From: Phycicoccus sp. Soil802
GTDB taxonomy: Bacteria; Actinomycetota; Actinomycetes; Actinomycetales; Dermatophilaceae
Direction of reading: 5' to 3'
Assembly (NCBI RefSeq): GCF_001429605.1
Contig: NZ_LMSS01000001.1
Span: forward strand, 1,415 to 65,414
DNA: 64,000 nt
Positions 1-64,000 of the stretch are shown here, piece after piece. The position numbers and the translations under genes are program-made. Within the stretch, counting starts at the first letter, position 1; every line of letters begins with the position of its first letter. The notes below the pieces were generated by a model. It worked only from the letters and a program-made list of their open reading frames with translations, made no database searches and was not told the DNA's origin.

Positions 1-66
1 CGGCGGAACGGATGAGGGAGCCGGGTTCTACCGGCTCGCCACAGATCTTGGGGCGCTGCCGGCACG
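1..66. repeat. 66-bp exact inverted repeat, left copy (partner 28680-28745)
   Basis: Bases 1-66 equal the reverse complement of 28680-28745 without mismatch, and the match ends at base 67. It may continue beyond the left edge. Both copies are read in the same frame (GGTDEGAGFYRLATDLGALP). The right copy lies inside a plausible intact small gene; the left copy is fused in frame to pglX. Confidence 0.9.
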
Positions 67-2113
67 CATGCTGAGGGCCGACACGATCGAGTGGGCACGG
101 CGCGCCATGCGGCAGGCCGAGTACCTCGCTCCTCGGTACTCCGTGGTGGTTGCAAACCCGCCCTACATGGGAAGCGGAAGCATGTCTCCCGCCCTGGCGG
201 AGTTCGCGTTGGGCGAATACAGAAGGTCCAAGTCGGACCTGTTCGCCATGTTCATCGAGCGGTGCCTGGCCCTCGGCACAAGGGGCGCGCTAGTTGGAAT
301 GATCACGATGCAGTCGTGGCTCTTCATTGCCAGCTACGAGACACTTAGGAGGTCGATCCTTGAGAGCCGACGAGTCGTTAGTTTGCTCCAGCTCGGAACC
401 GCCGCCTTCGACACCATCGGAGGGGCAGTCGTTTCGACCGCTGCGTTCGTGATCGAGAACGGAACCGGGACCAATCGGCGGTCGATCTTCCTTGATCTCA
501 CCGCCGGCCGGGACGAGAGGGCCAAGAGCGCTGCGTTCGCGAAGGCAATGCGGCAAGAGAACGCAGCGCATCGGCGCGAGTTGCCTGCTGAACGGTTTCT
601 GGACCTGCCGGGAGCACCATTCGCTCACGCCATCCAGAACTTCGAGGTATTCCACGGGCCTCGGGTCTCTGCGCGTTGGCGCTCCGGAGGACGGCTAAAG
701 ACGCACCACGGAACTCGGTTCATCAGGTACTGGTGGGAGGTATCGCGGGCTAGCGAACGATGGCGTCCACTGATCAAAGGTGGAGACTTCCGACCGTTTT
801 ACGGAAACCGCGACTTCGTGGTCGACTTTTCGAGGGACGCCGTTGACTTCTACCGCAGCCACGGCGGGTTGTACCCAGACGAGAATCGAGGTGTCGTCGG
901 TGTTTGCTGGACCAAGATCGGGAGGTTGAGCTTCCGTATCAAGAACGCGGACGAGGAGTTCGACTCGGCCTCACCCACGCTGCTTCCGGACAGTGAGGAC
1001 GATGTTCTGTCGCTCTTGGCCTACCTGAATTCCAGTGAAGTTCGCGCGCTCGTGGCGGTCCTCAACCCAACCATCAACACACAGGTTGCGAACGTTCTGG
1101 AGTTGCCTGAGCCAGTTTGGTCCGATTCTGAAAAGTCAGCCCTTACACGCCTTGGGGATCAGTTGGTGAAGATGGCGAAGAATGAGTGGGAGGCTCGCGA
1201 AACAGCGGACGAGTTCGTGGTTTGTCCGATTCTTGGCGGAGCTGATGGCAGTTCCATGCGGGATGCGACAGAGTTGCTCATCGCCGAGCGCACTGCCCGC
1301 GAGCGTCTGCAGTTGAAGGTTGCCGATGAGATCGACGCGATCGTCGGTCCGCTTCTCGCGACGGGACTCACGGGGCCGAATAGCTCGGACCTGGTCACGG
1401 AGCGACCGACGGTCGCCGAACTCATGACGGCTTTCATGTCCCTCGCCGTTGGCTGCATGTTTGGACGCTATAGCCTTAATGAGCCGGGTTTGATCCTCGC
1501 GGATCAGGGTGCGACGTTGCAGGACTACCTCGCGAAGGTGCCGTCGCCGAGCTTCCTGCCGGATGCGGACAACGTCATCCCGATAGTCGACGGGGACTGG
1601 TTCGAGGACGACATTGTGGAGCGGTTCCGTCAGTTCCTTCGGGCCGCGTTCGGCGAGGAGCACTTCGAGGAGAATCTGCGGTTCGTCACCGAGTCGCTGG
1701 GAGTGAAGAGCCTGCGGGACTACTTCGTGAAGTCCTTCTACAAGGATCACGTCCAGCGGTACAAGAAGCGTCCGATCTACTGGCTGTTCTCCAGCCCTAA
1801 CGGGTCGTTCAACGCCTTGATCTACATGCACCGGTACACGCCGTCGACTGTCTCAACGGTGCTTAATGAGTACCTTCGAGAGTTCCAGGGCAAGCTCAAG
1901 GCGAGCCTCGAGTATGCAGAACGTTCCAACAATGCCAAGGAAGCCGACCGCTTGCGCAAGGTGCTTGTTGAGCTGGGCGAGTACGAGCACGACGTGCTCT
2001 ACCCGCTGGCATCACAGAACCTCGCCATCGATCTCGACGACGGGGTAAAGATCAACTACCCCAAGTTCGGTGCCGCCCTGAAGAAGATCCCCGGCCTGGA
2101 GGCGACTGAATGA
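2..2113 (+). CDS. pglX: BREX adenine-specific DNA methyltransferase PglX, C-terminal part (5' end outside window)
   Basis: The frame is open at the left edge, so only about 703 residues are visible of a family usually near 1,200. PglX methylates adenine in a non-palindromic BREX site to mark self DNA, and BREX also needs it to block phage. The amino-methyltransferase motif NPPY lies near residue 30 counted from the ATG at 68 (VVVANPPYMGSG). Target-recognition-like sequence follows, then a helical C-terminus. The stop overlaps the brxL start (ATGA), so the two genes are translationally coupled. Oddity: codons 2-66 (GGTDEGAGFYRLATDLGALP) are not PglX sequence. They are identical to part of the gene at 28604-29002 in the opposite orientation, and PglX-like sequence starts only at about 67. 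The N-terminal half may be missing or replaced. The family call is firm; integrity is doubtful. Confidence 0.85.
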   Translation, partial: GGTDEGAGFYRLATDLGALPARMLRADTIEWARRAMRQAEYLAPRYSVVVANPPYMGSGSMSPALAEFALGEYRRSKSDLFAMFIERCLALGTRGALVGMITMQSWLFIASYETLRRSILESRRVVSLLQLGTAAFDTIGGAVVSTAAFVIENGTGTNRRSIFLDLTAGRDERAKSAAFAKAMRQENAAHRRELPAERFLDLPGAPFAHAIQNFEVFHGPRVSARWRSGGRLKTHHGTRFIRYWWEVSRASERWRPLIKGGDFRPFYGNRDFVVDFSRDAVDFYRSHGGLYPDENRGVVGVCWTKIGRLSFRIKNADEEFDSASPTLLPDSEDDVLSLLAYLNSSEVRALVAVLNPTINTQVANVLELPEPVWSDSEKSALTRLGDQLVKMAKNEWEARETADEFVVCPILGGADGSSMRDATELLIAERTARERLQLKVADEIDAIVGPLLATGLTGPNSSDLVTERPTVAELMTAFMSLAVGCMFGRYSLNEPGLILADQGATLQDYLAKVPSPSFLPDADNVIPIVDGDWFEDDIVERFRQFLRAAFGEEHFEENLRFVTESLGVKSLRDYFVKSFYKDHVQRYKKRPIYWLFSSPNGSFNALIYMHRYTPSTVSTVLNEYLREFQGKLKASLEYAERSNNAKEADRLRKVLVELGEYEHDVLYPLASQNLAIDLDDGVKINYPKFGAALKKIPGLEATE

Positions 2114-4248
2114 CTCAGATCCAGCGACCAAGCGGCGTCCCCGAGGGAGCCACGACCGAGGAGGCGAGCGACCAGAAGGCGGAACTGACCGCCCTGGACC
2201 AAAAGATCAACCGCCACTTCGCCGGCTTGGTCGTGCGTAAGGACCTCGTCAAGGCCGTCAAGGGCAACGCGATCGTGCCGTCATACGTGCTGGAGTACCT
2301 GCTCGGCCAGTACGCCGCTTCCGATGACGAGGCCACTATCCAGGCAGGCATAGCATCCGTTCGTCAGATCCTGGCTGACCACTACGTCCACCGAAACCAG
2401 TCCGAGCTGGTGAAGTCGACTATCCGTGAGCGCGGTCGCTACAAGATCATCGACAAAGTCACCGTCTCCCTCAACGACAAGGACGACCGGTACGAGGCTG
2501 AGTTCTCCAACCTGGGCATCAAGGGAGTGATCGTCGAGTCGGTCACCGTCAAGGCACACCCCAAGCTTCTGGTCGGCGGCGTGTGGTGCATCTGCGACAT
2601 CGACTACTTCCACTTCGACGACGCGCGCGTCACCCCGTGGCAGCTCGGTTCGCTCAAGCCGATCCAGCTCTCCCACTTCGACTTCGACAGCTACACCACC
2701 TCGCGCCGCGAGTTCACCACCGACGAGTGGATCGACCTGCTTATCCAATCGATCGGCTTCAACCCCGAGCTGTTCGGCCGCCGCGCCAAGCTCATCCAGC
2801 TCGTGCGTCTCATCCCATTCGTTGAGCGCAACTACAACCTGGTCGAGCTCGGCCCGAAGGGCACCGGCAAATCGCACATCTTCTCGGAGTTCTCACCGCA
2901 CGGCATGCTCATCTCCGGGGGAGAGGTGACCGTCCCCAAGCTATTCGTCAACAACTCCAATGGCCGCATCGGCCTGGTCGGGTACTGGGACGTTGTCGCC
3001 TTCGACGAGTTCGCCGGCAAGAAGAAGCGCACCGACAAGGCCCTCGTCGACATCATGAAGAACTACATGGCAAACAAGACGTTCTCCCGCGGGGTTGAGA
3101 CTCTCGGCGCCGAGGCGTCGATGGTCTTCGTGGGTAACACGTCCCACACCGTTCCCTACATGCTCAAGCACTCGGACCTCTTTGATGAGCTGCCCGAGAG
3201 CTACCACGACGCGGCGTACCTCGACCGCCTCCACCACTACATCCCAGGCTGGGAAGTCGACACGATCCGCGGCGAAATGTTCTCCGACGGCTACGGCTTC
3301 GTCGTCGACTACATCGCCGAAGTCCTCAAGTCGATGCGCAACACGGACTACTCCGACAGGTACCAGCAGCACTTCACCCTCGGGTCGGACATCTCCACCC
3401 GTGACCGCGACGGCATCCACAAGACCTTCTCCGGGCTGATGAAGATCCTGTACCCGCACGGAGAAGCGACCAAGGAGGAGATCGAGGAGATCCTGCGGTT
3501 CGCCGTTGAGGGCCGTAAGCGCGTCAAGGACCAGATCCTTCGCATCGACACCACGATGGCCGACGTTAAGTTCGGCTACCTGGACAAGTCCGGCGAGTGG
3601 CACGCCGTCACGACGCTCGAAGAAGACGAGTACCCGACGCACTACCGTCACACTCGTCGTAATGAGGCTGATCTCGACGACTCGGGATCCGCCCAGTCGG
3701 AGGAAGCGGAGGGTACGCACCCGGCTGAAGAGCCCGCTACGCCCGAGCCCGAGAGGCTCTTCGAGGGCCACCGCGAGTATCAGGAGAATCAGCGGGGCGT
3801 CGGCTACGAAACGCTCCTGATCCCATACCTCCGCGGCGCAACCAACATCACGATCACCGACCCGTACATCCGCCAGTTCCACCAGGCCCGCAACCTCATG
3901 GAGCTGATCGCGAGCATCGCGTCCATGAAGGACGCCGCGGACGAGATCAACGTCAAGCTTGTGACCTCCGAGCACACCGAGAGTGAGGACAAGGTCCGCA
4001 AGCAACTTGAACTTCTGCTGAAGGTCAAGCAGGCCGCCTCTGCAGCCGGCATCCACCTGGACGTCTCGTTCGAGACCTCCATCCACGACCGGTCGATCGT
4101 CACCGACACTGGTTGGCGGATCAACCTGGGCCGCGGCCTGGACATCTTCCAGTACGTCACCGGTGACGCGTTTGACCTCGCCAACAGGCTTCAGGAGTTC
4201 CGCCAGGTCCGCGCCTTCGGGGTCACGTACATTCGCGAAGGTGCGTGA
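2110..4248 (+). CDS. brxL: BREX Lon-like AAA+ protein BrxL
   Basis: BrxL is a AAA+ ring protein that binds DNA and is required for phage restriction in BREX systems. The 712-residue protein has a BrxL-type N-terminal region, a Walker A motif (GPKGTGKS, near residue 248), a Walker B motif (VVAFDEF, near 295) and a sensor-type segment (VFVGNTSHTVPY). After an acidic, low-complexity linker (about 515-560) comes a C-terminal domain with YETLLIPYL, ITITDPYIR and IHDR (near 658). I read this as the phospholipase-D-like domain found at the C-terminus of MIT-domain proteins, not a Lon S16 protease; no Ser-Lys dyad was recognised. It starts inside the pglX stop codon. In the usual type 1 order pglZ lies between pglX and brxL; here the two are adjacent. 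Confidence 0.85.
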   Translation: MTQIQRPSGVPEGATTEEASDQKAELTALDQKINRHFAGLVVRKDLVKAVKGNAIVPSYVLEYLLGQYAASDDEATIQAGIASVRQILADHYVHRNQSELVKSTIRERGRYKIIDKVTVSLNDKDDRYEAEFSNLGIKGVIVESVTVKAHPKLLVGGVWCICDIDYFHFDDARVTPWQLGSLKPIQLSHFDFDSYTTSRREFTTDEWIDLLIQSIGFNPELFGRRAKLIQLVRLIPFVERNYNLVELGPKGTGKSHIFSEFSPHGMLISGGEVTVPKLFVNNSNGRIGLVGYWDVVAFDEFAGKKKRTDKALVDIMKNYMANKTFSRGVETLGAEASMVFVGNTSHTVPYMLKHSDLFDELPESYHDAAYLDRLHHYIPGWEVDTIRGEMFSDGYGFVVDYIAEVLKSMRNTDYSDRYQQHFTLGSDISTRDRDGIHKTFSGLMKILYPHGEATKEEIEEILRFAVEGRKRVKDQILRIDTTMADVKFGYLDKSGEWHAVTTLEEDEYPTHYRHTRRNEADLDDSGSAQSEEAEGTHPAEEPATPEPERLFEGHREYQENQRGVGYETLLIPYLRGATNITITDPYIRQFHQARNLMELIASIASMKDAADEINVKLVTSEHTESEDKVRKQLELLLKVKQAASAAGIHLDVSFETSIHDRSIVTDTGWRINLGRGLDIFQYVTGDAFDLANRLQEFRQVRAFGVTYIREGA

Positions 4249-4281
4249 CCTGGGCGAGTCGGCACAGGCGAAAGGGCGCTC

Positions 4282-4301
4282 GCTGCTAGCAATTCAGCAG
4301 C
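4282..4301. terminator. hairpin between convergent brxL and HTH gene (possible terminator)
   Basis: GCTGCT and AGCAGC form a 6-bp stem around an 8-base loop, straddling the stop of the convergent HTH gene. There is no T-tract. Position is the main argument. Confidence 0.3.
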
Positions 4302-4735
4302 TCGGGGTGAGCCAGATCTTCTTCAGCCTGAGGCGTCAATCGGAGTGACCCGCCAGCCGCCGTGCGGACGAGCCCACACCTGATCAGGCTGGGCAGCACC
4401 GTCTGGCGGTCCTGATCGCTCAGAATACGACGAGGATCATGCGCCATTTGCAGACGACGGAGCAGGCGAGCCTGACTGAGGTCGAGTTCGTCCGAGCTGG
4501 TGCCGACGGCGGGTGTTGGTGGCTCGATTCGCTTCCGGCCGGTGAGCAGTTGGGCCGGGTCCAGGTTGAGGGCCTCACAGATCTTGCCGAGCTCGCGCAG
4601 AGTGAGGCCGCCGTCGTCACCGCCCAGTTCCAAGCGTCGGATCACTTGGTAGTTGAGGCCGGTCAAGGTCGCGAGCTTGCGTTGGGAGAGGCCGAGTTCG
4701 GTGCGGGTCTGGCTCAGCGTGATGGCGTTGATCAT
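4286..4735 (-). CDS. XRE/Cro-type helix-turn-helix regulator
   Basis: This 149-residue protein has an N-terminal XRE HTH: LSQTRTELGLSQRKLATLTG, with a recognition-helix segment NYQVIRRLE and the hydrophobic spacing typical of Cro/C1 (residues 7-62). The C-terminal 80 residues include a winged-helix-like stretch (LIRCGLVRTAAGGSLRLTPQ). Its ATG overlaps the stop of the preceding gene (ATGA), so it is the last cistron of the Tn7-like operon and probably regulates it. It ends 37 bases from the convergent brxL stop. BREX loci also often carry a regulator, but the coupling here points to the transposition operon. Confidence 0.8.
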   Translation of the reverse strand: MINAITLSQTRTELGLSQRKLATLTGLNYQVIRRLELGGDDGGLTLRELGKICEALNLDPAQLLTGRKRIEPPTPAVGTSSDELDLSQARLLRRLQMAHDPRRILSDQDRQTVLPSLIRCGLVRTAAGGSLRLTPQAEEDLAHPELLNC

Positions 4736-5901
4736 GTGAGTTGGTGGGGTGTGAGGCCGAGCTTGCGGAGCCAGCAGTTCGGGTGGACGTGTCGTTCGGC
4801 GCGGCGTCCGTGGACCCGAACGTTGAGGTCGGTGTTGGCGTCGTTGAGCATTTGGGACACGGCTCGCTCAGGGCTGTTGAGTAGCGGCGTTGCGCCGCCG
4901 CCGGCGTTGTTGGTGCGGAGTGTGACGAGGGCGCGTAGCGCGGCGGCGGAGTGTTCTGGCAGCTCGAGTGGGCGACCGTCGGGCAGGGTGATGCTGGTGC
5001 CGTCGGCTTGAGCGTCGTGGAGCCTGAGCCCGGATATGGTCCGCACCCCGACCTGGTGCATGGTCAGGGTGACGGCGATGGCACGTTGGGGCTGGCGGTA
5101 GGCGACGAGGGCCTGGTCGACGCTATGGGCGTCGATGAGCTGGCGTTCGGGGCTGGCGACGAGTTGGGTGACGTCGGTCTTGAGGTAGACATCGCGGTGC
5201 CATGCGGCGAGCTGGAGAGCGCGAATGTCTGTGATCAGCAGGTCGTCCTGCGGGGCGGGTCGCAGGATGCCTTCGGCTAGGCGGGCGATGACGTCGACTT
5301 CTGCGCCATCTCGTTGCATCACTTCGTGGCAGTGGTTGGCTGTGGAGGCGTGCCGGAGAAGCACGCGGTCGAGTGCCTTGGGTGGCAGCGTGGCGTGGCA
5401 GGCGGTGAGGAACTGATGGAAGCCGACCTTGGGCAGGGACACAGCCAGGGTGGGTCTGGCGCCGACGGTGGGGTGCCAGGTGCGGGGCGGTGGGACCTCG
5501 TCGAGGTGCCTGGGGTGGGCGTGGCGTCGTTCGAGGGCGCGGACGAAGCTGTCGGACCGGGGGGCGCGGTGAAGCAGCCACAGGGGGACATTGGCTGACT
5601 TGGCGATGGTGGTGAGTTGGCGCAGGACCAGGGGGTTGAGGCGTTGCGCTTCGGTGGCGACCAGGGCCGTGATGGCATACGCCTGCATCCACGCGATTGC
5701 TAGGGCGATGTCTTCGTTCTCGTTGCGGCCTTTGCCGGCGACGTCTCGGCGTTTGCCGAGGGCGGTGAGGATGTCGCCGGCGAGGGCGGCGGAGCGTTTC
5801 AGGTCGGGGCGGACCTCGATCCATACCGGGCTGGCGGTGCAGGCGATTCCGGTGGGGAGCGTCAGCGGGATCTCGGTGGTTTCGACGTGGTTTACGGGCA
5901 T
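4732..5901 (-). CDS. unknown third protein of a Tn7-like operon; possible degenerate tyrosine-recombinase fold
   Basis: The protein has 389 residues from the ATG at 5901, which lies two bases after the stop of the ATPase gene; the longer open frame to 6066 would overlap that gene deeply. I do not recognise the family. The C-terminal third (VGVRTISGLRL, then a beta-rich LPDGRPLELPEHS, and HPNCWLRKLGL near the end) is laid out like the catalytic domain of a tyrosine recombinase, but the HxxR box and terminal tyrosine are not evident. In Tn7-like elements the gene after tnsC encodes a target selector (TnsD/TniQ). This protein could fill that slot, although no TniQ zinc motif (CxxC) is seen. Its stop overlaps the HTH gene start. 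Confidence 0.5.
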   Translation of the reverse strand: MPVNHVETTEIPLTLPTGIACTASPVWIEVRPDLKRSAALAGDILTALGKRRDVAGKGRNENEDIALAIAWMQAYAITALVATEAQRLNPLVLRQLTTIAKSANVPLWLLHRAPRSDSFVRALERRHAHPRHLDEVPPPRTWHPTVGARPTLAVSLPKVGFHQFLTACHATLPPKALDRVLLRHASTANHCHEVMQRDGAEVDVIARLAEGILRPAPQDDLLITDIRALQLAAWHRDVYLKTDVTQLVASPERQLIDAHSVDQALVAYRQPQRAIAVTLTMHQVGVRTISGLRLHDAQADGTSITLPDGRPLELPEHSAAALRALVTLRTNNAGGGATPLLNSPERAVSQMLNDANTDLNVRVHGRRAERHVHPNCWLRKLGLTPHQLT

Positions 5902-5903
5902 GG

Positions 5904-6674
5904 TCAGCGCCTCTTGCGAGGGGTGAGGTCGGGCATGTGTTTGATCACGTCCCGGGTGAAGTCGACGTCGAAGGGCCGAGGGTCGCGCCCGGCGGCGGTC
6001 TCCTGGCGTTGGACGTAGAGGGCTGCCTGCAGAAAGCGGGCCCAGTTCTTGAGGCGCCCTTTGCACACCTGCTGGTCAATGAGGGTGATCAGGTCAGCGC
6101 CGGCCAGCAGGAAGATGGGGTGCAGGCTGCCCACGGCGGTGTGCAGGTCGGCCCCGCTGAGGTGCTTAACCTCGACGGTGGCGATGATCTCGCCACGTAG
6201 CCCCGCGCTGACGGTGACGGCGCGGATGGTCTCCGGTGGTCCGAGCAGCACCAGGGTCCAGGCGGCCTGGGGTCGGGCGTGCAGGTAGTGCAGCTGTTCG
6301 GCTCCTTGGCCGGTGAGCTGGTCGGCGCCGTCGATCACGAGGATCCGAGGCACGCCGGAGAGGGTGTCGATGAGCTCGTCTTGCATGTCGCGCAGCGCGA
6401 AGACGTCGTCCTCCTGGTGCACTGCCTCGTACATGAGGCGCACGAGATCTTTGGGACTGGCGGCCGGCGGAACGACGACCTGGTGCGCGGGCAGCTCCTG
6501 CTCCGAGAGCACGGTGGCGAGGGCGAACCGCTTCCCGGTGCCATGGTCGCCCGCGACGACCATGGCACCGTGAAAGGTGGTGGCGAACCGGAGCTGGTCG
6601 GCGATCTGCGTGAACACCGGGGTGCGGACCGGGTTGGCCTCGATCTCCAGTCCAGCCAGCATGTGAGGCTTCAC
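5904..6674 (-). CDS. AAA+ ATPase, TnsC/TniB/ExeA-like
   Basis: This 256-residue P-loop ATPase has a Walker A motif (AGDHGTGKR, residues 41-49) and a Walker B motif (ILVIDGADQL, 111-120). The order and size fit the TnsC/TniB/IstB-related regulators that sit on target DNA and activate a DDE transposase. Its start overlaps the transposase stop by 4 bases (ATGA), and the next gene begins two bases after its own stop, so the block is one operon. The usual Walker B DE pair is DG here, which may weaken hydrolysis. Confidence 0.8.
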   Translation of the reverse strand: MKPHMLAGLEIEANPVRTPVFTQIADQLRFATTFHGAMVVAGDHGTGKRFALATVLSEQELPAHQVVVPPAASPKDLVRLMYEAVHQEDDVFALRDMQDELIDTLSGVPRILVIDGADQLTGQGAEQLHYLHARPQAAWTLVLLGPPETIRAVTVSAGLRGEIIATVEVKHLSGADLHTAVGSLHPIFLLAGADLITLIDQQVCKGRLKNWARFLQAALYVQRQETAAGRDPRPFDVDFTRDVIKHMPDLTPRKRR

Positions 6675-8161
6675 CAGAGGGTGATCTGCCCGGTGGGGTC
6701 CTCAAGGGACTTGAACCGGTCCAGTGCCCGGTCAGCGTCCTGACGCAGATCGACCGGGGCGTCGAGCGCGACACGACTGGTGTGGCGCCCGTCCTTGACC
6801 TCGGTTAGCTCAAGAGCGCCGCGGTGCTCGTTGCGCATCCGGTGGGAGGTGCGGAATGCGTTGCGGGCGTCGTTCTCGGCCCGCCGCCTCGCCTTCATGA
6901 ACGCGACCTTGTCATCGGTCTGCAACTGGTGGGAGGGGTAACAGGTGGCGACGTGCAAGCCCTCGTGGAAGACCTCGATGAACTCGCGGGTGTGCGGCAG
7001 AAACCGTACTTCGACGGTGCGCCCGATGAGACCAGTGAGGGCATCGTTCGGGTCGACGTAGTCCCACTTGCCGAAGCGGACTCCCATCTTCCCGACCTTG
7101 TGACGGGCGCTGATGAGGAAGTCCTGCCACAGCTGTTCGGAGGCAATGGCGCGCAGCGGCGTGGTTCCCTGCTGCCATGCCTTCAGGGCGGTGCCGCCCA
7201 GGTTCCGGTTGACGTGTTCGGTGTTGTACCAGTCGATCCACTGCTTGAGCTGGTTGATCAGCTCGGCCTGCGGCAGCGCGTGGGAGGCGAACAGGTACTG
7301 GCCGCGGACGTCGACACCGGAGTCGATGTAGCCGGGCAGCGGTGCGATGGCGTTCTTCTTCAGGAACCGCCAGAACCGCTCGAGCGAGCCCTTCAGATGC
7401 GGGCTGTACGCGGGCAGCGCGATGGGGATCACGCCGACTCGGCTGCAGGACTCGGTGATCAGGTCGGACAGGAAGTCCAGGCCGCGGTCCCACATGGCCC
7501 GGTCGCACAGACCCCCGACCGGGGTCTGTCCGTCGGCGGCAGCACGGACGGTGAATGCGCACATCAACGCTGCGCGCACCTCCTCCGCGGTGGGGGTTCC
7601 GAAGGTGACCACCCACGCCAGCACATACCGGCTGCCCGCGTCCATGACGACGGTCATCCAGGGGCGGCTGGCCGTCCGGTACCCCTCGGGCACTACCCAG
7701 ATAGGCAGCTCGGTGTGGTCGAGCAGGTAGGTGGCGCCCCGCTCCTCGACCTCGCGCGGCAGGTGGACGCGAGCGTCGCGGCTGGCACGAGGACCAGCCT
7801 TGGCGACCGCGAGCGCGTGGGAGCTCATTGCGGCCAGGACACGGCGGCGGAAGGTGCTCAGGCTCGGAACGGTGTGGCCGCCCCGCTCGAGGAACCTGCG
7901 GGTGTCGGTGATGTTGCCGTTGTGGCGGAACATGGTCTCGATGACTGAATGGTCGACCTCGAACTCCTGCTGGTGGGCTCCGTCGCCGGAGGAGTCGACC
8001 TTGGCGACCTGGCGCTGCAGCTGACGCACGGAGTAGCCGGACTCGGCGGCGGCGATGGCGAAAGCGGTGCGGTCCAAGCGCCCATGGGCGTCGCGGTGGG
8101 CGAGCAGGTCCTTGACTGCGCGGTCGCGGGCGGGGCGGAGCATCTTGGGCTTGTTGGGCAT
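6671..8161 (-). CDS. DDE transposase, TnsB/TniA/Mu-type
   Basis: This 496-residue integrase-core protein has an N-terminal HTH-rich part (about 1-110) and an rve-type catalytic domain. Candidate triad residues are D148 (YLLDHTELP), D225 (MWDRGLDF) and E261 (KGSLERFWR), with 35 residues between the last two as in TnsB-like enzymes. A Mu-type C-terminal beta-barrel region follows (GRTVEVRFLPHTREFIEVF), typical of TnsB and MuA. It sits directly upstream of, and is coupled to, the AAA ATPase gene, the standard TnsB-TnsC arrangement. The two nuclease genes immediately upstream would be the TnsA-like strand-cleavage partners. Confidence 0.88.
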   Translation of the reverse strand: MPNKPKMLRPARDRAVKDLLAHRDAHGRLDRTAFAIAAAESGYSVRQLQRQVAKVDSSGDGAHQQEFEVDHSVIETMFRHNGNITDTRRFLERGGHTVPSLSTFRRRVLAAMSSHALAVAKAGPRASRDARVHLPREVEERGATYLLDHTELPIWVVPEGYRTASRPWMTVVMDAGSRYVLAWVVTFGTPTAEEVRAALMCAFTVRAAADGQTPVGGLCDRAMWDRGLDFLSDLITESCSRVGVIPIALPAYSPHLKGSLERFWRFLKKNAIAPLPGYIDSGVDVRGQYLFASHALPQAELINQLKQWIDWYNTEHVNRNLGGTALKAWQQGTTPLRAIASEQLWQDFLISARHKVGKMGVRFGKWDYVDPNDALTGLIGRTVEVRFLPHTREFIEVFHEGLHVATCYPSHQLQTDDKVAFMKARRRAENDARNAFRTSHRMRNEHRGALELTEVKDGRHTSRVALDAPVDLRQDADRALDRFKSLEDPTGQITLW

Positions 8162-8227
8162 GACTGATCAACTCTTTTGAAGGGGCGGGCTTGTCGACCG
8201 CTGCGCTGCTGCGTCTGGGGCCGTGAT

Positions 8228-8884
8228 CTATGGTGCGGCGCGCAGGTGCGTCTTCGCGTGGGTCGATCGACCGATTCCATGGCGGGCGGTGTGGGTAATT
8301 TGGGGGATGGGACGCCCAGGGCCGTACGGCGGCCGCTGATGGGCCGAGCCCCGTCGGTGGTCGGCGACGTCGAACAGGTGGCGGTACGGCGAGGACGGGC
8401 GGGCCAGGTACAGGGAACGTTCGGGGTGCTGCAGGCAGAGCAGGCGGAGGCCGGTGAGCCTGTTCCCGAACTGTCGTCGTCCGTCGGCGACGTAGGTGCG
8501 CCCCTGCTGCAGGTTGGCGGTGGTTTCGAAGAAGGCGGCTCGCCCGGTCTTGATCTCGTCGATCAGGAGTCGCCCGTGCGGGTCACGCCACAGCAGGTCG
8601 AGCCGGCCGCGTCCGAGGGCCACTTCCGCGCCGTGGAACTTCCAGGGCTCAGGGGGAAGGAGCCGGCCGAAGTAGGTGTTGACGGCGCCGGTGATGTTCT
8701 GGCGGTGTGCTCGACCCTCGTTGGGCTCCAGGTGCGGAAGCGCGCCCAGGATCTCCGCACGGATCAGGTCCATGGACGGGGTTCGCGTCCGGGCCGCGAT
8801 TCGGGCAATGACCCGGTGGGCGACCGCGCCCATCTCGTGATGGCGTGCCAGCGTCTCTTCGTTGATTGCGTCCATGACCGGCAC
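8228..8884 (-). CDS. PD-(D/E)XK nuclease, TnsA-like, copy 1
   Basis: This 218-residue protein starts with GTG (alternative ATG at 8875). The nuclease core reads GRGRLDLLWRDPHGRLLIDE followed by IKTG: D96 and E110-x-K112 make a PD-(D/E)XK signature. Upstream is the segment RAHRQNITGAVNTYFGRLLP, closely mirrored in the neighbouring gene (8957-9610), so the two are paralogues by tandem duplication. The C-terminal 50 residues are rich in Arg, His and Pro and may be disordered. In Tn7 a single TnsA of this fold cuts the 5' strands next to TnsB. The call rests on fold motif and position. Confidence 0.72.
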   Translation of the reverse strand: MPVMDAINEETLARHHEMGAVAHRVIARIAARTRTPSMDLIRAEILGALPHLEPNEGRAHRQNITGAVNTYFGRLLPPEPWKFHGAEVALGRGRLDLLWRDPHGRLLIDEIKTGRAAFFETTANLQQGRTYVADGRRQFGNRLTGLRLLCLQHPERSLYLARPSSPYRHLFDVADHRRGSAHQRPPYGPGRPIPQITHTARHGIGRSTHAKTHLRAAP

Positions 8885-8956
8885 GGTTCGGTGCCGAGAA
8901 TGGGGCGCAATGCCCGTGCGAGCTGCCGCCGGCGATCGGTCGTGATCACCCTGGCG

Positions 8957-9610
8957 TCAGGGTGTTGGGGGTCCGCGAGCCCCCGGCGTCCACGCACCAT
9001 CGCGGAGGGTCCAGGGGACGTGCGCCGGATGCCGGCGGTCGCGCAGGGGCTGACGGTAGAGACCTGGCGGCATCGGCCCGCGGCCGCCTGCGCTGTCAAG
9101 GAACCAGGACGCTTGGGGTGCTCGCGTGGAGAGCACGCGGATGCCTATGGCGGCGTCGCCGTGCGTCGACCGGATGGCGGCGAGCTGTCGGGCGGCCTGT
9201 TGGCGGGTGCGGGTGAGGTCGAGCGAGGTGTGGCCGGTCTTGATCTCGTCGGCGAGGAGGCGGCCGCTGCGATGACGCCACAAGACGTCGGGCCGGGTCC
9301 CGGAGACCAGTGGTTCGGATGCCAGCAGCGACCACTGGGGTGGGGGAAGGAGCTGGCGGAAGTACACGGTGACCGCTGAGGCGATGATCTGGCGGTGGGC
9401 CCGGCTCTCCACCAGGGGTGGGCACAGGAGCCGGTCTGCTTCCCAGAGTGCGCGACGCCAACCATTCGACCCGAGCATGGTCCCAACACCGTGCGGGTCG
9501 GCCAAGACGGCGGCGATGGCCATGTGCGCCAGTGCCCCGACCAAGGCTGGTCGGGCCAGGGTCTCGTCGGGCGGGGTGTCCCAGCCCGAAGGTTGCTGGT
9601 CTGCCTTCAC
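8957..9610 (-). CDS. PD-(D/E)XK nuclease, TnsA-like, copy 2
   Basis: This 217-residue protein starts with GTG at 9610. It shares the frame of copy 1: RAHRQIIASAVTVYFRQLLP, then TRPDVLWRHRSGRLLADEIK with D108 and E122-x-K124. The catalytic residues are intact in both copies, so both may be active. They could form a heterodimer or cut different strands. It lies 72 bases upstream of copy 1 in the same direction, and 12 bases downstream of a small unknown gene. A single nuclease is the rule for TnsABC operons, so the pair is unusual. Confidence 0.72.
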   Translation of the reverse strand: MKADQQPSGWDTPPDETLARPALVGALAHMAIAAVLADPHGVGTMLGSNGWRRALWEADRLLCPPLVESRAHRQIIASAVTVYFRQLLPPPQWSLLASEPLVSGTRPDVLWRHRSGRLLADEIKTGHTSLDLTRTRQQAARQLAAIRSTHGDAAIGIRVLSTRAPQASWFLDSAGGRGPMPPGLYRQPLRDRRHPAHVPWTLRDGAWTPGARGPPTP

Positions 9611-9622
9611 CGGACACCAAGC

Positions 9623-9973
9623 TCAAGTGTTGGCGGCAGGGCTTCCCCTGAGCGGACGTGTCGTCCATTCGGCGAAGACGGCCGCGGCGAGGACCGTTTC
9701 ACCCATCCACGCCTTTCCCAGCAGGCACGCGCTCCAGTACTGCTTGGAGAACTCGAACCGCGCGGTGACGACCCTTGCCAGCCCTGGGGAGCGGCGGCCT
9801 CCCACCTCTTTTGCAATGTGGTGTTGCACTTCCGCAACGCGTTGGGAAACCAGGTCCCCACCCTCTGGCAGCACCCATTTCGGATCATCCGCGCGGCCGA
9901 AATGGTGCGGGTCGAGGAGGTAGTCCCGGGGCAGAAGCCTGCGTTGGTCAAGGCGACGTCGCGTGGTCGGCAT
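9623..9973 (-). CDS. small unknown protein at the head of the Tn7-like operon
   Basis: The frame stays open to 10063 (146 residues). The ATG at 9973 (MPTTRRRLDQ) gives 116 residues and looks more natural, though no strong ribosome-binding site decides it. The body contains RDYLLDPHHFGRADDPKW and RFEFSKQYWSACLLGKAW, which read like a folded domain, but no family was recognised. It ends 12 bases before nuclease copy 2 and is probably the first cistron of the minus-strand operon. The upstream region up to 10176 is shared with a divergent gene and should hold both promoters. Confidence 0.5.
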   Translation of the reverse strand: MPTTRRRLDQRRLLPRDYLLDPHHFGRADDPKWVLPEGGDLVSQRVAEVQHHIAKEVGGRRSPGLARVVTARFEFSKQYWSACLLGKAWMGETVLAAAVFAEWTTRPLRGSPAANT

Positions 9974-10176
9974 GGCGTGGACCGTGCGGGTGCGCGACGC
10001 TCCAACATTGCCTTCGATGCCCGCCTCCGTGCCGATTCCGACGACATTCTTGAACGACAACACAAGGAGTCAGGATCTGTCACCGGTTGGGCGGGATCGT
10101 CCACCAGCCCGCCGTCCCCGCTGGACATTCCGTTGACGGGATATGCCCCGAAGGCGCACACAGGCACAGTGGCTCC

Positions 10177-11217
10177 ATGGCGAGAAGCTTTGCGGCAGAG
10201 CGTGAAGCGTTGTTGCGCGGGGCTCGGCTGGCTGACCTCCACCGCCTCCCCAGGCTCGGCACCGACCCATGGCTAACGGTCGCCGCAGCACACCGTGTAC
10301 GTCACGGGTCACGACCGGGTGAGGGCCCCGAGCAGGTCACCCTGGTGGCCGCCTGTTCGGCTCTGCAGACGGTGCTTCTCGCCGCCGAGCTGACCGATCC
10401 CGCCCTGCCGGGCATGCCACCGGGACCATGGACACGCCAGCTCCCACCCTGGCTGCTGCCCCGCCTCAACTCGCGCCACATTGGTCTGCTGTTTCGGGCT
10501 GCGGCTGAGCTGGACCTGGCGCTGACGGCATGGCCGTTGCCGCCACCGACGACGACCGCAGACCTGCTGGTGCGTCACACCCTCGTCCGCATGACCGAGT
10601 TGTGGGCGTCCCGACACCCCCTCGCCGTCGACACCCCTACGCTCGTCTCAGTCCTGCAGATCGCGCGCAGCCCCGCCGAGCTCCTCTGGCGTGACGAAGC
10701 CCAGGGCCTTCTCGCCGACCCAGTCGACCAGCACGCGCGAGGACTCGAGCTGCTCGACCCGGGTAGCTGGGGTAGCCCTCTGCACGAGCCTCGACGCGAC
10801 CCTCGGGTCGTGTTCCGTCGTCGCATGCCGGCGTCCCCACCCGACGAGCTCCCCGGCCGTTTGATGGTGATCGAGTTCTGGGGGCACCCGGGACGCCGCG
10901 CCTCGGCGGCACAGTCGCGCGTGGTGCGCGACGAACGAACCGCCCGTCGACCAACGGGTCAGGGCTTCATCCCCACGGGGCGTCCATCCGATCTTGACGA
11001 TCTCGGCGTGTGGCTGCGCGGCAAGTGCACCGCCGACGTTTGGTTGAGGTGGCAGCCACAGTTGGATGCCCCGCCGAGAGTGACGCGGGTGCTGCTTCGC
11101 GGCCTTGAGGTTGATGAGCAGAGCCGTGCATGGCTGCTCGTCGTCTGGGCCAAGGCGGTGCTCGAGGTGCCGCTGTGCTCCGTGGCGGCAGTAGAGCTCA
11201 AGCAGCAGGTGTCATGA
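10177..11217 (+). CDS. unknown protein, first of a coupled pair
   Basis: I chose the ATG at 10177 (MARSFAAERE), 346 residues. The frame extends to 10087, but the extra residues are low quality and would intrude into the region upstream of the divergent operon. No known domain was recognised. The N-terminal half is helical and Leu/Pro-rich (LTLVAACSALQTVLLAAELT-type sequence); the C-terminal part ends in a possible beta-strand segment (RVTRVLLRGLEVDEQSRAWL). Its stop overlaps the start of the next gene (ATGA), so the two are translated together and probably act together. Confidence 0.55.
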   Translation: MARSFAAEREALLRGARLADLHRLPRLGTDPWLTVAAAHRVRHGSRPGEGPEQVTLVAACSALQTVLLAAELTDPALPGMPPGPWTRQLPPWLLPRLNSRHIGLLFRAAAELDLALTAWPLPPPTTTADLLVRHTLVRMTELWASRHPLAVDTPTLVSVLQIARSPAELLWRDEAQGLLADPVDQHARGLELLDPGSWGSPLHEPRRDPRVVFRRRMPASPPDELPGRLMVIEFWGHPGRRASAAQSRVVRDERTARRPTGQGFIPTGRPSDLDDLGVWLRGKCTADVWLRWQPQLDAPPRVTRVLLRGLEVDEQSRAWLLVVWAKAVLEVPLCSVAAVELKQQVS

Positions 11218-11666
11218 CGAACGAAGCGGCCGACGTCCCCGGAGTCCAAATGCCCCCATGGTGTTGCACCACAGGTCATGAGAACGTGCCGGCCGCGGCG
11301 ATCGGCATTCTCGACGACGGCGACGAAGCAGAAGGGCAGGTCCCCTACTGCGGCGAGTGCGCCCGGGCGCTGATCGCGAGCGGTGAGTATCGAGTTGCCC
11401 AGGTGGTCGATGCAATTGAGTTGGGCAGCGCCGCGTGCCGCCAGTGTGGGGGCAGCGGACGCGACGTCATCGACAGCGGTGACATGGATGTTCAGATCGA
11501 CGCCGCACGAGGCGCCGTCCGGGAGATCCGTCAACTGGTCGCCGCCTTCGACGATGTGCCCCTCGACCAGTTGACTCCGTTGTTCTATGCCCACGCGTAC
11601 GAGGAGCTTCGACTCGGCGTCGACCAACTCTTGGACCTGCTGCAACCTGGCCGTGCGGGCAGCTAG
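11214..11666 (+). CDS. small cysteine-rich (zinc-ribbon-like) protein
   Basis: This 150-residue protein starts at the ATG at 11214, overlapping the preceding stop. Cysteine/histidine clusters near the N-terminus (PPWCCTTGHE, VPYCGECARAL, AACRQCGGSGRD) suggest one or two zinc-binding sites, the last with a DnaJ-like CxxCxGSG flavour. The C-terminal 60 residues are a predicted helical segment ending in LDQLTPLFYAHAYEELRLGV. Function unknown. The coupling suggests a partner role for the upstream protein. Confidence 0.6.
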   Translation: MTNEAADVPGVQMPPWCCTTGHENVPAAAIGILDDGDEAEGQVPYCGECARALIASGEYRVAQVVDAIELGSAACRQCGGSGRDVIDSGDMDVQIDAARGAVREIRQLVAAFDDVPLDQLTPLFYAHAYEELRLGVDQLLDLLQPGRAGS

Positions 11667-11827
11667 TCGGTACCGGAGGACGCGCCCGTGGGCGTGCGCG
11701 CGCTTGGGTGTGGGGGGACGCCCTGGTGTCGATCCGCCAGATCGAGGCGGGCGCCCTAGCTAAGCGCGATCGCCTGGTTAGGCAGGCACGGAACGATGTG
11801 CCTCATCTGGAGCGAGATCGACCTGGG

Positions 11828-12478
11828 CTACTGGTGCGCTGCCTTCACAGCCTCCAGGAGCTCTTCGAGCGTCGTGCCGCTGGCCCGCGCCTTGTTGCCT
11901 TCGATGTAGATATACACGGCATCCGTGACCGTTTGGGCGTCGTACCGCTGCACAATATGGGCGAGCGTGTCCGTTCCGTAGCACCGACCCCAGGTCTTGG
12001 CCAATGAACGGTGCAGCCTTCGCACGACCTGAATCTCATCATCGGTGAGTCCGTCGAAGCAGTCACACTCGTCCGGTAGGTGCCTCATCCCGCACGATCT
12101 CAGCTCTTTAAGCCGGAAGATCTGTCCCGCTCGGGGACCGTCATACCGGTCCAAGGTGAACCGTCGCCCTCCGCGGGGCCCAAGGGGAGCTTCAGTAATC
12201 TGGTATCCGACCCTCCGCAGCGCGTCAGCGAACCGGAAGGCCCGGGCGTGCGCGCGGGCGGTGGAGCCCGGGGCCATGCCGGCGGGTCGCTGCATGTCTT
12301 CTAGCCAGCCCTGGCGTTCCGCGTGGTTTCCGATCACCTTCAGAGCGGCGCTGAGGGCGATCTCGTTCGCCTGAGGCGGCTGCGCGATCGCAGCGTTGTC
12401 GTTGGGCTGTGGGTCGGCGGGCTTTTCGCCGCCGGGTGGGCGGCTGGCAGTGGCGGCGGTGCAGGGGAGAGCAGGCAT
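11828..12478 (-). CDS. unknown protein
   Basis: It has 216 residues from the ATG at 12478 (MPALPC); the frame is open to 12526. A Pro-rich, probably disordered N-terminus (about 35 residues) precedes a helical region and a segment that looks like a winged helix (AFRFADALRRVGYQITEAPL, then GGRRFTLDRY). The C-terminal half (DDEIQVVRRLHRSLAKTWGR, LEELLEAVKAAH) is helical. No family was recognised. It converges with the 10177-11666 pair. Confidence 0.5.
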   Translation of the reverse strand: MPALPCTAATASRPPGGEKPADPQPNDNAAIAQPPQANEIALSAALKVIGNHAERQGWLEDMQRPAGMAPGSTARAHARAFRFADALRRVGYQITEAPLGPRGGRRFTLDRYDGPRAGQIFRLKELRSCGMRHLPDECDCFDGLTDDEIQVVRRLHRSLAKTWGRCYGTDTLAHIVQRYDAQTVTDAVYIYIEGNKARASGTTLEELLEAVKAAHQ

Positions 12479-12545
12479 GTAGGTGCACTGTCCGGCGTGA
12501 CCATCGGACCGCAACCCCCTGGGCACTGATCGCTGAGGTGATCAT

Positions 12546-12567
12546 GTCGCAGGGCTGGCCCCGCGAC
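12546..12567. terminator. hairpin downstream of the AbiV-fusion gene
   Basis: GTCGCAGGG and CCCCGCGAC pair with one mismatch around a CTGG tetraloop. It lies 114-135 bases after the stop of the minus-strand gene 12681-14450, and just upstream of the next minus-strand gene. No T-run. Confidence 0.35.
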
Positions 12568-12680
12568 AGCTTCCGAGGGCAATCACGGCCGTCGCGATAG
12601 CACCACACCCTTGCGTCCGGGACGTGGCAGATGGCGCGATGACGTGCCTATGAGTAGCGGAATCTGCTGCGGCTGGTCGT

Positions 12681-14450
12681 CTAGGTCCCCACGGGGTCGG
12701 CCTCGGCTCTGTGGGGGGTCGTGCCCTCGACGACGGGCAGGAGCGCCTGCGTGAGTAAACCGACGACGTCGTCCGCGGACATCTGATCGTTGACCTCACG
12801 AGCGACGGACAGCAGGTTTCGCAGCGCTCCCAGCGACCCAGGAATGTCCCCGGGGTCTGCCGGCAAGCCTGACAGTAGGGATTCGAGGACTGGCGCAGCA
12901 GCCACGTACTCCACGACCGCCTGCGCTGTTAGCGGCGCGACCACCGTTAGCAGGAGCGCGTGACAGCGCTGCGCCAGTTCGATTAGGGCGTCGGTCGCGG
13001 CGAGGTCCGTTGCCTCGGGGGCCGTGACCGACCCGTTCTTGTGGTCGACGTAGAAGGCTGCAAGCTTGGTCGCGTGGACCTGCGTGGCCCATGGAGTGAG
13101 TCGTGACGGGTCGACCTTGTCGAGGTCCTCGAGGAAGGCGTGGTGTAGGGACGCGAGCGTGATGAGCTTCTCGGCGTGATCGGACCAGGAGCTGTTCCCC
13201 CTGACTGGGAGTGCGGCACCGATGTTCAGGCTGTCTATGCAGGGGTACACCTTGGCGAGCTCCTCGCAGGCCAGAGCGGCCAGGGCGTACGCACGGGGGG
13301 ACCCGCCGTTGCTCCGCAGGAGCTGGGCCTCGCCAATCAAGTGTCCTGCGTTCTCGACCAGAGCTCGAGCCAATTGCGCCGCCACCTGGGCGCGCGCCAG
13401 ATGCTCCTCGGGAGTCGGCGCCGAGTCCCCGGAGCCCACGAAGTGGGTGCCGTCGCGGCGACTCATTGCTGGTTCAGGAATTGCTGCTTCGGCCACGGGA
13501 AGCGCGTATCTGTAGGCGTACTCCTCGCTGGTGATGCTGGGGTCGAGAAACCTGCTGGAGTCGACGGATACGAAGCGATCATGGTGGACCAGCAGCCTTG
13601 CCCACACCAGGTCAACGGTGGCGCCGATCTTCCGGGCACGACCGTGGACCGAACCTCGAAGCTCTGCGTTCTCGGCAGGGGAGACGTGGATGACGCGCAC
13701 GGTGTCGTAGAGGGTACTGGGGTCCCGCTCGAGCTCGTAGGCGAGGAGCTGTTGGCGCATCAGCTGGTAGAGCGGCTCCTGAAGAAGGTCCACGAAGGGC
13801 AGGAGGTGGCTGCGCACGGGACCGGCGGGATCGAGAAGCGATGCACCATACCGGGCGGCTCGCGTGCGGTCCTGATCCGGCTGCGGTCGGCGACGGCCAT
13901 AGGTTTCAGTGAACTTCCACTCGACCAGGGCGAGCTCTTGTTCCCCTGCCGGCGTGCGGTAGGTGAACGCCGCATCGACGCTGGTGCAGTGTGCACCTCG
14001 ACGGCGAGGACCCCGGGGCGACTCGTTGAAGTAGTCGGTGTCTCCGATGAACTCGAATGTGAGGAAGCGTTCAGGCTCGATCTCGAGGACCTCAGCAATG
14101 GGTAGCAGGTCCCCGAAGGCGAGGTGGACACGATTTGGGTCGTCGACCATCGAGGTCAGGGCGTTCACGCACTGGACCTGTGAGGACAGCAGGTGGTTGC
14201 TCGGTCCCTCGTCCACCCCCGCGTGCCAGGGGATCTGCAGCTGCGCGAAGAGCGCGAGTGCTTGCTCCCGCACGTTAGGCAGCAGGTTGTGCGCCGCGAA
14301 CGCCAAGGGCAGACAGAACGGCCGGTCCGCGCCCGACGCGGAGCCGTCCTTAATCACGTAGGGGGCATCGGCACGCGCCTGATCAGGGAGAGCCTTGGTG
14401 TGCGACTTCCACGACTTCGCGTGTTCGCGGTGCCGCTGAGCGAATCTCAT
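12681..14450 (-). CDS. PD-(D/E)XK nuclease fused to an AbiV-like HEPN domain
   Basis: This protein has 589 residues from the ATG at 14450; the frame open to 14549 overlaps the upstream gene. The N-terminal half resembles the PGN_0703 type of predicted restriction endonuclease: TSVDAAFTYR with D159 and ALVEWKFTETYG with E177-x-K179. The C-terminal part from about 355 to 480 reads like AbiV: LARALVENAGHLIGEAQLL, AYALAALACEELAKVYPC and AAFYVDHKNG. AbiV proteins are HEPN-type abortive-infection factors that block translation after phage infection. An attached DNA-nuclease-like sensor or effector would be a new arrangement to me. It lies 34 bases downstream of another PD-(D/E)XK gene in the same direction, probably one operon. 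Confidence 0.7.
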   Translation of the reverse strand: MRFAQRHREHAKSWKSHTKALPDQARADAPYVIKDGSASGADRPFCLPLAFAAHNLLPNVREQALALFAQLQIPWHAGVDEGPSNHLLSSQVQCVNALTSMVDDPNRVHLAFGDLLPIAEVLEIEPERFLTFEFIGDTDYFNESPRGPRRRGAHCTSVDAAFTYRTPAGEQELALVEWKFTETYGRRRPQPDQDRTRAARYGASLLDPAGPVRSHLLPFVDLLQEPLYQLMRQQLLAYELERDPSTLYDTVRVIHVSPAENAELRGSVHGRARKIGATVDLVWARLLVHHDRFVSVDSSRFLDPSITSEEYAYRYALPVAEAAIPEPAMSRRDGTHFVGSGDSAPTPEEHLARAQVAAQLARALVENAGHLIGEAQLLRSNGGSPRAYALAALACEELAKVYPCIDSLNIGAALPVRGNSSWSDHAEKLITLASLHHAFLEDLDKVDPSRLTPWATQVHATKLAAFYVDHKNGSVTAPEATDLAATDALIELAQRCHALLLTVVAPLTAQAVVEYVAAAPVLESLLSGLPADPGDIPGSLGALRNLLSVAREVNDQMSADDVVGLLTQALLPVVEGTTPHRAEADPVGT

Positions 14451-14484
14451 GCGGCGCAGGCTAACCGCGGGTACTGACAGCTCC

Positions 14485-15450
14485 TCACAGTTGGTACGGG
14501 TCGAGGCGGCCCACCCTGTTGGCCTCGTACACGTCGACGTCCACGACAATCCCCTTAGCTGTCAGGTGGTCATGCACCTCCTTGAGACGGGCTCGGGCCG
14601 TCTGAGTCGCTCGACGGTCAAAGGCCAACACTGGGCGAACCGTCAGGGGGCTGCCGGCGCCGAACGTGGCACCGCCAAGGGTTAGCCCGAGGCTTCTGCG
14701 TTGCCGCAGCATGCCGTTGAGGACGTGCGAGGCGTGCGGCTGTTCTTCGGTCCAGGCGCGGAACAGGTTGGCGTAGTGCATGACCTGCACCAGTGCCCAA
14801 GGAAGGGTGCTGGCGTCGGCAGGCTTGATCTCGATGGCCAGGACCCGGCCGGCGGAGTCGATCGCCAGCGCGTCGCACTCACCGCCCAGTGAGGTGGGGT
14901 GAGACTTCCACCATGCTGGTGCTCCGTGGCGATCTAGGGCGGACAGCAGCGGGGCAGCGATGGCCTGCGTCTTTGTGTCTCGTTCACCGGAGGAGCCGAA
15001 CGTCACGGATGCCTCCCGGTCGATGATCACGCGATCGGGGGAGTCGAAACCGCAAATCGCGGACTGCACTGCTCCCTCCTTCAGATGCCTGTGGCCGACT
15101 GTCACGATCACGATTTCGAGGTAGTCCTCCACGTCGCCCCATCGCTGGGTCCACCATGCGTCGTCATGCCGCTTCTCCCACGTGGCGTGCCAGCCGTTCT
15201 GGTCGGTGCGGTAGGTGGAGTGCGCGCCCAGTCGGAAGCCCTTGGCGGGCAGGTAGTTCAGGTCCAGCACCTTCGTCAGGCCGACGTACAGCGTCGCCCA
15301 GTGCCCGTTCTTCCCGGCGTAGCCGCGAAGCTGTAGGTCCAGGGCGAACGCCCCGCTTCGTCCGTACTCCACGAGGGAGTGTGCGAAGCCGCCGGGTGCG
15401 AGGGCGTCGAGCAGGGCGTCGGGGACGCGTCGGTCATAGGCGATGGCCAT
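14485..15450 (-). CDS. PD-(D/E)XK nuclease-like protein, partner of the AbiV fusion
   Basis: It has 321 residues from the ATG at 15450, preceded by TGGAG with good spacing. The C-terminal half holds ECDALAIDSAGRVLAIEIKP with D193 and E207-x-K209, a PD-(D/E)XK core. The N-terminal 150 residues contain a conserved-looking DUF-type region (GKNGHWATLYVGLTKVLDLN). It is the first gene of a two-gene unit with 12681-14450. The divergent GmrSD-like gene begins 187 bases away, so promoters for both should lie in 15451-15637. Confidence 0.65.
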   Translation of the reverse strand: MAIAYDRRVPDALLDALAPGGFAHSLVEYGRSGAFALDLQLRGYAGKNGHWATLYVGLTKVLDLNYLPAKGFRLGAHSTYRTDQNGWHATWEKRHDDAWWTQRWGDVEDYLEIVIVTVGHRHLKEGAVQSAICGFDSPDRVIIDREASVTFGSSGERDTKTQAIAAPLLSALDRHGAPAWWKSHPTSLGGECDALAIDSAGRVLAIEIKPADASTLPWALVQVMHYANLFRAWTEEQPHASHVLNGMLRQRRSLGLTLGGATFGAGSPLTVRPVLAFDRRATQTARARLKEVHDHLTAKGIVVDVDVYEANRVGRLDPYQL

Positions 15451-15637
15451 GCTTGCTCCAGAGTCGTTGGGCGTTGAGCGAAGCTCACCGTGCCCAACAA
15501 CTGTCACTTTCGCACCTTTTCGACGGCAAAGGACCCGTTCGAACGAGGTCCTTACCCGCTCAGCCGCACCTACTCACGGCATTCGCTGCCATTTGTCTGG
15601 TTGGGTATTGGTGGTCACCAGCATTTTGAGGAGCGCG

Positions 15638-17836
15638 ATGAAGGCCACACCCTTGACGCCGGCCGAGATCTTCGGCAATCAGATCCGGTACGTGATCCCC
15701 CTCTTTCAGCGCCCCTATGTCTGGAACGAGAAGGACCAGTGGGCGCCGCTGTGGGAAGACGTTGTAGAAGTCGCGGAGACGGTGCTGGTCACCCCGCCTC
15801 CTGCCTTCGGTCCGCGTGCCGTCCCGCCGCACTTCCTCGGTGCAGTGGTCGTGGAGCAACAGCATGTCGCTGTCGACTACATCAGCGTGCGCGGGGTCGT
15901 TGACGGCCAACAGAGAATGACCACGCTGCAGCTGCTGATGGACGCCGCGCAGATGGTGGTAGCGCAACATGGGGACGCCAAGGATGCGCAGGCTCTGGAC
16001 GTGCTTGTCCTCAACCCTGCTCAGCTGTCATCGAACAAGGACGAGAGATTCAAGGTCTGGCCCACCGACAGGGACCAGGAGGCGTTCCGTGCGGCTATGG
16101 ATGACTCCATGCCCGTGCCAGTCGCGTTGGAGAAATCGAACATCGTCCAGGCTCACCGCTTTTTCGCCGCGCAGATCAAAGAGTGGGCAGAGGAGCCAGC
16201 CGATGCCGCCAAGACCGGCGCCAGGCTCAACGCCCTGACGGTGGCGCTGCGCGACTTTCTGAAGATCGTGGTCATCGACCTGGAACCCGGCGATAACGCA
16301 CAGGTCATCTTCGAAACGCTCAACCACCGTGGCACGCCCCTGTTGGCGGCTGACTTGATCAAGAACCTGGTCTTTCAGTCGGCCCAGGCTCAGGGTTTGG
16401 ATATCCGCGCGCTGTATTCGCAGCACTGGGCGCCCTTGGACACTGACTACTGGCGCGAACACATCTCTCAGGGCCGTCTGTACCGGCCTCGCATCGACGT
16501 GTTCATGAACTACTGGCTGACCATGAAGTTGCTGCGTGACGTTGCCACCGACCGGGTTTTCCTTGAGTTCCGTGACTACCTGCGGCTGTCGACTACCCCC
16601 GATCTGGGGGACGTGCTGGCCGAGCTGGCGCGGGACGCTGAGACCTTCAGGCAGATCGAGCACGCGTCACCTTCCAGCACTGTGGGGATCTTCCAGTACC
16701 GGGTCTTGAGGGCTCTGGACTCGGGAGCGGTCACGCCGTTTCTGTTGTGGATCATGTCTCGGCCCGCGCAGGACTGTCCGACCGAGCAACGCGACAAGGC
16801 CCTTCGGGCGATCGAATCCTGGTTGGCCAGGAGAGCCTTGTGCAGATTCACTGCCAAAGGGGTCAACCTGCTTGTCGTCGATCTCCTGAAGGTCGTGGAC
16901 GGAGCCGACTCAGCAGTCGTGGGTGATGTGACGGAGTCCTTCCTGCGCCGGCAAGAGGCCGATGCCCGGCTCTGGCCGAGCGACGCCCAACTCGTGACCG
17001 CCCTCACCGGCACCTCCGTCTACAAGAACCTCAGCCGTGCCCGCGTCCGGATGCTCCTCGAAGCCATCGAGGACGACATTCGCTTGAGCACTACCAAGAC
17101 GGAGGACACCCTGTGCCCCAAGGGGCTCACCGTTGAACACGTGATGCCGCAGGCGTGGGAGAAGCACTGGTCACTGCCTAACGACGACGACCCGCTTGCG
17201 ACGGATCGGCGGAACGCCGCTGTCCAGACGTTGGGGAACCTCACGTTGGTCACGCAGTCACTCAACCCCGCGATGAGCAACGGCCCGTGGGCCGACACTG
17301 ACGCCCAGGCGGCTGGACTCAAGGAAGGGAAGAAGAGCGCGCTGCTGCACTCCGTACTGAGGCTGAATGGAGACCTGAGCAAGTACGCCGCGTGGACCGA
17401 GGAGGCAATCGCTGCCCGTGGCCTCGAACTCGCAACGCGAGCCACCAGGATCTGGCCACGCCCCGTCGAGCCGGTCTCCGGGGACGAGGGGGCGCCCCAG
17501 GCGCACACCGAAACGGCGTCCGACCCCGCCGTCGAGGACCCGAGCGACACCTCCGACCACGAAGCAGGCGTGGCCCGTGCAGAACGAGCCTCGCACAGCG
17601 GAAAGTACGCCGACCTGTACCGCTGGCTACGCGGACAGGACGCCGACGAGGTCCGCTCCACCTTCGGCCAGGTCGAGGAGGTGATCGGGTTTCCGCTGCC
17701 TGAGTCGTGCCGGACCCACATGGCCCACTGGTACGGATACGACGGCTCCGCGGTCGCCCGGGCCATCGCAGACGCCGGATGGAGGGCCAGCGCGGTCAAC
17801 CTCGCCGCGGAGAGCGTGACCTTCGTCCGCATTTAG
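15638..17836 (+). CDS. GmrSD-type DUF262/DUF1524 restriction protein with C-terminal DUF7662-like domain
   Basis: It has 732 residues; the ATG at 15638 follows GAGGAG. The N-terminal DUF262 (ParB/Srx-like NTPase) region has IPLFQRPYVWNEK and the signature VVDGQQRMTTLQLL (near residue 89). The DUF1524 HNH nuclease motif TVEHVMPQAW lies near residue 498, followed by NLTLVTQSLNPAMSN. GmrSD enzymes cut DNA with glucosylated hydroxymethylcytosine in an NTP-dependent way; sequence cannot tell whether this one shares that specificity. An additional C-terminal domain (about 655-732: YADLYRWLRG, IGFPLPESCRTH, AVNLAAESVTF) resembles DUF7662 and may aid recognition. The next two restriction-like genes follow on the same strand. 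Confidence 0.82.
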   Translation: MKATPLTPAEIFGNQIRYVIPLFQRPYVWNEKDQWAPLWEDVVEVAETVLVTPPPAFGPRAVPPHFLGAVVVEQQHVAVDYISVRGVVDGQQRMTTLQLLMDAAQMVVAQHGDAKDAQALDVLVLNPAQLSSNKDERFKVWPTDRDQEAFRAAMDDSMPVPVALEKSNIVQAHRFFAAQIKEWAEEPADAAKTGARLNALTVALRDFLKIVVIDLEPGDNAQVIFETLNHRGTPLLAADLIKNLVFQSAQAQGLDIRALYSQHWAPLDTDYWREHISQGRLYRPRIDVFMNYWLTMKLLRDVATDRVFLEFRDYLRLSTTPDLGDVLAELARDAETFRQIEHASPSSTVGIFQYRVLRALDSGAVTPFLLWIMSRPAQDCPTEQRDKALRAIESWLARRALCRFTAKGVNLLVVDLLKVVDGADSAVVGDVTESFLRRQEADARLWPSDAQLVTALTGTSVYKNLSRARVRMLLEAIEDDIRLSTTKTEDTLCPKGLTVEHVMPQAWEKHWSLPNDDDPLATDRRNAAVQTLGNLTLVTQSLNPAMSNGPWADTDAQAAGLKEGKKSALLHSVLRLNGDLSKYAAWTEEAIAARGLELATRATRIWPRPVEPVSGDEGAPQAHTETASDPAVEDPSDTSDHEAGVARAERASHSGKYADLYRWLRGQDADEVRSTFGQVEEVIGFPLPESCRTHMAHWYGYDGSAVARAIADAGWRASAVNLAAESVTFVRI

Positions 17837-17960
17837 TTTGCCGCCACGAGTCTTCTTCTCGCTCCGGGCTTACCTCACGCCGTGCTTGCATGGGCTCCGC
17901 AGCTGACACCTCGTGGCTCCCGTTCGGTCCACAGCCATGCTCACATGAAGGGAATCGCAA

Positions 17961-18839
17961 ATGTCGTACTGGGTGTTCCAATGTGCTTTGGGTGAGGAGT
18001 ACGACCTCGACGAGATCCAGTCCTGGTCCGCACCGGACCTGTGGAGGTGGTCCCTGGCGCGGCACTTCAAGGATGTCCAGCCAGGGGATCGGTTCGCGTT
18101 CTGGGTTTCCGGCCCGCAGGGAGGGGTGTTCGCGTTGGGGACGGTGACCTCGCTTCCCTACACCGATGACCACTGGCGGGTGACCGCCAAGTCGGCCAAG
18201 GCGACATACGCGAAGCTCAGCGTTGACGTCCCCTTGTTCGATCGGCCGATCCCGCGGGAAGTCCTCAAGCAGGAACAGCGATTCAAGAACTCCCTCATCC
18301 TCAGGATGCCCGGGGGTGCGAACCCCTTTCGCCTGAACGACGATGAGTGGTGGGCCCTTGAGGAGCTGGCCGGCCTGGGTCACGGTCAAGGGAGCTCGGC
18401 CGGAGCAGCGGATGCCGGCACGCTGCCATTGCCGCCCGCCAGTTCCCCCACGACGATGACGACCGAGTCCGCCGAGCGGGTCATGCGGTTCCTGGAGGCC
18501 GCGCTGGTGAGGGAGTACGAGGAGTACCTGGGACGGACACTGGTCCGCAAGAAGTACCGCGTGAAAGCAACGGGGGAGACGCTGATCTGTGACGCCTTCG
18601 ACCGGGAGCAGTCCGAGCTCCTGGAGGCAAAGTCGTCAGCAGGTCGGATGCACGTGCGGCTTGCGCTAGGCCAGCTCCTCGACTACCGACGGCATCATCG
18701 GCCGACGCCCAGGCTGGGCGTCCTGCTGCCGCAGGAGCCGAACGGTGATCTTGTCGGTCTGCTCCTCGAATGCGACGTGTCGGTGATCTTTCGCGATGCC
18801 GAAGGCTTCAGCCGGTTCGAGCCAGCCGCGGCAGACTGA
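17961..18839 (+). CDS. EVE domain - PD-(D/E)XK fusion (modification-dependent nuclease)
   Basis: This 292-residue protein starts with an EVE domain (MSYWVFQC, then FKDVQPGDRFAFWVSGPQGG, ending around residue 150). EVE is a PUA-like fold that reads modified bases. After a Ser/Thr/Pro linker comes a helical segment and a nuclease-like core: ICDAFDREQ and LLEAKSSAGR (D near 210, E-x-K near 223), then VRLALGQLLDYRRH, typical of restriction-endonuclease-like folds. The combination fits a type IV, modification-dependent restriction enzyme. It begins 124 bases after the GmrSD-like gene. Confidence 0.75.
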   Translation: MSYWVFQCALGEEYDLDEIQSWSAPDLWRWSLARHFKDVQPGDRFAFWVSGPQGGVFALGTVTSLPYTDDHWRVTAKSAKATYAKLSVDVPLFDRPIPREVLKQEQRFKNSLILRMPGGANPFRLNDDEWWALEELAGLGHGQGSSAGAADAGTLPLPPASSPTTMTTESAERVMRFLEAALVREYEEYLGRTLVRKKYRVKATGETLICDAFDREQSELLEAKSSAGRMHVRLALGQLLDYRRHHRPTPRLGVLLPQEPNGDLVGLLLECDVSVIFRDAEGFSRFEPAAAD

Positions 18840-18958
18840 GGTCGCGTCACTCCGGGGCTCTGTGGGCGCCGATGCAAGGGAGTGGACCGGGTCAGCCGTT
18901 TGTCGAGGTTGTCCTCCGATTTGACCGAGTTGTCGCCGCGGGCTGGCATGATCCGGGC

Positions 18959-21900
18959 ATGCAACGCGTCGACGGCAGGCTGGTGCTGAGCCCCACGGAC
19001 CTGACCAAGCATGTCGCTTGCCCTCACATCACTACCCTTGACCGGGGGGCCCTGGGTCAAGGTGCGGCCGCGACCGGCGCGAGTGCGGCAGACGATGCCT
19101 TGAACCTGATCTTTGCCAAGGGCCTTACGCACGAGAGCGAGTACCTCGCACGGCTGCGTGACCGGGGTTTGAGAATCGTCGAGATCCAGGGTTTCGGCAC
19201 CGACCGGGTCACCGCGGAGGCTGCCACGCTTGATGCGATGCGCGACGGGGCCGACGTGATCTACCAGGCGACGTTGTTCGACGGAGAGTGGGTGGGCCAC
19301 GCGGACTTCCTGGTCCGCACGGATCGTCCGAGTGCGTTGGGCGACTGGTCGTATGACATCGCCGATACCAAGCTCGCCCGGCGGCTGAAGGTCCCGGCGC
19401 TGCTGCAGATGGCGACGTACGCCGTTCGACTCACCGAGCTGCAAGGCATAGCCCCGCGGCGCCTGGTGGTCGTGACCGGCGACAAGGTCGAACACCCGTG
19501 GCGTCTGGTCGACGTGGCTGCCTACGCGCGGCGCCGTCGCGAGGCGCTGGTCCACGCCATCGAGACACAGGCAGTGACCGAGTCCACGCCCAACGCTCAA
19601 TGCCCCCAGTGCCGCTGGCACCAGAAGTGTGAGCAGCAATGGCTCGACGCCGACGACCTCGTCCAGGTCGCGGGGCTCCGCACAGATCAACGGGCCGCGC
19701 TGCGCGCCAACGGAATCAGCACCATGGCCGCCCTCGCCGCCGCAACATCTGCGGACCTCGCAGGTGTGCTCAGCGTGGCGACCGGCGAGCGGCTGCATCA
19801 GCAGGCCCAGCTCCAGGTCGCCGAGCGCGACGGCCGGGGCCCCGCCTACGCGCTGCTGCCACCCGAACCGGGCCGCGGACTGCAGCGCCTGCCCGAGCCA
19901 AGCGCGGGCGACGTCTACCTCGACTTCGAAGGCGACCCCTGGGCCAACGACGGTCGAGGACGGGAGTACCTCGCCGGGCTGTGGGACCGGCAGCAGCACT
20001 TCACAGGGTTCTGGGCCCACCACGAGGCCGGTGAGAAGCAGCTCACCGAGGACCTGGTCGACGAGCTGATGCGACGCTGGGCCGCGGACCCGAACATGCA
20101 CGTCTACCACTACGCCACCTACGAGCGGACCGCCCTCGCGCGGCTCACCGGACGGCACGGCACGCGCGAGGCCGAGTTCGACCAGCTGCTGCGCGGTGAA
20201 CGGCTCGTCGACCTGTATGCCGTCGTGCGTCAAGGCATACGAATCAGCAAGCCGTCATACTCGATCAAGAAGGTTGAGGACTTCTACTGGGGGCAGACGC
20301 GCACCGGGACCGCGGACGAGGTGGCCGACGCCATGACCTCGGTCGTGGAGTACGAACGGTGGCTGGTCGAGCGCGACGACGACATCCTGGAAGCGATCCG
20401 CGCGTACAACGAGGAGGACGTCCGGTCGACCCACGATCTGCACGCCTGGCTCGAGCAGTGCCGCGCCGAGCTCGCCGACCTCGGCCACCACCTCACCAGA
20501 CCGGTCCCGGCCCTGCCACCAGAGGTCAGTGACGAGGATAAGGCCGAGACCGAATTGGCCCAACGACTGAGCCAGTACGGCCACGACCTCCTGGCTGGTT
20601 GCGTGGGCTGGCACCGCCGCGAGGCCAGACCGGGCTGGTGGGAGTACTTCCGTTACGAGAGCCTCGACACCGACGAACTCGTGGACGACAGCACCGCCAT
20701 CGGCCGTCCCGGCGCCCCGGACCACATCGGCGACATCCTGAGCAAGACGGGCCGGGTGACCTCCAAGGTCTGGCGGTACCCGTTCGAACCACAGGACTGC
20801 AAGATGCGCGTCGGCATGCGCGTCCACGACGTCGACACCCACGCCTCCGTTGGCAGCGTCGTCGGATACGACGGGGTCGAGGGCTGGATCGACCTGTCCA
20901 TGCGCGCCAAGTCGGAACCAGTCGCGCCGCGCGGATTCAAGCCACCCGGGCCGGTCCTGGACGGCGTGCTGCGAGAGTCGATCGCCGACACGGGCCGCTC
21001 GCTGCTGGACGGCCAGGAGGGCACGGCCGCAAAGCTTTTGGCACGTATCGTGCCGACGGCCGACGTGCTCGCCGTCGCGGTCGGAGAGACGCCCGCCCAA
21101 GCCGTGGTGCGGGTTGGTCTGTCCTTGGACGGTCAGGTGTTGGCGGTGCAGGGCCCGCCCGGCACGGGCAAGACGTACGCCGCGGCTCACCTGATCCGCG
21201 CCTTGCTTGACGCCGGGAAACGGGTCGGCGTCACCGCCCTGTCGCACTCGGTCATCAGGCACGTGCTCGACGAGGTCAAGCGCCCCTCCGTGCAGAAGAT
21301 CAGCGGCGAACCCCTCGCGGACCCAGCCGGCTTCGTCACGGAGCTGCCCTCCAACGACACCGTCATGGACGCCTTAGCCAATGGGGTCAACCTGGTCGGA
21401 GGGACCTCATGGTTGTGGGCCCGGGAGGACATGCGCTCGTCCGTGGATGTGCTGGTGATCGACGAGGCTGGCCAGTTCTCGCTGGCCAACGCGGTGGCCA
21501 CCGCACCGGCCGCCAGATCGCTTGTCCTGCTGGGGGACCCACAGCAGTTGACCCAACCCACTCAGGCGACACACCCGTTCGGGGCCGGCATCTCAGCGCT
21601 CGAGCACCTGATTGGCGACCATGACACCGTGCCTGCCGACCGCGGCATCTTCCTGGCCACGACCTGGAGGATGCACCCGGCGGTCACGTCCTTCGTCTCC
21701 GAGCTCGCCTACGACGACCGCCTCACCTCCGCGCCAGGCCGCGAACTGCAGAGCCTGTCAGGCGAAGGTCCCTTCTCCGGCTCGGGTCTGCGGTGGGTCC
21801 CCGTCCCGCACGAGGGCTGCCAGGCCGAAAGCGATGAGGAAGCTGCCGTCGTCGCGGGCATCGTCAAGGACCTCCTGACTCGCTCCTGGACCACTACTGA

Positions 21901-22258
21901 CGGAGCGAACAAGCCTCTGACGCCGGCCGACATCCTCGTAGTGGCGCCATTTAACGCCCAGGTCGCGAGACTCCGGCTCGTGCTTCCTGACGACGTCCTG
22001 GTAGGCACGGTCGACAAGATCCAAGGGCGTGGGGCGGCCGTGGCCATCTACTCGATGGCCAGCTCCAGCGCGGCCGATGCACCCCGCGGGGTCGACTTCC
22101 TCTTCGACCTGCACCGGCTGAACGTCGCCATCTCCCGGGCCAAGGCCATGAGCATCGTCGTTGCCAGTCCCGCCCTGCTCGACTCGCCGGTCCACACACC
22201 TGAGCAGCTCCGCGCAGTCAACGCACTCTGCCGCTACGCCGATGCTGCAGGCGGCTGA
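18959..22258 (+). CDS. TM0106-family RecB-like nuclease fused to SF1 helicase
   Basis: It has 1,099 residues from the ATG at 18959; the frame open to 18770 overlaps the EVE gene. The N-terminal part is Cas4/RecB-like: SPTDLTKHVACPHIT near residue 12, nuclease core, and a cysteine cluster CPQCRWHQKC near 215 that could hold an Fe-S cluster. An RNase-H-like exonuclease domain follows (VYLDFEGDPW near 319). A UvrD/Upf1-type SF1 helicase fills the C-terminus: GPPGTGKT near 732, VLVIDEAGQF near 830, LLGDPQQL near 858, KIQGRGA near 1,020 and NVAISRAK near 1,055. This architecture occurs in stand-alone defence-associated nucleases. It is the last of three same-strand restriction-like genes. Confidence 0.85.
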   Translation: MQRVDGRLVLSPTDLTKHVACPHITTLDRGALGQGAAATGASAADDALNLIFAKGLTHESEYLARLRDRGLRIVEIQGFGTDRVTAEAATLDAMRDGADVIYQATLFDGEWVGHADFLVRTDRPSALGDWSYDIADTKLARRLKVPALLQMATYAVRLTELQGIAPRRLVVVTGDKVEHPWRLVDVAAYARRRREALVHAIETQAVTESTPNAQCPQCRWHQKCEQQWLDADDLVQVAGLRTDQRAALRANGISTMAALAAATSADLAGVLSVATGERLHQQAQLQVAERDGRGPAYALLPPEPGRGLQRLPEPSAGDVYLDFEGDPWANDGRGREYLAGLWDRQQHFTGFWAHHEAGEKQLTEDLVDELMRRWAADPNMHVYHYATYERTALARLTGRHGTREAEFDQLLRGERLVDLYAVVRQGIRISKPSYSIKKVEDFYWGQTRTGTADEVADAMTSVVEYERWLVERDDDILEAIRAYNEEDVRSTHDLHAWLEQCRAELADLGHHLTRPVPALPPEVSDEDKAETELAQRLSQYGHDLLAGCVGWHRREARPGWWEYFRYESLDTDELVDDSTAIGRPGAPDHIGDILSKTGRVTSKVWRYPFEPQDCKMRVGMRVHDVDTHASVGSVVGYDGVEGWIDLSMRAKSEPVAPRGFKPPGPVLDGVLRESIADTGRSLLDGQEGTAAKLLARIVPTADVLAVAVGETPAQAVVRVGLSLDGQVLAVQGPPGTGKTYAAAHLIRALLDAGKRVGVTALSHSVIRHVLDEVKRPSVQKISGEPLADPAGFVTELPSNDTVMDALANGVNLVGGTSWLWAREDMRSSVDVLVIDEAGQFSLANAVATAPAARSLVLLGDPQQLTQPTQATHPFGAGISALEHLIGDHDTVPADRGIFLATTWRMHPAVTSFVSELAYDDRLTSAPGRELQSLSGEGPFSGSGLRWVPVPHEGCQAESDEEAAVVAGIVKDLLTRSWTTTDGANKPLTPADILVVAPFNAQVARLRLVLPDDVLVGTVDKIQGRGAAVAIYSMASSSAADAPRGVDFLFDLHRLNVAISRAKAMSIVVASPALLDSPVHTPEQLRAVNALCRYADAAGG

Positions 22259-22265
22259 ACGAATG

Positions 22266-22283
22266 CCACACGCTGCGTGGTGG
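22266..22283 (+). terminator. short hairpin after the nuclease-helicase gene
   Basis: CCACACGC-T-GCGTG(G)TGG folds with one bulge eight bases after the stop codon. No U-tract; judged mainly by position. Confidence 0.3.
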
Positions 22284-22517
22284 CCCACCGTCCGTGAGAG
22301 AGGGCTCGCTGCCCCGTTCGCATCCGCTCGGTTAGCGGTTGGTCGCCCGTCCGTCGTCCCACTCGAGCGGGCCCGAGGTGCAGTGTCCCCTCAATCCCCG
22401 CCAGCCACACTCTCGCGGGAGTAGCTTGCGCTCATTCGTCGTGGATTGCGACGCCAGGGACGCGGATTGTCGGAGGTTGCAGATGTCCCCACAAGCTATG
22501 TGGGCAGGGAGCCGTCA

Positions 22518-23435
22518 ATGTGGAACTCGGTGAGCCTCCCCCCGCCGCCTCAGCCAGCCTTCGCCCGGAAGGCGCGAGTCATCGTTGCCCTGCTCGCTAT
22601 GGCGATGCTGCTGGCCAACTGTTCGGGCGAGCCCGTGCCGGTTCCCAACGTCGTCGGGATACGGCTCGACGACGCACACAACGCACTTGCAGCCAAGGGG
22701 TTCGAGGATTTCGAAGACCTCGACATGTTCGACGACCGGGCGATTCTGATTGATTCCAACTGGGTTGTCTTGCAGCAGGATCCCAATCCGAATCAGGAGA
22801 CCGACAGGGGTGGCACGGTCTCCCTGCGCGTCGGCAAGATCGGTGAGGCGCGAACACGAAGGGCACTCCCCAGCGGCTCACCCGTTCTGGCCGAGATTCT
22901 CGCCAAGGAGAAGGCGGCGGCTGACGAACGTGCCCGTAGGGCGGTGGCGGATGCCAAGCGCGCTGCTGACCAGAAGTCAGCTGACGCGGCCAAACAGGCG
23001 GCGCGGGCCAAGGCCCGTACAGCGGCCGCTGCCAAGTACGTGAACAGCATTGATCCAGCTCTGAGGCTCGGCCTGACCAACCACCGCGAACTGGCCCGCC
23101 TGCGTGGACAGGTGCAGAACCGGCAGGTCACGGGAGAGATGTTGACCGACAATGTCGCGGCCGCCACGACCGCGCTGAAGTTGCTGAGCACCATTCTGGA
23201 ATCGTCGAAGCCGTCCGAGGAGGCCAACCTCGGCCAGGAACACCAGAGACTCGAGTCAGCTGTCGACGCCTTCGGGCAAGCAGCAATGACTCTTCTTAGC
23301 GCCGATGGTCCGGACGCGGACGCCGCCCTGAAGCGCTTTGACGTGGTCTACGCCGCTGCCCGCGGGGACTGGAATGCAGCGCTCCGCTCGACCTACGCGG
23401 TGGCCAAGGTCGCCGCTCCACCAGTGCTGCGATAG
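22518..23435 (+). CDS. lipoprotein with a PASTA-like domain and an Ala/Lys-rich helical stalk
   Basis: It has 305 residues from the ATG at 22518 (MWNSVSL). A signal segment ends in the lipobox LLANCSG, predicting lipid anchoring at Cys. Next is one PASTA-like domain (VPNVVGIRLDDAHNALAAKG, then DSNWVVLQQDPNPN). A long charged coiled-coil-like helix follows (about 125-185, rich in A, K, R, D) and a C-terminal helical domain. PASTA domains bind peptidoglycan fragments or beta-lactams, so the protein is probably a surface-anchored envelope component. It shares the PASTA layout with the core lipoprotein at 59610-60080. Confidence 0.75.
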   Translation: MWNSVSLPPPPQPAFARKARVIVALLAMAMLLANCSGEPVPVPNVVGIRLDDAHNALAAKGFEDFEDLDMFDDRAILIDSNWVVLQQDPNPNQETDRGGTVSLRVGKIGEARTRRALPSGSPVLAEILAKEKAAADERARRAVADAKRAADQKSADAAKQAARAKARTAAAAKYVNSIDPALRLGLTNHRELARLRGQVQNRQVTGEMLTDNVAAATTALKLLSTILESSKPSEEANLGQEHQRLESAVDAFGQAAMTLLSADGPDADAALKRFDVVYAAARGDWNAALRSTYAVAKVAAPPVLR

Positions 23436-23659
23436 ACCGAAGGCCCTGCCTTCAACTGGGTCCAGCGTCCCGCCTCCGGTCCGTGGCTTGGGATGAAGCT
23501 CGGGCGCCACGGCCGACCGGTCTACGACTCGGCGATCGAAAGCGGTTCTGGGCAGCGCGTCGCGTGGATCCTCTCGCGGCTCGTGGGTATCCGACGGGGG
23601 GGTAGTCCACGAATGTGGCGACGATGATTGTGCACGAATCAGAGGAGAAGGAGGAGCGC

Positions 23660-24478
23660 GTGCGTACCTGGGGACTAGACATGTCCACAAGCGCCAACGA
23701 CACCGGGCTGGTTTCCATCGACTGGGAAGAGCGTGTCGCCACGGTGACGCATCGTCCGCGGCCGACGCGGTCCTTGATCCTCGCTCTGCTTCGCGAGACG
23801 GCGAGGACGGAATGGTGGGCGGTCGATGTGCCATTCGGATGGCCCGTTGGATTCGGGGAGTGGCTCACCGACCACGCGCGGGGGCCCGCTTGCATGGCCG
23901 CCGGCCGAATCGAGATTGACGCACCTGTATGGGCCCCGCTGGCGCGGCGTCGGACGGATCGAGTGGTGTGTAAGAGGCTCGGCAAGCAGCTCGGGTTCTC
24001 GGTCTCATTCGACAAATTGGGCGCCACAGCTGCAGCTTGGGCCGCCATTGAGCTGTCCCAGGGCATTTCGCCACTTCTGTTTGACCGCGCGGGGATGCTG
24101 AACCCAGATGGAGTCGTCGCTCGTGAGGGCCGAGTGGTCGAGACATGGCCCTCTGCCGCATGGACGCTCTTCACGGACCTGCCCACCGGGGTGGTCCTTT
24201 CCCCAGCCACTGCCAGTGATGAAGCGTTCATGGGCCCCCTTGGGCCGGTGCTGGAGATTGGCCCAGAACTTCGAGAGATCCTCGCGCCCGGCGACGACGC
24301 CAGCCGCGGCGCTCGCGCTCGTGCAGGTCATGTTCGGGACGCGATCGTCTGCGCGATGGTCGCCAGATCCCGGGCGTTCGGAAGGACGGAGGGTCCAGAG
24401 CCGGAGGACGCATCGGCTGCGGAGCGTGAGGGGTGGATTCACCTACCCAAGACGACGGGGCTCACGCACTTGTGGTGA
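23660..24478 (+). CDS. DUF429 family protein (RNase H-like fold)
   Basis: It has 272 residues from a GTG at 23660; GGAGAAGGAGGAG ends just upstream, so this start is preferred over the ATG at 23615. The N-terminus GLDMSTSANDTGL has the first acidic residue of an RNase-H-like fold. The DUF429 landmarks AVDVPFGWP, ARRRTDRVV, VVETWPSAAW and HVRDAIVCAMVARS follow, ending with GWIHLP. DUF429 proteins are predicted nucleases of unknown substrate and are common in accessory regions. Confidence 0.75.
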   Translation: MRTWGLDMSTSANDTGLVSIDWEERVATVTHRPRPTRSLILALLRETARTEWWAVDVPFGWPVGFGEWLTDHARGPACMAAGRIEIDAPVWAPLARRRTDRVVCKRLGKQLGFSVSFDKLGATAAAWAAIELSQGISPLLFDRAGMLNPDGVVAREGRVVETWPSAAWTLFTDLPTGVVLSPATASDEAFMGPLGPVLEIGPELREILAPGDDASRGARARAGHVRDAIVCAMVARSRAFGRTEGPEPEDASAAEREGWIHLPKTTGLTHLW

Positions 24479-24562
24479 GGGAAGTCCACGCTGAGCCATT
24501 CTTGTCTGCCAACGTCGATCAGATGTCGATTCGACCAGTTCACCATCGCGGGAGGAAGTTAC

Positions 24563-25048
24563 ATGAGCTCGATGAAGATCATCACAGGAGTCGACCCAGC
24601 CTCGGAACGTCTTTGCGTCATGCCAGAGGCGGAGATTACTTCCGATCTAGAGCTGATCGGCGCCTTCGCCGCCGCGACGACTCTGGGTGATGTCCGCAAG
24701 CATCAGGGTGCCTGGGATATCACCGCAGCCTTCGTCAAGTACGACGAGGGCAGAGAAGTCGCACTCGACGTGGAGGCTCTCCCGGCTAGCACACCCTTCG
24801 AGTTTGGTGGCTGGTTCGAGGAAGAGGCGTTCGCCTGCATCCCCCAGGCCAGACTTAGGAGCAGCCAACTGTGTCCTCGCGAGGTCATGGAGGAATTTGG
24901 GTACCAGGATGATGAGATCGGCATGGACTATGAGCCCGCGCCTTGGCTTGCGCCGGAAGATCGGGAAGCCATCGAGCAGCGACTCGTGGGCCTGGGTTAC
25001 CGCGTGGAGCGTCGTGACGACCTCATCGCGCGCTACCTAGACGTCTAA
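24563..25048 (+). CDS. unknown 161-residue acidic protein
   Basis: The ATG at 24563 follows GGGAGGAAG with good spacing. The sequence is acidic with no known motif. A WDITAAFVKYDEGREVAL segment suggests an alpha/beta fold, and the C-terminus (PEDREAIEQRLVGLGYRVER) is helical. It begins 84 bases after the DUF429 gene on the same strand. Confidence 0.6.
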   Translation: MSSMKIITGVDPASERLCVMPEAEITSDLELIGAFAAATTLGDVRKHQGAWDITAAFVKYDEGREVALDVEALPASTPFEFGGWFEEEAFACIPQARLRSSQLCPREVMEEFGYQDDEIGMDYEPAPWLAPEDREAIEQRLVGLGYRVERRDDLIARYLDV

Positions 25049-25092
25049 GGTCAATCGAAGTCGCCCGAGCGAATGCGCGATCGTACGACGTG

Positions 25093-25134
25093 CCTGTCGC
25101 GCCGATGCGTACGGCGCTTCACCGTCGCGACAGG
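25093..25134. terminator. inverted repeat after gene 24563-25048
   Basis: CCTGTCGCG (25093-25101) and CGCGACAGG (25126-25134) are perfect complements. The 24-base interval contains a smaller GCCG...CGGC stem, giving a nested hairpin 45 bases after the stop. The rest of the gap up to 25334 shows nothing else. Confidence 0.4.
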
Positions 25135-25334
25135 GCCAGCGCGGTGAGTCCACGCCAATACCCGGCGCCAACGTGAATAGGCATCATCCTCGTCACCCGT
25201 CATGATCCGTCGCACAGGCCCTCCTCAACCGGAGTTGGTTCCCTAATCACGATGCGTCAATCCGCGACCGCGGACACGCAGCCCTGAGATACTGCCACCG
25301 CATATCGGTGGGTTCGGTCTGGAGGGGGCGTCAA

Positions 25335-25715
25335 ATGGTCACGCTGCTGGTGGACGACACCCGGCTCTTCAAGGATGGGCGCCCCGCAGAGGTGGCTCGC
25401 ACGAGCGATGAAGCCATCGAGGCCCTTCGAGCGATTGGCAAGGAGCAGATCGACGAGCTATGGCTCGACTACGACCTGCTCTTCGAGACTACTTCCCAGC
25501 CGTTTGTTGACCACCTACTGGCGTTGGCTGCCGCGGGACACGCCCCTACCATCGGCACTTTGTGGGTACACACCTCGCAGATTCGCGACGGTCGCCGACT
25601 CGTCGACGACCTGACCCAAGCCGGCTACCCGGCGCGACGCAGTTATGCCGCAAACATGTGGGTACGAAACACCACGCCCGTGACCCCACCTGAGTCGGTT
25701 GACGCGCTCCCTTGA
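25335..25715 (+). CDS. cyclic-phosphate-processing receiver-like protein
   Basis: It has 126 residues from the ATG at 25335, preceded by GGAGGGGG. The motifs LLVDDTRLF at the start, IDELWLDYDL in the middle and TLWVHTSQIRDGRRLVDDL match the degenerate receiver fold predicted to act on cyclic-phosphate RNA or nucleotide ends. Such domains are associated with RNA repair and defence gene neighbourhoods. No DNA-binding output domain is present. Confidence 0.65.
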   Translation: MVTLLVDDTRLFKDGRPAEVARTSDEAIEALRAIGKEQIDELWLDYDLLFETTSQPFVDHLLALAAAGHAPTIGTLWVHTSQIRDGRRLVDDLTQAGYPARRSYAANMWVRNTTPVTPPESVDALP

Positions 25716-25932
25716 GGGCTTTGGAGGTCGGTCACGCATCGCAGCCGGCCCAAGAAGGTGAGACGACCGACAGCAGGGCCGAGCCTCGAGCCTGCCGCGT
25801 GTGGCCGCGCCCTGGCTGCCGACAGCTTCCCGTGAGACACAGCGCGGCACCCGGACACGTGGTCCCCAGTTGCGCCGGCTCGTCACGATGAACCCCCATC
25901 CAGAGGTCCGGAGACTCGCCCGTATCAGGGTT

Positions 25933-26691
25933 TCAGCGCTCAGTCGGTCCGGGTAGCAGGGCCGGCAACTCACCGGTGGCTCGGTGCTTCCCTACGAGCT
26001 GCCGGGTCAGGGCGCGTAGGGCAACGGCCATGCCGACAGGCTCGACGTGGTCGGGCAAGAATCCCCACCGGTCAGGGCGCGGCAATGCAACGGGCTCCAT
26101 GTCGTCATCGGGGTCCAGCGCCCAAAAACGCGACCCCTTGGCGCGCACGTCAAGATGCAGAAGGTGCAGGCTCCCGGGCACTTCAAAGGTGGCGCCGCTC
26201 CGCTGGCCGTCATCTCGGAAGGCGATCAAGCGGGCGCTACACGCAGGCCCGGTCGCAGCGGGAGCGCTACGCCAACCGCGGATGACGCTAGGGGAACCAT
26301 CGCAAGGCAAAAGTTCCCATTGGCTCGGAGTCCACCAGAAAATGGCGTCCTGATGGAGGCTTGCTCCCAGCCGCAAAGCGTGGTCTCTCTTGATGTTCGG
26401 AATCGCAAGCGACGTCTCGGTGTGGGCGAACGTGACGTCCGCGCCGACGGCTGGCCAATGCGGGATCTTGTCCACGTCGAGGTCTTCGATCAGTTGCTGG
26501 TGGGCAGCAGCGTTGCGGGAGCTTCCGGTCTCGACCCCGTAAGGGTTGTGGGCCGTGACCACCGCCAAGTGTGTGATCCCTGCGGGGAACGGCCCACTGA
26601 CCTGGCCGGCGGTGGCGGCCGGTTCGACGCGCAGGGGCCCGTCCGGGGTGGTCAGGCACACCACCGCATCAAGGTATGCGTGCCAGGTCAT
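25933..26691 (-). CDS. DUF3293-like protein
   Basis: It has 252 residues from the ATG at 26691 (MTWHAYL), with CGGAG upstream; the longer frame to 26736 is less likely. The first 130 residues carry the DUF3293 pattern: HLAVVTAHNPYG, a conserved Asn region (SSRNAAAHQQLIEDL), VGADVTFAHTETSLAI and HQDAIFWWTPS. The C-terminal 100 residues are not recognised. Function unknown. Confidence 0.65.
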   Translation of the reverse strand: MTWHAYLDAVVCLTTPDGPLRVEPAATAGQVSGPFPAGITHLAVVTAHNPYGVETGSSRNAAAHQQLIEDLDVDKIPHWPAVGADVTFAHTETSLAIPNIKRDHALRLGASLHQDAIFWWTPSQWELLPCDGSPSVIRGWRSAPAATGPACSARLIAFRDDGQRSGATFEVPGSLHLLHLDVRAKGSRFWALDPDDDMEPVALPRPDRWGFLPDHVEPVGMAVALRALTRQLVGKHRATGELPALLPGPTER

Positions 26692-27067
26692 TGAAGGCTC
26701 CGTTCTGCAGTTTCCATGGACAGGCGGCGGTGGCAATCATGCGAAAGCATGGGGGACCGGATACCCCGCCACCGCAGGGGAACGTACAGCGGTGCCCTGT
26801 GCAGAGTGGACTCGGAGGGGGGAAGTGGTCAATGCCATAGCCCTGGAAGCGGCGGGATAGCGACAGTATCGCCGAAGCCGCGGATGCACCGTCCTTTCGG
26901 AGGTCGCCGAAGCCACCCTTAGCCTTCGGCTTCTGTGTCCAGGACACGCAAGCCACCTCGCTGAGGAAAGGACCAACCGCACTGCCTCGATCGGCTGCCT
27001 ACGCACCAGAGATCCAAGCCCTACCGATGCAGACCGGGGAGGGTGGTGGCGTCCCGGATACGTCCAT
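26692..27067. other. 376-bp non-coding gap
   Basis: No convincing gene. A possible hairpin (GCCGAAG...CTTCGGC, near 26910-26935) is the only structure seen; it sits between the DUF3293-like gene's start and the VWA gene's end. Confidence 0.4.
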
Positions 27068-27676
27068 TCAGCCCGTGGTGATCTCCTCGGGCATCGAGAA
27101 TCCCTCCGCTGAGGGTGCGGCCCGATACGTCGTCATCGACTCGGACATACTCGCGAACACAGCGACATTGCCGGAACGGGTGTTGGCGTAGCGTGTCGTA
27201 GCCACCCCCAGCTCGGCGCCCTGCCACGCCGCCTCGTCCGCGCCCAGGAATTGCACCTCCCAGTTGAAGTGCTCCTTCTGGATGGCCAGCATCGACCGCA
27301 CCTGTTCGAGGCTGTACTCGTGCGAGGAGTTCTCGTGTCCGTCGGTAACAACGACGAGGAGAACCCGCCCAGGGCGCTCACTGTCCGCCAGTCCAGCGAG
27401 GTCCTTCCCGGTGCGGGTCACTTCCATGCCGACGGCGTCCAGCAGAGCGGTCATACCCCGCGGCCGCAGCGTGAATGTGAACGGCTTCGCGCTCATCCGC
27501 TCGACGGTCTCGAACTCGTTGTCGAACTTCGCCAGCGTGATGGTCAGCTTGCCGTCCATGGCGAACTGTTCGGCGATGAGGGAGTTGATCCCCGCTTGGG
27601 CCTCGTTGGCGACGCTCTCCATGCTCCCAGAGCGATCGACCACAAGGGTCAGATGGGTGTAATCGGGATTGGTCAA
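27068..27676 (-). CDS. von Willebrand factor A domain protein
   Basis: It has 202 residues. I place the start at a TTG (27676, reading LTNPDYTHLT) because GGAGG lies five bases upstream and homologous proteins begin with this kind of segment; the ATG at 27811 would crowd the divergent gene. The MIDAS motif DRSGSM is near residue 16, followed by a conserved Thr region (GMTALLDAV) and an Asp (VVVTDGHENSS). It is a single VWA domain without signal peptide or membrane segment, so probably cytosolic metal-dependent protein binding. It is paired head-to-head with a nuclease-like gene. Confidence 0.75.
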   Translation of the reverse strand: MTNPDYTHLTLVVDRSGSMESVANEAQAGINSLIAEQFAMDGKLTITLAKFDNEFETVERMSAKPFTFTLRPRGMTALLDAVGMEVTRTGKDLAGLADSERPGRVLLVVVTDGHENSSHEYSLEQVRSMLAIQKEHFNWEVQFLGADEAAWQGAELGVATTRYANTRSGNVAVFASMSESMTTYRAAPSAEGFSMPEEITTG

Positions 27677-27837
27677 GGCAGCCTCCGCGGCAGATGTGAT
27701 GGTGGACCCCCCGCCGACTCGATGCTGCCGGCTGATAGGAGCATTCTCTCCTGGGGCACTGACAACCACTGCGCATCCAAGGACGCTGGCTGGGTCCGCC
27801 CCTGTGCTCACCGGGCCAGTGCGGCTACGTTCTCAAC

Positions 27838-28551
27838 ATGTTCGGCACCTCCCGATTTGAGGGACACTTACGCGAGTCATCACGCGAGCTGTTCTCCGCG
27901 AACCGCGACGTGATGTCTTCGGCAGACCTTCTGCCGACGCCGAACGATGTGGACGTGGGCGACGTCGACCTGTTCTTTCGCGGTATCGAGGAGGGACTCA
28001 TCAACCTCCACCCCGGAGGGCGCTTCAACACGCGAGACCGGCCGACCGCTGACGGGCGCTGGGGGCTGCTCTCTCGTTCCAAGCGTGGGGGCTGGTTCAA
28101 CGCCGAGTACCTACCGCAACTCGCCGCCTACGTCGAGGCGATCCTCGATCTGGGCTATCCCCCCGAACGCGTGTTGTTCGAGCTCCCTGCCGTCTCGTTG
28201 CAACTCGACCTGGCGATCCTCGACGACACTGGGCGAGTCGTCGTCCTCGGGGAAGCCAAGAGATCGACACCGGCCTTAGTCACATTGGCTCTTCGCGCCA
28301 TCGAACGTTTCGGCGACGCGGCACCCTCTGATGAAACCAAACGTCGTGGCGACGAACAGCGTCAACTGGCGTGGCGCCTGTGGGCGGTCGCCCCAGACTT
28401 CACCTGGCTGATCGGCCCCGGTCACCGGGAGGCATTTGTTACCGGCATCGACCCGCTGCGGCTTGAGTCCCTGCCTCGGCTGCCCCCAGCAGCCGAACTT
28501 GGGCTGGACCACGCCCCCGCAGAACAACTTCCACCGCCGAGACTCGCATAG
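27838..28551 (+). CDS. PD-(D/E)XK nuclease-like protein
   Basis: This 237-residue protein has LQLDLAILDD and VVVLGEAKRS, giving D124 and E139-x-K141 with E115 upstream, the layout of a restriction-endonuclease-like fold. No helicase or binding domain is attached. The N-terminal half (FNAEYLPQLAAYVEAILDLG) is helical. It begins 161 bases from the VWA start in divergent orientation and converges with the gene at 28604-29002. Confidence 0.6.
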   Translation: MFGTSRFEGHLRESSRELFSANRDVMSSADLLPTPNDVDVGDVDLFFRGIEEGLINLHPGGRFNTRDRPTADGRWGLLSRSKRGGWFNAEYLPQLAAYVEAILDLGYPPERVLFELPAVSLQLDLAILDDTGRVVVLGEAKRSTPALVTLALRAIERFGDAAPSDETKRRGDEQRQLAWRLWAVAPDFTWLIGPGHREAFVTGIDPLRLESLPRLPPAAELGLDHAPAEQLPPPRLA

Positions 28552-28603
28552 TCAAGCGCGGCGCTGCACGGTCGACAACCGACGACCCGGTGGCCCCATT
28601 CGC

Positions 28604-29002
28604 TTAACGCCGCCGGTACAGGTCCCAACTGCGCATGACCTGGTCGCTCATGAAGGTGTCCTTCTGAGCCGGAGATGGCCGTGCCGGCAGCGCCCCAAGA
28701 TCTGTGGCGAGCCGGTAGAACCCGGCTCCCTCATCCGTTCCGCCGCGATGGGTGACCAGGACCGACAGCATCACGCCGCAGTCTGCGTAGGACTCCCGGG
28801 AGATTTCGCCTAGCAACGCCCCGATAGCCGCACGATCGCGATCGAGATTGAAGTCAAAGGGGGCGAAGCCAGTGTCGTCGACGAGCCTGCGGTTCAGGCT
28901 GGAGTAGTCGGTGATCACCTGATCCTCTGCCAGCTCAATCAGGCATCGCCTGGCGGCTGCGCGCAGTTCTTCCCATTCGATCTCGTCGCGACCGTACTTC
29001 AC
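28604..29002 (-). CDS. small unknown protein of a widespread actinobacterial family
   Basis: It has 132 residues from a GTG at 29002 (VKYGRDEIEWEELRAAARRC); the frame stays open to 29095. The sequence is helical at the start (EELRAAARRCLIELAEDQ), then SSLNRRLVDDTGF and GALLGEISRESYADCGVMLS. I recall this kind of short protein as common in actinobacteria but know no function. Bases 28680-28745 are repeated exactly, inverted, at the window start. Confidence 0.65.
   Translation of the reverse strand: MKYGRDEIEWEELRAAARRCLIELAEDQVITDYSSLNRRLVDDTGFAPFDFNLDRDRAAIGALLGEISRESYADCGVMLSVLVTHRGGTDEGAGFYRLATDLGALPARPSPAQKDTFMSDQVMRSWDLYRRR
28680..28745. repeat. 66-bp exact inverted repeat, right copy (partner 1-66)
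   Basis: This copy lies near the 3' end of the minus-strand gene 28604-29002, whose reading continues normally past the repeat to PSPAQKDTFMSDQ and a stop. It therefore looks like the ancestral context, and the copy at the window start looks like the transplanted or artefactual one. Confidence 0.9.
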
Positions 29003-29190
29003 GTTGCCAAATGTAGTCGAAGGCGCGAATTGGTAACGACCGCAACCATGGGACGCCTGCGGTGGCTCGGTACGGGCAAGGAGTTTCGTTGGCACGCTGA
29101 TCGTGACCGTGCCACGAGCTGCCCGACATCGCAGCGCAGATTTCGCCTACCCGTCGTCCAGGGCAGGGCGTCGGGGGCCGACCCGTCCTG

Positions 29191-29206
29191 TGTGACGCGG
29201 GTCACG
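29191..29206. promoter_or_regulatory. CRP/GlxR-like operator
   Basis: TGTGACGCGGGTCACG matches the TGTGA-N6-TCACA consensus of CRP-family regulators except for the last base. It lies in the 592-bp gap upstream of the divergent genes at 29002 (minus) and 29595 (plus). Confidence 0.45.
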
Positions 29207-29399
29207 TGCGAAGCTGGTTGCCGATGATCGCGGGCGGCGGACGTTACTGGTCATGGCGTCGAGGGAGACGCCTCCCATACCCCCGGGGTGCGCATCAACA
29301 GTTCGTCATGGTTGCTGCGTTACCGGGCACGACCGGCATACCGGTCCCATGGGCCGGACCCACCCCGAATCACACATCGGTGGGCTAGCCCGCTACAAC

Positions 29400-29434
29400 G
29401 ATCGGCCCCAGCAACACCGTCGCTGGGGCCGATC
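29400..29434. terminator. perfect 13-bp hairpin in the 29.0-29.6 kb gap
   Basis: GATCGGCCCCAGC and GCTGGGGCCGATC are perfectly complementary around a 9-base loop. It resembles actinobacterial rho-independent terminators without a long T-run, but there is no gene directly upstream on either strand. It may be a remnant, an attenuator or an RNA element. The rest of 29003-29594 holds no supportable gene. Confidence 0.5.
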
Positions 29435-29594
29435 TCATGTTCCGACGCCGTCTGGGCCCCGACTGCAGCCGGCGCGCACGGCCAGTGCCAAGACCTCGGT
29501 CTCCGATCCATTGCGCTTGTGCTGCGGCGCCGGACGATGACGGATGGTTCACCTAGAGCCAGCCCCTCTCAATCCTCAAGAAGGAGCCCTACGC

Positions 29595-29852
29595 ATGGCC
29601 TCAGACCAGCACGGCATCACCCCACTGGTTCCCATGCCGCCCTCGGTCTGGGACGACATCATGCTCGTCCGCAGTACCGGGCTGGTGCACCTGTTGGACA
29701 GTGCAGTCGTGGCCGCGGCGTTGGATGTTCTCGGCATGCACGATTCGGCTGGGTGGATCCAGCAGAACCTAGCCAGCTACATCGGCACAGTGCTGTTCGG
29801 CATGGACGATGCGGCGACTGACGCCCCCGGCCCCAGCTCGCCCAGACGCTGA
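29595..29852 (+). CDS. DUF5049-like small protein
   Basis: It has 85 residues from the ATG at 29595 (MASDQHGITP), with AAGGAG upstream. The core (PSVWDDIMLVRSTGLVHLLD, then SAGWIQQNLASYIGTVLFGM) has the W-D-x-I-M-x-V-R-x-T/S-G pattern I associate with DUF5049, a short domain found in phage and accessory genes. Function unknown. Confidence 0.6.
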   Translation: MASDQHGITPLVPMPPSVWDDIMLVRSTGLVHLLDSAVVAAALDVLGMHDSAGWIQQNLASYIGTVLFGMDDAATDAPGPSSPRR

Positions 29853-30282
29853 TCGGGACTGGCTTAGCCTCTGCTTCTCGGCTACCGGCCACGGAAGGCG
29901 GGACTGTCAGCCCGACGCCAGATTGAGCTGGTCGCGACTGGCCCTCCCGTGGGCCTTGGGGATCCGCTGCTCGATGACGCTTGATCCGCCGATTCTTGCT
30001 ATACGCGCTATACGCTGCTCGACACGTTGAGCGGTGCACCTGGCGAGCCGCATCTCATCCGGTGGACTGGGACGGCACATCGGTTGCATTGCCTTGCTAC
30101 CAAACGCTCGTTAAGTGTGGGTAAGTCTGGAACGGCGGGGAGTCGCGCGGTTAGGCAACACACCAACCACACGGGCCGGCGATGCTGAACACCAGACGCG
30201 CAAGCCGATCAGGCTGCTCGAAGGGTGCGGCCCAGTTCCCCGCTCAGGCGTCACATGCGCCGCGATCCAGGTCGGCGAACGA
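29853..30282. other. 430-bp non-coding convergent gap with a short tandem repeat
   Basis: No supportable gene. GCTATACGC occurs twice in tandem near 29998-30015. Nothing else was recognised. Confidence 0.4.
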
Positions 30283-32139
30283 TCAGGCGACTGGTTCGAT
30301 GACCAACCTCTCGTGGTGGGCCGCCGAGGTCGCCGGAGCGAGGCCGCGAAGAACAACCGCGACGATGCTGAACACCAACAGCAGAGCCATGGAAAGGCAC
30401 AGTGTGTCGAACGGCTCGCTGAGGGCCAGGCCGGCTGCGGTCAGTGCACCGGCGACGACCCCCGCGAGGACCAGCGCCCACGACGGCAGGGTGCGGGCTG
30501 GCGGTCTGGCGTGGAGCAACGCCCATCCGCCCGCGACGAGGAGGCCGAGCGCTGTGGCTGCGAGGAGTGTCCAGAGTCCTGCCGAGGTAAGGGTAGGGAT
30601 GGCTCGCCCCGCGCGTGGCATGGAGGCGAGGGCGGCAAAGAGCCCCAGCAAACCTGCGCCGGTGACGACTCCCAAGGCTGCTTGCAGGAGCGCCCGCGTT
30701 CGCTCTTGACGCTCTGCGACGACGGTCCGCTGGTCGTCCAGGGTGAGTTGCAGGAGCTGCTCCAGGACCTCAATGCTCGCCGCGACGTTGTCGTCGACCT
30801 GGGTGCGGCCCGGCGCGGGTGCCATTGCGTCCTGGAGCGCGGTGGGGGCCAGTTCTCGGCGCAAGTGACTCGGATTGGTCCAGCTCTTGAAGTTCGAGTC
30901 GTTGAGGAGCTGGTCACCCAGTAGCTGCCGCAGCTGAGTGCGTGCGCGCACCCCTCGCACGAGTCTGAGGCGACGCCCGAGGTCGCGTCGCGATTCGGGG
31001 AGACTCCCCGTGGCCGGATCGGTGGCGCCTGGTTGCGGGCGCCTCTTGTCTGAGGATCCGGTGGTGGCCGCTGGACTGGGTTCGGTGCATCCGAAGTTCG
31101 CGATCTCGTCAGCGACGGCCCAGAAGTCCCGAGCTTGACGGCCCATGGTGGCTGCCATCGGCACGAGCTCCAGGACGATCCCGTCACCACCCCACCCCAG
31201 ATAGTCGTGATAGATCGAAAACGCGTCGAGATCGAGCACTGCCACACGGCCGTCCGAGCGCATCGCGCACATGGCAGTCTCGCGGGCACGTTCCGCAGCT
31301 ACTTCCACCTCACGGTAAGCCCACTGGAAGGTTCCCTGGCGCGAGTCAAGCTCATCGGCGCCGAGACCCTCTCCGGCCGTAGCCCTCTCGAGCAGGTCGC
31401 GGATTCCCATGCCTTGGGTGGACGCGCTGATTCCCGTCACGAGACCTTCGATCTGTCGGATGCCAGAGATCGAGGTACGCCGCGGCACCATGAGCTCGAC
31501 GATGTCGCGGTCCACCAAGGCCGGACCGGCACCGTGTGCGTCCGCTAGGGCCTCGAGGGCCTTCGCCCGCTCGCCAAAAAGGCTGCGCAGCGACGCGGGT
31601 CGTTCCCCCCACAAGTGCTGGATGAGGTCGCCCACCGAGGGCTGTCCGTCCCCGTGCCGCGGCGCCTCCCGCAACATCGCGCCCAGGGCGTCCGTCTGCG
31701 CTGCCAGATCGTCGGTGTTCGCCACCAGCCGTTCGAAGGCGACGACGAACCCTTGCCCGGCCACGTGCCACAGGGAGGCGGCTCGTGCCTCGGTGGTGGC
31801 GATCGGTTGATCGGCCTCAGATCGCTCAGCCAGTGTTGCCGTCGAACGCCCGAAGACAACGGGTGTAGGGCCGCGATCAACGGTGTGCGCCAGCAGCACC
31901 GGCTCCTGCCAGCCCCACGTGCCAGTAGCTCGCTCGGGCACCCAGCGAACCGCTTCGGACGCGGCGATCCAGCGGCGGGACCGCGCGGCCAGAAACGGGT
32001 CGGTCGAGGGATCCATGTCAGGTTCTACAGCCTCCTCTAGTCCAGTGTCGGGAAGTTGCAGAGGGAGAAGAAGGGCATACAAGGAGCCAGTCAGGTCCTG
32101 AGGGCCTAGAAGTCCGATCACGTTGCTGCTCAGTCCCAT
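30283..32139 (-). CDS. unknown protein with four C-terminal membrane helices
   Basis: This 618-residue protein begins at ATG 32139 (an internal ATG opens MDPSTDPFL near residue 42). A long soluble N-terminal part (to about 470) has no recognised motif; segments such as VLDLDAFSIYHDYLG look like a folded enzyme or binding domain. The last 130 residues contain four hydrophobic spans (ALGVVTGAGLLGLFAALA, LLAATALGLLVAGGWALL, LVLAGVVAGALTAAGLAL, MALLLVFSIVAVVLRGLA). It is divergent from 32297-33307 across 157 bases, a possible two-gene module with a membrane effector. Confidence 0.6.
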   Translation of the reverse strand: MGLSSNVIGLLGPQDLTGSLYALLLPLQLPDTGLEEAVEPDMDPSTDPFLAARSRRWIAASEAVRWVPERATGTWGWQEPVLLAHTVDRGPTPVVFGRSTATLAERSEADQPIATTEARAASLWHVAGQGFVVAFERLVANTDDLAAQTDALGAMLREAPRHGDGQPSVGDLIQHLWGERPASLRSLFGERAKALEALADAHGAGPALVDRDIVELMVPRRTSISGIRQIEGLVTGISASTQGMGIRDLLERATAGEGLGADELDSRQGTFQWAYREVEVAAERARETAMCAMRSDGRVAVLDLDAFSIYHDYLGWGGDGIVLELVPMAATMGRQARDFWAVADEIANFGCTEPSPAATTGSSDKRRPQPGATDPATGSLPESRRDLGRRLRLVRGVRARTQLRQLLGDQLLNDSNFKSWTNPSHLRRELAPTALQDAMAPAPGRTQVDDNVAASIEVLEQLLQLTLDDQRTVVAERQERTRALLQAALGVVTGAGLLGLFAALASMPRAGRAIPTLTSAGLWTLLAATALGLLVAGGWALLHARPPARTLPSWALVLAGVVAGALTAAGLALSEPFDTLCLSMALLLVFSIVAVVLRGLAPATSAAHHERLVIEPVA

Positions 32140-32296
32140 TCACTCGTAGTGGATGCCCTCCGGGGCCTCGGCCGAGTAGGTGAAAAATACCCAAATCGGC
32201 AGCGGCCGCCGAATGTAACACCTAGGGTCTGCGCGGCGAGGAAGAACGACAAAGATCGCTAACGAGTCAAACCCGGCAGACAAGGACATGTAGCGC

Positions 32297-33307
32297 ATGA
32301 GCACCGTGACCGCCAGCATTCTGGTTGGTAACCGCCACCGCAGACGCGGAGGAATCCAACCGGGGTGGTTGGTCCTTCTACACGAGGGCAGCGGAGCGGC
32401 ATGGCAGCTCGTCAGGTTGAACCTCTTCGAGGGAGACGAGCCCGGGGCGCTGGACGAAGCACCCGGAGTGCGGTGGGTTACGGACCCGAACGGTGACCTA
32501 GTGGGGGACCTCGCGCTACTGCTCCAGCTGCACCTCGTCGAGAATGCGGAACTGCGCGAGATGGTTCGGGAAGTGCCCCAGCTTGTGACGCGGCGCGTCG
32601 CTGACCTCTCAGCGCTTTCCGCCCGCGAGCGGGAAATCTACGCTGCGGCCCTCACCCGGGCCCGTCTCGCCGAGGGGAGTCGCTGGCTTTCAGCCACCCG
32701 ACTACAGGGCAGTCGGCTCGACCTCGACGCCCTGAGCGCCCTGCCGGGTTGGAGCGTAGACCTCGTAGACCAGCAGGACCGGTCAACGCTCAAACCGAAC
32801 ACACACTGGGCCGCCGAAGGAGTCGACCAGGAGGCTCCCAGTGACGCCCAGACTGCTGTCTCACGGTTCGTCACCGGGGTCACCTTCAACGCGATCGCCA
32901 CGGCAACCCTCAGTGATTTCCTGTCCCGAGCAGCCCGCGGTCCAGCCGAAGAAACGGCTTCCGCGTTGCAGGCGTGGAGTGAAGCCAGTCTGGACGCACT
33001 CGAGCGGGCTGGCGCCTTCACCGAGGGCGAAGCCGCCGGACTGGCGCTCGTCATCGAAGACCTCACCCCACACCAAGCCCGGCTGCTGGGAGCGCTACTG
33101 GCACAGCGCGGGTCCGCCAGGGACGCAGGCATGTCGCGCGAGCGGCTCGGCGATCAGGAACAGCAGTTGCAGGACCTGTTCGTCCTGACCGCTCGGATCA
33201 CCGGGCATGCCATCGCCCTCGCCAGCAATCGGTTTCAGCTGCCTCCGTGGCTTGTCATCGACGCACTCGACCCCACGACGCGGCACGCCCTCCCGTACTA
33301 CATCTGA
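32297..33307 (+). CDS. unknown protein divergent from the membrane protein
   Basis: This 336-residue soluble protein has no recognised domain. It begins with a basic beta-rich segment (ASILVGNRHRRRGGIQPGWL) and continues with helices (ARLLGALLAQRGSARDAG). It is separated from the head-to-head gene 30283-32139 by a region with AT-rich patches that should hold both promoters. Confidence 0.6.
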   Translation: MSTVTASILVGNRHRRRGGIQPGWLVLLHEGSGAAWQLVRLNLFEGDEPGALDEAPGVRWVTDPNGDLVGDLALLLQLHLVENAELREMVREVPQLVTRRVADLSALSAREREIYAAALTRARLAEGSRWLSATRLQGSRLDLDALSALPGWSVDLVDQQDRSTLKPNTHWAAEGVDQEAPSDAQTAVSRFVTGVTFNAIATATLSDFLSRAARGPAEETASALQAWSEASLDALERAGAFTEGEAAGLALVIEDLTPHQARLLGALLAQRGSARDAGMSRERLGDQEQQLQDLFVLTARITGHAIALASNRFQLPPWLVIDALDPTTRHALPYYI

Positions 33308-33470
33308 CCCACCAGCCCTACCCCCTCACAGTCACCGCGACTGGCCCGTGGCGGACCTTCACCCACCCGGTGAGCGCGCCGCAATCCCTTCCGCCCACGG
33401 TCGCTCGAAGCCGAGATTGCCGCGCCATAGCGCGCCGACAGGCTTTGGTGCGCACTAAAGGAGATATGCC

Positions 33471-33797
33471 TTGACCAACATGACCTACCGGAACTACCAG
33501 GCCCCACCAGAGCACCGACAGTTCAGCGGCATGGCCATCACCGGGTTCGTGTTCAGCCTGCTTTGGCTGGGCGGACTCGGCTCGCTAGCCGCCGTAGTCG
33601 TATGCGGGGTCGCAATGAAACGCGCCAAAACGCGCGGTCAGAACGGGCGTGGGCTGGCCGTCGCCGGCCTCATCCTCGGCATCCTGGGCCTGCTCGCTAC
33701 CATCTGGCTCGTACTCGTCGTGGTCGGCCTCGGTTCGGCCATGGACAGCGAGTTTCAGTCGATGTCGGACTGTCTTAACAGCGCCGCAGACCCCTGA
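33471..33797 (+). CDS. DUF4190-type small membrane protein
   Basis: It has 108 residues. AAAGGAG lies about seven bases before a TTG at 33471, which fits better than the ATG at 33480. Two hydrophobic helices (GMAITGFVFSLLWLGGLGSL..., GLAVAGLILGILGLLATIWL) flank a short basic, conserved loop (KRAKTRGQNGRG), the classic DUF4190 layout. It is an inner-membrane protein of unknown role. Confidence 0.75.
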   Translation: MTNMTYRNYQAPPEHRQFSGMAITGFVFSLLWLGGLGSLAAVVVCGVAMKRAKTRGQNGRGLAVAGLILGILGLLATIWLVLVVVGLGSAMDSEFQSMSDCLNSAADP

Positions 33798-33827
33798 CAT
33801 GCTGATCTCCTACCAGTTGTTGGCAGC

Positions 33828-34520
33828 GTGACGACCCCGGAGGGCGTCACCCAATCGAAGTCGATGATGGAGGTGTCGCACCGGCTCTCGTGGGTCGCCC
33901 GCCGTTCACCCGGGACATGGGCCGCCGTGGTCACAGTGGTTGCCGTCTTGCTTGCAATGGGTCAGCGACTCGTGAGTGGGTGGGCGGTCTCGATAGTGGC
34001 GATGCTCTTCGGGACCGGGGCGCTGGTGTTGATCTGGCATGGACTGCGGGTCCGACAGGCAAACCAGCTCCCCGCCCGCCCGCCTACCCCTTCGCGGCGT
34101 GTTGCAGAACTGGACTTCAGCGTTCCGGAGCCTGCTCGGCGAGTTCCGGTGCTCGCGGACTTCTGCACGATTTGTGGCCGAGCGTTGTCAAACCCCGCCA
34201 GCCGACTGGCCCGCGTCGGATCAGAATGCGTCAAAGTGCACGGGCCGCGACCCCTGTCTGTTCTAAACCCCGCCTACGGCGAGTGGGTCGTTTCCAAACG
34301 AGTGGCTGAGGCGGAGGCAGCTGCAAAACAACGCTCCCTTGATCGCCAACACGACCAGGCCCTCTTGCTACATACCCGGGACGTGCGTCGCTGGGAGCTC
34401 AGCCTCGAGACGCCGGAGATGGTTCGACGTCGCCTCGTCAGGATCGAAGGCCAGCGACTTGCTGGGGCGGGGCTAACACTGACTGCCGGCATCGCCGCCG
34501 CACAATTGCTTGGCTCGTAG
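33828..34520 (+). CDS. membrane protein with DUF6011-like zinc ribbon
   Basis: It has 230 residues from a GTG at 33828 (ATG alternatives a few codons in). Two hydrophobic helices (about 30-70) precede a cysteine motif DFCTICGRALSNPASRLARV followed by GSECVKVHG, which matches DUF6011 (C-x2-C-GR-LxNPxS...GxxC). A charged helical C-terminus follows. It starts 30 bases after the DUF4190 gene, probably co-transcribed. Confidence 0.65.
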   Translation: MTTPEGVTQSKSMMEVSHRLSWVARRSPGTWAAVVTVVAVLLAMGQRLVSGWAVSIVAMLFGTGALVLIWHGLRVRQANQLPARPPTPSRRVAELDFSVPEPARRVPVLADFCTICGRALSNPASRLARVGSECVKVHGPRPLSVLNPAYGEWVVSKRVAEAEAAAKQRSLDRQHDQALLLHTRDVRRWELSLETPEMVRRRLVRIEGQRLAGAGLTLTAGIAAAQLLGS

Positions 34521-34532
34521 CCGAGCAGTTGT
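34502..34532 (+). terminator. hairpin over the stop of the DUF6011-like gene
   Basis: ACAATTGCTTGG and CCGAGCAGTTGT pair over 12 positions (two G-U pairs) around a 7-base loop containing the stop codon. No T-tract. The remaining gap to 34832 holds nothing recognisable. Confidence 0.45.
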
Positions 34533-34832
34533 GGGCGACCACGAACCGTTGCGCGAGTGAAGGGGAGCTCGCCGACCTCAAGGTTCAGCTGCGCTGGGCT
34601 CGGGCGCCGCAGCGTGCTGAGCAATGATGCGCGTTAACCGAAGGATGGTCACCGCTTGCCCGACGACACCAACCGACGCGTCGCTACCACCGCCGATGAC
34701 GGGCCCGCCGCGGCTCGAGGACCAGGACTAACCCGAACCTCGGCCTCAGTGTGCGCGCCAGGCTCGTGCAAGTTCCTCCGTTTTGCCCGCAATGCCGCAC
34801 CGTGCGCCATGACCACGCCCTAATGTTCAAGC

Positions 34833-36413
34833 ATGACTGAGCAGCAATCCGTCCTCGTCGAGGTGTATCCGGGCGAGTTCGCCGTTTTCGGCGGGTTCGA
34901 CCTGAAGGGTTCGACGATCGAACCCGCCCCACTACTTCCGCGCGCGGCCAGGAAGTCGTTCGAAGACACGATCTCGGGAGCGATCGGGGCGGGAAATATC
35001 GGCGCTCAGGCTATGGCGGCTCTGGGGAGTTTCGAAGGGCTGGTACGGCTCAGCCCTGCGACACTGGATGCGATGCGAGCCGGCGCGACGCCCATGTCGA
35101 ACGGAGTCTTCAACCTCGGATCCTTGACCGATAGCAGCGGCCATATTGTGCAAACGGTTCAGTGGACAAGTGCGGGCGCGGGCTTGGCTTCGCTTCCTGC
35201 GGTGGCCGCTGCGGTTGGCCCCGCACTGGCACTGATGGCCATACAGATGCAACTCGCCAAGATCACTCGCCTGGTCCGGGAGAACCTCCAACTGACGGAT
35301 GCCCTGCTGGAAGAACTCCGCACCGAGCGATGGGCGACAGTTCAGGGGCAGCACGAAGGCATGTTGGCGATGATCGGCGAGGCTCGCTCGATTGGTGCGG
35401 TCAATGACAACATCTGGCAGAACGTCCAGGGCAACGAGATGGTGCTCCAGGTCACCAGGGTCGAGTTCCGGCGAAACGTCGATCGCCACGTGTCGAAGTT
35501 GAACAGTGCTAGGGGCCCCATCGCGGTCCGGGAGATCCTCGACCACCACGGCGACGCCATCGTCGCGGACGTCCAAGGGCTCCTGCAAGCGCAGGCAGCC
35601 TGGTTCACCTACCAAGCCATCCGTGCCGGGAATCTACAGTTCAACATCGACAAAGACCCCACTGCTGCGCAGCACATCCAGACGGTCGTCACCAATGCTC
35701 GCAAGCACCATGAGCAAGACCTTGCCGACGCTGCGAGACTGATCGATGCCCTCGTCCGACGCTCGTCGGCAATGGTCGACGCGAAGGGTTCGGCAAGCAT
35801 CCCGTTCGGCAGGAAGCGCCGCGCGGCGAAAGACGTGGCTCGTGCGGGCAAGATCCTTCGAGACCAGCTGAGTTTCCTACATGACGGATGGGACCTAGCG
35901 GACCCGCCGGTTCAGGTCCCACACATCGCAGCGGTGGAAGGTGGCGTCGTCCCGGACAAGGTTCTTCGAGTCCTTCGTTGGCACCTGCGCCCACAAGAGC
36001 AGCTGCATGCGATCGCCGCCGCCCAGGATCAGTCGTCTTCACGCAACAACTGGGCCTGGAAGTTGCAGGATGATTGGCTCGTCGCTGCCGTGACCAACGA
36101 ACGCGTCATCGTCGCAAAGCAAAAAGACCTGGACGCGAGCGGGGAGGTCGCCGGCGAGATCCCGCTGGACAGTGTTCGGTACGTGCGTTACGAGCCAGGT
36201 ACCGGAAAGCCGAATCGTTCTGACGCTCGGATCGGCATTGCCACCGCCGACCGTGACCTCAACCTCAAGTTCGCGGAATGGGCCACAGCGGGAACTGATC
36301 GCCGGCAGGTTGACACCTTCGCCCTGTTGCTCCGAAGTCAAATGCGCCTGCCGGCAGAAGAAGTGCCGGTCAGCCCGATCGCATCGCCCCACCCCATCAC
36401 AGCGGCCACCTGA
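34833..36413 (+). CDS. unknown protein with C-terminal PH-like region
   Basis: It has 526 residues from the ATG at 34833. A hydrophobic segment at about 110-135 (LASLPAVAAAVGPALALMAI) leads into a coiled-coil region (LAKITRLVRENLQLTDALLE). The C-terminal part (WKLQDDWLVAAVTNERVIVA and SVRYVRYEPG) resembles bacterial PH-like domains. It could be a membrane-associated scaffold; no catalytic motif is visible. Confidence 0.55.
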   Translation: MTEQQSVLVEVYPGEFAVFGGFDLKGSTIEPAPLLPRAARKSFEDTISGAIGAGNIGAQAMAALGSFEGLVRLSPATLDAMRAGATPMSNGVFNLGSLTDSSGHIVQTVQWTSAGAGLASLPAVAAAVGPALALMAIQMQLAKITRLVRENLQLTDALLEELRTERWATVQGQHEGMLAMIGEARSIGAVNDNIWQNVQGNEMVLQVTRVEFRRNVDRHVSKLNSARGPIAVREILDHHGDAIVADVQGLLQAQAAWFTYQAIRAGNLQFNIDKDPTAAQHIQTVVTNARKHHEQDLADAARLIDALVRRSSAMVDAKGSASIPFGRKRRAAKDVARAGKILRDQLSFLHDGWDLADPPVQVPHIAAVEGGVVPDKVLRVLRWHLRPQEQLHAIAAAQDQSSSRNNWAWKLQDDWLVAAVTNERVIVAKQKDLDASGEVAGEIPLDSVRYVRYEPGTGKPNRSDARIGIATADRDLNLKFAEWATAGTDRRQVDTFALLLRSQMRLPAEEVPVSPIASPHPITAAT

Positions 36414-36580
36414 TCGGCTTAGAGCAATGTCTTACCCGGACGAAACACCCCCCTGTAGAAGGCCAAGCCTCCCCCTGGGCCACGCGAAGTGGGAGCAGCA
36501 CCTCGCCAGAGGGATGTCGCCCGGCTCGATTAGTGTCCGAAGCGCCATAGCAAGGAGACCTACGAGGGAGTGCCAACTAC

Positions 36581-37960
36581 ATGCAGGCTGACGATCAGGC
36601 GGCACCCGCTACGAGGAGGGTCAGCGGTTCACCCACGTTTGTCGCCGCAACACGCCTAGACGAGAACCATGACGAGCTGTCCTTCTCGGACGCCGTAACC
36701 CTTGCTCGGCTGGTGTTGGAGCACGATGGCGGCCCTGTGCCCGCTAGGGGAAAGCGTGCACTCATGGATGGCGCGACCTTGAAGCGTTTGACCAAGCTCG
36801 GCCTGCTTCGCCTGGACGAGGGATTCGGACGTGACGTCGGAACAACCAGTAAGTCCGGTTGGAGGGTGGCTGCCAGCGACGAGGGCTTCGCACTAGTTAC
36901 GGGCTGCCTCGCACAAACGCAGTCACCCGAAAAGCAGGGGAGCGACGCTCGCGACTCCGAGCCGGCGCAAATGGAAGAGCCGGGCGGCGCGACGCACGAT
37001 GACACTCGCACGGGTGCAATGCCCGACAGGGTGGAAAACGCAGCAGTGGACCTTTGGTGGGTAGCAGGTTTCAGCCCTGAGTCGCGGCGCGAGTGGACTA
37101 CGGCGTTGCCCGAGCTGGGGGAGCCGATCGACAGTGAAATCGCGGACGAGGACCGGGTTCGCGTTGCATCGAGGTGGCGTGTGGGCGGGTTCACGGTGAA
37201 GGAGTCTCGATGCTGGCACGACGCCTTCGCGCACCGTCAGGATTGGGAACTGCTGGCCCCAACCGCTCGAGAGTGGCGAGACGCGGGATTTCTACCTGAA
37301 GAGGCTGGAGCGTGGTCCCGCGGTTGGCCGATGCCCGAGGAGAGCGTTGAGTATGCCGGCTTGTTCAGAGACGCGGGCTGGCATCCCTTCCACGTTTGGC
37401 TGTTGTACTCGTTCTCTACGGACAGCTATGGGGTCGATTGGGGCAACGTTCGGCGTCGTTGGGCACCAATTCCGTGGTCGCATGCCCTGGCCTGCGCCCG
37501 GGCTGGCATGTCTCCAGAGGAAGCGCTGGACAGCCTGGAACTACATCCAACGGAACTCGAGCGCCGCCTCCGGGATCGCTTTACCGGGCGCACCCCGGTC
37601 GACCCATTCGTGGCCATGCACGTTAACCACCACATCTGGCTGTCATACGGAACCGAGATCCCGCCTGACGCGCCCTTTTGGGCCGAGCGGCTCTGGGACC
37701 TTCACGATGAGGAAGACGACTGCGATCGGCGCGAGGGACGAGTGCCGACAAACGGGGGACCGCACGCCCAGCATCCCCTAGGTACGAACGGTCCCGGGAC
37801 CAAGAAGTCGGTGGCGCCGACTCCCTGTCCCGGCAGCGGGCAGAAGGGACGCATGGTCGAACGCGACGGCTGGGACGAGTGGTACGTCGTGTGTCCCACT
37901 TGCGAGACCACATGGGTGGGAGGACCAACCGCGCCCCTGCCGGACCACGACAGTCGCTGA
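36581..37960 (+). CDS. unknown helical-repeat protein with C-terminal zinc ribbon
   Basis: It has 459 residues from the ATG at 36581. The middle part repeats a W-x-x-A/V-G-F-x-x-E-x-x-x-W theme (WWVAGFSPESRREWTTA, WRVGGFTVKESRCWHDA, WRDAGFLPEEAGAWSRG), about 45 residues apart, suggesting helical repeats. The C-terminus has TPCPGSGQ and VCPTCETTW, a zinc ribbon. A Pro/Asp/Glu-rich linker lies near 120-150. No family was recognised. Confidence 0.55.
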   Translation: MQADDQAAPATRRVSGSPTFVAATRLDENHDELSFSDAVTLARLVLEHDGGPVPARGKRALMDGATLKRLTKLGLLRLDEGFGRDVGTTSKSGWRVAASDEGFALVTGCLAQTQSPEKQGSDARDSEPAQMEEPGGATHDDTRTGAMPDRVENAAVDLWWVAGFSPESRREWTTALPELGEPIDSEIADEDRVRVASRWRVGGFTVKESRCWHDAFAHRQDWELLAPTAREWRDAGFLPEEAGAWSRGWPMPEESVEYAGLFRDAGWHPFHVWLLYSFSTDSYGVDWGNVRRRWAPIPWSHALACARAGMSPEEALDSLELHPTELERRLRDRFTGRTPVDPFVAMHVNHHIWLSYGTEIPPDAPFWAERLWDLHDEEDDCDRREGRVPTNGGPHAQHPLGTNGPGTKKSVAPTPCPGSGQKGRMVERDGWDEWYVVCPTCETTWVGGPTAPLPDHDSR

Positions 37961-38012
37961 AACGTCAGCGTCCCTGCTGAATCGCTCATGCACCGGACCA
38001 GCACGGCGATCA

Positions 38013-38033
38013 CCCTGCGGCGATCCCGCAGGG
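38013..38033. terminator. hairpin between convergent genes
   Basis: CCCTGCGG and CCGCAGGG form a perfect 8-bp stem with a CGATC loop, midway between the convergent stops at 37960 and 38168, so it could serve both strands. Confidence 0.5.
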
Positions 38034-38167
38034 GCGAGGCCGAAGCTCCGGCATGCGCGCAACACGAGCGTTGATCGACCGCGACGAGCGAAGACCTACT
38101 TGGCGCGCAGCTTGCAGTCCTGCGTGACCAGATACGGGGTGGCGCCCAGGCATTGATGCCTGCGCAC

Positions 38168-39007
38168 CTACCGAGACGGGCGGTGGGTGGCCGGAACGCA
38201 TTCATCGCCTTGTGCTGAACCGATCCACGCAATAGGGCGACGACACTCAGCGCAGGCAACCCGACCCTGGTTGATGAAGATGCGCCCGCCCATCCCTTCC
38301 CGGTGGTCCTGTACAAGAGTGGTGGCGGTGTCCAGGACGTCCGAGAGCCCGGTGACGTAGACGCGCTCCTCGTCCCGGCGATGAAACCCGTTCATCCAGC
38401 TCGCGAACACCTGCCCGCTCGGGGCACGCCTGTAGCTGAACTGTGCTTCGGGGTGGGTCAGCGAGAGCAGGGGGACAATCAGCTGCTCAATGTCGTCGGC
38501 CGAGATGGTCGGTATGAGACCTGCCGCTGTCGCTGCATAGCGGCGCCACTTTGGCTGGCGACGGGCAAACGCGCCATGGACAAACTCGCCCGTCTGCACC
38601 CGCTCCACGATCCTGGCCTTGGCGGCCTCGACAAGCGACTGGGGGTGCCGACCTCGCATCCGAAGTGCAGATTCGTCGACGTAGCCGCCGATCTCCTCTA
38701 TGGTCCATCGGAGGCGACGATCGGCGGTGGACGGTAGGGCGGCCAGCAGGCTGGCGGAAGTCTGGCCTTGGTGGGCCGGCCCCCGTCGTGAGCGTCGGTG
38801 GGCGGCCTCGAGCCAGCCTGACAGTGCGAATCCGAAGCCGCGCCGACCGCTCAACGCCAGCGCGGAGTCCCGGAGCACCGCATCATCGAAGGCAGCCAGG
38901 GCCTGAAGGTCGGCAAGGTTGCCGAGGTTCTTGAGAAGCGCCCCGCTGGTCTTGATCCCGGTCGCGTCGGAGTAGATGTCAGCGAGTCGAGCAGCTTCGG
39001 GCGTCAA
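38168..39007 (-). CDS. unknown protein with C-terminal zinc-ribbon half
   Basis: It has 279 residues from a TTG at 39007; GGAG lies six bases upstream, supporting this rare start. The protein is mostly helical (RWTIEEIGGYVDESALRMRG). Near the C-terminus VACAECRRPIAW has a CxxC pair and a later Cys (DECVPA). No family was recognised. Confidence 0.55.
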   Translation of the reverse strand: MTPEAARLADIYSDATGIKTSGALLKNLGNLADLQALAAFDDAVLRDSALALSGRRGFGFALSGWLEAAHRRSRRGPAHQGQTSASLLAALPSTADRRLRWTIEEIGGYVDESALRMRGRHPQSLVEAAKARIVERVQTGEFVHGAFARRQPKWRRYAATAAGLIPTISADDIEQLIVPLLSLTHPEAQFSYRRAPSGQVFASWMNGFHRRDEERVYVTGLSDVLDTATTLVQDHREGMGGRIFINQGRVACAECRRPIAWIGSAQGDECVPATHRPSR

Positions 39008-39500
39008 GGGTCGCTCCAGATCGGTCGGTTGTCCTGTGCCCCAGAACAGTGCCTTTGGGAGCCGACGATGGATGCGATGTGGAAAGTCGTTTCCTCCGAA
39101 CAGCCGAGTACGGACCTCACCCGATCGTCAGCCTCCAGGTCGACGACGCTGACTGGCTAAGGCCGGTTGGCGCCAACTGTTGCGAATCTTGAGCGTGACG
39201 AGTGCGCCAACAGCAAGGAGCGGAGCAGTCGGACCAAGCCTGCCCCCGCCGAATGCGCCGCAAGCAGTCCCTCCTTTAGGTTCTACAGCAGGGCGCCCCG
39301 TCGAGATTCTTGAAGGGGGGCGCGGGCCATGTTGGAGAGATTGCGCTCCTGCCCTCAGCCCGTCCGCAAGGGACTCCGTGCTTCGGGCCTCGACCGATCG
39401 GATCGGTTTTGAGGGCCAACGGTGCCGTTTGACCCGTTTCTGCCGCCGTTGTCGGTGTCGCCTTCTACCGTCGTGTGCCAGGAATGGGGAGGGGTTTGTT
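39008..39500. other. 493-bp gap upstream of the S1-like gene, with a 12-bp palindrome
   Basis: An open frame in phase with the next gene runs back to a TTG at 39180, but its cysteine/arginine-rich sequence and the better start at 39501 argue against coding. GTTGGCGCCAAC at 39166-39177 is a perfect palindrome and a possible operator. Confidence 0.4.
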
Positions 39501-41192
39501 GTGACGGTGATAGCGAGCCAGGGTGCAAAGCTGGTCGGATCCGAGAGTGAGGCGCGGGTCCTCGCGGCCAGCCTGAACAGGCCGGATCGGGCCCGTCCCG
39601 TGGTTGTCGTCAGTACGGCAGCGGGCCAAGCCGCCCCGTATGTCGATGTCGATGAGCTTGCGGAAGCGTTGGCCGACCTCGCTGAGATCTACATCGTCCC
39701 CACCGGTGACGTTTCGTGGGCGTTCTCGGTTGCGATGCCGGCGCAGACTCAGGTGTACGGGGGAGCGAGTCGGGTCTACCCCACGGATACGTCTTGGGTG
39801 ACCCGCCCATCGGCGTCGCCGCTACGGTTCGCGTTTGGGATCCACGACCGCGTACGAGTGACTGAGCTGCTCATTGCCGATGCCATGGGGATGGCTCTCG
39901 CAGCAGGGTTGTTCAAAGCGCCAAGCGCCGGGCGGCTGGTGACGGCCGGCGGTGCGGTGTTGGGGACGGCCGGCGGTGCGGTGTTGGGGACGGCCGGCGG
40001 TCGTGCGTTGGTGGACACCGACAGGGGGATGGCCTCGGTCTGGCCAGAGCTCACGGTTCCGGGCGTCGCTGCTGAACGTATGTTCGTCAAGGGCATGACC
40101 GTGACCGGGGACCTGGATTCAGAGAGCCACCGTCTTGATGTGCGTGGCTCCATGCGGACGATCGCGAGCCTGGCGCAGGCGTATTCAGCGGGACAGACCG
40201 TGCTCGGCCGGGTAGCCCGCGTCGACAAGGGCGGGTGCCATCTCGAGCTTGTGCCTGAACTCAGGGTGTTCGCGGACCGCGACGTCGTGGTCGCGGACCA
40301 GAAGGTGGCCCTCACCGAGCTGCTGACACTGGGGGAGGTGGTCAAGGCCAAGGTCGTCACCGTGGGCGCGACCACCGGCAAGGGATGGGTCCTCGACCTG
40401 ATCGACGTGGACCCGGATGCCGAGCCCTACGCGCCCGCCTTGTTCGCCGGAGGGCCCCCGTGGCTCGCTCTCGCTGAGGCCGTCGCGCCGCCGGTGGAGG
40501 TCGAGCCGCCCGCGAATGCGGTCGTGACTGAGGAGCTGCCTGCACCTGTCGCGCCTGGCGGCGGCAATGCGGAGGAGTTGGCGTCACAGCTGGCCGCGAT
40601 GAGGCAGGAGCGAGACGGCTACCTGCACGAACTCGCGTCGGCCCGGACACGGCTCGAGCGGCTTGAAGGTGAGCGCACACGGCTTCGCGCGCAGGCGCGC
40701 GAAGCCAGCAACTTGGCCGACCGCAAAGCGCGTGAAGCCGACGGGCTCGCGGCCCAGCTCGCGGTCTCCGCCAACGACGGGCACCTGTTCGCAGACCCTG
40801 TCGACCAGCTCGAGTTCGAGGTACGTCTGGCGTGGGCTCGGCGCACGACTGCCGACGAGAAGTCGTCGCTCCCTCTGGCTGCCTACGAGTTGGCGGACGG
40901 ATTCATCGCCTCCCTCGACGAGGTCGACGGCATTAGCCGTCAGAAGGTGGTCGACGTGGTCGTCGACGTACTCACCGGTCGGGTGCACGAGCTGGGAAGC
41001 CGCGACAGCCACCAGCTTCGGGAGTCGGACGGTCCCAACGCCGCCTACGTCAAGGGGGCGGATGGCTCCACCTGCTGGCGGGTCGCGCTGCAACGCAACA
41101 CACCTCAGGCTCGCCGCCTGCACTACTGGCAGCGCCCCGACGGATCGGTGGAACTGTCAGCGGTGCGCAAGCACGACGACATGCGGCCGTAG
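39501..41192 (+). CDS. S1-like domain protein with coiled coil and in-frame tandem repeat
   Basis: It has 563 residues from a GTG at 39501, with GGGGAGGGG upstream. The N-terminal region (to about 250) is unrecognised. Residues near 235-310 (GQTVLGRVARVDKGGCHLEL...GEVVKAKVVTVG) look like an S1/OB RNA-binding domain. A long coiled coil (about 355-420: EELASQLAAMRQERDGYLHE) and a C-terminal helical-plus-beta domain with tryptophans (WRVALQRN, LHYWQRPDGSVEL) follow. A 24-bp unit repeated in frame encodes AGGAVLGT twice. Possibly an RNA-binding conflict-system protein; inference only. Confidence 0.6.
   Translation: MTVIASQGAKLVGSESEARVLAASLNRPDRARPVVVVSTAAGQAAPYVDVDELAEALADLAEIYIVPTGDVSWAFSVAMPAQTQVYGGASRVYPTDTSWVTRPSASPLRFAFGIHDRVRVTELLIADAMGMALAAGLFKAPSAGRLVTAGGAVLGTAGGAVLGTAGGRALVDTDRGMASVWPELTVPGVAAERMFVKGMTVTGDLDSESHRLDVRGSMRTIASLAQAYSAGQTVLGRVARVDKGGCHLELVPELRVFADRDVVVADQKVALTELLTLGEVVKAKVVTVGATTGKGWVLDLIDVDPDAEPYAPALFAGGPPWLALAEAVAPPVEVEPPANAVVTEELPAPVAPGGGNAEELASQLAAMRQERDGYLHELASARTRLERLEGERTRLRAQAREASNLADRKAREADGLAAQLAVSANDGHLFADPVDQLEFEVRLAWARRTTADEKSSLPLAAYELADGFIASLDEVDGISRQKVVDVVVDVLTGRVHELGSRDSHQLRESDGPNAAYVKGADGSTCWRVALQRNTPQARRLHYWQRPDGSVELSAVRKHDDMRP
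39941..40000 (+). repeat. 24-bp in-frame tandem repeat, 2.5 copies
   Basis: The unit GACGGCCGGCGGTGCGGTGT plus TGGG occurs at 39941-39964 and 39965-39988 without change, then a partial copy. Exact identity suggests recent slippage; copy changes would alter the protein by 8 residues. Confidence 0.85.
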
Positions 41193-41281
41193 CCACTTCG
41201 TGGGTTGAAGGACGTAGGGGCAACGATCGCACCCGTTCACCTCAACATGGCGGCGGATGTCCTTCCCAAGCCAGACGGGAC

Positions 41282-41342
41282 CGCAAAGTGTAGTTTCAGA
41301 AGGTCTCAGACTGTCGCCTGAAAACGTCGCAAAGTGTAGTTT
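41282..41342. repeat. 15-bp direct repeats upstream of the toxin-like gene
   Basis: CGCAAAGTGTAGTTT occurs at 41282-41296 and 41328-41342, start to start 46 bases. They lie in the 558-bp region between the S1-like gene and the TSP3 gene, and could be regulator sites or transposase/recombinase binding sites. No third copy was noticed in the window. Confidence 0.7.
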
Positions 41343-41750
41343 GCGCTGGTCAGCGCACAGCGCTCAGACGCCGGCCCGTATCTTCGGGCAGGGGTCCGGG
41401 TGCTGTCTGTCGCGGCAACCCGCGCCGAACGCCAGTCCTCGAGCAACGGCTCAAACGAACGCGATGCGTCACTGCTCGTAAAGGCCCACCACCACACGCA
41501 CCAACCTCGGCGGTACTCCCATACGGTCAGCCGCGAGTGGGCGGAAGGGGCACCTGCGTCGGCATCCCGAGCTGACGCTGCGGGACAGTTCGAACCGAAC
41601 CACCCGGCGCACCGCGTGATGGCTGTCGGCAATTCCTGCGGCGATGTGGCGCGCCGTGGGCCGTCCAGTGGGACGCGCCTGTCGATCCTCGCCTCGCCCG
41701 CGGGCCGGGTCATGCCCGTAAGTGTCGGTGCGGTACGACACACTTCGCGA

Positions 41751-43268
41751 GTGAGCGCGAGCCAGAGGTCACCCCGGTCGCAGGGATCGGAGCCGTCATC
41801 CCTAGCACCGGACTCCACGCCCCCGAGTAGCCGTCCGCGTGCGCGTCGGGTGGTCGTGCTGGCGATGGTCGTAGCGCTCGCTGTGCTCGTGGGGTTCGGA
41901 TTGGCGCACGTGTCTGGGCAATGGAGTGGGAACCGCAATTCGGCCAGCAAGCCCACTGTCCCGGCCGATAGCGACCGTGACGGCCTCTTGGATGACGTTG
42001 AGAGTTCTGGGTGGTCCACGCGGGGTGGCTCCGAGTACCGCACCGACCCAGGTAACGCGGACTCCGATGGGGACGGTCTGTGGGATGGCGACGAGGCTGG
42101 CGCGCTGGTCACTAGCGCCGGGGCCGAAAGCGTCTACTCCGGCTACTCCAATCCGATGGTGCCCGACACGGACGGTGATGGCCTGAATGATGCCGACGAG
42201 GCGGACATAGGGCTGGACCCGTTCGATCCTGACAGCGACGACGACACGCTTGCGGACGGCCCCGAGGTAGACCTCGTTGGATCGGACCCCGCAACGGCGG
42301 ACACCGACGGTGACGGCTTTCAGGACGGATACGAGGACCTCAACCGGGAAAGTCAAGGTCTCGATCCGTTGTGGGTCGACGTCAAGGTCGGCAAATGGAC
42401 CTACGCGGGCGACTACGCCAAGGGGGCGCTCGCGGGTGACCTGTGGCGCGAGGACTCGCTGGCTTGGCTGGCCGGCAACCTCACCTCGGGTGCGGCGAGC
42501 TCGGTTCCTGTCGTCGGTTCCATCGTCGGCGCCGTCGCAGACCTGCGCGATGCCGTGGGCTCGGCCATCCACGCCGACTGGGTGGGCTCAGGCTTCAGCG
42601 CGGTAGGTGCTGTACCGGGCGGCGACGCCTTGGCCATCCCCGGCAAGGCCGCGAAGTTCGTGGCCCGTAACCCCAAACTGATCACCACCACCGCGAAGAT
42701 CATCGTCTCGGCCACCAAAGTCCCCGAGCCCATCAAGGTCAGAACCTCAAAGGAAATCTGGAAGGACTGGGATGGCCTGCGTTCTGCCGGCTCCTCCGAC
42801 AAGTCGCTTCTCACCTTGCAAAAGGGTCGGACCAACCTTGATGGGCTAGCTCTGTCGCTCAAACGACCGGGCCACGTCCAAGGCGTTCCGGCTCCGTTCT
42901 TCGCCACAGGCCCGAGCGGCGAGTCGTTCCTCGAAAATCTCTACCGCGCCAACGCAAAGGGCACCAACAAGCAAGTCCGGGCATCGACGACAGCCTGCGG
43001 CGAGACGTGCAGCTTCAGCACTATCCGGATCTTCGACGTCTTCGTCGGCGGAGTCGCTCACGAGTCCAAGGTCGGCTACGTGCCGTTCAGCCAGTTCACC
43101 CAAAGGCAGATCAGGAAGGATGCTTGGCTGATCAAGAACGGAGACATCCAGGCCGCACACTGGCACTTCTTCGCCAGCTCACGCTCCAACACCGTCGGTG
43201 CTGACAAACGAGTGCTTGACCTCCTCGATCAACAGCACATCCCGTACACGATCCATGCACCCAGGTAG
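41751..43268 (+). CDS. secreted/membrane TSP3-repeat protein with nuclease-like toxin C-terminus
   Basis: It has 505 residues if started at the GTG 41751 (VSASQRS); the frame is open to 41400, so the start is uncertain. A membrane span or signal anchor (VVVLAMVVALAVLVGFGLA) comes first. Five acidic thrombospondin-type-3-like calcium repeats follow (DSDRDGLLDDVE, DSDGDGLWDGDE, DTDGDGLNDADE, DSDDDTLADGPE, DTDGDGFQDGYE), then a pre-toxin-like hydrophobic Gly/Ala region. The last 120 residues (IRIFDVFVGG, HESKVGY, AWLIKNG, AHWHFFASS) look like a restriction-endonuclease-fold polymorphic toxin with D...E-x-K. No immunity gene follows on the same strand. The architecture suggests contact- or surface-delivered DNA damage. 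Confidence 0.65.
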   Translation: MSASQRSPRSQGSEPSSLAPDSTPPSSRPRARRVVVLAMVVALAVLVGFGLAHVSGQWSGNRNSASKPTVPADSDRDGLLDDVESSGWSTRGGSEYRTDPGNADSDGDGLWDGDEAGALVTSAGAESVYSGYSNPMVPDTDGDGLNDADEADIGLDPFDPDSDDDTLADGPEVDLVGSDPATADTDGDGFQDGYEDLNRESQGLDPLWVDVKVGKWTYAGDYAKGALAGDLWREDSLAWLAGNLTSGAASSVPVVGSIVGAVADLRDAVGSAIHADWVGSGFSAVGAVPGGDALAIPGKAAKFVARNPKLITTTAKIIVSATKVPEPIKVRTSKEIWKDWDGLRSAGSSDKSLLTLQKGRTNLDGLALSLKRPGHVQGVPAPFFATGPSGESFLENLYRANAKGTNKQVRASTTACGETCSFSTIRIFDVFVGGVAHESKVGYVPFSQFTQRQIRKDAWLIKNGDIQAAHWHFFASSRSNTVGADKRVLDLLDQQHIPYTIHAPR

Positions 43269-43300
43269 GTGCGAGTTCCGGTGACGTGGACGCAAGTTGG

Positions 43301-43336
43301 GAGGTGCTGTCCCTAGCCTTCTGGAGACAGCACCTC
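43301..43336. terminator. perfect 11-bp hairpin between convergent genes
   Basis: GAGGTGCTGTC (43301-43311) and GACAGCACCTC (43326-43336) are perfectly complementary, loop 14 bases. It spans the minus-strand gene's stop and lies 32 bases after the plus-strand stop, fitting a bidirectional terminator. Confidence 0.55.
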
Positions 43337-45472
43337 TTCGGGGCTGATATCACCCCTCAGCAGGGCGCGCAGACCGCCTAGATGGGCGGGGTAGGCGCCC
43401 GCGAAGGTCTTGGGTGCTGTACCCCCGGTCGGATGCCAGAGATAGACGACGAGGCGTTGCCGTCCTGCGACGTTGACCAGAGCCATGTTGTCGTCCTCGC
43501 GCCAGTGCTCGCCCTTCTGGAGCCCGAAGGCCGGCCCGAGCGGCCAGATTCCGGCAAGGAGGGTACGGGATCGTAGGCCCAGGACGACGACGAGGTTGGC
43601 GGGGCTGAGGCTCAGGATGCTGTCGAGGTGCCGGTCGGTGCAGGTGAGGGCCGCTTGTGCCACACCCTTTTCGCTCTTGGATTTGCAGTGCACGACTTCG
43701 GTCATGACGTAGTCCTGCGCGGGGCTCGCCGGGCGTTCGAGTAGCTCCTCGGCACGGTGGCGGATGTTGTTCCAGAACGCCACCGGCTTCGGTGAGAGGG
43801 TGCCGTCCTTTCGCCGGAAGCGGCCGTCTTCGGTGGCCCACCCTTTGGGTGAGTCGAATCGGTGCCGCACGAAGTCGACGATGTCGTCGTCGGTCCAGTC
43901 GGCGGTCGGGTACTGCTCGGCCACGTCGCCGCTTTGATGATCGCCGGCTTCGCTGATCGACGGGTTGGACGAGAGGAACACGATCCGTCCAGCCTCGAGG
44001 TTGCCCGCCCACGCCTCCGGTACTTGGAACCCGTTCGGGGCGGCCGATTGGAGGTTGACGATTTTTTGGCACGGGTGTCCGGACTGGGTGCGTGCGGCGT
44101 CGACCTCGAGGCAACGCGCCACGCTGAGGGCGATCGCCGACGGTGAAGGAGCGCCGGCTCGCTCGATCGTCGCCAGCCAGGACCGAAAATGGCCGTCGTT
44201 GCCGATGCTCAGCGTGACGTGGTCGGGCACGACTTGAGCTGCCAGCGCGGCGGGGGCCAGTGAGAACTGCCCACTTGTAGCCCCGTAGACGGCCTGGAGC
44301 GTGAATCTGAGGGTTTCGGCAATGTCCGCCGCGGCGACATGCGCTGGCCAGTGTTGCCAAGGGTTGGGTGTGTCCTCGTCTGGTGAAGACCAGCCCAGAG
44401 CGTGCAGCTGGTCCAGTTGGCTGGCGTCCAGCGGTGGGTCGAGGAAGGCGCTGCCAGGTACCTCCGCGTAGATGCGGCCGTCGTCGTGCCCGAGGGCTTG
44501 GGTGTAAACGCCGTCACCGGCCCGCCAGGTAGGGACGTCCAGAACGAACCGCGTCCCCGGCTTCTCGCGCAAATGCTCCACGCACCCCACCAGCACCACG
44601 CCCAGCAGCGTCGGCGCGGTGGTTGGGGTTGTTTGCGTGGTCGACTTCCGAGCCTGGTCAGGTGCCGAGGTGCTTACGCTGCGGACACCGGGAAGTGACC
44701 GCTCGGGGCGACGCAAGGGTGGCACACTGACGAGTCTGGGGAGGTGTCCGGCGGCGAGGGCGTAGGTTCCCAGCTCGCCGAAGCCCTGGATCTCGACTGT
44801 CACCCGGGTGCCGCCCGGTTCGGCCAGGGGAAGAAGCTGCATCAGCGCGTGGTACCAGCCCCCGTAGCCCAGGGACCGAAGGACCAGCCGCTCGCCACTG
44901 GCGGACAGGTGGACGGGCGCCTCGGGCGACAAGGGGTGGGCGCAGTGGTCGGCGAGATGGAGGGGATCCCCACCGCCGGTCCAGGTCGCCCGCCACGCGG
45001 AGGTTGCCTGGACACGGCGGGCGATGCCGCTCAGGTCCTCGGGCGGCTCCGTGGGTGGGTCGTTGGCACCTTCCAAGGGCCAGGGTCCGCCCGTCCTCAA
45101 CCAATGGTCCCCACCCAGGATGCCCCAGGCAGCGAACTCGTCGACGCCGTCACCCCACCACAGGTCAATGAGGCGTCTGGCGCGCTTGGTCGCCTCGTTG
45201 CTGCCTGTCGATCGCATCAGGCTCGGCATACTGGCGCCAGGATTGGGAAGCCCCAGCCCGAACCGAGATAGGTGCACCAACGGGGTCCACCAAATGGACT
45301 TGGTCCATGGGTCGGCTCGATCAGCTGGGCGGGCCGGGAACTGGTCGGCGAATGCGTCCGGATCGGGCAGGGCCGACCACATCAACGAGATGAGTCGGGC
45401 ACCGGCGGCATCGCCCCACGGGTCGACCGTCTCCGGCGACCCAAGATCTCGAGCGGTTGCCCAGCGACTCAT
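43313..45472 (-). CDS. YbjN/TY-Chap-like protein fused to a uracil-DNA-glycosylase-like domain
   Basis: It has 719 residues from the ATG at 45472, which follows AAGGG; the frame opens at 45514. The middle part (ALGWSSPDEDTPNPWQHWPA, then TLRFTLQAVYGA) resembles the YbjN/type III-secretion-chaperone-like fold found in actinobacterial conflict genes. The C-terminal 230 residues (RIVFLSSNPSISEAGDH, a PVAFWNNIRHRAEELL helix, VMTEVVHCKS, LVVVLGLRSRTLL) read as a uracil-DNA-glycosylase superfamily domain. UDG-fold proteins remove uracil or modified bases, so phage DNA with unusual bases is a possible target. It is divergent from 45689-46696, which also looks YbjN-like. Confidence 0.6.
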   Translation of the reverse strand: MSRWATARDLGSPETVDPWGDAAGARLISLMWSALPDPDAFADQFPARPADRADPWTKSIWWTPLVHLSRFGLGLPNPGASMPSLMRSTGSNEATKRARRLIDLWWGDGVDEFAAWGILGGDHWLRTGGPWPLEGANDPPTEPPEDLSGIARRVQATSAWRATWTGGGDPLHLADHCAHPLSPEAPVHLSASGERLVLRSLGYGGWYHALMQLLPLAEPGGTRVTVEIQGFGELGTYALAAGHLPRLVSVPPLRRPERSLPGVRSVSTSAPDQARKSTTQTTPTTAPTLLGVVLVGCVEHLREKPGTRFVLDVPTWRAGDGVYTQALGHDDGRIYAEVPGSAFLDPPLDASQLDQLHALGWSSPDEDTPNPWQHWPAHVAAADIAETLRFTLQAVYGATSGQFSLAPAALAAQVVPDHVTLSIGNDGHFRSWLATIERAGAPSPSAIALSVARCLEVDAARTQSGHPCQKIVNLQSAAPNGFQVPEAWAGNLEAGRIVFLSSNPSISEAGDHQSGDVAEQYPTADWTDDDIVDFVRHRFDSPKGWATEDGRFRRKDGTLSPKPVAFWNNIRHRAEELLERPASPAQDYVMTEVVHCKSKSEKGVAQAALTCTDRHLDSILSLSPANLVVVLGLRSRTLLAGIWPLGPAFGLQKGEHWREDDNMALVNVAGRQRLVVYLWHPTGGTAPKTFAGAYPAHLGGLRALLRGDISPEEVLSPEG

Positions 45473-45688
45473 GTGAACCCTTGTCTTCCGAGCGTCGGCG
45501 ATGGTGGGGGTCATTCAACCGGAAGGCCGATCCCTGTGGTCTGCCTTCGCGAAAGCTCCCTCAGCTCCTGCAACCTGGCTCTGAGGCAGTAGTCCGAACG
45601 CACCCCGAGAGCTGATGCGCCCGTGGTTCTGGGCGCCGGCCGCGTAGCATCCCAGCACCTGCCCATTCACGCTTCTCGAAGAGGGGTC

Positions 45689-46696
45689 ATGCACCTGCGT
45701 CAGACGGAGGCGGCAGCCTGGAGATTGGCGGCAGAGCTGGTCCGATGGCACCCGACCTGGCGGGTCATCGCAGGCTACGTCGCTGACGGTCCGGACGAGG
45801 CGCTCTGCCTGGTCGATGTCGACACCGCCCTCGAGGTGTTGCAGATCGACCCACGCGCCTCTGTTCGATTCCCGTCCGGCGACGGTGCGCCGCCATGCCC
45901 CGCGCTGGATACTCCCGTCGTGTGGGAAAGCCTGGCTTCGCCCGGAGGCGTTGGGCTCGTAACGAAGATGATTCACGAACAGCTGGGAGTCACTCTGCCC
46001 AAACGGCACCCACAGTCCACCCCCGAAGGGATTGGCTACCGATTGATCGGGGCCGTCCTTACGGCAGCTGCAGCCAACGCGAAACCGATGATGGCGTTCA
46101 ACGGGCGCCGAGGGGAGGAACCCCGCGACAGCCACCTGCGCGCTCGCCCAGAGACAGCCGCTTATCGGCCAGAGCAGGTGTGGATGCTCGTCCGTGACGG
46201 CACCGTGGTGGCCCACCTTGCCGGAGGCTACGTCTGGACCGCCGCCGGTGAGCGTCTCAATCTGGCGGACCGACGGGCGCGCGGGCAAAGCATCGCCACA
46301 CTCGCTGCCACGGTGAGTGACGGTACGCAGCCGACGCGCCGGGGTCGGATTCCCGATGGCGACGGCTTCATCGACGTTCCCCCGGTGCGCGACATCAACG
46401 TCCTGAACGAGTTCGCCCACACCTACGACGGATACGAGCTGCTGGCCCGCGACCCGCACCGGCTGTACGACCTGGTGGGCCCCATCCTTGAAGTGGTGAG
46501 ACGTGGTGAGGGGATGCCGGACCATGTCGGCTTGGACATGGCGCGAGGTGCTCTCTTCTACCTCGCTCGCGAAGCGCACCACGCCGGATGGCTCACCGAG
46601 GACGATCTTCGGGTGTGGTTGCCGATCGTCGAACACATCCGAGCGCTTTCCGGTGGCCGGGTCGCCGTGCTGTATCCCCCGGGCCGCACGGCGTAG
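45689..46696 (+). CDS. unknown protein, possibly TY-Chap-associated
   Basis: It has 335 residues; the ATG at 45689 follows GAGGGG. The N-terminus (TEAAAWRLAAELVRWHPTWR, then YVADGPDEALCLVD) has the alternating helix-strand pattern of YbjN-like chaperone folds. The remainder (MMAFNGRRGEEPRDSHLRAR, HVGLDMARGALFYLAREAHH) is not recognised. It shares a 216-bp divergent region with 43313-45472, which suggests joint function. The EEP-family gene follows 105 bases downstream. Confidence 0.5.
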   Translation: MHLRQTEAAAWRLAAELVRWHPTWRVIAGYVADGPDEALCLVDVDTALEVLQIDPRASVRFPSGDGAPPCPALDTPVVWESLASPGGVGLVTKMIHEQLGVTLPKRHPQSTPEGIGYRLIGAVLTAAAANAKPMMAFNGRRGEEPRDSHLRARPETAAYRPEQVWMLVRDGTVVAHLAGGYVWTAAGERLNLADRRARGQSIATLAATVSDGTQPTRRGRIPDGDGFIDVPPVRDINVLNEFAHTYDGYELLARDPHRLYDLVGPILEVVRRGEGMPDHVGLDMARGALFYLAREAHHAGWLTEDDLRVWLPIVEHIRALSGGRVAVLYPPGRTA

Positions 46697-46801
46697 GTGC
46701 CCTCCCACCTCGATCCTCAACGCCTGCGCCCACTGGGAACTCCGCTTGGCGTTCGATGCCCAACAACTTCTCAAGCTAACCCCGCCCACGAAGGATCCCA
46801 A

Positions 46802-47476
46802 ATGTCAGCCCCCAGCATCCGCGTCGGAACCTGGAACCTCGCGGGACGCTGGTCCGCCGCTCACGCGCAAATGCTCAAAGAGGCCGACTGCGACGTCTGG
46901 CTACTGACCGAAGTCCACCCCGACACCGCCATTCCGGGCTTCCACGCACACCGCGGAGCGGGTCGGATCGTCGGCCAAAGGGCATGGGCAGCCATCCTCA
47001 GCCGGGAGCGACTGGAGGCCCGATCCGACCCGCACGGGGCGAGCGCCGCAGCTGCCGTCTCCGGAACCGTGTTCTGCAGCACGGTGCTTCCCTGGCGGTC
47101 GTGCCGATCGGTGAGACCCTGGTCCGGTTCGAATCACGCAGCCAAGACCGGCGCCGCGCTAGTGGACGTCCTCCAAGCGCTACCGCGCGACCAGCCCGTG
47201 GTCTGGGGCGGGGACTGGAACCACGCCTTGAGCGGACGTGAGTATGCCGGTAGCGCCGCCGGGCGCGAGCACCTGATCACCGCCCTACGGGAAATGGGAC
47301 TCGTTGCGCGGACCGAAGACCAGCCGCACCGTATCGAGGGCCTGCTCAGCATCGACCACATCGCCGCACCCGCGTACTGGCAACATCGGCCTCCTCGGCG
47401 CATCCCAGTTGATGGCCTCTCCGACCACGACGCCTACACGGTCTCACTCATGACTCCGGCGGCTGCCGGGCATTGA
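46802..47476 (+). CDS. endonuclease/exonuclease/phosphatase (EEP) family protein
   Basis: It has 224 residues from the ATG at 46802 with GAAGGA upstream. The EEP landmarks are RVGTWNLAG (metal-binding Asn), LLTEVHPD (Glu), VVWGGDWNHALSG (the GDxN-type motif), LLSIDHIAAP (the SxDH-type motif) and GLSDHDAY (final His). EEP enzymes hydrolyse phosphodiesters in DNA, RNA or lipids. All catalytic positions appear present. It is short for the family and has no signal peptide, so it is probably a cytosolic nuclease. Confidence 0.78.
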   Translation: MSAPSIRVGTWNLAGRWSAAHAQMLKEADCDVWLLTEVHPDTAIPGFHAHRGAGRIVGQRAWAAILSRERLEARSDPHGASAAAAVSGTVFCSTVLPWRSCRSVRPWSGSNHAAKTGAALVDVLQALPRDQPVVWGGDWNHALSGREYAGSAAGREHLITALREMGLVARTEDQPHRIEGLLSIDHIAAPAYWQHRPPRRIPVDGLSDHDAYTVSLMTPAAAGH

Positions 47477-47701
47477 ATCGAGAGCGGGCCTTCGAGGGCG
47501 GTAGCTCGGACTCGTCCCCCTCTGAAGGGTTGCCAACCGACTACCCAGACTTTGCTCGTTCCGGGAGGATCGTAGTTTCCCAATAAGCTACTGGGAGAGT
47601 GAGCTCAACGCGCTGCGCCCGGGGCCGAGGCGTCACTGCTCACGTGCGCGGCGCGAGTTCGTGCTTAGCAATGTCATCGTGACCGTCGGATGGTCATTGT
47701 T

Positions 47702-47734
47702 TGACCGACCACACCCGTCGTCGTCCCGTCCGGC
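47702..47734 (+). pseudogene. upstream remnant of the type ISP coding frame
   Basis: Between the in-frame stop at 47702-47704 and the ATG at 47735 the frame reads PTTPVVVPSG, the residues expected just before the coupler in an intact enzyme. The break in homology therefore lies within about 20 bases of 47708. No nuclease or helicase remnant is visible further upstream to 47477. Confidence 0.55.
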
Positions 47735-50716
47735 ATGTCGCCCGAGGCGGCACTGTCGGACAACAAGCGCTTCCAAGCGGTGTGGGAGGTGCTCCAGGCG
47801 CTACGCGCTCACGACGACCGCTTCAACGCGATGGTCAACCAGCTCGACCTCAACACGAAGAAGAACCGCAAGATCATCTTCGTCGACCCGACCCCAAGAC
47901 CACCACGAGACGACACGACGCAGCTCACGCTCCCGTTCGGGATCGAGGAGTGGCGCGACGCCATATACGCGCGCATCGTCAAGAAGGTCGGCGAACGTCG
48001 CTACTGGGAGACCTGGGCCAAGGATGTCTCCAAGATCGCCGAGCAGCACATTGCGCGCATTGCGGGCCTGCTCGCGGACTCGGAGTCGACCGCCGCGAAG
48101 GAGTTCGAGGTCTTCCTCACCGGCCTGCGTGGCAACCTCAACGACGGCATCACCCAGACTGATGCGGTGGAGATGCTCGCCCAGCACCTCATCACCCGCC
48201 CCGTCTTCGAGGCGCTCTTCTCGGGTTACGACTTCGCGGCCCACAACCCCGTCGCCCAGACGATGGAGCGAATGCTCGCCGTTCTCGACGAGCACTCTCT
48301 CGATGCGGAGAACTCGGAGCTCGAGAAGTTCTACAACTCTGTCCGCGGCCGGGTCGAGGGTGTCGACAACGCCGAGGGCCGGCAGCGGATCATCGTCGAG
48401 CTCTACGACAAGTTCTTCGCGACGGCATTCAAGCGGACCGTCGACAAGCTCGGCATCGTCTACACCCCCGTCGAGATCGTCGACTTCATCCTCAACTCAG
48501 CCGACGAGGTCCTGCGCAAACACTTCGGGCAAGGACTCACCGACGAGGGAGTCCACATCCTCGACGGCTTCACTGGCACTGGCACCTTCATGGTCCGGCT
48601 GCTCCAGTCGGGTCTGATCAAGCCCCACGACCTCGCCCGCAAGTATGCAAACGAGCTGCACGCCAACGAGATCCTGCTCCTGGCGTACTACATCGCCGCG
48701 GTCAATATCGAGACGACCTACCAAGATCTCGTCCGCGGCTCGCTCGACGAGGAGGCGGCTTACGAGCCGTTCCCGGGCCTTGTGCTCACTGACACCTTTC
48801 AGTCGTACGAGCAAGGCGACGAGGATGACCTCGGTGTCTTCCCCGAGAACAACGAGCGCATCAACCGCCAGCGCAAGCTCCCCATTACGGTCATCCTCGG
48901 CAACCCGCCGTACTCCTCGGGCCAAGACAGCGCCAACGACAACAACGCCAACGAGAAGTACGAGACCCTTGATGCCGCCATCCGCGACAGCTATGCAGCG
49001 CGCTCAACGGCGACAAACAAGAATTCGCTCTATGACTCCTACATCCGGGCCATCAAGTGGGGCTCACTGCGGATCAAGGATCGCGGCGTCATCGCGTTCG
49101 TGACGAACGGCGGCTGGCTCGACTCGAACACCGCCGACGGCATGCGGCTCTCGCTGGCCGACGAGTTCTCCGCGGTCCACGTCTTCAACCTCCGCGGCAA
49201 CCAGCGCACCGCAGGTGAGCAGTCCCGCAGGGAGGGCGGCAAGGTTTTCGACGCCGGCTCCCGGGCGACGGTCGCCATCACCGTTCTCGTCAAGGACCCA
49301 GCACAGTCCGGACCTGTGACCGTCCGCTACACCGACATCGGTGATTACCTCACCCGCGACGAGAAGCTCGCCAAGATTGCTGAGGCATCCAGGGTGGGCG
49401 GACTTGAGCCCCACTCACTCACACCCAACGCCCACGGCGACTGGCTCAACCAACGCCGCGACGACTTCGACGCCTTCTTGGCCATCGGTAACAAGGACCG
49501 CGGGTCCGCAGTGTTTGGCCTCTACTCTGGCGGGCTCAAGACCAACCGTGACGCTTGGTGCTACAACTTCTCGGGATCGGCGATCACCAACAACATGTCT
49601 CGGCTTGTCGATACCTACGAGGCTGATCGGCGCGCCGGGCGGACGAGTACTTCGGCCACCCGTGATGAAGCGTTGATCAGTTGGAATCGCGGACTCCTAA
49701 GCGACCTTGATCGCGGGCGGCAACGCTCCTTCAGTCGCAACGCGAAACGCATCGGCGCCTACCGCCCGTTCACACGGCAGCGGGTCTATTTCGACCGTGC
49801 CCTGAACGACATGGTGTACCGCCTCAACGATGTGTTCCCAAGGCCCGAACATCAGAACCTCGGAATCGTGGTCATGGGACCACGCGCTGAGGCGAATCCG
49901 GCCGTCCTGATGTCAAGGGACATCCCCGATGTCGCGATGTTCGTTTATACAACTCAGTTCTTCGCGCGCTGGCGGTACGAGAAGCTCGAGGAAGGATCGT
50001 CACTCTTCGATGCTGGTGAGGGTGACGTCGTCGACGGGTATCGGCGAATCGACAACGTCACGGATGAGGCGCTGGATCTGTTTCGGGCTGCATACGGGGA
50101 TGAGTTCACGAAGGACGACATCTTCTTCTACGTGTACGGCTTGCTTCACTCGCCCGAGTACCGCGAGACCTATGCAGCCGACCTCAAGAAGATGCTGCCG
50201 CGCATCCCACTCGTCGAGGACGCCCAGCCCTTCGTCGACGCTGGCCGTCGGCTGTCCGAGCTGCACCTCGGGTACGAGTCCGTCACTCCATACCCCCTCG
50301 ACGGCCTGGACGTGGACGCGCCGGACGACGACACGGCATACGACGTCTTCCGGGTCGAGAAGATGGCGTTTGCGAAGAAGCGCGACCCAGAGACGAAGAA
50401 ACTGGTCCCCGACAAGTCGACGGTGATCTACAACGACCGGATCACGCTGAGCGGGATCCCGGAGGACGCGCACCGCTACATGCTCGGGTCGCGCTCGGCG
50501 ATCGAGTGGATCATTGACCGCTACCAGGTGAAGACCGACAAGCCGTCCGGGATCGTCAACGACCCCAACGACTGGAGCCGCGAGGTCGAGGACCCGCGCT
50601 ACATCATCGACCTGCTGGCACGCATCGTCACGGTCAGCCTCGAGACGATGCGGATCGTCGACGCCCTCCCGCCCCTGGCCATCCGCGAGAACCAGAATCC
50701 CACAGAGGAGTCCTGA
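47735..50716 (+). CDS. type ISP restriction-modification protein lacking the nuclease/helicase half (methyltransferase + target recognition)
   Basis: It has 993 residues from the ATG at 47735. Type ISP enzymes (LlaGI/LlaBIII kind) are single chains of about 1,600 residues: Mrr-like nuclease, SF2 helicase, methyltransferase, target recognition. This copy starts at the helicase-methyltransferase coupler (RAHDDRFNAMVNQLDLNTKK), followed by methyltransferase motif I (ILDGFTGTGTF, near 275), catalytic NPPY (near 390), and a C-terminal target-recognition region. In phase, family-like residues (PVVVPSG) continue upstream of the ATG to a stop at 47702-47704, so homology is cut off abruptly there. It is probably a truncated gene that could survive as a methyltransferase. 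It overlaps the EcsC gene by one base. Confidence 0.75.
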   Translation: MSPEAALSDNKRFQAVWEVLQALRAHDDRFNAMVNQLDLNTKKNRKIIFVDPTPRPPRDDTTQLTLPFGIEEWRDAIYARIVKKVGERRYWETWAKDVSKIAEQHIARIAGLLADSESTAAKEFEVFLTGLRGNLNDGITQTDAVEMLAQHLITRPVFEALFSGYDFAAHNPVAQTMERMLAVLDEHSLDAENSELEKFYNSVRGRVEGVDNAEGRQRIIVELYDKFFATAFKRTVDKLGIVYTPVEIVDFILNSADEVLRKHFGQGLTDEGVHILDGFTGTGTFMVRLLQSGLIKPHDLARKYANELHANEILLLAYYIAAVNIETTYQDLVRGSLDEEAAYEPFPGLVLTDTFQSYEQGDEDDLGVFPENNERINRQRKLPITVILGNPPYSSGQDSANDNNANEKYETLDAAIRDSYAARSTATNKNSLYDSYIRAIKWGSLRIKDRGVIAFVTNGGWLDSNTADGMRLSLADEFSAVHVFNLRGNQRTAGEQSRREGGKVFDAGSRATVAITVLVKDPAQSGPVTVRYTDIGDYLTRDEKLAKIAEASRVGGLEPHSLTPNAHGDWLNQRRDDFDAFLAIGNKDRGSAVFGLYSGGLKTNRDAWCYNFSGSAITNNMSRLVDTYEADRRAGRTSTSATRDEALISWNRGLLSDLDRGRQRSFSRNAKRIGAYRPFTRQRVYFDRALNDMVYRLNDVFPRPEHQNLGIVVMGPRAEANPAVLMSRDIPDVAMFVYTTQFFARWRYEKLEEGSSLFDAGEGDVVDGYRRIDNVTDEALDLFRAAYGDEFTKDDIFFYVYGLLHSPEYRETYAADLKKMLPRIPLVEDAQPFVDAGRRLSELHLGYESVTPYPLDGLDVDAPDDDTAYDVFRVEKMAFAKKRDPETKKLVPDKSTVIYNDRITLSGIPEDAHRYMLGSRSAIEWIIDRYQVKTDKPSGIVNDPNDWSREVEDPRYIIDLLARIVTVSLETMRIVDALPPLAIRENQNPTEES

Positions 50717-51441
50717 TGTCGGAACCCAGTAGCCAGTTCGAGACTACAACTTCTGACGCAGCCCAGTCGCGCGCAGGACGCATGCTTGAGACTGCGATCA
50801 CCAAGGCCGTTTCGGTACAGCAGCCCGCGGTGGATGCCTACATCGCCAGGGTGCGCCGCAGCCGGCCTGATGCCAGCCCCAGGGATCTGATCTCTGCGCT
50901 CGATAAGTATTACCTCGCCACAGTAACCACCACCGGCGGAGCGGCTGGAGCCACCGCATTCTTCCCCGCCGGGGTTTCCGTGCCAGCCGCATTGCTTGAC
51001 CTTGTGGCCTTCACAGAGGCCTCAGCCTTATATGCGCTCGCGCTCGCCGAGGTCTACGGTGTGCCAGTGCAAGACCTGGAGCGTCGTCGAACGCTTGTCA
51101 TGGGAGTGCTTCTAGGAAACGCGGGTAGCAAGCTGATCGAGAGGGCGGCCCCACGCACTGCCGCGCACTGGGGACGCGCACTCACAGCGAGCATCCCGAT
51201 GCCGGCCATCCGTCAGGTCAATAAGGTGCTTGGGCACAACTTCGTCACCAAGTACGGTACGAGGCAGGGCATCGTCGTCATCGGCAAGCAGGCGCCGCTT
51301 GGATTCGGGGCAATGATCGGGGCGGGCGGGAATGCCTTCTTCGGCTACGGGGTAGTGAAGTCGGCTCGTCGCGCCTTCGGCGTCGCGCCCTCGGCGTGGC
51401 CACCGGCCAACGCCAGTGTGAATGCATCGATCGAGGAATAG
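50716..51441 (+). CDS. EcsC-like protein
   Basis: This 241-residue protein has a one-base overlap with the preceding stop (TGATG). Hydrophobic segments (TTTGGAAGATAFFPAGVSVP, GIVVIGKQAPLGFGAMIGAG) and a mid-region helix (SALYALALAEVYGVPVQDLE) resemble the EcsC family, soluble or peripheral membrane proteins of unknown biochemistry. Its position between an R-M remnant and a DUF262 gene suggests an accessory defence role. Confidence 0.6.
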   Translation: MSEPSSQFETTTSDAAQSRAGRMLETAITKAVSVQQPAVDAYIARVRRSRPDASPRDLISALDKYYLATVTTTGGAAGATAFFPAGVSVPAALLDLVAFTEASALYALALAEVYGVPVQDLERRRTLVMGVLLGNAGSKLIERAAPRTAAHWGRALTASIPMPAIRQVNKVLGHNFVTKYGTRQGIVVIGKQAPLGFGAMIGAGGNAFFGYGVVKSARRAFGVAPSAWPPANASVNASIEE

Positions 51442-51449
51442 AGAGCCGC

Positions 51450-53711
51450 GTGGGCCTAGGCAGCGAGTCGCTGATCACCGAAGTGAGGGACCTCCTTGGC
51501 GGGAGGTTGGTTATCCCGTCGATCCAGCGTGGGTACGTATGGCAGCGGCCGCAGGTCCCGCACCTCTTGGACTCGCTGTACCGCGGCTACCCGGTGGGAT
51601 CCCTCCTCCTGTGGAAGACGACGATGGACGTTCCCTTACGTCAGGCGTCGGTGCTGCAAGAAGAACAGCACCAACTACACCCAGCGATCCTCCTCGACGG
51701 ACAACAGCGGCTCACGAGTCTCGCGAAGGTTTTCGCTCCGCAGAAGATCGTCGGCGGACCCCTTGACGTGCGCTTCGACATCGACAGCCAAACCTTTCTC
51801 AACCCAAGTGGTGCACAGAAGAGTCCGAGGTTGGTGCGAGTCACGGAGCTCATAGCCGACGACGCGCAGTTCAGCTCAATCTTGCGAGACGCGGGTGCCA
51901 CTCCTGGCGACCCTGACTACGACGAGCTCTACAGCCGCTTGCGACGCGTAAACGCCATCCGCGACTACAAGATCCCTGTCATCACCGTTGAGTCCGACGA
52001 CTACGAAGAAGTGGCGGAGATCTTCGCCCGGGTCAATCAAGGAGGGCGTCGGCTCTCCAAGGGTGACCTCGTGTACTCAGCGATTGGTGCACGGTGGCCC
52101 GACGGCCTCGACACCATTGACGCCTTCAACAGTGAGCTGGCTAACGAGCGTTTCGAACTAGATCGCGAGGCCGTTCTGCGCCTGATGGGGCTACTGGCCG
52201 GCTCCGGCGCTCACGCGATCAAGCTCATCAACAAATCGATGAGTGGTGCCGACCTGAAGGCCGCCTGGGTCGAAACCGAAACTGCGCTGCGCCTCGGCAT
52301 CGACTTCCTCAAGGGCGAGTGCGGGATCCCACGTGCAGCTGTCCTGACCAGTCCCAATGTCGTCGTCACGCCGAGTCTGTTTCTCTATCGTCGGGGAATG
52401 TCCACCACGGCCGAGGACATTGACTCGCTCCGGCGGTGGGTCTACACGGCTATGGCCTTCAGCCACTACTCGAACCAGGTCGAAGGCAAACTCGACATCG
52501 AGGCGCGCCTGATCCGTGACCGATCAGGCCCGGCGCTGTGGGATGAGCTCCTGCGGCGGGCCTCGGGTGCTCGTCCACTCGGCGCCAAGATCGAGGCGAC
52601 AGAGCTCGCATCCCGGACCTATTCCTCGTCGTGGTTCAACCTCCTTTACATTGCGGCCCTCAGGCAACACGCCAAGGACTGGCACAGCCACCAGGCGCTC
52701 GTGGCGGCTCCCATGTCGTCCTCGTCGAAGATCGAATACCACCATGTCTTTCCCAAGGCGCGCGTTGAGAAGGATCACGGCCGGGCGCTCACCAACAACA
52801 TCGCCAACCTGGCATTCATCTCTGGTTCGACGAATCGCAAGATCTCCGCGTCCCTGCCGGAGAACTATCTGCAGGCGATCCCGCGGCAAAGCCTTGCCGA
52901 CCAGTGGGTACCGAGCGACTCGACCCTTTGGACCCTCGACGCCTTTCCAGAATTCCTCGCGGCACGCCAGTCACTGCTGGCTGACGCCCTGAACGAACTG
53001 CTGGGACTGACGCAAACTCGTGCCGAAGGTCAGGAGCCGGCTGACGACGAGTTGTACCTCGAGGATGACGATGTCGAATTCGATCGGGTTTCCATCGCGG
53101 GTAGGCGTATGGGGGGAGCCATCGCTGCTCACATCAGTCAATGCTTCGCCGGACGCGCAGTCAACCTTGAGTTGACCGTTCAGGAGCTGAAGGCGATGCC
53201 CTCGGACGGGTATGCGGCTGGAGAGATCAGTGCCGGCGCGATATCTGCGGCAGTTGATGCCGACCGAGTGCCGGGCTTCGAGTGGGTGCCAAATACCTCT
53301 CCGCGGCGGATACGTCGACGGACGAGTTCGCTTGATCGACCCAGTTCGGATGAAAGGACCACTGAGGTGGGTATGGGCGATGTGAACGCGCCGGAATCCG
53401 CCCAAGAACTCGCTCGCGCCTTCCATCGGGCCATGGTGTCCATTTATCAGGCCACCCAGCGCGAAGTGCACTATAACCCCACCATTTTCATCGGAATGAT
53501 CGCCGACCATGGAGGTGTCGAGACGGCCAAGCGTTTGGTTGGTTCGCAATCTCCCTCGGACGGCTTCCGAGTCCTTTGGGAGGCCGGGAGACTGGACCTA
53601 ACAGCCGAGGCGCTGCTTTTGAGGCCGGAGTACGAAGCACTGTTCTCGCAAGACTTGCGAGACCGTGCACGGGAGCGTCTGTTGGCGCATGACTACGACC
53701 CCAGTGGCTAG
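51450..53711 (+). CDS. DUF262/HNH protein (GmrSD-like) with an extra C-terminal domain
   Basis: It has 753 residues from a GTG at 51450 (VGLGSES), eight bases after the EcsC stop; the ATG at 51396 would overlap it. DUF262 signatures are IPSIQRGYVWQRPQ and LLDGQQRLTSL (near residue 83). An HNH-type motif EYHHVFPKA lies near 428, followed by NLAFISGSTNRKIS. The last 110 residues (AFHRAMVSIYQATQ, YNPTIFIGMIADHGGVETAK, RLDLTAEALLL) form an appended domain that I have seen mainly as stand-alone proteins in accessory loci. It is a likely NTP-dependent modified-DNA nuclease, co-transcribed with the type ISP remnant. Confidence 0.75.
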   Translation: MGLGSESLITEVRDLLGGRLVIPSIQRGYVWQRPQVPHLLDSLYRGYPVGSLLLWKTTMDVPLRQASVLQEEQHQLHPAILLDGQQRLTSLAKVFAPQKIVGGPLDVRFDIDSQTFLNPSGAQKSPRLVRVTELIADDAQFSSILRDAGATPGDPDYDELYSRLRRVNAIRDYKIPVITVESDDYEEVAEIFARVNQGGRRLSKGDLVYSAIGARWPDGLDTIDAFNSELANERFELDREAVLRLMGLLAGSGAHAIKLINKSMSGADLKAAWVETETALRLGIDFLKGECGIPRAAVLTSPNVVVTPSLFLYRRGMSTTAEDIDSLRRWVYTAMAFSHYSNQVEGKLDIEARLIRDRSGPALWDELLRRASGARPLGAKIEATELASRTYSSSWFNLLYIAALRQHAKDWHSHQALVAAPMSSSSKIEYHHVFPKARVEKDHGRALTNNIANLAFISGSTNRKISASLPENYLQAIPRQSLADQWVPSDSTLWTLDAFPEFLAARQSLLADALNELLGLTQTRAEGQEPADDELYLEDDDVEFDRVSIAGRRMGGAIAAHISQCFAGRAVNLELTVQELKAMPSDGYAAGEISAGAISAAVDADRVPGFEWVPNTSPRRIRRRTSSLDRPSSDERTTEVGMGDVNAPESAQELARAFHRAMVSIYQATQREVHYNPTIFIGMIADHGGVETAKRLVGSQSPSDGFRVLWEAGRLDLTAEALLLRPEYEALFSQDLRDRARERLLAHDYDPSG

Positions 53712-53891
53712 GTGAGTGGGTGCGTCGTGGCACGCCCAAATCACGCCTAGTCGTCAACTCCACAGCAGGCCGCCCATCCCTCTAACCGCCGCTGACGGTG
53801 CCTCATTGAACGGTGGTGTCTTCGGGGGAACGCCGATGAATGCGGACAAAGGGCCCTAAGCTCGTCCATTGTCAGGTCAAAGAGGCGTGAA

Positions 53892-55760
53892 ATGGATGGT
53901 GCAGTGGGCGACAGGCAGCCGTACGGATGGGGTGGGACCGTTGGCGACTATCTTTCGCAGCCTCCTACATTGGTGCTGTCGGCCCTCGAGACTCACCTGC
54001 TGAACCTGATGGGTTGCCACGCCTCCAGCAGCCAACAGAACGCGTGGCGCGAGGAAGAAGCTCTACTTCGCGGCGCCTTGAGGGACCTTGCGATCGCGCG
54101 CCCTGAGGTCACGGGTTGGGGTCTGGCGCTTGAGTATGAGCTCCACCTAGAGGGAGGGAGGCGCCCGGACGCAATCCTGCACTCGGGAGGAAGCATATTC
54201 GTGCTCGAGTTCAAACAAGCGTCAGTGGCGCCGACAGGTGCAGCGGATCAGGTGATCGCTTACGCGAGGGATCTCGCAGAGTATCACCAGGCGACTCACG
54301 GCCTTCCGGTTGAGCCGGTCCTGGTGTTGACGAACACCTCCATGGTTTCGTCATGGGCGGATGGGCTGGCCGTTCTTGGGCCCTCCCAGCTTGCAGCCTT
54401 CCTTGACGGGAGCTCCGCGTCGGGTGACATTGACTTTCAGACCTGGTTGGACTCCCCGTATGAGCCGCTTCCGACTCTGGTTGAGGCTGCGCGCATGATC
54501 TTCCGTGAAGAGCCCCTGCCGAGGATCAGGCGCGCCGAGTCGGCGGGTATTCCAGAGGCAGTAAATCTGTTGGTAAGACTTACGAAGGAAGCGCAGCGCG
54601 ACTCGTTGCGATCCCTCGCAATGCTTGCTGGGGTGCCCGGAGCAGGCAAGACCCTTGCCGGACTTTCGTTGGTGTATGACCGACTTGCGGATGACCACGA
54701 CGCCGTCTTCTTGTCTGGTAACGGGCCGCTCGTCCAAGTGCTCAGGGACGCCCTCCAGAGCAAGACATTTGTCCAGGATCTTCATGCGTTCATCACCACC
54801 TACGGCACCTCCACTCGTCTGCCGGACCACCACATTGTCGTCTTCGACGAGGCTCAGAGGGCGTGGGATGCGGGGTACATGGCATGGAAAGGCAGAGGCG
54901 TAGCAAGCGAGCCAGACCTCCTGGTTGAGATTGGGGAGCGCCTTCCTCATTGGTGTGCCTTGGTTGGCCTGGTCGGGGACGGACAGGAGATCCATTCGGG
55001 CGAAGAGGCCGGAATCCAGCAATGGCAGACTGCATTGACTCGCGAAGCATCGCTCGCCTGGCGCGTCCACTGTCCGCCGCGCCTAGCCCCAGCCTTCGAA
55101 GGGCAGGATGTCACTGAGCACGAAGACCTGGATCTCACGATCTCCTTGAGATCTCGTCGGGCAGACGATCTGCATGCCTGGGTCGCCGCCCTGCTTGATG
55201 GCCGGCTGGGTGACGCGGCCAAGCTGGCGGCATCCGTTCAGCGCCGAGGATTTCCGATGTATGTGTCTAGGGACCTAGAGCGTTGCAAGGCGTATCTCCG
55301 GGAGCGGTATTTGGGTGAGCCGGAGCGCCGCTACGGAATCATCGCCTCCTCCAAGTCACAACGGTTCTTGCCTCCGTACGGCGTTGACTCGAGCTGGCCC
55401 GCGACAAAGAAGGTCAACTTTGCCCATTGGTACAACCGCGAAAGGGGGCAAGCTGGCGCCGGCTCCAATCTGGACGCTGTCGTGACGGAGTTCGGCTGCC
55501 AGGGGCTTGAGCTCGATATGCCGTTGGTTGCATGGGGAGACGACGTCCTTTGGTCTGGGCGCGCCTGGAAGGTGAAACCTGGAAGGCCCCAATACCCGCA
55601 GGAAGACCCTGTCCAGCTTCGGCTGAACTGCTACCGGGTGCTGCTGACGCGCGGCCGAGATGGATTGTTAGTGTTCCTACCGGACGACAGGTCTGTCGAC
55701 CTAACGGAACACGCCCTTCTGGCTGCAGGTTTGAGCCCACTGCCAGCGCTCCTCACCTAG
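53892..55760 (+). CDS. DUF2075/Schlafen-like helicase with N-terminal PD-(D/E)XK
   Basis: It has 622 residues from the ATG at 53892. The N-terminal nuclease-like core (GGRRPDAILH, then FVLEFKQASV; D93, E106-x-K108) is followed by an SF1-type P-loop domain: GVPGAGKT near 248, VVFDEAQRAW near 316 and a C-terminal VLLTRGRDGLLVFLP. This is the DUF2075 architecture, related to the Schlafen group 3 helicase domain and frequent in bacterial defence loci. It is the last gene of the accessory region. Confidence 0.8.
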   Translation: MDGAVGDRQPYGWGGTVGDYLSQPPTLVLSALETHLLNLMGCHASSSQQNAWREEEALLRGALRDLAIARPEVTGWGLALEYELHLEGGRRPDAILHSGGSIFVLEFKQASVAPTGAADQVIAYARDLAEYHQATHGLPVEPVLVLTNTSMVSSWADGLAVLGPSQLAAFLDGSSASGDIDFQTWLDSPYEPLPTLVEAARMIFREEPLPRIRRAESAGIPEAVNLLVRLTKEAQRDSLRSLAMLAGVPGAGKTLAGLSLVYDRLADDHDAVFLSGNGPLVQVLRDALQSKTFVQDLHAFITTYGTSTRLPDHHIVVFDEAQRAWDAGYMAWKGRGVASEPDLLVEIGERLPHWCALVGLVGDGQEIHSGEEAGIQQWQTALTREASLAWRVHCPPRLAPAFEGQDVTEHEDLDLTISLRSRRADDLHAWVAALLDGRLGDAAKLAASVQRRGFPMYVSRDLERCKAYLRERYLGEPERRYGIIASSKSQRFLPPYGVDSSWPATKKVNFAHWYNRERGQAGAGSNLDAVVTEFGCQGLELDMPLVAWGDDVLWSGRAWKVKPGRPQYPQEDPVQLRLNCYRVLLTRGRDGLLVFLPDDRSVDLTEHALLAAGLSPLPALLT

Positions 55761-55788
55761 GAGAATGGTTCCATCACCCGGGCAACTG

Positions 55789-55819
55789 TTTGGGCTGCAT
55801 CACAGCCTTAAGCCAAACG
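55789..55819 (+). terminator. hairpin after the DUF2075 gene
   Basis: GTTTG...CAAAC encloses GGCTG-CATCA-CAGCC, two nested stems near 55789-55819, about 30 bases after the stop and before the convergent amidase gene. Confidence 0.45.
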
Positions 55820-55924
55820 GGTCGCTCGGAGATCGAGGCGGGCGCGGTTTGCTTCTGCCAGAGAGCGATGACGGCGACGTAGGCAAAGCGTAGAGCAGCC
55901 AGACGTCATGCTGGCGCTCCTGTG

Positions 55925-58210
55925 TCAGCGGACTCCGGTGATGCGCGTCGTGGCGCCCCAGGGGGCGGTGAACTTCTTGGGCGCCGCGAAGGCGCCCTTG
56001 CCGGTCCCGGCGTACACGTAGTCGACGTTGGCCGGCGTCCGGCCGATCAGGTCGGCCTTGCCGTCACCCGTGAGGTCGGCGGTCGAGAACACCGTGTTGT
56101 AAGTCTGCCAGCCCGTCGATACGAAGACGCCGGGGAGGTACCCGGTCGCGGTGGCGGTGCCGATGCCGGTGCCGCGGTAGAGGTAGAGCTTCCCCGTCAG
56201 CGTGCGTCCCAGCAGGTCGGCCTGGCCATCTCCGGTGACATCCCCTGGGGTGATCACCTGAGCGAGCGTCTGCCAGTTTGTGCCGATGCGGGTCCAGGTG
56301 CCGGTGAAGCCGCTCTTGCCGTCGCCGACGATCATCCACAGCTCGCCGTTGGCCTTGCGCGCCAACAGGTCTGGCTTGTGGTCGCCGGTCCAGTCTCCGG
56401 GTGTGAGCAGGTCGGTGTAGCCCTGCCACGTCTGGGACAGCAGGGTGCGGGTGCCCATCACGCCGCCCTTGCCGTTGCCCTTGTAGAGGTAGGCCCAGCC
56501 GTCCGGTGTGACAGCAACGATGTCGGCGAGTCGGTCGCCGGACAGGTCACCGGGGGAGACGACCTGGCTGTAGATGTTCCAACCGGTGCCGATCCGCGTG
56601 GGAGTGCCGATGCCGCCGACCTTGGCGGGGTAGAAGTAGAGGTCGCCGGCCGCCGTGCGACCGATGACGTCACCGCGTCCGTCGGCGTTGAACCCGACGA
56701 TGGGCAGCGCCGGCACGACCGGCGTGGGCGCAGGGACCGTGGGCACAGGCGGGGGAGGCGGGGGAGCGCCGGTCTTCGTGTAGGTGAGTCCGGAGAGCGC
56801 GCGCCAGTCGTTGGCCGCGACCTTCCCGGTGACCGTGAGCACTGCGGCCTTCTGGAAGCGCTGCACGGCGCCAGCCGTGCCGGTGCCGAACGCGCCGTCT
56901 GCAGTGCCCGCGGCATACCCACGCCTGTTGAGCTCGAGCTGGAGGTCCCGCACCGCCCAGCCCTTGGAGCCGGTGGCGAGGGTGAGCGTGCCGTAGGTGG
57001 CGAACAGCTTCGCCGTCGGGACCGGGGTGGGGGGTGGCGGCACCGAGGTCTTCGCGTAGGCAGTGGCCTTGCTGCGGATGGTCGCCATCAGCGGGTAGAG
57101 GTACTGGCCGGGGCACAGCGTGTAGGACGTGTTCTGGTGGGCGTTGAGGGTCTGGAGGGTGGCGACGACGCCGGCGGCGTACTTGGTGCCGGTGCCGCCC
57201 GCGGAGGTGAGCTTGGTCGTGGCGGACGGGTCGACGCCGTACTGCGAGAGCTTCCAGCCAGCGACCTTGGCGAGTGAGTCGACCATGACGGCAGGGGGCT
57301 TGGCGGTCTGGTAGTTGCCGAGCGCAGCGACGCCCATCGTGTTGGTGTTGAAGCCCATCGCGTGGGCGCCGCGCACCGCTGAGGTGATGGAGCCGGCGCG
57401 GCCTTCGTAGATGCGGCCGAACTTGTCGACGAGGAAGTTGTAGGCGATGTCAGACCAGCCGAGGCCCTTGGTGTCGTAGGCGTAGATGCCGCGGATCTGG
57501 GCGGCGGCGGTGGCTTCGGTGTAGTCGTTGGAGCTGGCGGTGTGGTGGATCGTGATCGCCTTGACGGTCGTGTTGTACGTCGTCGACCCACGCAGCGACT
57601 CGTCGGCGCCCCACTGCTTGCGGGTGATGATCGTGGGCATCGCCGCGGCGGCTGAGGCAGAGGCTGCGGGTGTCTTGGGGGTGAGGTCGTCGTCGGCGGA
57701 CGAGGTGCCCGGGTTGATCGTGGTGACGCGGACGTCGGGCAGGGGCTGGCCGTTCGGGGTGTCGACCCGCACCTGGATCGCCGTAGCGCCGTCGGTGACG
57801 AGGGGGTTCGTGCCGAGCCGGGCCGTGACGGACTCGCCGGTGCCGCTCTGGGGACCCTCGTCGGTCACGCCAGGCGTCTCCCAGGCGCTCCAGCCGGAGT
57901 CCTCGCGCACACGCAGCTGCACGATGACGTCGTCATTGGTGAGGCCAGTGCTGCGCGACCACGAGACGCCCGCCACGGTGAACCGCGACCGCTCCTGCAC
58001 AGGGGTGAGGGTGCTGATGGCGCGGCCGGGCACGACGCGGTGGGTCCAGAGCTGGCCCTTAGCGACGGCGTCCACGCCGTGGATCGCGGTCGACTGGACG
58101 CGCGGGGCGACGGGATGGGCCGTGTCCGTGGAGGCGAACGACACCGTAGGGAGGGCCACGAAGACGGGGGTGATGGCCAGGACTGCGAGGGAAGCGGGGA
58201 GAAGGCGCAC
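55925..58210 (-). CDS. secreted N-acetylmuramoyl-L-alanine amidase with PG-binding and FG-GAP-type repeats
   Basis: It has 761 residues from a GTG at 58210 (VRLLPASLAVLAITPVFVAL), a clear signal peptide. After an unknown beta-rich region comes a PGRP-type amidase 2 domain (about 190-360): TIHHTASSNDYT with zinc-site histidines, YNFLVDKFGRIYEGRAG, and TLNAHQNTSYTLCPGQYL. A peptidoglycan-binding domain (AVRDLQLELNRRGYAAGTAD) and Pro-rich linkers lead to C-terminal VCBS/FG-GAP repeats (SGDRLADIVAV, TGDHKPDLLAR, TGDGQADLLGR, TGDGKADLIGR). It would cleave the amide between MurNAc and L-Ala in the cell wall. Confidence 0.88.
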   Translation of the reverse strand: MRLLPASLAVLAITPVFVALPTVSFASTDTAHPVAPRVQSTAIHGVDAVAKGQLWTHRVVPGRAISTLTPVQERSRFTVAGVSWSRSTGLTNDDVIVQLRVREDSGWSAWETPGVTDEGPQSGTGESVTARLGTNPLVTDGATAIQVRVDTPNGQPLPDVRVTTINPGTSSADDDLTPKTPAASASAAAAMPTIITRKQWGADESLRGSTTYNTTVKAITIHHTASSNDYTEATAAAQIRGIYAYDTKGLGWSDIAYNFLVDKFGRIYEGRAGSITSAVRGAHAMGFNTNTMGVAALGNYQTAKPPAVMVDSLAKVAGWKLSQYGVDPSATTKLTSAGGTGTKYAAGVVATLQTLNAHQNTSYTLCPGQYLYPLMATIRSKATAYAKTSVPPPPTPVPTAKLFATYGTLTLATGSKGWAVRDLQLELNRRGYAAGTADGAFGTGTAGAVQRFQKAAVLTVTGKVAANDWRALSGLTYTKTGAPPPPPPVPTVPAPTPVVPALPIVGFNADGRGDVIGRTAAGDLYFYPAKVGGIGTPTRIGTGWNIYSQVVSPGDLSGDRLADIVAVTPDGWAYLYKGNGKGGVMGTRTLLSQTWQGYTDLLTPGDWTGDHKPDLLARKANGELWMIVGDGKSGFTGTWTRIGTNWQTLAQVITPGDVTGDGQADLLGRTLTGKLYLYRGTGIGTATATGYLPGVFVSTGWQTYNTVFSTADLTGDGKADLIGRTPANVDYVYAGTGKGAFAAPKKFTAPWGATTRITGVR

Positions 58211-58553
58211 GAGTTACGTCCGGGGGGATCGTGGGAGGCGGGGGGCTGGTGTGACGACAGTGAAGAGTGGCATCCGCAACCATCTCGTGCCCCATTGATC
58301 CCGGAAAGATGGCCGTTCGGACGATCCGGCTTCCGCGTGTCGCTGGCGTGTCGCCGCAAGTCAGCGCAGTGGGCCGCAAATGGATGAGTAATCCTCCGTT
58401 CGGCCGACCCACCAATGGGCTGAAAGCGCTCGCTCAGCCACTAACGGCACGTATCTGGCTGAGGTGCGTGATTCTGTGCAAGGCCCGCAAATCGGGCATC
58501 TCGCGAGGCCGCATCCGCAACTGTCGGCCGACAAGTCCTGGAGGAAAGACGAC
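58211..58553. promoter_or_regulatory. 343-bp divergent promoter region with a 12-bp palindrome
   Basis: It lies between the amidase and DUF2510 genes. TGTCGGCCGACA (58522-58533) is a perfect palindrome 20 bases before the DUF2510 start and may bind a dimeric regulator. No coding sequence is supportable. Confidence 0.4.
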
Positions 58554-59600
58554 ATGAGCACGCCGGCGGGCTGGTACCCGCAGAGTGATGGTCAGCAGCG
58601 GTACTGGGATGGGCAACAGTGGACCGAGCACTTCGCGCCGGGCACCGTAGCCGTGCCCACCGACTCGGCCACGCCTCAGCTCGCGTCGCAGTCCTCGACG
58701 AAACCGTTCTACAAGAAGAAGCGCTTTGTCATTCCTGGTGCCGTCATTGCACTGACGCTCGTTGCGGGAGCCCTCGCGCCGGACGATGCCACGACGCCAG
58801 TGTCGGCCTCGACGACGCCCGGAGCCCCATCGTCATCATCGAAGTCCGCCCCATCGCCGTCGACGTCCACGTCAGCGGATCCCGCTGCAGCAGCAGCCGA
58901 CGCCAAAGCCAAGGCAGATGCAGCGGCCAAGGCGAAGGCCGATGCAGCTGCCAAGGCCAAAGCGGATGCCGCGGCAAAGATCAAGGCCGCCGCTGATGCG
59001 AAGGCCAAGGCGCTTGCTGACGCGAGAGCGAAGGCGGCGGCGCTGCTAGCTCCCTACAACGAGACCTACGGAACGTTCGCCCGCATCACCAAGAAGGGCC
59101 GTGGTGACGCGATCATCAAGCTCCCGAAGGGGGCCGCAGCAGGCATCGTGACGATGACCCACAGGGGGAGCTCGAACATCGCCGCTTCGGTGCTTGACTC
59201 ATCCAACCAGCCAACGGGTGACCTCCTGGTGAATGAGATCGGGAACTACTCGGGTGTCACTGTGTATGGGCTCAACGACTTTGGCGGCGACCCGACCAAG
59301 ATCAAGATCACCGCTGATGGATCCTGGACGATTCGTATCGCCCCGGTCTCGTCTGCACCAGTCCTCCCCAAGTCAGTGACAGGCGTGGGGGACAAGGTGT
59401 TCCGCTACGACGGCAGCGCTTCCGACTGGGCCATCTCCCACAAGGGTTCCTCCAACTTCGCCGTGATCCAGAGCGGCGGGCTCATGCCCAACCTGGCTGT
59501 CAACGAAATCGGCAACTACAAGGGCGTTGTCCCGCTGATCGAGGGTCCGTCCGTCGTGACGATCACCGCCGACGGCCGTTGGTCCCTGGTCAGGAAGTAG
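58554..59600 (+). CDS. DUF2510 membrane-anchored protein with Ala/Lys-rich stalk
   Basis: It has 348 residues from the ATG at 58554 with GGAGGAAAG upstream. The DUF2510 motif (PAGWYPQSDGQQRYWDGQQW) is at the N-terminus, a membrane helix (FVIPGAVIALTLVAGALA) near 62-80, then a Ser/Pro linker, a repetitive AKADAAAKAKADAAAK helix, and two similar beta domains (NIAASVLDSSNQPTGDLLVN / NFAVIQSGGLMPNLAVNEIG). It is exposed outside the membrane; role unknown. The lipoprotein gene follows nine bases later, so the two probably form an operon. Confidence 0.8.
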   Translation: MSTPAGWYPQSDGQQRYWDGQQWTEHFAPGTVAVPTDSATPQLASQSSTKPFYKKKRFVIPGAVIALTLVAGALAPDDATTPVSASTTPGAPSSSSKSAPSPSTSTSADPAAAAADAKAKADAAAKAKADAAAKAKADAAAKIKAAADAKAKALADARAKAAALLAPYNETYGTFARITKKGRGDAIIKLPKGAAAGIVTMTHRGSSNIAASVLDSSNQPTGDLLVNEIGNYSGVTVYGLNDFGGDPTKIKITADGSWTIRIAPVSSAPVLPKSVTGVGDKVFRYDGSASDWAISHKGSSNFAVIQSGGLMPNLAVNEIGNYKGVVPLIEGPSVVTITADGRWSLVRK

Positions 59601-59609
59601 GGGTACCTC

Positions 59610-60080
59610 ATGCGTACAGCAACTCGCGTGAATCAACTTGCTGCATGGTCAGCCTGCGCTGTCGTCGGCACTGCACTGCTCGGAGCCTGTGGCGGGGGTG
59701 GGGTCGCAACTCCCGCTACCGTCACGCAAACCGTCATCCGCGAGACGGTCACAGTCAGCCCCACCTCAACTGTGGCACCGGCACCACCGGCCGAGGTAAC
59801 ACCTGATCCAGCGGCGGCCACTCCGGCAGACGTTGCGCCGACTCCTGAGACATTCGTGATGCCGAAGCTCGTTGGGAAGAATCTGCAACTCGCCCAGGAC
59901 ACGCTCCAGAGCGTTGGGTCCTACGTGCTCGATCAGGAGGACGCGTCTGGCTTGGGCCGACTCCAGGTCAATGACTCGAACTGGAAGGTCTGCTCGCAGA
60001 AACCGAAGGCAGGGGCGAGTATCCCGATAGAGACTGTTGTCTTGCTCAGCTCCGTCAAGCTGTCCGAGGACTGCCCGTAG
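59610..60080 (+). CDS. PASTA-like lipoprotein
   Basis: This 156-residue protein has the lipobox LLGACGGG at the end of the signal peptide, a Thr/Pro-rich linker (40-85) and one PASTA-like domain (FVMPKLVGKNLQLAQDTLQS, then NDSNWKVCSQKPKAGASI). It is lipid-anchored outside the membrane and co-transcribed with the DUF2510 gene. Its PASTA unit, with the DSNW-V-x-Q-x-P signature, parallels that of the island lipoprotein 22518-23435. Confidence 0.8.
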   Translation: MRTATRVNQLAAWSACAVVGTALLGACGGGGVATPATVTQTVIRETVTVSPTSTVAPAPPAEVTPDPAAATPADVAPTPETFVMPKLVGKNLQLAQDTLQSVGSYVLDQEDASGLGRLQVNDSNWKVCSQKPKAGASIPIETVVLLSSVKLSEDCP

Positions 60081-60096
60081 CTGTCTCGAGTCTGGA

Positions 60097-60262
60097 GGTG
60101 GCCCACTTGCTGCCACTGATGCCTCACGAGAGGCCCGGATCGGCCGATCGGTGAGGGACAGGTGGCAACTAGTCGTGGGGGTGGCCGACTTGTTGCCACT
60201 GATGCCTCATGAGAGGGCCGAATCGGCCGATCGGTGAGGGACAGGTGGCCACAAGTCAGGGA
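60097..60262. repeat. two 83-bp direct repeats with internal hairpins
   Basis: Units 60097-60179 and 60180-60262 share long identical stretches (CTGATGCCTCA, TCGGCCGATCGGTGAGGGAC). Each holds the palindrome-like ATCGGCCGATC. Between units, GTGGCAACTAGTC (60162-60174) pairs with GACTTGTTGCCAC (60187-60199) with one mismatch. The block fills the space between convergent genes, like a REP/BIME-type element acting as a bidirectional terminator. Confidence 0.75.
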
Positions 60263-60274
60263 GGGGGGCGACCC

Positions 60275-61021
60275 TCAAGCCGGCGGGGGGAGGGTGACGC
60301 CGAACCCGGCCACGGCCAGTCGCAGCAGCACCTGGCCCGGCGCCAGCAGGTCGGCGATGCGGGCGGCGCTGAGCACTTCGAGCTCAGCCAGCCGCGCGGC
60401 ATACGCCTCGGGGCCGGCGACCCGCGCCTGCTGGAGCTCGATGGTGTTGTGCCACACCTTCTGTCGGGCCTCGCGCAGGAACCGCTTGCTGCTCAGGCGG
60501 TTCAGCGGCTGGAGCACCCGGTCGACGAGCGAGCGCGCTGACAGGGCGCCGAGCTCGTCGTCCTCGTCGGCGACGCGGGCCGAGAGCACGCCGTCGATGC
60601 GTTCGTGGTCGCGCTGCCTGCGGGCCATGACCACCGGGTCACCGAACTCCGCGTCGCTGATCACCGCCAGCAGCGCCTGGGGCAGGTCGTAGTTGATGTG
60701 CGCGTTGATGCCCAGCAACACATGGCGCAACGCCGGCAGGGACTCCGGCGCGTCGAAGGCGAGCCGCCACGGCCGCGGCACCTCGTGGCTGCCGACGAGG
60801 TCGAGCTCGAGCGCGGCGAGGTAGAGGTCGGCGAACGCCACGTCCCACTGCTCGACCCACTCGGGATCCTCGAACTGCGCGTCCGCGATCGCCTTCCCCA
60901 CAGCCAGAGTCGTGCGTCGGTAGGTGTCGAGGAAGACGCGTTGCGCTGTGCGTTCGGGAGGCATCCGGTCAAGCCGGGCATCCATGGCAGCAACGACTGC
61001 GGCGATGTCGCGCGTGGGCAT
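60275..61021 (-). CDS. DUF5995 family protein
   Basis: It has 248 residues from the ATG at 61021, with AGGGGG upstream. The helical sequence with MPPERTAQRVFLDTYRRTTL, VLLGINAHINYDLPQAL and FLREARQKVWHNTIEL matches DUF5995, a small actinobacterial family of unknown function. No signal or membrane segment. It is divergent from 61113-61715. Confidence 0.75.
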   Translation of the reverse strand: MPTRDIAAVVAAMDARLDRMPPERTAQRVFLDTYRRTTLAVGKAIADAQFEDPEWVEQWDVAFADLYLAALELDLVGSHEVPRPWRLAFDAPESLPALRHVLLGINAHINYDLPQALLAVISDAEFGDPVVMARRQRDHERIDGVLSARVADEDDELGALSARSLVDRVLQPLNRLSSKRFLREARQKVWHNTIELQQARVAGPEAYAARLAELEVLSAARIADLLAPGQVLLRLAVAGFGVTLPPPA

Positions 61022-61112
61022 CTGCACCCCCTGACCGGCTGGGCTTGCGCGACTAGTATCCGACCGAGGACCCGCGTTGTCAGCGGCCCGCAGGCGGAGA
61101 GTCAGGTGCGCC

Positions 61113-61715
61113 GTGACCAAGATGCGTAGCCACAGCCCCCGAGACTTCGATCCCGTCGTGCTCGGGCACCACGAGACCCTCGCGTGGGCCAGCTACTACC
61201 GGCGCGAGTGGTGGCCGGCGCTGCGGTCGTTCGTCGGGATGATCGACCAGGGCTTCGGGCTCGGGCCACGCCGCACGTTCATCGGCGCGTGGCACGTGCT
61301 GAAGGCCAACAAGGCGTGGGCGCCGGTGCCCACCAACGATCCTGACGCCGCGCGTGCCTCGATGCGCCGGTTCTACGAGCTCGTCCTGGCGCACTCCGAC
61401 CTCGACTTCGACCCGCTCCGCGCCTCGGAGCTGGAGGTCGAGTGGTGGCGGGTCCACCGGGCGCACCAGCGCGACGACGCGGCCACCAGGGGCGAGCTCG
61501 AGCGCGCCCTCGTCGACCTCTACTCCTACGTCTACTCCGCGCCGCCCGAGTCGATGCACGAAGCCGCCCGCTGGCGCGCCGAGGCGATGGACCTCTCGGA
61601 CGCCTGGGTCGACGCCGGCTGCGACCTCGACGACCCACGCCTGGCTGCCGAGCGCCGCGCGTTGGTCGCCTCGTACGCCGCGTTGCTCGACTCGGTCTCC
61701 CGGGTGCCGTCATGA
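61113..61715 (+). CDS. unknown protein coupled to a membrane protein
   Basis: It has 200 residues from a GTG at 61113 (ATG alternative 61122). The body (HETLAWASYYRREWWPALRS, GPRRTFIGAWHVLKANKAWA) is rich in Trp and helices; no family was recognised. Its stop overlaps the next start (ATGA), so the proteins probably work together at the membrane. Confidence 0.65.
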   Translation: MTKMRSHSPRDFDPVVLGHHETLAWASYYRREWWPALRSFVGMIDQGFGLGPRRTFIGAWHVLKANKAWAPVPTNDPDAARASMRRFYELVLAHSDLDFDPLRASELEVEWWRVHRAHQRDDAATRGELERALVDLYSYVYSAPPESMHEAARWRAEAMDLSDAWVDAGCDLDDPRLAAERRALVASYAALLDSVSRVPS

Positions 61716-62548
61716 AGCGCGACGACCGAGTGCTCACTGCCACCAAGGCACTCTCCGCGTTCATCGCGCCCTTCCTGCTCGTGGCCTTCGTGATCCTCTA
61801 CGGCTTCACGGGCGATACCGCGCGCCTGTGGTCGTGGCAGATCCAGTCGCACATGACCTCGATGCTGCTGGCCTCCGCCTACCTCGGGGGCTGCTACTTC
61901 TTCCTCCGCGTCCTCCTGGTGGAGCGGCGGTGGGCGGAGGTGCGCGCCGGTTTCGTGTCGGTGGCGGTGTTCGCCAGCCTGCTGGGCATCTCGACGGTCA
62001 TCCACTGGGACAAGTTCTCGCACGGCAAGGTCGCCTTCTGGTTGTGGGCCGGCCTCTACTTCACGGCACCCTTCCTCGTCGTCGCTGCTTGGCTCGCCAA
62101 CCAGCGGTATGCCGCGCCGCCGGCCCCGGACGCCCCTCGCCTCGGCCGGGTGGCCCGGCGAGTCGTGGGCGGCACGGGCGCCCTTGCCCTCGTCACCGGG
62201 CTGTTCCTCTTCCTCGCACCCGAGCTGGCGATCCCGGTCTGGCCGTGGCCGCTCACCCCGCTGACCAGCCGAGTCGTAGGTGCGACGTTCTGCCTCGGCT
62301 GCGCCGGCCTCGCGGTGCTGCGTGACCCGCGGTGGGAGACGGTCCGGGTGATGCGCCGGGTGCAGCTCGTGATGTTCACCCTCATCCTCGTGGCGGTCGT
62401 GCGGGCCCGACACGAGTTCTTCACCGACCGTCCTCTGACCTGGGTGATGGGCATGGGCTTCGTCGTGATGTTCGTCGGCTCGGCCGCGTCGGCGCTGTCC
62501 CGGCCACGCGGCATACCCACTGCGGCGACTCCGCGGCATACGCCCTGA
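61712..62548 (+). CDS. integral membrane protein
   Basis: It has 278 residues from the ATG at 61712, overlapping the previous stop. About eight hydrophobic helices are visible (for example FIAPFLLVAFVILYGF, MLLASAYLGGCYFFLRVLLV, FWLWAGLYFTAPFLVVAAWL, GMGFVVMFVGSAASAL). No transporter signature was recognised. It is translationally coupled to the preceding unknown protein. Confidence 0.7.
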   Translation: MKRDDRVLTATKALSAFIAPFLLVAFVILYGFTGDTARLWSWQIQSHMTSMLLASAYLGGCYFFLRVLLVERRWAEVRAGFVSVAVFASLLGISTVIHWDKFSHGKVAFWLWAGLYFTAPFLVVAAWLANQRYAAPPAPDAPRLGRVARRVVGGTGALALVTGLFLFLAPELAIPVWPWPLTPLTSRVVGATFCLGCAGLAVLRDPRWETVRVMRRVQLVMFTLILVAVVRARHEFFTDRPLTWVMGMGFVVMFVGSAASALSRPRGIPTAATPRHTP

Positions 62549-62627
62549 TTTGCCCGAGACCTCCTCAGGGTCACCCCTGAACGCCCCCTGAACCCGCGCC
62601 CAACTCGCGCGAAAATCGTTGTCCGTC

Positions 62628-62656
62628 AAAGCAACCGCGGCCTACGGTGGATGACA
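62628..62656 (+). promoter_or_regulatory. possible sigma-70-like promoter of the MMPL gene
   Basis: Near 62620-62650 TTGTCC is followed, 18 bases later, by TACGGT, a loose -35/-10 pair upstream of the MMPL start. Weak match; position approximate. Confidence 0.25.
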
Positions 62657-62704
62657 ACGTCGCCGGGCAGGGGGTGCGACCAAACTCGAGGTGAGGGACA
62701 GACG

Positions 62705-64000
62705 ATGGCACAGACGCGGATGGCAGACGTGGGGCGCTTCGCCTGGTTCCCGTCGAGCAAGGTCACCAAGTGGTTCGTCGTCGTCTTCTGGCTGGCGATC
62801 CTCGCTGCGGCGTTCAGCCCGGCCGGCAAGCTGCAGGGCGTCCTCAACAACGAGGCCGTCGCCTGGCTGCCCGCTGACGCCCAGTCGACCCAGGTGGTCA
62901 AGCAGATCGAGGCGTTCCAGAGCAAGAACGAGTTCCCGGCGGTCATCGTCTACGAGCGCCCGGCCGGCGTCACCCAGGAGGACCAGCAGGCCGTCGCCGC
63001 GCAGGTCGCGAAGTTCAACGCCCTCGACCCGGTCAAGAGCGAGACGGTCGGCCCGATCCCCTCGCAGGACGGCAAGGCCCTGCAGGTCATCGTCCCCGTC
63101 GACGCGGGGGAGGGCGGCTGGGACACCCTCGGCGCCACGGTCAAGGACCTGCGAGCCGTGGCCGACCAGCGCCCCGACGGCCTGTCGATGCACGTCACCG
63201 GGCCGGTGGGCTACGCCGCCGACTCGTCCGAGGCGTTCTCCGGCATCGACGGCAAGCTGCTCTACTCCGCGATGGCCGTCGTCATCGTCATCCTGCTGCT
63301 GACCTACCGCAGCCCGGTCCTGTGGCTCATCCCGGTGATCTCGGCCGGCACCGCGCTCTTCGTCGCCCAGGCGGTCATCTACTTCCTCGCCAAGGACGAC
63401 ACGCTCACGGTCAACGCCCAGAGCTCCGGCATCCTCACCGTCATCGTCTTCGGCGCGGGGACCGACTATGCCCTGCTGCTCGTCGCCAGGTATCGAGAAG
63501 AGCTCAGGCGACACGAGGACCGGCACGAGGCGATGGCGTTCGCGCTGCACCGCGCCGGGCCGGCCATCCTCGCTTCAGGGGCCACCGTCATCGCCGGCAT
63601 GCTGTGCCTGCTCTTCGCGACGATGAACTCGACCAAGGGCCTCGGCCCGGTCGCCGCCATCGGTGTCGCCGTGGGGCTGCTCGTGATGCTGACCCTGCTG
63701 CCCGCGCTCCTGGTCGTCTGCGGCCGGTGGATCTTCTGGCCGGTGCGCCCGACCTACGGCTCGGTCGACCACACCCGTGACGGGTTCTGGGCCGGGATCG
63801 GACGCCGGATCGCCAAGGCTCCCCGCCGCACCTGGGTCGTCACGTCGCTGTTGCTGGCCATCGCGTCGCTGGGCATCCTGCAGCTCAACGCCACCGGCCT
63901 CGAGAACAAGGACGTCTACTACGGCACCCCCGACTCGATCGTGGGGGAGCAGGTCGTGGCCCGGCACTTCCCGGCCGGCACCGGCTCACCGGTCATGGTG
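62705..64000 (+). CDS. MMPL-family RND-type exporter (3' end outside window)
   Basis: The frame opens at the ATG 62705, behind GTGAGGGA, and is still open at the right edge (432 codons visible). The first membrane helix (KWFVVVFWLAILAAAFSPAG) is followed by a large extracytoplasmic loop and a bundle of helices: MAVVIVILLLTYRSPVLWLI, ILTVIVFGAGTDYALLLVAR with the functional GxxxDY motif, and GPVAAIGVAVGLLVMLTLLP. MMPL proteins export lipids or drugs using the proton gradient. Typical length is about 700-750 residues, so a little over half is present. Confidence 0.88.
   Translation, partial: MAQTRMADVGRFAWFPSSKVTKWFVVVFWLAILAAAFSPAGKLQGVLNNEAVAWLPADAQSTQVVKQIEAFQSKNEFPAVIVYERPAGVTQEDQQAVAAQVAKFNALDPVKSETVGPIPSQDGKALQVIVPVDAGEGGWDTLGATVKDLRAVADQRPDGLSMHVTGPVGYAADSSEAFSGIDGKLLYSAMAVVIVILLLTYRSPVLWLIPVISAGTALFVAQAVIYFLAKDDTLTVNAQSSGILTVIVFGAGTDYALLLVARYREELRRHEDRHEAMAFALHRAGPAILASGATVIAGMLCLLFATMNSTKGLGPVAAIGVAVGLLVMLTLLPALLVVCGRWIFWPVRPTYGSVDHTRDGFWAGIGRRIAKAPRRTWVVTSLLLAIASLGILQLNATGLENKDVYYGTPDSIVGEQVVARHFPAGTGSPVMV

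Follow-up and report, generated by a model that had tools for sequence, protein, structure and literature searches.

A single uninterrupted reading frame of Phycicoccus sp. Soil802, located at 12681-14450 on the minus strand of the 64,000-nucleotide stretch of DNA analysed here (hereafter the window), joins a PD-(D/E)XK nuclease of the REase-ARP family to a HEPN protein of the abortive-infection family AbiV. Both parts are already known, and it is their combination that appears to be new. So far a single genome is known to contain the fusion, and among the copies of the nuclease that we examined AbiV is attached only here. Together with an adjacent nuclease-like gene, the fusion may constitute a defence weapon directed against both DNA and RNA.

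A whole AbiV protein at the end of a nuclease

The frame encodes 589 aa from an ATG at 14450; upstream of this codon it remains open as far as a TTG at 14549. The sequence-only reading had proposed a fusion of a nuclease with AbiV, and both halves are indeed matched by separate curated profiles far above their cut-offs. In the N-terminal half, the Pfam family REase-ARP (PF22558) covers residues 9-307 (13530-14426, minus strand) with 125.3 bits against a cut-off of 27 (E 4.3e-36) and is overlapped by PF20796 (PDDEXK_13) with 58.8 bits against a cut-off of 27. In the C-terminal half, where an AbiV or HEPN match had been expected at residues 355-480, PF18728 (HEPN_AbiV) covers residues 358-497 (12960-13379, minus strand) with 57.9 bits against a cut-off of 27.1 (E 1.8e-15) and the NCBIfam model TIGR04498 (AbiV_defense) covers residues 361-488 with 56.5 bits against 27 (E 3.8e-15); moreover, a profile of 12 AbiV proteins that did not include the window retrieves the frame at E 1.7e-23. 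Similarity to AbiV extends into the helical C-terminal tail (residues 498-589, 12684-12959, minus strand), given that a stand-alone AbiV of 228 aa (genome G485; loci L037/L041) shares 36% identity with residues 355-571 when the two are aligned. As judged from these alignments, the AbiV part of the chain is a whole AbiV protein that makes up its C-terminal 40%.

The linker between the two domains (residues 317-355, 13386-13502, minus strand) begins where homology to most nuclease-only relatives stops, near residue 316. Since the fusion is found in a single genome, and since the linker is rich in Pro, Ala and Ser (by eye) and contains an internal methionine, Met329, it could be argued that the fusion is accidental, i.e., that a stop codon between two defence genes was lost in this strain or through a sequencing error and that the two halves remain independent. 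Nevertheless, the linker looks coding because the GC content at the third codon position remains high through it (0.69, against values of 0.79, 0.82 and 0.78 for nuclease, AbiV and tail, respectively), no Shine-Dalgarno-like sequence is apparent by eye before Met329, and the genome assembly, in 9 contigs, has a completeness of 99.97%. These features favour a true fusion, albeit one seen in a single genome, and render an accidental origin unlikely.

Conserved residues and predicted structure

The alignment of the nuclease domain, in which the window contributes one of 24 rows, shows E133, D159, E177, W178 and K179 to be invariant in all of them, including the two residues (E177 and K179) that had been named from the sequence as belonging to the active site. 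Likewise, N367, L371, L378, E396, E397, K462 and Y467 of the AbiV half are invariant in 13/13 rows, the window included, and H425 is present in 12 of these 13 rows. As far as the account of AbiV in PMC3710099 goes, this family is without the histidine of the HEPN Rx4-6H motif, keeps a basic residue and has an alternative conserved histidine that is proposed as the active site; H425 stands at the position where that account places the alternative histidine, and K462 is the basic residue that is kept. The predicted catalytic residues of the nuclease (D159, E177, K179) and of the AbiV half are therefore intact.

An AlphaFold model of the AbiV half, of moderate confidence (pLDDT 67.4), is helical with a short hairpin directly after the YVD motif. 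When this model was submitted to Foldseek, the best six matches were solved AbiV chains, with probabilities of 0.91 to 1.00 and E values of at least 0.18; unrelated helical proteins came next, with comparable E values. The AbiV profile matched the Lactococcus lactis AbiV structures among PDB sequences at E 7.5e-8; as a lone query in the PDB sequence search, the AbiV half of the window did not find AbiV. The title of PDB entry 9bj6 presents L. lactis AbiV as "an RNase in a two-component antiphage system"; the codes 9bj5 and 9bj7 of the companion entries appear in none of the papers listed by a literature search.

Rarity of the fusion

Scans for the AbiV family returned matches in 9 of 396 genomes from the phylum of the window, 3 of 259 from that of Azohydromonas (one of them above the cut-off), 2 of 128 and 2 of 129 from the phyla of a Bacteroidales and a Clostridiales MAG, respectively, and none of 4 in a further small sample, for a combined 16 matches in about 913 distinct genomes. 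For fifteen of these the frame is 129-264 aa long; the shortest abuts a contig end, two contain a single internal stop and two score below the cut-off. This agrees with the earlier view that AbiV is normally a small separate protein; only the match in the window lies in a long frame (626 codons).

Searches with the whole protein gave matches in 6/396 genomes of the phylum and 5/394 of the class (the genome of the window being counted where sampled), in 1/58 genomes of relatives, this one being the genome of the window itself, in none of the 10 other genomes of the genus, and in 16/215 Nocardioides genomes, of which 15 matched the nuclease half and one the AbiV half. The search of genome contigs yielded 10 loci, that of 72,556 plasmid records a single match (none for the AbiV half), that of 50,697 phage records no match, and that of viral contigs no relative. 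All whole-protein matches other than the window stop by residue 347 or span AbiV alone. Furthermore, the AbiV profile found nothing at E≤1 in the flanks of 30 other loci with REase-ARP or its partner gene, the same profile retrieving, as positive controls, the window together with three loci of stand-alone AbiV, and tblastn gave no AbiV match in the partial locus L042. No other relative examined bears AbiV, as an accidental fusion would lead one to expect; on the other hand, the flanks do not offer an adjacent-gene ancestor from which such an accident could have started. Other C-terminal additions to REase-ARP do occur, namely one of about 115 aa (beginning PWGVSVW) in L039, L059 and L062 and a different one in L057. 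As a separate observation, the stand-alone AbiV nearest to the fused one (7929-8615, plus strand of L041) is divergent from a 403-aa gene (6395-7606, minus strand) with a V-L-E-C-K-G motif, which, without Pfam or PADLOC match, is by eye perhaps another nuclease.

Among the matches listed by a search of the open-access literature (titles and abstract openings; subscription papers and bioRxiv outside its scope), there was no AbiV fusion and no protein combining REase-ARP with AbiV. The proposal of an unreported architecture hence holds for the searched literature and the sampled genomes as regards the attachment of AbiV, but not for the nuclease, which belongs to the REase-ARP family. The name PGN_0703, to which the sequence-only reading had likened the nuclease core, occurs in none of the papers searched.

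A second nuclease-like gene as probable partner

The adjacent gene at 14485-15450 (minus strand) encodes a PD-(D/E)XK-like protein of 321 aa in which D193, E207 and K209, forming a D...E-x-K core motif, are invariant across an 11-row alignment, with no Pfam match above the cut-off and no significant PDB sequence match. A homologue of this gene is fused N-terminal to REase-ARP in 5/15 Nocardioides nuclease loci (one of them, L069, frame-broken), as illustrated by L002 and L003, where both make up one ORF of 664/665 aa, and lies adjacent upstream in 4/15; because of this recurrence, the partner gene and REase-ARP are probably partners. The association with another PD-(D/E)XK-like gene that had been suggested from the sequence is thereby supported, and the two-gene unit does recur in other genomes as far as the nuclease pair of Nocardioides is concerned, but there without AbiV. 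In the remaining 6/15 loci tblastn did not find a partner homologue; in two of these (L039 and L064) the nuclease is preceded by GmrSD-like genes, and in another (L063) by a protein without Pfam match that bears an E-x-K motif by eye. The Bacteroidota loci L004 and L006 have about 300 extra residues before REase-ARP, in which an E-x-K motif can again be seen by eye.

The model of the fused L002 chain (pLDDT 88.9, pTM 0.55) is confident for the domains and not for their mutual arrangement. By our own reading, the order of helices and strands in its partner part fits a PD-(D/E)XK core; Foldseek found no significant PDB match for this model. In a phylogenetic tree that left out L057, as well as L029, L004 and L006 (long branches), and whose root is uncertain, the four intact fused forms make up one clade (100/100) and the window falls outside it, in a poorly resolved part, so that an origin of the two-gene form by fission of a fused ancestor is not supported. 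Neither is the notion that the partner and REase-ARP are paralogues, for which profile comparison gave a probability of 1.4%.

The nuclease family and ADP-ribosylglycohydrolase

The Pfam family REase-ARP appears to correspond to the REase effector domain of Iyer et al. 2022, section 3.8 of which (PMC9503650) describes it as a new, rapidly evolving domain and predicts it to be a variable second-line effector of systems centred on ADP-ribosylglycohydrolase (ARG). This correspondence fits because an ARG homologue lies 0.1 to about 3.9 kb from REase-ARP in 7/15 Nocardioides loci; in the other 8/15 none was found within about 6-7 kb. According to the same section, these systems also comprise Nudix or WYL regulators, phosphatases, chaperones, Macro and ARPP components. 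Two Nocardioides loci, L063 and L064, also carry genes for an NrtR-type regulator and a Macro protein, and on a Pimelobacter plasmid the partner gene is clustered with ARG, a TM0106 nuclease and a DUF6569 gene; on a Phenylobacterium plasmid the nuclease stands between ORFs that by eye look like a restriction helicase and a methylase.

The surroundings in the window are different. The ARG, DUF6569, NrtR-type and Macro proteins of the relatives find no homologue in the window (tblastn), ARG (PF03747) has 0 matches in the whole source genome in a search where 5/14 controls were positive, and one DUF6569 protein has no match in this genome in a search run without positive control. At 43313-45514 (minus strand) of the window, a 733-aa protein contains a TY-Chap3 chaperone domain, which PMC9503650 names among the components of ARG-centred systems, although the genome gives no ARG match. 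As to whether homologues of the fusion had already been described, PADLOC has no match for the fusion protein, the partner or the fused relative L002, so that a defence system already listed there was rejected; nevertheless, by its family relationship to the apparent effector of ARG systems, the nuclease of the fusion appears to be of an already described kind and not a new one.

Neighbouring defence genes

The genes that surround the fusion include several others of defence type. The left edge of the window holds the C-terminal part of a PglX-like (or type IIG-like) methylase (68-2113) and BrxL (2110-4248), both of BREX; as the contig extends only about 1.4 kb to the left of the window, the remaining BREX genes probably lie beyond its end. 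Beside the defence genes, at 5904-8161 (minus strand), lie a TnsB/Mu-like transposase and an AAA ATPase (weakly TnsC-like), possibly a Tn7/Tn5053-type element, followed by two adjacent small proteins (8228-8884 and 8957-9610, minus strand) that share a D-E-I-K-T-G motif by eye, have no Pfam or PADLOC match, and are perhaps small PD-(D/E)XK nucleases travelling with the transposon. Farther along the plus strand are a type ISP restriction-modification enzyme (47735-50716) and a Schlafen group 3 helicase (53892-55760).

Divergent from the fusion, at 15443-22258 (plus strand), are a GmrSD type IV restriction gene with a C-terminal DUF7662, a gene for an EVE-domain protein and a TM0106 RecB-like nuclease-helicase. 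We have set these aside as parts of the unit, for they are not constant beside the pair: tblastn finds a homologue of the window's GmrSD only in L064. On the other hand, GmrSD-family genes adjoin REase-ARP in L039 and L064, and TM0106-type genes occur near REase-ARP or the partner in L063, L064 and L070, so that these genes may still be loosely linked to the unit. From the families involved and from the proximity of BREX and GmrSD, we infer that the fusion and its partner serve in defence.

Proposed mode of action

Our preferred interpretation, to which we would grant nearly even chances, is that the two proteins form a DNA nuclease complex that carries AbiV as a second, RNA-directed effector. 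The partner and the REase-ARP domain, whose pairing is supported by the fusion of their genes in relatives, would together recognise foreign DNA and cleave it as a complex, and the captured AbiV would be tethered to the same chain as the nuclease. Either the encounter of the nuclease part with phage DNA or the binding of a phage protein to the AbiV part would be the trigger, whereupon the HEPN RNase would cut RNA or halt translation and so shut down a cell whose attack on the DNA fails. The nuclease would thus be an effector detached from its ARG core, with AbiV possibly taking over the triggering role of ARG. In its most far-reaching form, this view depicts a self-contained effector with two DNA nucleases and a built-in AbiV RNase, a single complex that senses the phage and attacks DNA and RNA successively, and the first multidomain effector to contain AbiV, with AbiV replacing the ADP-ribose module as trigger; that all of this should hold is possible but rather doubtful.

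A passage of the review PMC3231927 relates that lactococcal AbiV binds the phage protein SaV strongly and is thought to block translation, a behaviour that supports the dual-effector reading and equally one in which AbiV is a sensor that, upon binding a phage protein, switches on the attached and the partner DNA nucleases. The varied C-terminal additions found on other copies of the nuclease resemble exchangeable sensor modules, and ARG, often encoded with the nuclease, is without match in this genome, both of which agree with a sensor; conversely, the presumed RNase residues of AbiV are kept, which would be unexpected for a pure binding module, and we thus regard a role limited to sensing as improbable. 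A surviving link to ADP-ribose, whereby the effector would be induced by, or act on, phage ADP-ribosylation with other genes in place of ARG, could draw on the ARG, DUF6569/ARPP-like, NrtR-type and Macro genes that accompany the nuclease or the partner in relatives and on the TY-Chap3 domain, yet it is very unlikely in view of a genome that lacks a match to ARG and to the DUF6569 protein searched and of a window in which the relatives' proteins find nothing.

If real and active, the fusion would physically tie an abortive-infection RNase to a DNA restriction effector and would make it testable whether AbiV is a sensor or a toxin. More generally, these observations suggest that this nuclease is able to function independently of the ADP-ribose counter-systems in which it has been described so far, and the partner-REase-ARP fusion in relatives would assign to the partner family the place of a second nuclease subunit in such systems.

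Comparison with known systems

The REase-ARP/ARG systems, as outlined in PMC9503650, have in common with the window the nuclease domain, its catalytic residues and the modular effector role, and those of Nocardioides also the partner protein; in contrast, the window is without ARG, DUF6569, NrtR-type or Macro genes and has AbiV at the C-terminus of the nuclease. The two-domain chains of Nocardioides (L002, L003, L067, L068) contain the same unit of partner nuclease and REase-ARP, fused there at the N-terminal side and without AbiV, whereas the window encodes the partner separately. A HEPN domain and a REase fold within one chain are also found in the DUF4145-REase and EC042_2821 fusions of Anantharaman et al. 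2013 (PMC3710099, Table 1), which involve other HEPN families, the architectures of AbiV being given in that table as "-". Lastly, lactococcal AbiV (TIGR04498/PF18728; PDB 9bj5, 9bj6, 9bj7) shares with the fusion the whole of the protein, including the E-E pair, the lysine, the tyrosine and the alternative histidine, but what is there a separate protein of 201 aa forms here the C-terminal 40% of a nuclease of 589 aa.
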